Virus record (IMG/VR): IMGVR_UViG_3300036652_000884
Coordinates: 1-22,151 of that record
Reading direction: 5' to 3' (one strand)
Source of the DNA: a virus
Length of the DNA stretch: 22,151 bases
Shown here: one piece after another, positions 1 to 22,151 of the stretch
Layout: every line of letters starts with the position of its first letter
Position numbering within the stretch: position 1 is the first letter of the stretch
Notes under the pieces: model-generated
Seen by the model: only the letters and a program-made list of their open reading frames with translations
Databases searched by the model: none
What the model was told of the DNA's origin: nothing
Translations under genes and position numbers: made by a program

Positions 1-2
1 CG

Positions 3-590
3 CTGCTGCTGACTGAGCCGCGAGACAACAACGAGCCGGGCCAAATGGCGCTGTTCAACGACCGGTCACTGCGAACGATCCACGCCGAGAGTGTCGAGTA
101 CGGCCACACTGCCGCACCGCGGCCGCACGACCCCACGCAGTGGAACGGTCAGCAGGCGTTCCGCGGGATGCCTCGGCCGACTGACCCGGCGCTGCACCGG
201 CTCCGGCAGTCCAACCCGAGCCTGAACGACTACCAGTTCAAGGTGAACCAGCGTGCGGGGGATACACCGCACGGAGTCACCGCGCGCGACCGGGAAGGCC
301 GTCGCGTGGGGCACCTCGACCTTGGCTACGAGCGGATGTCCTTCGAGCCCCATCCCGGCCACCGTGAGGTGAGTGGGATTGGCGTCGCTCCTGACCACGC
401 CGGCAAGGGCTTGGGAGAGGCCATGTACGACCTGGCGAGGATGAAGGGCAGCAAGATCGTCCACTCTGACGAGCGGTCTGAGTCGGGGGAGGCGTTCTCC
501 CGGCGCGTCGGCGGACCCGCGCTGCCACGACGTCGCGGGCACGGGTACGACGACTACCTCGGCCTGAACCCGCCATCCGACCGGGTCTGA
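3..590 (+). CDS. Phage head-region protein with C-terminal GNAT-like domain (5' end probably outside window)
   Basis: The reading frame is open to the left edge of the window. The first ATG (45) has no Shine-Dalgarno sequence, so this is probably the C-terminal part of a longer gene; a 181-residue protein starting at 45 is the alternative. Numbering from that ATG, residues 85-155 look like a GNAT acetyltransferase core: a strand pair, then a motif-A-like stretch (GIGVAPDHAGKGLGEAMY, 111-128) with the acetyl-CoA-type loop and helix, then a short C-terminal part. GNAT enzymes move an acyl group from acyl-CoA to an amine; no substrate can be read from the sequence. The preceding 80 residues are polar, with no recognised domain. 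The gene lies directly upstream of the scaffold and capsid genes, where a portal, protease or minor head protein is expected, so the GNAT part may be a tail on a virion protein. The fold is a motif-level call and the activity is unproven. Confidence 0.6.
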   Translation: MLLTEPRDNNEPGQMALFNDRSLRTIHAESVEYGHTAAPRPHDPTQWNGQQAFRGMPRPTDPALHRLRQSNPSLNDYQFKVNQRAGDTPHGVTARDREGRRVGHLDLGYERMSFEPHPGHREVSGIGVAPDHAGKGLGEAMYDLARMKGSKIVHSDERSESGEAFSRRVGGPALPRRRGHGYDDYLGLNPPSDRV

Positions 591-647
591 CCTAGCAACT
601 ACCTAAAGAGATCACCGACTTTGCGCTGACACGCGTACGTCATCTCT

Positions 648-678
648 CAGACGCTCATCGAGCAACTACTCCGCAGTC
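648..678 (+). promoter_or_regulatory. Degenerate copy of the two-block intergenic motif upstream of the scaffold gene
   Basis: This lies in the 148-nt gap 591-738, the longest in the window, which otherwise holds only a short inverted repeat. CAGACG (648-653) is followed by CTCCGCAGTCAT (669-680), resembling the CAGACA...CACGCTGGTCAT arrangement at 12596-12630 but with shorter spacing. It may be a weak member of a phage promoter or operator family ahead of the scaffold/capsid genes. Confidence 0.25.
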
Positions 679-687
679 ATTCGTGCT

Positions 688-703
688 TGCCGGCCCGCCG
701 GCA
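688..703. repeat. Inverted repeat upstream of the scaffold gene
   Basis: TGCCGG and CCGGCA flank a 4-nt CCCG loop, giving a 6-bp perfect stem 36 nt before the scaffold start. No T-run follows, so it is not a classical intrinsic terminator. It could be a small RNA hairpin in the leader or an operator half-site pair. Confidence 0.35.
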
Positions 704-738
704 TTCGGACAACGACTCACCTAGCCCCCGAGGAACCG

Positions 739-1584
739 ATGAGCCAGCAGAGCACCGAGACACCGATCACCCCGACGAGCATCCCCACGGCGACGAACAC
801 CGCTGACGGGGTCATCGTCGGAACGGACCCCCGCCCGGCCCAGACCTTCACGCCCGTCACCACGACGACGTCGAACGGCGTCCCGGCGATCATCACCGCC
901 ACGACGAACGGCCCGGTCTTCACGGCCGAGCAGATCGCCAAGGCGCGCGAGGACGAGAAGGCCAAGCTCTACCCCCAGCTCGAGGAGCTGAAGAAGACCG
1001 TCGCCGAGTTGCAGAAGGAGCGCGACGACAAGCTCGAGGCCGAGACCAAGGCCCGCAAGGCCGCAGAGAAGGCAGCGGAGGAGGCCCGCAAGGCCGACAC
1101 CGACACGCGCACGTTGCTCGAGGAGCAGGAGGCGCGCTTCCAGGCGCAGCTCGCCGCCCTTGAGGAGGAGCGCGCCAAGGAGCGGGCCATCGCCGAGATG
1201 GAGACGCAGTTCCAGCAGCTCCAGGCGTACAAGGCGCAGGCCCTCGCGGCCAACGCCGACAACATCATCCCTGAGCTCGCGAGCGAGATTCAGGAAACCA
1301 ACCACACCACGGCCGCCGAAGTCGACGCGCACATCGCCAGACTGACGGCCACGTCGTCACGCATCATTGAGCAGATGCAAGCCGCTGTGCAGCAGCAGCG
1401 CGCTGGCATGCGGGGAGCGCCGGTAACGGCTCCCCCCGCCGGACCACTGGACACCTACTCGGGCAACGATCCGGCACTGGAAGCCGCTCACAACGGCACC
1501 CTCTCGTTCGAGGACTACGTCAAGAACCGAGACAAGCTCCTGCCCGCCGCGGGTCGTATCCGCAACGCCGGGCTTTACGGCTGA
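739..1584 (+). CDS. Capsid scaffolding protein
   Basis: The 281-residue protein has a Thr/Ser/Pro-rich N-terminus (1-58), then a long, highly charged Glu/Lys/Ala heptad-like segment (about 61-165) that should form a coiled coil, then a helical middle (165-222), a Pro/Gly hinge (225-240) and a basic C-terminus ending RIRNAGLYG. A long helical coiled coil with a small basic C-terminal domain, encoded directly before the major capsid gene, is the classic layout of phage scaffolding proteins: these guide procapsid assembly inside the head and are lost before DNA packaging, with the basic end contacting the capsid protein. The start is supported by GAGGAA (730-735) 3 nt before the ATG. I see no protease motif, so a fused maturation protease is unlikely. 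The assignment rests on architecture and position. Confidence 0.85.
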   Translation: MSQQSTETPITPTSIPTATNTADGVIVGTDPRPAQTFTPVTTTTSNGVPAIITATTNGPVFTAEQIAKAREDEKAKLYPQLEELKKTVAELQKERDDKLEAETKARKAAEKAAEEARKADTDTRTLLEEQEARFQAQLAALEEERAKERAIAEMETQFQQLQAYKAQALAANADNIIPELASEIQETNHTTAAEVDAHIARLTATSSRIIEQMQAAVQQQRAGMRGAPVTAPPAGPLDTYSGNDPALEAAHNGTLSFEDYVKNRDKLLPAAGRIRNAGLYG

Positions 1585-1596
1585 CGACCGTCAGCC
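1579..1596 (+). promoter_or_regulatory. Hairpin over the scaffold stop codon
   Basis: GGCTGACG (1579-1586) and CGTCAGCC (1589-1596) form a perfect 8-bp inverted repeat with a 2-nt centre. The scaffold stop codon (1582-1584) lies in the left arm. There is no T-run. It may be an intercistronic stability or attenuation hairpin that lets capsid mRNA accumulate relative to scaffold mRNA. Confidence 0.5.
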
Positions 1597-1604
1597 GCTC
1601 GGTT

Positions 1605-1624
1605 CCCCATGGGGCGTAGCCCCC
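1605..1624 (+). promoter_or_regulatory. Alternative hairpins in the capsid gene leader
   Basis: CCCCATGGGG (1605-1614) is self-complementary, and its right arm can instead pair with the next stretch as GGGGC-GTA-GCCCC (1611-1623). The two pairings are mutually exclusive. The structure sits just upstream of the strong capsid ribosome binding site (GAGAAGGAG, 1627-1635). Confidence 0.4.
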
Positions 1625-1643
1625 ACGAGAAGGAGTAAGCCCC

Positions 1644-2624
1644 ATGGCATCTGCCATCACCGGTACGCCGTACCTTTCGGCGTCCCCCACCGCCTACAGC
1701 GGCGCGAACAGCTCGCTGGCTCCGTCGATCCAGACCATCTGGTCGAAGGAGATCCTCTTCCAGTCCATGCCCATCCTCCGCTTCGAGCAGTTCGCTGTGA
1801 AGAAGACGGAGCTCGGCGTGCAGCCTGGCCTCCAGATCAACTTCATGCGCTACAACAACCTCGGCGCTGCCTCGCAGCTCGTCGAGGGTGTCCGCATGCA
1901 GACCAACGCCCTGACGGCGTCGCAGTTCTCCATCACGGTCGCGGAGCAGGGCTACGCGGTCGCGGTCTCCGAGCTGCTGCTCAACGCGTCCTTCGACGAC
2001 GTGATGGCCTCGGCCTCGCGTCTGCTCGGACGCAACATGGCGCTCTACCTCGACGGCCAGGCCCGTGACACGCTGCTGCTCGGCACCAGCGTGATCTACG
2101 GCTACAACAACACGCCGGGCTCGATCACCTCGCGGTCGCCGTACGACAGCGGTGCGCCGGCCACCACGCGCGACGGCCTGACCGGCGCGTTCAAGTTCTC
2201 CACGGCGCTCGTCAAGGACGCGGTCGAGACCCTCGCGACCAAGAACGTCCCGCGCCTGGGCGAGACCTACGTCTCGTTCATCGACCCGCACCAGAGCCGC
2301 TCGCTGCGTGACAACCCCGAGTTCATCGAGGTCACGAAGTACGCGGCCCCGGGCAACTTCATGCTCGGCGAGGTCGGCCGCCTCTACGACTGCGTGTTCA
2401 TCGAGACCACGCAGATCAAGCAGGTGCTCAACGCGGGTAGCACGGCCGTCCACCAGGCGGTCTTCATCGGCGACAACGCGTTCGGCCACGCCATCGCACT
2501 GCCGGTCGAGCTCCGCGACGGCGGGATCCTCGACTTCGGTCGCGAGCACGCGCTGGCCTGGTACGCGATCTGGGGCCTCGGGGTCATCACCGACCAGGCG
2601 ATCGTAATCGCCGAGACAAACTAG
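1644..2624 (+). CDS. Major capsid protein, N4-gp56 family
   Basis: The 326-residue protein has the layout typical of the N4-gp56 major capsid family (HK97 fold). There is a short N-terminal arm, a helix near 30-50 (IWSKEILFQSMPILRFEQFA), a G-x-Q-I-x-F strand with a following EGVRMQTNALT segment (about 75-95), and then the characteristic VAEQGYAVAVSELLLNASFD and long helix ending YLDGQARDTLLLG. The C-terminal half ends in an AWYAIWGLGVITDQAIVIAET strand, also typical. The protein forms the icosahedral shell hexamers and pentamers. The start is fixed by AAGGAG (1630-1635) and by a family-like N-terminus. Upstream is the scaffold gene, with two hairpins between; downstream is a strong terminator-like hairpin, fitting the high expression a capsid gene needs. 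The fold call is confident; the exact family is from motif memory. Confidence 0.9.
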   Translation: MASAITGTPYLSASPTAYSGANSSLAPSIQTIWSKEILFQSMPILRFEQFAVKKTELGVQPGLQINFMRYNNLGAASQLVEGVRMQTNALTASQFSITVAEQGYAVAVSELLLNASFDDVMASASRLLGRNMALYLDGQARDTLLLGTSVIYGYNNTPGSITSRSPYDSGAPATTRDGLTGAFKFSTALVKDAVETLATKNVPRLGETYVSFIDPHQSRSLRDNPEFIEVTKYAAPGNFMLGEVGRLYDCVFIETTQIKQVLNAGSTAVHQAVFIGDNAFGHAIALPVELRDGGILDFGREHALAWYAIWGLGVITDQAIVIAETN

Positions 2625-2631
2625 TACCTAA

Positions 2632-2644
2632 CTGGGTTCCCCAG
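2632..2644 (+). repeat. Small hairpin downstream of the capsid gene
   Basis: CTGGG-TTC-CCCAG forms a 5-bp stem just after the capsid stop, 11 nt before the much stronger hairpin at 2656-2691. The two form a tandem pair. Confidence 0.35.
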
Positions 2645-2655
2645 ACTCTGTTACA

Positions 2656-2691
2656 CTGCAGGCCCCCAGCCACTCGGTTGGGGGCCTGCAG
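2656..2691 (+). terminator. Strong hairpin terminator after the major capsid gene
   Basis: CTGCAGGCCCCCA (2656-2668) pairs perfectly with TGGGGGCCTGCAG (2679-2691). A G-U pair and two G-C pairs extend the stem to 16 bp with an ACTC loop. It is by far the most stable hairpin seen in the window. No T-run follows, as is common for terminators in GC-rich actinobacteria, so it could also act as a 3' stabiliser of capsid mRNA. It ends 15 nt before the next start codon. Confidence 0.7.
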
Positions 2692-2706
2692 CGTTGAGGA
2701 GTCCAG

Positions 2707-3417
2707 ATGTGCGACCAAGAGGGATGCGACAAGCCAGCTCGTAGCAAGGGACTGTGCGCCGCGCACTACCAGCAGCACCGTCGTCGCGAGCGCGACCCCG
2801 AGACCGGCACGCGCAAGCCGGGGCCGCGCCCTGACCCCACTGCCGAGCGGTCCCGCCACAACGCGGCCAACCCGACGCGCAAGAGGACGGGCCGACCAGA
2901 GCGGCGGTTCGCCACCGAGACCCACTGCGCCAACGGCCACGAGTTCGTCACCACGGGTATGTACCGCGCGCCCAGTGGTCGGCCGGTCTGCAAGCAGTGT
3001 CGGCGTGACTCCCAGCGCAAGTACAAGGGACTGTCGCCCACGGTTGGTCCTGTGGGGCCGCACAACCGCGACAAGACTGAGTGCCCGCAGGGGCACCCGT
3101 ACAGCAAGGTCGGCTTCACCAGGACCGAAGGCACTCGCGGGTGCCGGATCTGCCGGCGGCAGGGGTGGGTGCGCCGCATCTACGGACTGACTCCCGAGCA
3201 GTGGGACACGCTGGTGCTCGGTCAGGAAGGACGTTGCGCTGTCTGCTCGGCCGCGCATGGCAATGTCCATGTCGACCACGACCACGTCACGGGCGCACCC
3301 CGCGGCCTGCTCTGCGGTGAGTGCAACATGGGCCTGGGCAAGTTCCGCGACGACCCGGCCCTGCTCCGCGCTGCTGCTGACTACCTGGACAGCTTCGTGG
3401 GAGCATCGTCGACATGA
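2707..3417 (+). CDS. Recombination endonuclease VII / HNH-type nuclease with extra zinc fingers
   Basis: The C-terminal 80 residues of this 236-residue protein match the endonuclease VII (His-Me finger) family: zinc ligands C177 and C180, a VDHDHVTG catalytic segment (189-196) with the usual acidic and His residues, then RGLLCGECNMGLGKFRDD (199-216) holding C203, C206 and the conserved Asn. In T4 the family enzyme resolves branched DNA; stand-alone phage copies often behave as homing endonucleases. Ahead of it lie three Cys/His clusters: C2/C7/C17/H20, C74/H78/C95/C98 and C126/H130/C146/C149, the last two repeating the same CxxGH...CxxC pattern and probably binding DNA through zinc. The ATG is preceded by GAGGAG (2696-2701). 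It sits alone behind the capsid terminator and overlaps the next gene by 4 nt. This is an unusual site for a packaging enzyme but a common one for a mobile homing gene. Confidence 0.88.
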   Translation: MCDQEGCDKPARSKGLCAAHYQQHRRRERDPETGTRKPGPRPDPTAERSRHNAANPTRKRTGRPERRFATETHCANGHEFVTTGMYRAPSGRPVCKQCRRDSQRKYKGLSPTVGPVGPHNRDKTECPQGHPYSKVGFTRTEGTRGCRICRRQGWVRRIYGLTPEQWDTLVLGQEGRCAVCSAAHGNVHVDHDHVTGAPRGLLCGECNMGLGKFRDDPALLRAAADYLDSFVGASST

Positions 3418-3725
3418 GTCATCGGGCGTTGGGCGAGCAGTTTCTCTACCACCGGACGACGCCTGACAACGCCGCTAACCTCCTCCGTGAGGGGCGGTTC
3501 CACCCGCACCCTGACACCCCCGGCAACGTCTACGCCTCGGACAAGGCCAACCCGCCGAAGGGGTCATTCACCTACGACTACGGCGAGGGCGTGGTCGAGA
3601 TCAAGGTGCCGCCTGGTGCTGCCCACCTGGAAGATGACTTCGGTAACGAGCGGCACTACCGCATTGACGCGCATCGACTTCGGCCCGAGCACTTCACCCG
3701 CGCCTGGTCGGATGTCACGACCTAG
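3414..3725 (+). CDS. Small hypothetical protein, possible ADP-ribosyltransferase-like fold
   Basis: This 103-residue protein starts in an ATGA overlap with the endonuclease gene, so the two are probably co-translated. Its N-terminus (FLYHRTTPDNAANLLREGRF, 10-29) resembles the first strand and helix of small ADP-ribosyltransferase-fold proteins, which typically begin with a Tyr-His-x-Thr strand followed by an A..I/L..G helix. VYASDKANP (39-47) and VVEIKVPPG (60-68) could be the Tyr strand and the Glu strand of an H-Y-E triad (H13, Y40, E62). Such proteins use NAD to modify targets and occur as phage head-carried toxins or host modifiers. The match is by pattern only and the protein is short for an active enzyme, so an inactive relative or unrelated fold is possible. 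The pair 2707-3725 may be one inserted accessory unit. Confidence 0.7.
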   Translation: MSHRALGEQFLYHRTTPDNAANLLREGRFHPHPDTPGNVYASDKANPPKGSFTYDYGEGVVEIKVPPGAAHLEDDFGNERHYRIDAHRLRPEHFTRAWSDVTT

Positions 3726-3749
3726 CCGTGTAGAAGCACCGCGCTCAGG

Positions 3750-3778
3750 CTGACAGCACCTAGCAGCTTCCTCCAGTC
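3750..3778 (+). promoter_or_regulatory. Degenerate copy of the two-block intergenic motif
   Basis: This lies in the 139-nt gap 3726-3864. CTGACA is followed by AGCAGCTTCCTCCAGTC, closely resembling the stretch at 648-678 (CAGACG...AGCAACTACTCCGCAGTC). It is a weak relative of the three stronger copies at 4339, 11107 and 12596. CTGACA is also one base from a TTGACA -35 box, but no TANNNT box lies at the right distance. Confidence 0.25.
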
Positions 3779-3864
3779 TCGACGGTGATGTCACGAGGAC
3801 CGTGCTACCAGCCCGGGCCCGTTCGCGTTCAGCCCCACCAGAGACACTCACCCGGAGGAATTAC

Positions 3865-4320
3865 ATGGCAAAGCAGCAGGGTCGCCCAGGCGACTTCACC
3901 GGCATCCAGAAGGCCAAGCTGGCGCAGCAGCACGCCGAGGACGTGGCCGCCCGTGAGGGCGAGCTGGCGATGATGGAGGCCGCCGAGGCCGAGGCCGCCA
4001 AGAACCGCGTCACCGACTACTCGGGCGGCGCGAGTCACCCGGTCGTCATTGAAGACCCCGACGTCGTGGCCGAGGCCGAGCTGCTCCTGCAGCGCGAGGG
4101 CCACCGCGATCAGGGCAGTACTGACGACGACGTGCAGATCCTCGACGCCGAGGGCGTCGTCGCCAAGGGCCCGGAGACGCGCCTGATCCGGGTCAACAGC
4201 GACCTCAAGGACGTCACCATCGGGGCCGGCAACCTCTACACGTTCCTCGAGGGCGAGAAGTACCGGGTGCCCATGAACGTCGCGGACCACCTCGAGGAGA
4301 AGGGGTACGTCTGGCACTGA
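3865..4320 (+). CDS. Hypothetical small head/structural protein
   Basis: The start is the ATG at 3865, placed by GGAGGAA (3854-3860). An in-frame ATG at 3802 gives a 21-residue extension rich in Arg and Pro and has no ribosome site, so it is rejected. The 151-residue protein has a charged Ala/Glu-rich helix (about 15-48), an acidic linker (60-95) and a compact C-terminal part with a strand-rich stretch (VTIGAGNLYTFLEGEKYRVP, roughly 119-138) and a closing helix ending EKGYVWH. The C-terminal pattern looks like a small domain that packs on a larger virion partner, but I do not recognise the family. Position between the capsid gene and the neck genes suggests a head accessory or completion protein. 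Confidence 0.8.
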   Translation: MAKQQGRPGDFTGIQKAKLAQQHAEDVAAREGELAMMEAAEAEAAKNRVTDYSGGASHPVVIEDPDVVAEAELLLQREGHRDQGSTDDDVQILDAEGVVAKGPETRLIRVNSDLKDVTIGAGNLYTFLEGEKYRVPMNVADHLEEKGYVWH

Positions 4321-4333
4321 GGTCCGCCTCAGT
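4316..4333 (+). promoter_or_regulatory. Hairpin over the stop codon of the preceding gene
   Basis: ACTGAGG (4316-4322) and CCTCAGT (4327-4333) form a perfect 7-bp stem with a TCCG tetraloop. The stop codon TGA (4318-4320) is in the left arm. It lies immediately upstream of the motif copy at 4339-4372, so a weak terminator followed by a new promoter is one reading. Confidence 0.45.
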
Positions 4334-4338
4334 ACAGC

Positions 4339-4372
4339 CAGACATTCTCGCTCCTGTTCACCACACTCGGTC
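4339..4372 (+). promoter_or_regulatory. Two-block intergenic motif, copy A (candidate late promoter or operator)
   Basis: CAGACA (4339-4344), 17 nt, then CACACT (4362-4367) followed by CGGTC. The same two blocks with 17-18 nt between them recur at 11107-11140 and 12596-12628, each in a gap upstream of a gene. The spacing matches bacterial -35/-10 geometry, but the boxes are not the housekeeping consensus. Confidence 0.5.
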
Positions 4373-4397
4373 GTACGCGCCGTTCGGAGGAATCAGC

Positions 4398-4802
4398 ATG
4401 GCTCTGCAGAAGATCAACGTCGGCACCAACGAGGACGGCAGTCCTCGTTGGCAGTACGTCAATCCGGACGGCCACCTCGTCATCACCGGCCCGATCACGG
4501 GCGAGGTGACGCTCGCGGACGGCAGCACCGTGAACGTCACCCCCGACGTGATCGAGGCAGACTCCCCCGAGCACGCGCTCGCGGTGTCCGACGCCATCGG
4601 TCGGCATTACGAGACGTACAGCCATCCGCTGCACGACGGGGACCAGCCTTTCACGCTGACGCCGTCGGAGGTGACGCACGAGTCGGACGGCACCCCGTCC
4701 GCTGCGTTCGCCTCGACGGTGGAGGCGCACATCGTGGCCGGCAAGGACTCCAGCCCGCAGGGCGTCCTGGCCGCGCTGTCCGGCTCGAACAAGAAGGGCT
4801 GA
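4398..4802 (+). CDS. Hypothetical protein, possible head decoration protein
   Basis: The 134-residue protein is preceded by GGAGGA (4386-4391) at good spacing. The N-terminal half is strand-rich and glycine-punctuated (KINVGTNEDGSPRWQYVNPD, then LVITGPITGEVTLADGSTVN), resembling a compact beta domain with a hairpin repeat. The rest is polar, and the C-terminus ends in a flexible SGSNKKG tail. I do not recognise the family. Size, beta content and the site next to capsid genes would suit a capsid decoration or head-stabilising protein, but this is inference from position. The separate candidate promoter upstream hints that it can be transcribed independently of the capsid gene. Confidence 0.78.
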   Translation: MALQKINVGTNEDGSPRWQYVNPDGHLVITGPITGEVTLADGSTVNVTPDVIEADSPEHALAVSDAIGRHYETYSHPLHDGDQPFTLTPSEVTHESDGTPSAAFASTVEAHIVAGKDSSPQGVLAALSGSNKKG

Positions 4803-4807
4803 CCGAG

Positions 4808-5173
4808 ATGCCTCGCGCAGCAGCAGTAGCCGAGAATGCAGCCCTCAACGGGCTCGATGGCACCGGGGCGGCGAACACCGTCCCGTTCACCGGTCTGAAC
4901 ACGGGCGACCCGGCGACGACAGGGGCGAATGAGAACCCCTCGACGTCCGGCTACGTCCGGCAGGCTACGACGTGGAACGCTGCGTCGGCCGGGGCCAAGA
5001 CCAACTCGTCGGCGTTGAGCTTCTCCACGGCCGGGACCACCGCTGTGTCGTACTTCAGCGAGTGGTCGGCGGCGACGGCGGGGACATTCTCCATCGGCGG
5101 CCAGCTCGCGTCGGCCGTCACGGCCGCGACGATCACCGTGGCGGCGGGCGCGATCAGCCTCGGCGCGTCCTGA
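4808..5173 (+). CDS. Phage tail-fibre-like beta protein
   Basis: The start is taken as the ATG at 4808, six nt after the previous stop; an in-frame ATG at 4448 would lie wholly inside the preceding gene and is rejected. The 121-residue protein matches a common small family usually annotated as phage tail fibre protein. Its marks are a GDPATTGANE loop (about 38-47), an YVRQATTWNAAS strand, a KTNSSALSF segment and a glycine- and alanine-rich end (VTAATITVAAGAISLG). These proteins are short, beta-rich and probably part of surface appendages. The ribosome site is weak, so expression may depend on translation of the gene ahead. It is followed by a longer beta protein and an esterase, which suggests a surface-appendage cluster. 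Confidence 0.75.
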   Translation: MPRAAAVAENAALNGLDGTGAANTVPFTGLNTGDPATTGANENPSTSGYVRQATTWNAASAGAKTNSSALSFSTAGTTAVSYFSEWSAATAGTFSIGGQLASAVTAATITVAAGAISLGAS

Positions 5174-5207
5174 CGAGGGTGCTACGAGTCTCTGAGGAGG
5201 GCTAGGC

Positions 5208-5717
5208 ATGAGCGCCTGGCCTCCGGCAATCCACCAGGATGTGACGGACGCTGTCACGGCCCTGCAAGGCGCTACCCCCGAGTTGGCGGTGGCCGTCAAC
5301 AATCAGGCATACACGATCCCGACTACTGGCACTTGGTACGACGTGCCGGCCATGACCATGCTGGTGCCTGCCAGTGCGGCTTGGCGCACCGAAGTCTTCG
5401 TCCCGGTGGTGATGAACAACTCGGCGACATCCATGCCAGCCAACGGCACCAACTGCTACGTCCAGGCCCGCGTGGTGGATGCTGCTACTTCGTCGGCCCT
5501 GTACGGGTTCGGGATCTTCCAGATCGTCAACAATGGCCTCGCTAATCAGGCTTGGTACGGCGAAATGAACTTCTCCCAGAGCAATGATCCACTCACAGCG
5601 GACACCGTCGTGAAGCTGCAACTCACCGCTGCCTCCCTGACCGGCACGTTCACCTACGCCACCTACGTTGTAAGTCCTCTCACCGGAGGCGTCGAGATGA
5701 GAGCGGTGCGTCGATGA
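5208..5717 (+). CDS. Putative fibre/receptor-binding beta protein coupled to the esterase
   Basis: The 169-residue protein starts behind a strong AGGAGG (5195-5200). It has a short helical N-terminus (1-27), then alternating hydrophobic strands rich in Thr, Ala, Tyr and Asn (AYTIPTTGTWYDVP, WRTEVFVPVVM, CYVQARVVDA, FTYATYVVS), a pattern expected for a jelly-roll-like domain. No catalytic motif is seen. Its stop overlaps the start of the alpha/beta-hydrolase gene by 4 nt (ATGA), implying coupled synthesis at similar levels. A second gene of like character (11144-11818) is coupled in the same way to a second hydrolase. A receptor-binding or carrier fibre that positions the enzyme on the virion is the simplest reading. 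It is not identified by family. Confidence 0.78.
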   Translation: MSAWPPAIHQDVTDAVTALQGATPELAVAVNNQAYTIPTTGTWYDVPAMTMLVPASAAWRTEVFVPVVMNNSATSMPANGTNCYVQARVVDAATSSALYGFGIFQIVNNGLANQAWYGEMNFSQSNDPLTADTVVKLQLTAASLTGTFTYATYVVSPLTGGVEMRAVRR

Positions 5718-6766
5718 TCGGCCGGATGCGGGCAGGGTTGTACTCGTCCAACTACGGTTCAGATACGTCCTACTTGGCTTACCCGAGTTCGTACGGCTCG
5801 GGAGTGGGGACTCGGCACGTCATCCTGTGCTGCCACGGTCACGGGGGATACTCCTACCAGTACGCCCCAGCCTCGGCCGCAATGCCGGGAGTCCACACCC
5901 CGACGCTGGTAGACGGCAACGGCTTCGTCGTGCTCGGGGTTGACCACTCTGCCATCAATGCCTGGGGCGCTCCGAACGCCATGCGCGCGCTGGATGACGC
6001 GTACAGCTACCTCGTCAACACCTTCAAGATGCCGACCGCCAAGATCGGCATCCAGGCGTGGTCTATGGGCGGTCTGACGGCCCTCAACTGGGCGCTACGT
6101 AACCCGGCCAAGGTCGCCGGCCTCTGGGCATGGAATCCGGCCACGGACCTTCAGTTTTGGCAGAACGCGGGGTACTCTCCGACCTATTCTGCTGGCGGTA
6201 TTACCGCTGGTGCCTACGCGTCAGAGGTAAATGGGGACTACGCGCCGTCGACGACGCACTCCACGACTGGCACTATCAACGCTGCTGGTGGCGCAGGGAT
6301 CACGATGGTGATCGCGAACGGCAAGCCGTTTTCGGATGCCACCACTCTCGGTGGTTCAGCATTGCCGCAGGCAACAGTGAACTCTGCGACCTTCACCTAT
6401 ACGAGCAAGGACGACACGCATCTATACGGGTGCGTCGCGACCGGGGTTACCCCCATCGTCATCACGTCGGGGCAAACGGTCACGGGTGTCTACGGTACGC
6501 AATCTCCGGGGTATAGCCCCTGGCAGAACGCCTCGGCCTTCTCGGTCGGGAACGGGTTCACCTTCCCCATCAAGATCGTGCAGGCCACGGACGACACCAC
6601 GGTCCCGCCGGCCATGAACAACGACGCGACCCACGGCTTCATCGCTCGCACTGGCAATGCCAACATCACCGCGCGCTCTCCCGCCGTCACTGGCGGGCAC
6701 AGTGGTGCGATCAGCAACGTCCCCTCCACCGAGGTGGTTGCCTTCTTCAACAACCTGACGTGGTGA
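5714..6766 (+). CDS. Alpha/beta-hydrolase (putative virion esterase) with inserted beta domain
   Basis: The 350-residue protein has a full alpha/beta-hydrolase set: an oxyanion-hole motif after the first core strand (HVILCCHGHGG, 35-45), the nucleophile elbow AWSMGG with Ser117, an Asp strand (IVQATDDTTVP, Asp293 or Asp294) and the terminal His in GGHSG (His329). The elbow begins with Ala rather than the usual Gly. Between core and Asp strand, residues about 185-262 form a beta-rich stretch (ATVNSATFTYTSKDDTHLYG) that looks like a fibre-type module inserted in the enzyme. Known phage relatives include esterases that remove acyl groups from surface polysaccharide and lysin B enzymes that cleave mycolyl esters. 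Its place among structural genes favours a virion enzyme acting at adsorption, but substrate is unknown. No signal peptide is seen. Confidence 0.85.
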   Translation: MIGRMRAGLYSSNYGSDTSYLAYPSSYGSGVGTRHVILCCHGHGGYSYQYAPASAAMPGVHTPTLVDGNGFVVLGVDHSAINAWGAPNAMRALDDAYSYLVNTFKMPTAKIGIQAWSMGGLTALNWALRNPAKVAGLWAWNPATDLQFWQNAGYSPTYSAGGITAGAYASEVNGDYAPSTTHSTTGTINAAGGAGITMVIANGKPFSDATTLGGSALPQATVNSATFTYTSKDDTHLYGCVATGVTPIVITSGQTVTGVYGTQSPGYSPWQNASAFSVGNGFTFPIKIVQATDDTTVPPAMNNDATHGFIARTGNANITARSPAVTGGHSGAISNVPSTEVVAFFNNLTW

Positions 6767-6798
6767 GTACGCCCGCGCGCCTTTCATAAGGGGCCGAC

Positions 6799-8418
6799 AT
6801 GGCTACATGGACTGGCAGCCTCGCTTGGACCGCGTCTGACCCGTGGGCTGGCCCGGATACCGGGAGCGGCACTGCTGCGACAGCGACGGGCTCGCTACTG
6901 CTCACGGCGGGTGCTGCCGCCCCGGCGGGTGCTTCCGCCTCGGCGTCCCTCTCCCTCAACGCATCGGCTGCGGCGCAGGGCGGCCTGGCCACCACAGGAT
7001 CCGTGTCTCTCACTGCTGGGGCCACCGCCGCAGCACCCCTGTCTTCGTCAGCATCGCTTGCACTGACAGGATCTGCTACCACCACGGCGACCGCGGCAGG
7101 AACTGGTTCGGTAGCACTCACCGCTGCGGCCGCAGCCACAGCTTCCTTGTCCGCAGCAGCCTCGCTGGCCCTGACGGGCGCGATGTCGGCCATGTCCCCG
7201 GCCAGCGCGCCGGCCCTGTTGGCCCTGACAGGAGCCGCTACAGCCGCGACTCCGGCCTTCCTAGGTGCTGCGCTGTCCCTCTCTCTGACTGCTGCTGCGG
7301 TAGGGGTTGGCAGCTCCACCGCTGCACTGTCGCTCGTCGAGAGCGTCGCGGAGGCTGACGCACGGACGGCAGCCACAGGCAGTCTCGTGCTATCGACTGC
7401 CGCAGTGGCGAACTCCCCAGTGACTACCGCCGGGGCTCTGTCCCTGGTGGCGGCGGCGGGGCCAGGTGCGGGATTCGGCTCAAGCGCCGCGCTGCTTGTA
7501 TCCGCCGCTGCCTCCTCCGAAGGCACGGTTATCAGCAACGGCGCGGGCGTGCTGCTGTCGGCGGCAAATACGGGTCTGGCCGCCCCGTCCACGGGCACGG
7601 CCATTCTGCTGCTGATGGGCACAGGCGCAGCCGGGTCGTTGTCGTCGACAACTTTGGCAGAGCTCGCAGTCCTCGCCACGGCGACGGCATCCGCCCCCCC
7701 GTCAGTCGCCACTGGAGTCCTGCAGATCACCGCAACGACCGTGATGCAGGTGCCCATCACCGCGGTCGGTGCGGTGCTGCTCTCGGTGTCAGCCGTTGGA
7801 CAGGTGCCAGTGGTCGGCAGCGGGGCCCTGGTGGTATCCGCAGTGGGCTCTACCGCCGTCCCGGCCATACCCTCGGCCTCCTCGATGCTGATATCTGCCA
7901 CTGGCTATGTGGGCACTGCTCCTTCGCTGGTGACATCGCTGGTGCTCACCGGGAGCGCGGCCTCCCCGAGGGGGGTCGCCTCGGGGGGTGCCTCCATCGG
8001 CCTGACTGCGGCAGCGACCGGAGTCGGCATCGCGGCGGTCACGGCGACAGCCACGATCCAACTCTTGGTCGTCATGGCGATACAGGCGGTGGTGACATCC
8101 GGCAGCAGTGTGACGATCACCGCTGGGGCGGCCCCGGATGTCCCTACCGTCTTCTCGGCCGGTGTGTCCCTGCAGGCCGTAGGTCTCGTAGCCACATCGG
8201 GGATTTTCTCGGCCTACCTGCTGCTCGTGGCGAGCGCAGGTACGGGTGCCCCGTCGGTGGCAGCGTCCGGGCACCTAGTCCTCTCAGCACAGGCCGTGGC
8301 GGTAGACGCCGACCCCGTCACTTTGCTCGGGCCGCCCCGGGCACTCGTGGACGTGGTGGGGATCCTGTCCTCGTTCACGGGGGCAATGTTGTCGGTAACT
8401 GGGACGATGGCCCAGTGA
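6799..8418 (+). CDS. Ala/Ser/Thr-rich protein made of about 26 degenerate 18-residue repeats
   Basis: This 539-residue protein consists almost wholly of tandem units of about 18 residues with the pattern T/S-G-S-L-x-L-T-A-x-A followed by an Ala/Thr/Pro/Ser linker (for example TGSVSLTAGATAAAPLSS and TGSVALTAAAAATASLSA). In the first seven units the Leu-Thr codons recur at exact 54-nt steps (6901, 6955, 7009, 7063, 7117, 7171, 7225); later units drift and vary by one or two residues. It has almost no charged residues and no Cys. Regular short strands separated by small-residue turns suggest a beta-solenoid or fibrous shaft. The start has AAGGGG (6788-6793) at good spacing. It follows the esterase gene and precedes the neck genes, so an elongated virion appendage is likely. 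I do not recognise the family. Hydrophobicity could wrongly suggest a membrane protein. Confidence 0.85.
   Translation: MATWTGSLAWTASDPWAGPDTGSGTAATATGSLLLTAGAAAPAGASASASLSLNASAAAQGGLATTGSVSLTAGATAAAPLSSSASLALTGSATTTATAAGTGSVALTAAAAATASLSAAASLALTGAMSAMSPASAPALLALTGAATAATPAFLGAALSLSLTAAAVGVGSSTAALSLVESVAEADARTAATGSLVLSTAAVANSPVTTAGALSLVAAAGPGAGFGSSAALLVSAAASSEGTVISNGAGVLLSAANTGLAAPSTGTAILLLMGTGAAGSLSSTTLAELAVLATATASAPPSVATGVLQITATTVMQVPITAVGAVLLSVSAVGQVPVVGSGALVVSAVGSTAVPAIPSASSMLISATGYVGTAPSLVTSLVLTGSAASPRGVASGGASIGLTAAATGVGIAAVTATATIQLLVVMAIQAVVTSGSSVTITAGAAPDVPTVFSAGVSLQAVGLVATSGIFSAYLLLVASAGTGAPSVAASGHLVLSAQAVAVDADPVTLLGPPRALVDVVGILSSFTGAMLSVTGTMAQ
6880..8335 (+). repeat. Degenerate tandem 54-nt (18-codon) coding repeat
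   Basis: The approximate span of the repeat array inside the 539-residue protein. The register is exact (54 nt) from 6901 to 7225, then changes by multiples of 3 (the next unit is 60 nt), so the period is kept at protein level while the DNA diverges. Units are not near-identical in DNA, so this is an old array rather than a recent expansion. Confidence 0.7.
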
Positions 8419-8440
8419 TCCGGGCAATGAGGGAGTACGC

Positions 8441-9517
8441 ATGACGACCGAGGCGGATGTTCTCGCCCGAGTGCGGCTTGAGCTGGCAGACCCTCTGACG
8501 CCGTTTGAGTCCACTGTCGTAGGCGACGGGGTGACCCGGCGCTACGAGCTTCCGAGCAGTCCTGTCAGCGCCTCGACGGTGCTGGCCTTCCTGACCGCGG
8601 CTACGCCTGGAGCAGTCCCGACCGCGACCACCGGCTTTACTCTCGACGTCGATGCGGGGGTAATCACCCTGCAGACCCCGCTGGGCGTGGGGGACACACT
8701 CACTGTCCGAGGGTCGGCATCGAAGTACTTCACCGACGATGAGCTGCTGCTGTTCATCCGCACAGCCGTGGGTCAGCACCTGAACAACCGTGGGCTGACC
8801 CTGGCGACGATGCCGCCCGTCGAGGATTACCTTGTCGCATTGCTCGCCACCGTCGAGGCGCTCTACGCCTTGATGAACGATGCCGCCTTCGACATCGACG
8901 TGTCCACGCCCGAGGGCGTGGGCATCCCCCGCTCGCAGCGGTTCCGCCAGCTTCAGGAGATGGTGGAGATCCGCAAGTCCCAGTACACCGAGATGGCCTC
9001 GGCGCTGAACGTGGGGCTGAACCGCATCGAGGTCACAGACCTTCGTCGTGTGAGTCGCTCGACCGGTCGTCTGGTACCTGTCTACCTGTCCCAGGAGCTG
9101 GAAGACCGGCAGCCTCCGGTGCGGGTGTTCACTCCCATCGACACTCACGGCGTTGCTCCCATCGTTGACCCCAATGCGGTCGTCGACGACATCTCGATCT
9201 ACGAGTACGGGTACTTCACCTACCCCCTCGTGCTCGGTCGGGACGTCACGAACTACAAGGTCGACGCGCGCATCCGCCGGTACAAGGACTCGAGTTCGCT
9301 GCGCGAGTTCACCGTGACGGTCAATGACGCCCTCAGCGGTGCCATCGAGCTTGACCTGACCCCCAGCCAGACGGGGCAGCTCCCGCAGAAGCTCTTTTGG
9401 GATCTGCGCCTGACCAACCGCATCACCCGGGAGGTCATCCTGCTCCGCAAGGGCGCTGTCACGGTCATCCAGCAGGTGGGTGTGGACGAGTCCGTCGGCC
9501 CGGTAGCGCCGTACTGA
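8441..9517 (+). CDS. Putative head-tail connector / neck protein
   Basis: The 358-residue protein starts behind GAGGGAG (8428-8434). It has an N-terminal MTTEADVLARVRLELAD helix of a kind seen in head-tail connector proteins, a beta-rich section (25-90), a helical middle (about 100-190) with FTDDELLLFIRTAVGQHLNN and a long helix rich in Arg and Glu, and a beta-rich C-terminal domain (210-350). The first three sections together resemble adaptor proteins that assemble under the portal, while the C-terminal part looks like an added strand-rich domain. Its stop overlaps the next gene in a TGATG junction, so both are probably made in fixed ratio. Position between capsid and tail terminator genes supports a neck role. 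The exact family is not recognised, so this is inference from order and architecture. Confidence 0.82.
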   Translation: MTTEADVLARVRLELADPLTPFESTVVGDGVTRRYELPSSPVSASTVLAFLTAATPGAVPTATTGFTLDVDAGVITLQTPLGVGDTLTVRGSASKYFTDDELLLFIRTAVGQHLNNRGLTLATMPPVEDYLVALLATVEALYALMNDAAFDIDVSTPEGVGIPRSQRFRQLQEMVEIRKSQYTEMASALNVGLNRIEVTDLRRVSRSTGRLVPVYLSQELEDRQPPVRVFTPIDTHGVAPIVDPNAVVDDISIYEYGYFTYPLVLGRDVTNYKVDARIRRYKDSSSLREFTVTVNDALSGAIELDLTPSQTGQLPQKLFWDLRLTNRITREVILLRKGAVTVIQQVGVDESVGPVAPY

Positions 9518-10254
9518 TGTCGCGCTTTGGCAACAAGGGGCGCTTCGACACCCGCTACGAACTCGACTCGGTCTACGAGTCGATGCGGGAAGACCTTCAG
9601 CAGTACATCGGGCAGTACGTCCCGTGGTACCGATTCGACCGCGCCGGCAGCACGGTGGACCCCATCTACGACGTGGGGGCGTCCAGCGGAACCGGCGGCC
9701 GCAAGTTCTTCCCGCCCTTCCTGCTGCCCGTAATCTCAGCCGGACTAGCAGAGGGCGTAGAGGTCAACGTCGGCCAGGGCGAGTACACCACCGACGTATG
9801 TCACCTCGTCGTGTCCTACGACCAGGCCGAGAAGGCCGGGCTCCGCAACATGGCGATCAACTGGCGGCTCTTCATGGGCGACCGCTTCATCTGGAACAAC
9901 ACGGTCTTCCAGGTCCGCAGCATCCAGGTTCGGGGCCCGGTAGGGCCGCGGTACGAGGTGCTCGGGATCGACGGCTGGCAGGTGAACGCTGAGGAGCTCA
10001 TCAACGACGTCGACTTCCTGGCCTTCGCCGGCCCGGGGGATAACGCCAGCATGGTGGAGATGCTCGAGGCCATCGACGCTGGACTGGAGGCCCCGGAGCC
10101 CTCTCCCGAGCTGGACACCGCCCTGACTCCCGCGCCGGGAGCGGCACAACTTGTTGAGACTGAGCTCGAGGCTGAGCCGACGGCCACGACGACCTACGTC
10201 GAGCCGGTGATCCGTAACTCCAGGTACGACAGCATCTACGGGAGACCGTCGTGA
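9517..10254 (+). CDS. Putative neck protein / head-tail stopper
   Basis: The start is the ATG at 9517, overlapping the previous stop (TGATG); an upstream in-frame ATG at 9397 lies inside the previous gene and is rejected. Of 245 residues, the first 180 look folded: a helix (RYELDSVYESMREDLQQYIG), then strands ending in FMGDRFIWNNTVFQVRSIQV (about 124-143) and a closing YEVLGIDGWQ. A strand pair of this G-D-x-F-x-x-x-x-x-x-F-x-V type with a following glycine turn occurs in head-tail stopper and joining proteins. Residues 185-228 are a Pro/Glu/Ala/Thr linker, and the last 17 residues (EPVIRNSRYDSIYGRPS) look like a short docking peptide. The call depends on pattern and order; other small neck roles are possible. 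Confidence 0.82.
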   Translation: MSRFGNKGRFDTRYELDSVYESMREDLQQYIGQYVPWYRFDRAGSTVDPIYDVGASSGTGGRKFFPPFLLPVISAGLAEGVEVNVGQGEYTTDVCHLVVSYDQAEKAGLRNMAINWRLFMGDRFIWNNTVFQVRSIQVRGPVGPRYEVLGIDGWQVNAEELINDVDFLAFAGPGDNASMVEMLEAIDAGLEAPEPSPELDTALTPAPGAAQLVETELEAEPTATTTYVEPVIRNSRYDSIYGRPS

Positions 10255-10457
10255 GCGACCAGCAGCTCGGCCTCTGGCCGAATGACGACCGCAACGACCA
10301 CTTCGCAGCCGGCGCGAGTCTCCCCAAGAAGGCGCACCTGCCCGGCATCGGCCACGTCCAGGTGCTCGACTACCACGGCAACGGGCGCTTCATGGTGCTC
10401 GACCGCAAGGACAACCGTCGGCTGGTGCACCGCGACCGTCTGACCTTCCTCAAGTGA
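10251..10457 (+). CDS. Microprotein with SH3/KOW-like beta pattern
   Basis: This 68-residue protein starts with GTG in a GTGA overlap with the neck gene. After a polar N-terminus (1-30), residues 32-68 alternate strands and turns (HVQVLDYHGNGRFMVLDRKD, then RRLVHRDRLTFLK). This resembles a small SH3-like barrel such as a KOW or Tudor fold that binds nucleic acid or protein. There is no Cys. It begins a run of short genes chained by start/stop overlaps up to the holin-like gene. Function is unknown; the fold is a guess from strand spacing. Confidence 0.72.
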   Translation: MSDQQLGLWPNDDRNDHFAAGASLPKKAHLPGIGHVQVLDYHGNGRFMVLDRKDNRRLVHRDRLTFLK

Positions 10458-10639
10458 ACGACTCCCTCGGCCCCCAGTTCCAGAAGGGGAAGACTCACTT
10501 CATGGGGCACCGCTCGGGTGAGCGCGCGGCGTGCGGCAAGTACATCCCCGCCGTGCACCGCCCACAGGACGCGGCTCGCTGGTCGAGCAACAAGGACGAC
10601 GTCACCTGCAAGGGGTGTAAGAACAGGATGCAGCCGTGA
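10454..10639 (+). CDS. Zinc-binding-type microprotein
   Basis: A 61-residue protein with a GTG start in a GTGA overlap. H15, H19, C27, C52 and C55 form a likely metal site: a THFMGHRS strand, an AACGKY knuckle and a final VTCKGCKNRM knuckle. Small actinophage proteins with a CG...VTCxxC layout of this kind are common and uncharacterised. It is basic near the C-terminus. The neighbouring gene also carries a Cys/His site, so the two may work together or derive from a common type of zinc microprotein. No function can be assigned. Confidence 0.72.
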   Translation: MNDSLGPQFQKGKTHFMGHRSGERAACGKYIPAVHRPQDAARWSSNKDDVTCKGCKNRMQP

Positions 10640-10824
10640 GCAAGGTCGATGACTGGAACGCTGCCAGGCTGGGTCGCGCGACCGGTCGGCACCCGTTCAC
10701 CGGCCGCGGGTCGGACCAGCCGAACGCTTGCGTCATCTGCGTGCACGGCCCGAACCACGAGGTGCACCAGGGCGGCGAGGTCATCAGCCTCGACCAGTTC
10801 CGGGCACGGAGGAACAATGCCTGA
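10636..10824 (+). CDS. Second Cys/His microprotein
   Basis: A 62-residue protein with a GTG start in a GTGA overlap. C32, C35, H37, H41 and H44 (CVICVHGPNHEVH) form a compact possible zinc site, flanked by a basic N-terminal stretch and a C-terminal strand and helix (EVISLDQFRARRNNA). The stop lies 8 nt inside the holin-like gene, and that gene's GGAGGA site lies within this coding region, so their expression is linked. No family recognised. Confidence 0.7.
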   Translation: MSKVDDWNAARLGRATGRHPFTGRGSDQPNACVICVHGPNHEVHQGGEVISLDQFRARRNNA

Positions 10825-11089
10825 GCCCACCGCGCTGACCAGCGTGCCGCCGGACGCGTCGAAGACCTGGACGAAGCTCTGGCTCGCCTGGATCGCGGCG
10901 TTCTTCGCCCTCGAGCTCCCGCCGCTGTTCCGCGGCCGACCGCAGGACACCCTGTCAGATCACGTCTGGGCCTGGTTCGGTATCCCGCAGCACCGGCCGC
11001 CGGAGCGCGACGTCCGCATCCGGCGGATCGTGCTCGTGACGCTCCTCGCGTGGCTGTGCAGCCACTTCCTGACCGGCGACGAGGTCTAG
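10817..11089 (+). CDS. Holin-like small membrane protein
   Basis: The start is the ATG at 10817, supported by GGAGGA (10808-10813); an in-frame ATG at 10649 lies inside the previous gene and is rejected. The 90-residue protein has two probable membrane helices, about 20-38 (KLWLAWIAAFFALELPPLF) and 70-85 (RIVLVTLLAWLCSHFL), separated by a polar loop with a DTLSDHVWAWF segment. Arg residues (69, 70) precede helix 2. Two-helix proteins with a LAWIAAFFALE start and a DTLSEHVW-like loop are widespread in actinobacteriophages and often annotated as holin or membrane protein. A holin would form the pore that times lysis. I see no endolysin gene beside it in the window, so the lysis role is not proven. 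Confidence 0.8.
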   Translation: MPEPTALTSVPPDASKTWTKLWLAWIAAFFALELPPLFRGRPQDTLSDHVWAWFGIPQHRPPERDVRIRRIVLVTLLAWLCSHFLTGDEV

Positions 11090-11106
11090 TTCCGCGCCTG
11101 TTCACG

Positions 11107-11140
11107 CAGACAGAGGTAGCCCCCACAGGCCACCCTGGTC
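11107..11140 (+). promoter_or_regulatory. Two-block intergenic motif, copy B (candidate late promoter or operator)
   Basis: CAGACA (11107-11112), 18 nt, then CACCCT (11131-11136) followed by GGTC. It lies in the 54-nt gap between the holin-like gene and the second fibre gene, ending 3 nt before the start codon. If transcription starts just downstream, the message would be leaderless or nearly so, which fits the lack of a ribosome site there. Confidence 0.5.
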
Positions 11141-11143
11141 GTC

Positions 11144-11818
11144 ATGGCGACTGCGTACGACCCGAACAACCCCCTCTCTGACGGCTGGTCGACGCAGCGT
11201 GCTGGTACTGAGCCGATTTACCCTGTCGCCCAAGATCCACTAGGACTTAATGCGACTTTTGGCACACCCGCGTACACGCTCGCCAGTCGCCCCGCGGCGA
11301 CCGGCTCCGGTCTGGTGATCTTCGTCTCGGATCTCAATGGCGGGACGCTGCAGAAGGACACGGCAGCGGCGACGTGGACCCCACTCGCACCCGGCTCCTC
11401 GCAGGCCGCGACCCCCGCACTGGCCGCGTCGGCGGCGCTCACAGCCAACTACTCGATGGCCTCGGGAGTGGCAGCCAACACTGGTGTCGACGTCGCGGGC
11501 CTGTCGGTGACGTTCACGGCAATGGCCGGGGCGACCTACTCCATCCGGGGTCTCTACTGCCTGACCGTCGCAGCCGGAGCGAACACCGGGTACGGCGAGA
11601 TCACTGACGGATCGAACAACATCCTCGACGTGCAGGGAGTGACCCAGACCAACAGTGCTGGCATTCGCATCGCGCTCGAGGCGCTCGTGACGCCCAGCGC
11701 CGGGTCGGTGACATACAAGGCGCGCATCGCGTTCAGCGCCCTGTCGGCGGCGGGGTCGGTCGTTGTGGTCGGTGGCGCGACGTTCCCGTCGCGGCTGACT
11801 GCGCTGCGTGTCGCGTGA
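11144..11818 (+). CDS. Putative fibre/receptor-binding beta protein coupled to the second esterase
   Basis: The 224-residue protein begins MATAYDPNNPLSDGW and has an N-terminal domain (1-85) rich in Gly, Pro and Thr with strands such as LVIFVSDLNGGTLQ, a short Ala/Ser linker (86-105), then alternating strands (VTFTAMAGATYSIRGLYCLTV, split by glycine turns) to the end, as expected for a jelly-roll-like or C1q-like head domain on a fibre. There is no clear Shine-Dalgarno sequence: the ATG follows motif copy B by 3 nt, so a leaderless transcript is possible. Its stop overlaps the next gene (GTGA), an alpha/beta-hydrolase. This repeats the arrangement at 5208-6766, and both fibre proteins end with a short basic strand. 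The family is not recognised; a virion receptor-binding role is inferred. Confidence 0.78.
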   Translation: MATAYDPNNPLSDGWSTQRAGTEPIYPVAQDPLGLNATFGTPAYTLASRPAATGSGLVIFVSDLNGGTLQKDTAAATWTPLAPGSSQAATPALAASAALTANYSMASGVAANTGVDVAGLSVTFTAMAGATYSIRGLYCLTVAAGANTGYGEITDGSNNILDVQGVTQTNSAGIRIALEALVTPSAGSVTYKARIAFSALSAAGSVVVVGGATFPSRLTALRVA

Positions 11819-12576
11819 CAACGCATACGACCTACGGCACGGGCTACTCCACCGCTGCGCCGACCGAGGCGCAGGTGCTGCGTACCCACCATAACTTCAA
11901 GGCGGACGGGACGAAGATCGGCATCATCGCGTGCCACTCGGCTACCGCCCGGGCGACTGCTGCGTTCCCCAACCCGACGATCAGCAACGTCTACCCGAAG
12001 ATCCAGGCGTGGTTGGCCGAGTGCGGCTGGCCTGTGCTTACCGCCGACCTGTCTGGTGATCCATGCGGCAACGACACCGGCACGGCGCGCGTCGAGGAGG
12101 CCCGCGTCTATCTGCAGTCCAAGGGCGCGAAGTCCGGCAAGGTGATCCTTCTCGGCTGGTCTGAGGGCGGCATGATCGCCACGAACTACACCCGCGTATA
12201 CCCGAACAATGTCGCCGCGATGGTGCTGCTCCAGCCGGGTTCGGACATCACCGATGTCGTCACGAACAACCGTGGCGGCTTCGCCGCACTGCTGAACGCC
12301 GCCTACTCAGGTGGCTGGTCCGAGGCTACCTACGGGGCGACGCACAACCCCGTGGACATCGCACCTCTCTTGACCGCGATTCCGTCCTGGGTCGGCTATG
12401 CCACCGACGACACCGTGGTCCTCCCGTCGACTGTCGCGACCCTTGCCTCTGGTCTGCAGGCGAGTGCCGTCTACACCAACACCGGTAACCACGGAGACGG
12501 CTTCCTGTCGCATCTGGTGGACGCTGACGGATCGGTCGGGATGATCTCGCGCTGGCTCGCGGCCCAAGGCTTGTAG
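11815..12576 (+). CDS. Alpha/beta-hydrolase (second putative virion esterase)
   Basis: The 253-residue protein starts with GTG in a GTGA overlap. It has the nucleophile elbow GWSEGG with Ser116, an Asp strand (WVGYATDDTVVLP, Asp198 or Asp199) and the terminal His in TGNHGDGF (His226), so the triad is complete. The position of the usual oxyanion-hole HG motif reads ACHSATAR (39-46), which differs from the first hydrolase (HGHGG). Unlike that enzyme it has no inserted beta domain and has near the minimal size for the fold. The Asp motif ATDDT is shared by both enzymes, so they may be distant paralogues. Likely substrates are acyl esters of cell-surface glycans or lipids of the host. No signal peptide or wall-binding domain is seen. 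Confidence 0.84.
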   Translation: MTTHTTYGTGYSTAAPTEAQVLRTHHNFKADGTKIGIIACHSATARATAAFPNPTISNVYPKIQAWLAECGWPVLTADLSGDPCGNDTGTARVEEARVYLQSKGAKSGKVILLGWSEGGMIATNYTRVYPNNVAAMVLLQPGSDITDVVTNNRGGFAALLNAAYSGGWSEATYGATHNPVDIAPLLTAIPSWVGYATDDTVVLPSTVATLASGLQASAVYTNTGNHGDGFLSHLVDADGSVGMISRWLAAQGL

Positions 12577-12595
12577 TAACGCCGCGTAGTTCAGC

Positions 12596-12628
12596 CAGAC
12601 AGTCGCTCTCGCGCGCACCACGCTGGTC
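12596..12628 (+). promoter_or_regulatory. Two-block intergenic motif, copy C (candidate late promoter or operator)
   Basis: CAGACA (12596-12601), 17 nt, then CACGCT (12619-12624) followed by GGTC. It lies in the 114-nt gap 12577-12690 and shares CAGCCAGACA and the CACCAC stretch with copy A at 4334-4372. The rest of the gap holds only a weak TGCAGG/CCTGCA inverted repeat (12640-12662) and the ribosome site of the next gene. Confidence 0.5.
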
Positions 12629-12690
12629 ATGTCGCCCACTGCAGGGCGATGAAGGGCCTGCACGCGTGACTGCACCGGAGGTGATCTGCC

Positions 12691-12933
12691 ATGGCTCGAT
12701 TCACTGAGCATCAGGGCGATCCCGCGTGGCTGAAGTCGCAGCGTGAGGCCCAGGCGCGCACCCGCAACACGGCGCGCGTGCACCGGGCCATGCCCTACCC
12801 CACGCAGACGCCCGTCGTGACGCCGACCGCGCCGAGCAACGCGCAGTTCCACGAGGGCGCGAAGTCCAACAGTGGAGCGGCCTTCGTCCTCGGCGTGATC
12901 GCTGGTGCATACCTGCGAGGCCGTCGTGGCTGA
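12691..12933 (+). CDS. Small hypothetical protein with hydrophobic C-terminus
   Basis: The 80-residue protein has one of the best ribosome sites in the window (GGAGGTGAT, 12677-12685). The N-terminal 50 residues are basic and polar, with a Pro/Thr-rich middle (MPYPTQTPVVTPTAPSN). The C-terminus has a short hydrophobic segment (GAAFVLGVIAGAYL) followed by RGRRG, as in a tail-anchored or membrane-touching protein, though 14 residues is short for a spanning helix. Its stop lies inside the start of the next gene. No family recognised. Confidence 0.72.
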   Translation: MARFTEHQGDPAWLKSQREAQARTRNTARVHRAMPYPTQTPVVTPTAPSNAQFHEGAKSNSGAAFVLGVIAGAYLRGRRG

Positions 12934-13234
12934 CCCGATGACGGCCGCAGCTCAGCACGTTTGCTCCGAGCTCACCCCGCTGCTGCGCTCCTACGCGCGC
13001 GAGGCAGGGCTGGAGGCAACCCTCGCCAACAGCCTCAACCTCGTCTGGACCGGTGACACCTTCGAGGCGCACAGCCCGGTCTCGCTCGACACCGCCGAGT
13101 ACGGCAACGGCAAGGGCCCAGCTCCGCGGCCGGTGCACAAGGCCATGACCCGCCTTGAGACCGACGCCGAGAAGCTGCTGACGCAACTTGTCAACGACGT
13201 CGTCGCCCGCCAGGCCCAGGCGGTGAGGTACTAG
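12926..13234 (+). CDS. Putative tail completion / neck protein (HK97 gp10-like position)
   Basis: The start is the GTG at 12926, overlapping the previous stop by 8 nt; an ATG at 12938 is the alternative, and the ATG at 12905 lies further inside the previous gene. The 102-residue protein has an N-terminal helix (AAAQHVCSELTPLLRSYARE), a short strand pair (LNLVWTGDTFEAHSP), an AEYGNGKGPAPRP loop and a long C-terminal helix. This helix, strands, AEYG loop, helix order recalls HK97 gp10-type tail completion proteins. It is directly followed by the tail terminator candidate, with which it may act at the head-tail junction. Family assignment is tentative. Confidence 0.72.
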   Translation: MADPMTAAAQHVCSELTPLLRSYAREAGLEATLANSLNLVWTGDTFEAHSPVSLDTAEYGNGKGPAPRPVHKAMTRLETDAEKLLTQLVNDVVARQAQAVRY

Positions 13235-13861
13235 ATGTTCCTGCTTGAGGAGGACGAGGCGCTCAAGGCGCACCTGTCCGGCATCACCGTGGAGGACGAC
13301 CGCCGTACGGCGCGTCCTGTCGAGGTCTGGTTCGGCCAGCCCGACCTCGAGCTGAAGGCGCGGACGTATCCCTACATCAGCCTCGAGCTCATCGACATCA
13401 ACGAGGCGCGCGAGCGGGTGATGAACGGGCTGCCGATCCTCACCTACATCCCCGACGGCTGGACCGACCCTGGTACCAGCAGTCGTCTGCAGGCCAGCAA
13501 CTTCCCCACGCCGTACGACCTGGACTATCAGGTCACGGTGTGGTCGAGGCACCCGCGGCACGACCGCGAGATCCTGATGAAGCTGCTCGGCCGCAAGCTG
13601 CCGATCCGGTTCGGCCAGCTCCACCTGCTTGAGACCAACCGCACCGTGCGGATGGATCTCTTGGGCGGCCCTCGAGTCGCCGACACCACGGACGAGGCAG
13701 GCAAGCGTCTCTTCCGCAAGGTCTTCACGGCGCGCGTGAGCACCGAGCTGTTCCTGTCTCAGGCGCTCTCGGCTGCTGGCCTCATTCAGTCGGTGGTCAT
13801 CCACACTCCCGACGCCGGCTTGACGCCGGACTTCACCCCCATCGAGGTCACGTTCCCGTGA
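13235..13861 (+). CDS. Putative tail terminator protein
   Basis: The ATG directly follows the previous stop codon, with GGTGAGG (13222-13228) upstream. The 208-residue protein shows an N-terminal helix, a strand pair (ARTYPYISLELIDINEARER), a TPYDLDYQVTVWSRHPRHDREI strand and helix (about 89-110), and a strand-rich end. A mixed alpha/beta protein with a conserved aromatic strand followed by a helix, encoded just before the sheath gene, is the expected position and size for a tail terminator (T4 gp15-like role), which caps the tube and sheath and joins them to the head. The call is by order and fold pattern. Confidence 0.8.
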   Translation: MFLLEEDEALKAHLSGITVEDDRRTARPVEVWFGQPDLELKARTYPYISLELIDINEARERVMNGLPILTYIPDGWTDPGTSSRLQASNFPTPYDLDYQVTVWSRHPRHDREILMKLLGRKLPIRFGQLHLLETNRTVRMDLLGGPRVADTTDEAGKRLFRKVFTARVSTELFLSQALSAAGLIQSVVIHTPDAGLTPDFTPIEVTFP

Positions 13862-13922
13862 TCGCACACCTGGCACTCCACTCGGTCTCCGTCCGCAACC
13901 GCCTCATGGCAGGAGTACCAGC

Positions 13923-15446
13923 ATGGCGACACTGAAGCGCCCCGGCGTCTTCCTCGAAGAGCGTCCTCCGCTCACGATCAACCCGGCCGGCACGGTCGGC
14001 ACCTCGACTGGGGCGCTCGTCGGCGCGGCCACTCGTGGTCCCGTCGTTCCGACCGTGGTGACCAGCTACTCCGGGTTCGCCCGGCTGTTCCACGACGTCT
14101 CCACGGTGGGAGCCTCCGAGCTCTCCTTCCAGGCGTACGGCTTCTTCGCCAACGGCGGGTCGCGGCTGTGGGCTTGGCGTGTGCCCGGTGCGGGCGCGGC
14201 TGCCGCGACTCGCACCCTGACCGACCGCGCAGGCACCCCGCTCGCCACCCTGGTCATCAACGCGGCCAACCCCGGGTCGTGGGGCAACAACATCTACGTC
14301 GACATCACCGACACCCCCGGGTCTGGTGCTCCGGCGACGCAGTTCGACCTCACGGTCTACCTCAACGGCATCACGACGTCCTACATCGTGGAGCGGTTCA
14401 GCGGGCTGACGATGGACCCGACGCAGCCCAACTACGTCCTGACCGTCATCAACAACGCACAGGGCGGGTCGGCGTACATCAATGTCGCCCAGCCCGCCAC
14501 GCCGTCGGTCACGGCCGCGCCGAACAACCTGCCTGCGGTGCAGGCCGGTCGTCAGCTCACCAACGGCCTGGATGGCGCGGCTCCGGTCGACGCTGACTTC
14601 GGCAACGCGATCCAGCTCCTCGACAACGTCTCGGAGGCCGTCAACCTGGGCGTGCCGGGCGCGACCCCGGCGCAGCAGAGCCTGGCGATCTCCTACGGGC
14701 AGAACCGTGGCGATGTCTTCACGGTCTGCGAGCTGCCGACGACGATCACCACCTCGGCGGCGGCCATCACCGCAGCCAGCGGCCTGACGCCCTCGTCGTA
14801 CGGTGCGGTCTACTGGCCGCCCGTCATCGCCGCCAACCCGGCCTCGACGGTCTCGGGGGCAACCCGCATCCAGAACTCGACCGGCGCGATCCTGGGTCTC
14901 ATCGCCCTGACCGACGCCACCCGTGGCATCCAGAAGGCTCCGGCCGGGCTGCAGGCCCGCATTGCTGGTGCACTGGCCCCGGCGGTCAACCTCGTCAGCA
15001 CCGACCTCGACGACCTCAACGTCGCCCAGGTCAACGCCATCCGGCAGCTCCCGGGCAGTGGCGTCGTGGTCATGGGTGCGCGCACCCTGCAGACGGGCGC
15101 GAGCACGCGCTACGTCCCGATCCGGCGCTCGCTGATCTACGTCAAGAGCAACGTCATCAACCTCACCCAGTTCGCGATCTTCGAGCCCAACACCACGCAG
15201 ACGCGGCAGCGCGTCCAGACGGTGCTCGACACCTTCCTGGCGTCGTGCTGGGCGTCTGGTCTGCTCAAGGGCAACAGCCCGAGCCAGGCGTACTACATCG
15301 TCTGCGACAGCACGAACAACACGACGCAGTCGATCTCGCAGGGCGTCATCAACGTCGAGGTGGGCGTCAGCCTCATCACGCCGGCTGAGTTCATTGTCAT
15401 CAAGGTCGGCCAGTTCGAGGCCGGCACGACCGTCACCGGAGGGTGA
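13923..15446 (+). CDS. Tail sheath protein
   Basis: The 507-residue protein is a clear contractile tail sheath protein. It begins with the typical KRPGVFLEERPPLTINPAGT arm, followed by GALVGAATRGP (26-36) and a strand and helix segment leading to YGFFANGGSRLWAWRV. The centre carries an inserted beta domain and the C-terminal part has ARTLQTGASTRYVPIRRSLIYVKSNV (about 381-406), the conserved core that interlocks neighbouring subunits, and ends in a strand that completes the network (AEFIVIKVGQFEAGTTV). The sheath contracts to drive the tube through the host envelope. The start is supported by AGGAG (13911-13915). Its neighbours are tail terminator and tube, in classic order. Confidence 0.95.
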   Translation: MATLKRPGVFLEERPPLTINPAGTVGTSTGALVGAATRGPVVPTVVTSYSGFARLFHDVSTVGASELSFQAYGFFANGGSRLWAWRVPGAGAAAATRTLTDRAGTPLATLVINAANPGSWGNNIYVDITDTPGSGAPATQFDLTVYLNGITTSYIVERFSGLTMDPTQPNYVLTVINNAQGGSAYINVAQPATPSVTAAPNNLPAVQAGRQLTNGLDGAAPVDADFGNAIQLLDNVSEAVNLGVPGATPAQQSLAISYGQNRGDVFTVCELPTTITTSAAAITAASGLTPSSYGAVYWPPVIAANPASTVSGATRIQNSTGAILGLIALTDATRGIQKAPAGLQARIAGALAPAVNLVSTDLDDLNVAQVNAIRQLPGSGVVVMGARTLQTGASTRYVPIRRSLIYVKSNVINLTQFAIFEPNTTQTRQRVQTVLDTFLASCWASGLLKGNSPSQAYYIVCDSTNNTTQSISQGVINVEVGVSLITPAEFIVIKVGQFEAGTTVTGG

Positions 15447-15454
15447 GGTAGGCC

Positions 15455-16186
15455 ATGGCTACATACGACAACAACCAGGGCGGCGCGTCCTACTCGGGCG
15501 CGCAGATCAACCCGGGGGCGACCGCATCACAGGGGTACGCCGCCCAGCCCGCGCCGTACCTCCAGGCGGGAAGCCACAATCTCACCGACCCGCTGAGGAA
15601 CTTCAAGTTCCTGGTGACGATCAACCACGACCCCGGCAACAGCGTCGGCGGCCAACTCTCGCAGGGCATCGGCTTCATGTCGGTGTCCGGCCTGGCCGCC
15701 ACCACGGAGTCCATCCCGTACCGCGAGGGCGGGATGAACACCACGGTGCACCAGCTCCCCGGCCAGACGAGCTTCTCGCCGATCACGCTGCAGCGCGGTG
15801 TGACGGTGGGCGGCAACTCGAAGGGCGCGTGGACGTGGTTCCGCCAGCTCTTCGACGTCGTCGGCGGCCAGGGCACAGGCCCGGGCAACCACCCGGCCGG
15901 CAACCAGTTCCGGTGCAACGTCGACATCGACGTGCTCGATCACCCGATCACCAACATGGAGGAGTCCGACGGGGGCCTCATCACCCCCGTCAAGCTCCGC
16001 GTCCATGTCCTGAACGCGTGGATCACGAGCTTCTCCCTGTCCGACCTCAACGCTGGCGACAACGCCGTCATGGTCGAGCAGATGACGCTCGTCCACGAGG
16101 GCTTCATGGTCGCCTACGCCAGCGGTGCGCCGTACAGCACGGCCCCGCGCATCAACGGCGTCGTCGAGCAGGCCGCCGCGTTCTAG
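15455..16186 (+). CDS. Tail tube protein (T4 gp19-like)
   Basis: The 243-residue protein starts 8 nt after the sheath stop behind GGAGGGTGAGGTAGG. It has a Gly/Ala-rich arm of about 45 residues, longer than usual for the family, then a core typical of the gp19 tube family: FKFLVTINHD (51-60), GFMSVSGLAATTESIPYREGG, the THVxxLPGxxxxxPITLxRG-like strand (HQLPGQTSFSPITLQRG), a WTWFRQLFD helix and a C-terminal part ending in LVHEGF. Subunits stack into the hollow tube through which DNA passes. The position directly after the sheath agrees. The tube is ejected on contraction. Confidence 0.93.
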   Translation: MATYDNNQGGASYSGAQINPGATASQGYAAQPAPYLQAGSHNLTDPLRNFKFLVTINHDPGNSVGGQLSQGIGFMSVSGLAATTESIPYREGGMNTTVHQLPGQTSFSPITLQRGVTVGGNSKGAWTWFRQLFDVVGGQGTGPGNHPAGNQFRCNVDIDVLDHPITNMEESDGGLITPVKLRVHVLNAWITSFSLSDLNAGDNAVMVEQMTLVHEGFMVAYASGAPYSTAPRINGVVEQAAAF

Positions 16187-16210
16187 CCCGCTCCACTGGC
16201 CCACTACCTA

Positions 16211-16215
16211 GAGGA
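16211..16215 (+). promoter_or_regulatory. Ribosome binding site fixing the GTG start of the chaperone gene
   Basis: GAGGA lies 6 nt before GTG at 16222 and 15 nt before the in-frame ATG at 16231, so the GTG is preferred. Confidence 0.6.
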
Positions 16216-16221
16216 CTACTC

Positions 16222-17061
16222 GTGACACAGATGATCGACGCCGGGGTCAACCCGGCGCAGGCCAACGCCATGCTCGCCGCGGCGGTGGCAGAGACTCCGG
16301 TCCCTGCCGCCGCTGCGGCGATGCCCACCATCGAGCCGCCGCCGGACACCACGGTCACGCTCATCGCAGGGATCATCGATCCGCTGGCCGGCACGATGGA
16401 GAAGGAAGCCGTTGTGCGCGAGCTCAACGGTGCGGACGAGGAGTTGCTGTCCTCGCCCAACGTCATGCGCTCGACGGCCAAGTACCTGCAGGCCATCGTC
16501 GGCCGCGGCACCCTCACCATCGGCGGCCGCAAGCCGTCGAACGAGGAGTACGACGGACTGCTCATCGGCGACCGTGAGCTGCTGCTCATGGGCATCCGGC
16601 GGGTGACGTACGGCGACGACCTTGAGCTCGTCACGCAGTGCTCGCACTGCCTGCACGTCGACCCGCACTACGTCTTCAAGCTCTCCTCGGTGGAGGTCCG
16701 GCCGCTGCAGGATCCGGCCGACGCCATCTCGGGCTTCGACGTCGAGCTCCCCAGTGGTGCAGTGGCTCGCGCCGTCCTGCCTCGGGCCGCTGACCAGGAC
16801 GCGCTCCTGACCAGCGACACCGAGAACCCGGGTGAGATCAACACGCTGATGCTCGCCAAGTGCGTGCAGAAGATCAACGGCCAGCTCCTCTTCAATGAGG
16901 GACCGCTGCGTGCCATGTCGATCCGTGACCGGCGCGCTCTGCTGCTGGCCCTGAACGACCGGACCCCTGGTCCCCGGCTCGGAGAGGCCAAGCGCGTCTG
17001 CAACGCGTGTGACAAGGAGTTCGACCTGCAGATCGGCCTTCTCGACCTGTTTCGCGCCTGA
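16222..17061 (+). CDS. Tail assembly chaperone, T4 gp26/baseplate-type (upstream frame)
   Basis: Translation from GTG 16222 gives 279 residues; the much longer open frame back to 15394 runs under the tube gene and is not coding. After an Ala/Pro-rich N-terminus, the protein has the pattern of the T4_baseplate (gp26-like) family: a ELLSSPNVMRSTAKYLQAIV helix, GDRELLLMGIRRVTYGDD, a CSHC knuckle (C140/C143), strands to about 200, and a C-terminal CNACDKEFDLQIGLLDLF with C260/C263. The two CxxC pairs probably bind one zinc. In phages with this gene order the protein coats the tape measure during tail assembly and is often extended by ribosomal frameshifting. Here the frame after the stop holds a fitting C-terminal domain, and the only TTT Phe codon of the gene is at 17050-17052, just before the stop. 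Confidence 0.85.
   Translation: MTQMIDAGVNPAQANAMLAAAVAETPVPAAAAAMPTIEPPPDTTVTLIAGIIDPLAGTMEKEAVVRELNGADEELLSSPNVMRSTAKYLQAIVGRGTLTIGGRKPSNEEYDGLLIGDRELLLMGIRRVTYGDDLELVTQCSHCLHVDPHYVFKLSSVEVRPLQDPADAISGFDVELPSGAVARAVLPRAADQDALLTSDTENPGEINTLMLAKCVQKINGQLLFNEGPLRAMSIRDRRALLLALNDRTPGPRLGEAKRVCNACDKEFDLQIGLLDLFRA
17050..17053 (+). promoter_or_regulatory. Candidate +1 programmed frameshift site (TTTC)
   Basis: The frame reads CTG TTT CGC GCC TGA. A +1 slip of the Phe tRNA from TTT (17050-17052) to TTC (17051-17053) would join the upstream frame to the downstream one as ...LLDLFAPDKGG... The other four Phe codons in the gene are all TTC, so TTT here is unusual in a GC-rich gene. Known +1 sites such as that of prfB also re-pair on overlapping U-rich codons. 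Confidence 0.5.
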
Positions 17062-17218
17062 CAAGGGCGGCTTGACGCTGTACCCAGAGGTGTTCGCGCA
17101 GTACGGCCTACTCACACGGTCCAACCCCGGCTGGAGCATGACGGAGATACGGGATCTGGCGGTACGCGAGCGCCACCACTGGCTCCGTACGGCGCTCGCT
17201 CGTGGCATGAAGGGGTAG
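17054..17218 (+). CDS. Tail assembly chaperone C-terminal extension (downstream frame, probably by +1 frameshift)
   Basis: This short frame encodes APDKGGLTLYPEVFAQYGLL and then about 35 more residues ending in a helix with GWSMTEIRDLAVRERHHWL and a basic ARGMKG tail. The pattern of a short helix, then G-W-S-x-x-E-I-x-x-L-x-V-R-E-R, is typical of the second domain of phage tail assembly chaperones. It has no good start of its own: ATG 17009 lies in the upstream gene out of frame with it and without a ribosome site, and only a TTG (17072) after AAGGG would serve otherwise. It therefore most likely is made as a fusion to the 16222-17061 product through the TTTC site. The tape measure gene starts 5 nt after its stop. 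As a separate small protein it would be unusual. Confidence 0.72.
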   Translation, partial: APDKGGLTLYPEVFAQYGLLTRSNPGWSMTEIRDLAVRERHHWLRTALARGMKG

Positions 17219-17222
17219 GACA

Positions 17223-20200
17223 GTGGCAGAGCCGACTGGTTGGGCGGGGTCCCCCATGGGGGGCAACCCGGGTCGCCGCGCGTCCGAGGCTGCTGCGGGT
17301 GACCTGAAGAAGCTGGTTGACCTGTCCGCTCAGTTCGAGAAGAACATGGGCAAGGCTGCGGACCACGCGGAGAAGACCAGCCGCGTCGCCAGCCGTCGCG
17401 CCTCCATCCCCAGTATGGAGCAGATTGGTGCCGGCGGCGGCCGGGCCAACCCACTCATCGGTGGCGGCGCGAGCATGCCGGTGCTGCCTGGCCGCACCGG
17501 CCGTGACATCGCGGCGGCCGCGTACGCCCGGGGCGCTCCGGCCGGAATGGCCTCTCCGGTGGCGTCCTCCAACGGCGGCGGCGCACGCATGCCGATGACC
17601 CCTGGCAGTGGTACCGCCGGGATGATCCCGGGCCTGGGTGGAGTCGACTCGGCCGGGGAGATCCCGAGCGGAAGTGTCCCGAGTTTCGGCGAGATGTTCG
17701 GCGGCGTGGGGCGTGCGGTCGGCGGGTTCGCGCTCGGTGCAGCAGCGTCGGCCTTCACCGGCCTCACCTCTGCCGGAGCGGTGTCGTCGTTCCGCAGCGC
17801 CGACTACCTGGCGAACCGCGCCGCGCTGGCGAGCGGTGGCTCGTACAACAAGCAGGGCGCGGCCAACAACCTGCTGGGGTGGGCGCAGAACTCCTTCCGC
17901 AACGACGCCGAGCGCAATGCGTTCGTCATGCCGCTGCTGCGGGGGGGAGGCCAGGCTGGGAGCGCCCAGTTCAACACCGTCGCCGCGGCCTCCCGGGGTA
18001 TCGCCCAGCGCGATCCGATGGCCGCCGCGACGGCCAGCCAGGTACAGCTCGGGCTGGGCACAGCGCAGATGTTCAACACCGCCCGCATGATGGGCATCCA
18101 GACCCTCGACCCCGGCGGCGCACCTCGCTCGCTGGGCAACATCGTGCAGCAGTTGAGCGCGATGATGTCGACCGGGGAGAAGAACCCCAATGCCGTCCCC
18201 AGCGCGGCCCGTGTGGGGGATACCTTCGTCTACGGTCGCGGCCGGATGCGTATCCAGCTACAGAAGATGGGGATGAGCGAAGACCAGATCAACGCCGCTC
18301 AGACCTACATGCAGAACAGCAGCAAGGCCGGCAAGTGGCTGCCCGACACCGTCCCGGGCAAGGCTGGCGACACGATGCTCGGCGCGGATCAGGGCGCGGC
18401 CAGTGGCAAGACGGATGCGCTTACCGCCGCGCTGAAGCAGTACTCCGACGGGTACATCACGGCGCAGAAGGCGATCACGTCGGGGATGGTCGACCTCGCC
18501 AACACCATCAAGGCGATGCCGGATGGGATCAAGGAGGCGCTGTTCGGCACCGCGGGCGCGGGTGGCGCGGCCAAGCACGGTGGCGGCCTGCCAAGCGGGA
18601 CGGGGACTGCTGCCCTCGCGGGTGGAGCACTCGTGGCTAAAAGAGTCTGGTCTGCCGTCAAGGGCACTGGCAGCAAGGTGGCTGAGGAAGGCGCTCCCGT
18701 CGTAGAAGGGGCGGGTGGACTCCTCGGCAAGGTAGGCCGGGTCGGAGGTGACGCGCTCGGCCTTCTTGGCGCTGCAGAGAGTCTGATCGGTGCTGGCCGG
18801 GACATCAACTACGGGGTCCATCACGGGGGCCGCCCGCCTAAGCCGAAGGGTGCTTGGTGGCAGTTCTGGAAGGGCAACGACTACGGCGATGGCCCCGGCC
18901 GCGTTGCCATCGGCAGCTCGACCTACCCCGGCGTCGTGGGCGGCTCCTTCCGAGGCAAGGAGTGGGGCGACGGCCCCGGATCGGCGAACGCGCAGGCCGA
19001 CGCCGCCAAGGCCCGAGGTGGTGAGACCTTCGGCATCCTCGAGGAGTTGATGAAGGGCTTCCCGGGCGGGGCCAAGGTCTCTTCCACTGTTCGGCACGGC
19101 CAGAGCGGCGTCACCGTCAGCGGCAATGTCTCCTACCACGCGACCGGCAACGCGGTCGACTTCACCGCTAACACTCCGGGCGTGGACTCCCCCCAGCTCC
19201 TGGCGATCAACAAGTACCTCGCGCAGTTCGCGCCCGGGCTCAACGAGCTCATCTACGCCGGGCCCGGGGCGACGCTCATCAAGGACGGCCGTCAGGTCAG
19301 CTCGTCGTTCTACGGCAAGGACGTGATGGACATCCACCACAACCACGTCCACGTCGCGGCCACCGCCGGCATGCTCAAGAATCTCAAGAGCAAGGGCAAG
19401 GGGAAGGGCTTCTTCAGCCGGATGCTCGGCGGCATTGAGAGCCTGGCCTCCTCGGCCGTCTCTGGTATCGAGCACCTCTTTGGCGGCGGGAAGGCCAAGC
19501 CCTCGACCAAGAGCGGCTCAGGGCCTACCTCGCGCGGCGGCAGCAGTTCACTGGGCGTGAACCTGCTCCGGGCCGCTGCAACAGGCAGCATGAGCCAGGC
19601 CGGACTGATCGACCAGCTCCTGCACAACCTCGGCCCTGCCTTCGGCACCTCGATGGGGTCGCACCGTACCGTCGTCGACCCCACCGAGGCGGCGACATCG
19701 GCAGGCTCGTCGACGGCTCGGGTCGGGGGCCCCGCCCCCAAGGCGACCGGCGGCCACTACGACATCCACCAGCTCGCGCAGCTCGCGCGCTCGGTGGGTT
19801 TCCGCGGCGAGCACCTCGTCGACGCTGTGTCGGTGGCGCTGGCCGAGTCCGGCGGGTACATCACCGAGGTCAGCCAGCCCAATGCCGACCAGTGGGGCAG
19901 CCGCGACAAGGGACTCTGGCAGATCAACGACCACTGGCACAGCGAGGTCAAGGACCCGCTCGACCCGTTGGCGAACGCCCGGGCCGCCTTCAGGATCAGC
20001 GATGGCGGGGCCAACTGGGGTCCGTGGTCTACCTGGCACAACGGCTCAGCGGCCAAGGAGCGCCCGACTGTCACGAAGGGGCTGTCCAAGGCCGAGATCG
20101 GCGACGGCCCCGGCCGCGCCATGTCGCAGACTGCAGACGTCCCGACGCCGATGGCGCACACCGGAGGCGGTGTCTCGGGCGGAAACATCAACCTGCACTC

Positions 20201-20345
20201 GCGCGGCGGATCGAGCGTCCGCATCGGCAAGGTCGAGGTGCACCTGACGACCCAGCAGGTTAGCCAGGCAGAGGCCAAGCGGATCGGGAAGATGGTGGTC
20301 GACGAGATCGCGACACAGGCACGCATGAGGGAGATGAGTCACTGA
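17223..20345 (+). CDS. Tape measure protein with M15-like peptidase and transglycosylase domains
   Basis: The GTG start is placed by AAGGGGTAGGA upstream. The 1040-residue protein starts with a charged helix (26-60), a Gly/Ala/Met-rich region (60-165), a hydrophobic stretch (about 163-195) and helical tape sequence to about 510. Residues about 600-715 carry SYHATGNAVDFT (H639, D646) and HHNHVHVA (H708, H710), the metal-ligand pattern of M15-type peptidoglycan peptidases. Residues 845-942 resemble a lysozyme-like transglycosylase (catalytic Glu875 in ALAESGG, then GLWQIN). The tape measure sets tail length and these domains would open the cell wall as the tip enters. A GDGPG motif recurs at residues 555, 582 and 960, flanking the domains. 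The gene overlaps the next by one nt. With nearly half the chain enzymatic, the length-measuring helical part is short for a 1040-residue tape. Confidence 0.92.
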   Translation: MAEPTGWAGSPMGGNPGRRASEAAAGDLKKLVDLSAQFEKNMGKAADHAEKTSRVASRRASIPSMEQIGAGGGRANPLIGGGASMPVLPGRTGRDIAAAAYARGAPAGMASPVASSNGGGARMPMTPGSGTAGMIPGLGGVDSAGEIPSGSVPSFGEMFGGVGRAVGGFALGAAASAFTGLTSAGAVSSFRSADYLANRAALASGGSYNKQGAANNLLGWAQNSFRNDAERNAFVMPLLRGGGQAGSAQFNTVAAASRGIAQRDPMAAATASQVQLGLGTAQMFNTARMMGIQTLDPGGAPRSLGNIVQQLSAMMSTGEKNPNAVPSAARVGDTFVYGRGRMRIQLQKMGMSEDQINAAQTYMQNSSKAGKWLPDTVPGKAGDTMLGADQGAASGKTDALTAALKQYSDGYITAQKAITSGMVDLANTIKAMPDGIKEALFGTAGAGGAAKHGGGLPSGTGTAALAGGALVAKRVWSAVKGTGSKVAEEGAPVVEGAGGLLGKVGRVGGDALGLLGAAESLIGAGRDINYGVHHGGRPPKPKGAWWQFWKGNDYGDGPGRVAIGSSTYPGVVGGSFRGKEWGDGPGSANAQADAAKARGGETFGILEELMKGFPGGAKVSSTVRHGQSGVTVSGNVSYHATGNAVDFTANTPGVDSPQLLAINKYLAQFAPGLNELIYAGPGATLIKDGRQVSSSFYGKDVMDIHHNHVHVAATAGMLKNLKSKGKGKGFFSRMLGGIESLASSAVSGIEHLFGGGKAKPSTKSGSGPTSRGGSSSLGVNLLRAAATGSMSQAGLIDQLLHNLGPAFGTSMGSHRTVVDPTEAATSAGSSTARVGGPAPKATGGHYDIHQLAQLARSVGFRGEHLVDAVSVALAESGGYITEVSQPNADQWGSRDKGLWQINDHWHSEVKDPLDPLANARAAFRISDGGANWGPWSTWHNGSAAKERPTVTKGLSKAEIGDGPGRAMSQTADVPTPMAHTGGGVSGGNINLHSRGGSSVRIGKVEVHLTTQQVSQAEAKRIGKMVVDEIATQARMREMSH

Positions 20346-21196
20346 TGGTGCGCCCCGCGATCCCCGGGGGCTCGAGCAACAAGGCCCCCGCCCCGGCCCC
20401 GCCACGCACGGTCAAGTACCGAAACGATCTCGGCCCAGGGGGCGCAGGCAATACGAACAGCACCGGGCATGCCACCGCAGCCGGTGCGGCAGCCTACGCA
20501 GCCGCGCATCGTCATGTCGCGGCTGCGGCGAAACCCGCGCCAGGGCTCCTCATCAACCCCCCGCTGCACCCGCTGTCTGAGAGCCCGTTCATGTTCGGCC
20601 GTGACGCGGTGGCGCTGCAGCGCGGCCTGATCCGCCGAGTCTCGGCTGTGGCCGGTAATGACGCCGCACAGCCGATGACCGCCAGCGACCGGTACCAGTT
20701 CCGCTTCCTCTACAACCCGGAGTCGCTTGAGTTCAGCAACAGCACGTTCACCGGGCTCGTGGACCCGCTATACGCCGGGTCTGCGGACTACCCGCACATG
20801 CGCTTCCCCGGCCAGGAGACCGTAACGTTCGCCCTGATGCTGGATCGGACGCAGGACGCGTACGCGCAGGGACTCACGACCTTGGGCACTCAGGTCGACA
20901 TCGACGCGCTGTACCGCGTCATCAACGGCAGCGAGGTCAACCCCGGCTATCTCTACCTGAGTGCGGTCGAGATCTTCTGGGGCCCGGCCTCGGCCAATGG
21001 CGGCTACACCCAGAACGGCCGGCCGTTGCCCCCCTTCCCCTGCTACATCACGAATCTGCAGATCAGCCACACGCAGTTCACCCCGCGCATGTGTCCGATC
21101 CGCACCATCGTCACGATCTCAGCCAACTCCTTGGTCGGCGCTACGTCGAAGGCAGACCCCGCACGGAGTTCGATATCACCCGCGGTGGGCTCATGA
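20345..21196 (+). CDS. Tail tube initiator / hub-adaptor-like protein (CIS-tube-like)
   Basis: The ATG overlaps the tape measure stop in TGATG. The first 75 of 283 residues are Ala/Pro/Gly-rich and probably disordered. The rest fits the tube-like fold of contractile injection system adaptors: RYQFRFLYNPESLEFSNSTF (about 116-135), a PGQETVTFALMLDRTQD strand pair (157-173), a DIDALYRVIN helix, LYLSAVEIFWGP (204-215), and a final YITNLQISHTQFTPRMCPIR (234-253). In systems such as Afp/PVC this domain and a LysM domain form one protein (Afp7-type); here the LysM follows as a separate overlapping gene. It likely connects the hub to the first tube ring. The assignment comes from the NPESLEFS, WGP and F-x-P-x-x-x-P-x-R pattern and gene order. 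Confidence 0.82.
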   Translation: MVRPAIPGGSSNKAPAPAPPRTVKYRNDLGPGGAGNTNSTGHATAAGAAAYAAAHRHVAAAAKPAPGLLINPPLHPLSESPFMFGRDAVALQRGLIRRVSAVAGNDAAQPMTASDRYQFRFLYNPESLEFSNSTFTGLVDPLYAGSADYPHMRFPGQETVTFALMLDRTQDAYAQGLTTLGTQVDIDALYRVINGSEVNPGYLYLSAVEIFWGPASANGGYTQNGRPLPPFPCYITNLQISHTQFTPRMCPIRTIVTISANSLVGATSKADPARSSISPAVGS

Positions 21197-21486
21197 CCAT
21201 CTACGCCGGGTCGCGGTACGAGGACGACCCCATCGACCGCATCATGACCCAGGACGGGGTGTACGAGCCGACCGTCTTCCACCAGCAGCCGCTATCCCCC
21301 CAGACGTTCAACTACAGCGTCTACTCGACGGGCTACAACGAGCGCCTCGACCTTCTAGCCGCGCGCTTTTACGGCGACCCCGAGCTCTCCTGGGTGATCG
21401 CGAACGCCAACCCCGAGGTCTTCTACCCGGACCAGATCCCGGTTGGGACGGTGCTGAGGATCCCCGATGGCTACGTCTACAGCTAG
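21193..21486 (+). CDS. LysM-domain baseplate protein
   Basis: The start is the ATG at 21193 in an ATGA overlap with the preceding gene; an in-frame ATG at 21091 is inside that gene and is rejected. The 97-residue protein ends in a LysM-like domain (about 44-95): YNERLDLLAARFYGDPELSW, then VIANANP, and a closing VGTVLRIPDGY. This YNxRLDxLAxxFYGDPxLWxxIAxAN pattern is the one found in baseplate LysM and gp53-like proteins of contractile tails, which join hub and wedge. It probably does not act as a free cell-wall binder. The hub gene begins within its last 20 nt. Confidence 0.88.
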   Translation: MTIYAGSRYEDDPIDRIMTQDGVYEPTVFHQQPLSPQTFNYSVYSTGYNERLDLLAARFYGDPELSWVIANANPEVFYPDQIPVGTVLRIPDGYVYS

Positions 21487-22151
21487 CGTCAGCTTCCCCG
21501 CAGCCGGTGTCTTCGAGGGAGTAGTCACCGGCCTGCGCGTGGTGCAGGAGGAGTACAAGCACGACATCGCCATCGTGACGGTGCCGATGGCCGCTCCCAG
21601 CCGTCGGCATTACCGCAGCGACACCCCGGTGACGATCACCTGGCGGCAGGGGCGCGACGCGGCCACGTTCACCGGGGTCGTGCACCACGTCGAGCCCAGC
21701 CCGGCCGCAAGCTCCAGCACAGTCGAAGTGTGGTGCCGGGGAGCCAGCGAGGTGTTCGACAACGGCCTGCAGCAGACATGGGTCAACCGAACAGTCCCGT
21801 CGGTGCTCAACGAGCTCGCGCGTGACTATCGCTTCGACGCCGACATCACCCCGCACGGCCAGGTGTTCGACGCGATGCACGCCGATGGCGGCCGGACCTG
21901 GGACTTCATGGTCGCGCGCGCCAAGACCATCGGGTACAGCCTCTACGCCAAGAACACTCGACTGCTGATGCACCCCCGTACGGCCATGGTCGACAAGTAC
22001 GCCAGCCAGGCCCCGGTGCTGCGGCGGGGCACCCAGTCCGACTCGGGCACTCTCTACGAGTTCGCGCCGGTCGACGGAGCCGCGCCTCCGGGCAAGGTGC
22101 GCGCCGCCACGACGCTGTACGGAACGAACTCGCGTACCGGGATGTCTTTCG
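21467..22151 (+). CDS. Baseplate hub protein (gp27/gpD-like), 3' end outside window
   Basis: The frame opens at ATG 21467, overlapping the LysM gene by 20 nt, and stays open to the right edge (228 residues seen). The protein begins with a barrel-like domain (ASVSFPAAGVFEGVVTGLRV, then IAIVTVPMAAPS and a TPVTITWRQGRDAATFTGVV strand pair), has a GASEVFDNGLQQTWVNRTVP segment, and a helical domain (SVLNELARDYRFDADI, then RTWDFMVARAKTIGYSLYAKN). This barrel plus DxGRTWDFMxxLAxxxGY-like order is that of gp27/gpD/VgrG-type hub proteins, which form a trimer at the base of the tube and carry the spike. The spike part would lie beyond the window or in the next gene. The early strands resemble other hub N-termini, supporting the start. 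Confidence 0.85.
   Translation, partial: MATSTASVSFPAAGVFEGVVTGLRVVQEEYKHDIAIVTVPMAAPSRRHYRSDTPVTITWRQGRDAATFTGVVHHVEPSPAASSSTVEVWCRGASEVFDNGLQQTWVNRTVPSVLNELARDYRFDADITPHGQVFDAMHADGGRTWDFMVARAKTIGYSLYAKNTRLLMHPRTAMVDKYASQAPVLRRGTQSDSGTLYEFAPVDGAAPPGKVRAATTLYGTNSRTGMSF

Follow-up and report, generated by a model that had tools for sequence, protein, structure and literature searches.

In coliphage G7C (gp66/gp63.1), a fiber carries a separate esterase that deacetylates a surface glycan (PMC8825819, PMC9569702). G7C is a podovirus, and its fiber and esterase, the latter an SGNH hydrolase, form a branched complex joined via beta-jellyroll (XD3) domains. According to PMC9569702, gp66 of Pectobacterium phage Possum is a tail fiber enzyme that deacetylates host polysaccharide, enabling attachment; in this case fiber and enzyme, the latter of the SGNH fold, form a single chain, and the host is Gram negative. 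Gordonia phages of the genera Kroosvirus, Vividuovirus, and Leonardvirus encode a small hypothetical protein (gp25) that is followed at tight spacing by an "esterase" (gp26), a pair on which our literature searches found no experiment. The Streptomyces myoviruses LuckySocke, Alone3, GiJojo, pSt2308, and BRock, in turn, share a structural gene block with the DNA studied here.

We analyzed a 22,151-nucleotide stretch of viral DNA (the window; IMG/VR record IMGVR_UViG_3300036652_000884, positions 1 to 22,151), which stems from an uncultured contractile-tailed phage related to the Streptomyces myophages (capsid protein, 70 to 72% identical). It contains two cassettes, each composed of a gene for a small beta-rich protein (fib1 and fib2) and a gene for an alpha/beta-hydrolase (hyd1 and hyd2). 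The cassettes resemble the G7C system, except that the latter is a described complex, whereas the former are known from their genes and binding between their products is presumed; furthermore, their enzymes are alpha/beta-hydrolases and not SGNH hydrolases, no XD3 domain was found in fib1 or fib2 (no family match), and, unlike in Possum, fiber and enzyme are separate chains. With the Gordonia pair they share the gene order, the tight spacing, the combination of a small hypothetical protein with an esterase, the enzyme family, and the same invariant Ser, Asp-Asp, and His residues. In contrast, the Gordonia phages have a single alpha/beta-hydrolase doublet of this type instead of two, their genes are separated by a gap of 1 to 3 nucleotides instead of overlapping by 4, and gp25 has its own anchor (phrog_35351), which was found on neither fib1 nor fib2.

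Results

All genes discussed here are on the plus strand. Cassette 1 (positions 5208 to 6766) is formed by fib1 (5208 to 5717), encoding a 169-amino-acid protein with the N-terminal motif AWPPAIHQDVTDAVTAL, and hyd1 (5714 to 6766), encoding a 350-amino-acid hydrolase; the two overlap by ATGA at 5714 to 5717. Cassette 2 (11144 to 12576) is formed by fib2 (11144 to 11818; 224 amino acids) and hyd2 (11815 to 12576; 253 amino acids), which overlap by GTGA at 11815 to 11818, so that the GTG start of hyd2 lies within the end of fib2. Both hydrolase starts are the first ATG, GTG, or TTG past the stop in their own frame. The open reading frames, coordinates, and overlaps are present and intact as the original prediction had claimed. 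All four proteins are also encoded, at full length and with 100% identity, in a twin contig that is 99.95% identical to window positions 3219 to 22151; of the nine differences between the two, the only one inside the cassettes is silent and located in hyd2. Overlaps of this kind are ordinary in the window, occurring at 6 of 25 junctions between 26 genes that were picked by eye with the stretch from 16187 to 17222 omitted. The predicted ribosome sites of fib2 (-2.7 kcal/mol) and hyd2 (-1.9 kcal/mol) are weak. The third-position GC content of the cassette genes is 0.795, versus 0.872 for the remainder (exact permutation P = 0.007 over the same 26 genes picked by eye).

Both hydrolases matched Pfam families of the alpha/beta-hydrolase type exclusively, and no SGNH hydrolase domain was found in either. 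For hyd1 the matches were to Hydrolase_4 (E = 2e-7; 31 bits, cut-off 27) and Abhydrolase_1 (E = 5.4e-6; 26.7 bits, cut-off 25.8), and for hyd2 they were to Abhydrolase_1 (E = 9.9e-9; 35.7 bits, cut-off 25.8), to a second model (29.7 bits, cut-off 27), and to Abhydrolase_6 (27 bits, cut-off 26.3). PHROG matches carried solely esterase/lipase or unknown-function names, and the cutinase/LysB models of Pfam gave no match at an E value of ≤1. Residues S117, D293/D294, and H329 of hyd1 (numbered from an alignment with three of four Gordonia phage esterases) and S116, D198/D199, and H226 of hyd2 fall in columns that are invariant across both proteins and all four Gordonia esterases, in agreement with the Ser-Asp-His sets proposed originally. 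On this evidence hyd1 and hyd2 are members of the alpha/beta-hydrolase superfamily with predicted catalytic triads. No signal sequence was evident in either protein, since no 19-residue stretch exceeded a mean hydropathy of 1.6.

The identity to Gordonia gp26 is low, amounting to 24.7% over 150 columns for hyd1 (E = 3e-9) and 25.6% over 180 for hyd2 (E = 8e-14). A profile built from hyd2 and the four Gordonia esterases detected hyd1 at 45.4 bits, the best score of this profile against 177,635 distinct PDB sequences being 26.9 bits; a profile of the four Gordonia proteins detected hyd2 at 53.4 bits and hyd1 at 33.1 bits, with a best PDB score of 19.2 bits. In a phylogenetic tree, seven phage hydrolases were separated from four host alpha/beta-hydrolases with a support of 100/100, although the program issued a long-branch warning and the outgroups were the very loci returned by our search: screening GTDB genomes for hydrolase patterns had yielded four loci with matches of 93 to 270 nucleotides each, all of which served as outgroups. 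One of these, judged from its open reading frames, is an ordinary host hydrolase. The family has a further member on another contig, where a 655-amino-acid protein combines a virion structural N-terminal part (phrog_16048, E = 6e-7) with a C-terminal hydrolase that is 33% identical to hyd1 over 90 residues (E = 5e-8); this end remains below the Pfam cut-off (23.6 versus 27 bits) and is without Asp-Asp at the acid position. Judged from sequence, hyd1, hyd2, Kroosvirus gp26, and the end of this 655-amino-acid protein are one small phage family.

We then compared the two cassettes with each other. Their hydrolases each score better against the Gordonia esterase than against one another and are not sisters in either of two trees, and a clade joining them is disfavored but not rejected (AU test, P = 0.09 and 0.25); fib1 and fib2 are dissimilar (Smith-Waterman Z = -0.6). 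Homology between the two sets was thus detected for the hydrolases, which belong to one family by profile and tree, and not for the fibers. The shared origin proposed for the cassettes, and with it an origin by duplication, is not supported. The two doublets were probably acquired separately.

Neither of the beta-rich proteins matched a Pfam or PHROG family at an E value of ≤1 or a PDB sequence at ≤5, and fib1, fib2, and Gordonia gp25 have no significant similarity to each other. Residues 3 to 19 of fib1 are 76% identical to the N terminus of a 121-amino-acid fiber-domain protein on contig 3300037419_001822 (Smith-Waterman Z = 8.6). A search with the N-terminal motif of fib1 returned four contigs, namely, the twin, this 113-kb contig, and two in which the motif lies inside an unrelated protein; in phage records the fib1 N terminus had no match at an E value of ≤10. 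For fib2, no relative was found in phage records at an E value of ≤1, and the only one in viral contigs was the twin. In a sample of 396 genomes, taken from the phylum to which an Acidimicrobiales genome belongs, matches at an E value of ≤0.01 occurred in eight genomes for fib2 (best E = 7e-4) and seven for fib1 (best E = 0.001), with about four expected by chance. AlphaFold models computed from single sequences, without an alignment, were unusable (mean pLDDT, 40.5 for fib1 and 34.0 for fib2). Of the earlier "fiber-like" label, the part concerning fib1 is consistent with the 17 shared N-terminal residues, whereas fib2, for which neither a profile match nor a relative beyond the twin was found, may be called a fiber from its composition and position; for both, the label is a weakly supported one.

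The cassettes occupy two places in the structural block shared with the Streptomyces phages. Directly 5' of cassette 1 is a gene (4808 to 5173) for a Gp80-type fiber/head protein (PF23140, "Podophage GP4 fiber I protein gp80," E = 5.1e-11; phrog_240, head protein, E = 1.3e-13), and LuckySocke gp81, at the matching place, belongs to PF23140 as well (E = 5e-14). Cassette 1 is an insertion beside this gene, and in all five Streptomyces phages its place is empty, the equivalents of gp81 and gp82 being adjacent. On its 3' side lies a gene (6799 to 8418) for a repetitive protein of 539 amino acids without a Pfam or PHROG family at an E value of ≤1, the third-position GC of which (0.731) is the lowest among the 26 genes. 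It is followed by homologues of LuckySocke gp82 (8441 to 9517; 42% over 254 residues, E = 2e-56), which has an extra C-terminal domain (phrog_1084 at residues 268 to 347, E = 1.3e-9) and is a probable head-completion/adaptor protein, and gp83 (9517 to 10254; 31% over 209 residues, E = 4e-28), probably a head closure protein. The gene order fits the neck role assigned to these two genes in the original prediction, although gp82 and gp83 are themselves annotated as hypothetical proteins.

Cassette 2 lies between the gp83 homologue and that of gp87 (13235 to 13861; 34% over 210 residues, E = 1.5e-28), the right border of the slot and a probable tail terminator, as the gene at the equivalent place in GiJojo is annotated. 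The same slot in LuckySocke contains the tailspike gp84, with hyaluronidase (HylP) and K1-lyase C-terminal domains in place of the fiber/esterase pair, and two further proteins with a similar N terminus. Four of the Streptomyces phages have a tailspike here and BRock has a tail fiber; these placements follow from calculated homology in the case of LuckySocke and, for a part, BRock, and from gene order in the other phages. Upstream of cassette 2, a gene for a 90-amino-acid protein (10817 to 11089, start chosen by us) had been called holin-like. A membrane span usually requires a mean hydropathy of 1.6 over 19 residues; the maximum in this protein is 1.48, and the longer open reading frame (10649 to 11089) matches phrog_3555, a family of unknown function (E = 2.4e-23). 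The label is not supported by these results, although it may still apply. No endolysin was found among the 22 window proteins scanned with PHROGs, a subset of what the window and the 4.2 kb or more past it encode.

Doublets of this design recur in other phages. The gp26 esterase was found in 28 phage records and gp25, at a coverage of at least 80%, also in 28 (RefSeq/GenBank duplicates counted for the esterase); as in the window, the small beta-rich gene is directly 5' of the esterase gene, and in 12 of 12 full-length matches listed it ends 1 to 3 nucleotides ahead of it. In Ashertheman and YorkOnyx, the pair is located between the major tail protein and the head-tail adaptor, where Kroosvirus JKSyngboy has a single anchor-GDSL esterase (gp23). 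On the 113-kb contig, the 121-amino-acid protein with the fib1 motif, the C-terminal fiber domain of which matches phrog_8780 (minor tail protein, E = 2.6e-14) and phrog_16053 (tail fiber, E = 2e-5), is joined by a GTGA overlap to a protein resembling alginate lyases, which scores 22.0 bits against a cut-off of 22.2. This doublet is downstream of tail and hub genes and not of head genes; the position of doublets is therefore not conserved. In the same contig phrog_1357 gave no match, and the control likewise gave none anywhere. A wider search for fiber-hydrolase fusions returned just the known 655-amino-acid protein and none in phage records, and the titles and abstract beginnings retrieved by our literature searches contained no description of this pair. 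In compact phage DNA, an enzyme gene may also come to lie behind a fiber gene by chance. The prediction of two fiber/esterase doublets is supported, and the recurring adjacency and the fused forms support a link between enzyme and fiber. Similar pairs elsewhere among phages point to exchangeable tools, probably particle borne, with which the host surface is trimmed.

Discussion

We favor, with a probability of about 55%, the reading that the cassettes encode two exchangeable fiber-borne deacylases, which would attack esters on the host surface during adsorption. Each doublet would constitute one host-surface tool, in which the fiber docks on the particle through its N terminus and carries the hydrolase, itself translated from the same message via stop-start coupling. 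On contact with the host, the hydrolase would strip a polymer of the cell surface of its acyl ester groups, of which O-acetyl or similar groups are the likeliest, and this deacylation would clear or reshape the binding site. The phage would thus possess two separately acquired tools with enzymes of one family, using two variable slots of the head-to-tail block, namely, the place beside the Gp80 fiber gene and the tailspike/tail fiber slot of the related Streptomyces phages.

The hydrolases might instead be borne on the particle independently of their upstream neighbors, the overlaps reflecting compact packing. The frequency of such overlaps in the window, the gap without overlap in front of Gordonia gp26, and the dissimilarity of fib1 and fib2 all agree with this idea, which we nevertheless consider unlikely: the order of fiber and then enzyme recurs with three fiber types that are dissimilar overall and with enzymes of two kinds, JKSyngboy has one fused protein at the same locus, and hyd2 is nearly without a ribosome site of its own. 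Another possibility is that the hydrolases are LysB-like lysis enzymes acting from inside late in infection, with the beta-rich proteins decorating the head or neck and having no connection to them. LysB is an alpha/beta-hydrolase, as are hyd1 and hyd2, cassette 2 comes after the protein called holin-like, a label that may still apply, and neither hydrolase shows an evident signal sequence. However, the matches are to general alpha/beta-hydrolase families and not to cutinase/LysB models, and the kin in other phages are found among structural genes or fused to a virion structural protein, which renders a role in lysis quite improbable. The same fusion, together with the presence of two separate copies, each behind a beta-rich gene and each in a structural slot, argues against cytoplasmic accessory enzymes (morons) that modify the lipids or glycans of the infected host, for instance, to exclude other phages; the lack of an evident signal sequence and the low third-position GC, suggestive of recent arrival, would suit such enzymes, but we regard this explanation as very improbable.

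If fiber-borne deacylases are the right reading, a single small gene, exchangeable and located behind that of a docking fiber, would determine the enzyme shown to the host, which would explain quick changes of surface target by such phages; host-surface enzymes would then be encoded in head-to-tail gene slots as well, beyond the tail-tip genes, and annotators could read pairs of "hypothetical protein + esterase" as adsorption modules. More tentatively, and with less confidence than in the reading itself, actinobacterial phages may share a plug-in scheme that combines an N-terminally docking short fiber with a translationally coupled, exchangeable enzyme, two of which would be plugged into two slots of this phage. 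The enzymes would then include the alpha/beta-esterase seen here and in Gordonia phages, the alginate-lyase-like protein of the 113-kb contig, and the fused GDSL esterase or deacetylase, and surface enzymes could be swapped as single genes with the fiber unchanged. The presence of two such esterases in one phage, which had been considered unusual, has precedent at the level of genes, particle location not being implied: in the Gordonia phage ChadMasterC, the alpha/beta-hydrolase gp25 adjoins an anchor-GDSL esterase (gp26), and in the Gordonia phage Fitzgerald an alpha/beta-hydrolase adjoins an anchor-deacetylase.

Two fibre-hydrolase pairs in a myovirus genome

The contig (22,151 bases; GC content, 67%) derives from a myovirus: its genes include those for the major capsid protein (phrog_1357, 1.5e-63; 1644-2624), the tail sheath (phrog_23, 2e-43; 13923-15446), and the tail tube (phrog_4542, 2e-31; 15455-16186). 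Its capsid protein shares 70 to 72% identity over the full length with six Streptomyces phage records (LuckySocke, Alone3, BRock twice, pSt2308, and GiJojo), and its sheath about 35% identity over 93% of the length with Streptomyces phage sheaths. A twin contig, 99.95% identical to positions 3219-22151, extends further right with baseplate genes (L010), encoding a baseplate wedge (phrog_43, 5e-17) and a protein that has an OB spike domain (PF04717, 2.6e-9) followed or preceded by a long remainder, fibre-like by eye. The tail-tip fibre gene therefore probably lies elsewhere than the cassettes, which are in the head-to-tail block. An Endonuclease VII/HNH-like gene (2707-3417) immediately follows the major capsid gene, none being annotated at the matching place in LuckySocke; its single difference in the twin is R176C, and the other seven differences within curated genes are silent.

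The original prediction described two cassettes, each joining a beta-rich fibre-like gene to an alpha/beta-hydrolase gene: fib1 (5208-5717) with hyd1 (5714-6766), and fib2 (11144-11818) with hyd2 (11815-12576). All four ORFs, both 4-nt overlaps, and both Ser-Asp-His sets were confirmed. The shared ATDDT motif at the acid is present but is a family trait, since four aligned Gordonia esterases have ATDDA, AADDT, or ASDDA at this site and the two Asp residues are invariant. A 4-nt overlap occurs at 6 of 25 junctions among 26 genes chosen in the window and is nothing special in this genome. Less usual is the near absence of a ribosome site for hyd2 itself (-1.9 kcal/mol, and -5.4 for hyd1; the 26 chosen genes span +0.7 to -13.8), so that translation of hyd2 probably depends on fib2. 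Third-position GC is lower in the four cassette genes (mean, 0.795) than in the others (0.872; P = 0.007, exact permutation over 26 chosen genes), in line with a later arrival.

Pairs and fusions in other phages

The proposed pairing of fibre and enzyme is supported by comparison with other phages, in which the pair recurs and fused forms exist. In Gordonia phages, a 159-aa protein (gp25 of Ashertheman) ends 1 to 3 nt upstream of an esterase (gp26) in all 12 full-length cases among the matches listed. gp25 matches 93 phage records (91 Gordonia and 2 Rhodococcus), mostly through its first 27 to 43 residues alone; features among the 40 listed of these 93 include glucosaminyl deacetylases, glycoside hydrolases, a lysophospholipase-like esterase, and minor tail proteins. 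This anchor (phrog_35351) precedes varied enzymes or belongs to a small protein whose neighbour is a separate esterase (L007:2203-3519, L009:2209-3462, L028:3001-4203, and others). Three anchor-bearing proteins were read, all with the anchor at the start: Fitzgerald gp24 (Polysacc_deac_1 at 18.4 bits, under the cut-off of 23.1), ChadMasterC gp26 (Lipase_GDSL_2, 2e-17), and JKSyngboy gp23 (Lipase_GDSL_2, 5e-13; head decoration family phrog_9703, 2e-15). The last is flanked by the major tail protein and the head-tail adaptor, the exact site of Ashertheman gp25 and gp26; pair and fusion thus interchange in at least one genus, and it is chiefly this that speaks for a joint function of fibre and enzyme. 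On another contig, the N-terminal part of a 655-aa protein is of virion structural type (phrog_16048, 6e-7), and its end is a hyd1-related hydrolase (E = 5e-8), which scores 23.6 bits against a Pfam cut-off of 27 and lacks Asp-Asp at the acid position. A wider search of contigs and phage records retrieved no further fusion of this type.

At E ≤ 1, neither fib1 nor fib2 matched a Pfam family, a PHROG family, or a phage record, and a PDB search at E ≤ 5 was negative for both. A 76% identical counterpart of the fib1 N terminus, AWPPAIHQDVTDAVTAL, occurs in a 113-kb phage contig (3300037419_001822), on a protein of 121 aa. The remainder of that protein, matched by 262 phage records at E ≤ 1, is a C-terminal domain of minor tail/virion structural proteins (phrog_8780 and phrog_18179) also found in the tail fibre family phrog_16053. 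Its stop overlaps, by GTGA, the next gene, whose 361-aa product is alginate-lyase-like (22.0 bits, under the cut-off of 22.2). This doublet thus has the anatomy of the window cassettes but another enzyme and, unlike them, comes after the tail and hub genes; the position is not universal. At L019:4360-7598, two enzymes with alginate-lyase-like parts alike by eye stand in succession, the second having CBM96 and PKD domains and an N terminus resembling a signal peptide.

Origin of the two hydrolases

Neither the common origin originally proposed for the cassettes nor a duplication is supported. fib1 and fib2 show no resemblance by Smith-Waterman alignment. hyd1 and hyd2 share 26% identity over 125 columns (E = 3e-4), and a profile of five proteins built without hyd1 gives it 45.4 bits; with a profile from the same five, the top score in the PDB is 26.9, for an acetylxylan esterase. 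However, Ashertheman gp26 outscores the partner hydrolase for both hyd2 (E = 8e-14) and hyd1 (E = 3e-9). At E ≤ 0.001, hyd2 matches 27 phage records, all Gordonia, and hyd1 none. In the tree, seven phage hydrolases part from four host hydrolases with 100/100 support, and hyd2 joins the Gordonia esterases (85/90). The hyd1-hyd2 pairing appears in 2% of bootstrap trees, and in 0% without the longest phage branch; the AU test did not reject it (P = 0.09 and 0.25), the tree program warning of long branches. Because the two are unpaired in the trees and each scores closer to gp26, two arrivals seem more likely than duplication. The claim that phages with two such esterases are a rarity likewise found no support.

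Genomic slots and proposed mechanism

The gene at 4808 and LuckySocke gp81 both belong to PF23140 (Gp80), and the genes at 8441, 9517, 13235, and 13923 correspond by BLAST to gp82, gp83, gp87, and gp88. Cassette 1 and a 539-aa gene form an insertion between the gp81 and gp82 homologues, and cassette 2 lies with several small genes between those of gp83 and gp87. The 539-aa protein (6799-8418) is repetitive and Ala/Thr/Ser-rich, with the lowest third-position GC of the 26 genes compared. The slot of cassette 2 holds a tailspike in LuckySocke, Alone3, GiJojo, and pSt2308 and a tail fibre in BRock. LuckySocke gp84 to gp86 (L046:6202-10355; also L047 and L048) represent an anchor with differing ends: their N termini are alike by eye (MA-I-LP--GQ--WD-PLN-AL; Smith-Waterman Z, 4.7 for gp85-gp86 and 2.3 for gp84-gp86), and their C-terminal ends are quite different. 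This region, between head closure and tail terminator, is probably a hotspot of exchangeable host-surface proteins.

The likeliest course is that fibre and enzyme would be produced together, the enzyme would then bind the fibre, the fibre would dock on the head or neck, and the enzyme would strip acyl esters from a surface polymer on contact. Known parallels are phage G7C, whose gp66 bears the esterase gp63.1 (PMC8825819, PMC9569702), and Possum gp66 (PMC9569702). That long neck fibres can occur on a myovirus is demonstrated by phage A-1(L), but its neck fibre has a carbohydrate-binding end that did not bind the host (PMC10966104). Past its gp82-homologous part, the 8441-9517 product has a C-terminal domain with two matches, one to phrog_1084 (residues 268-347; 1.3e-9) and a weak one to an L-shaped tail fibre assembly family (0.005); fibres might attach to this domain.
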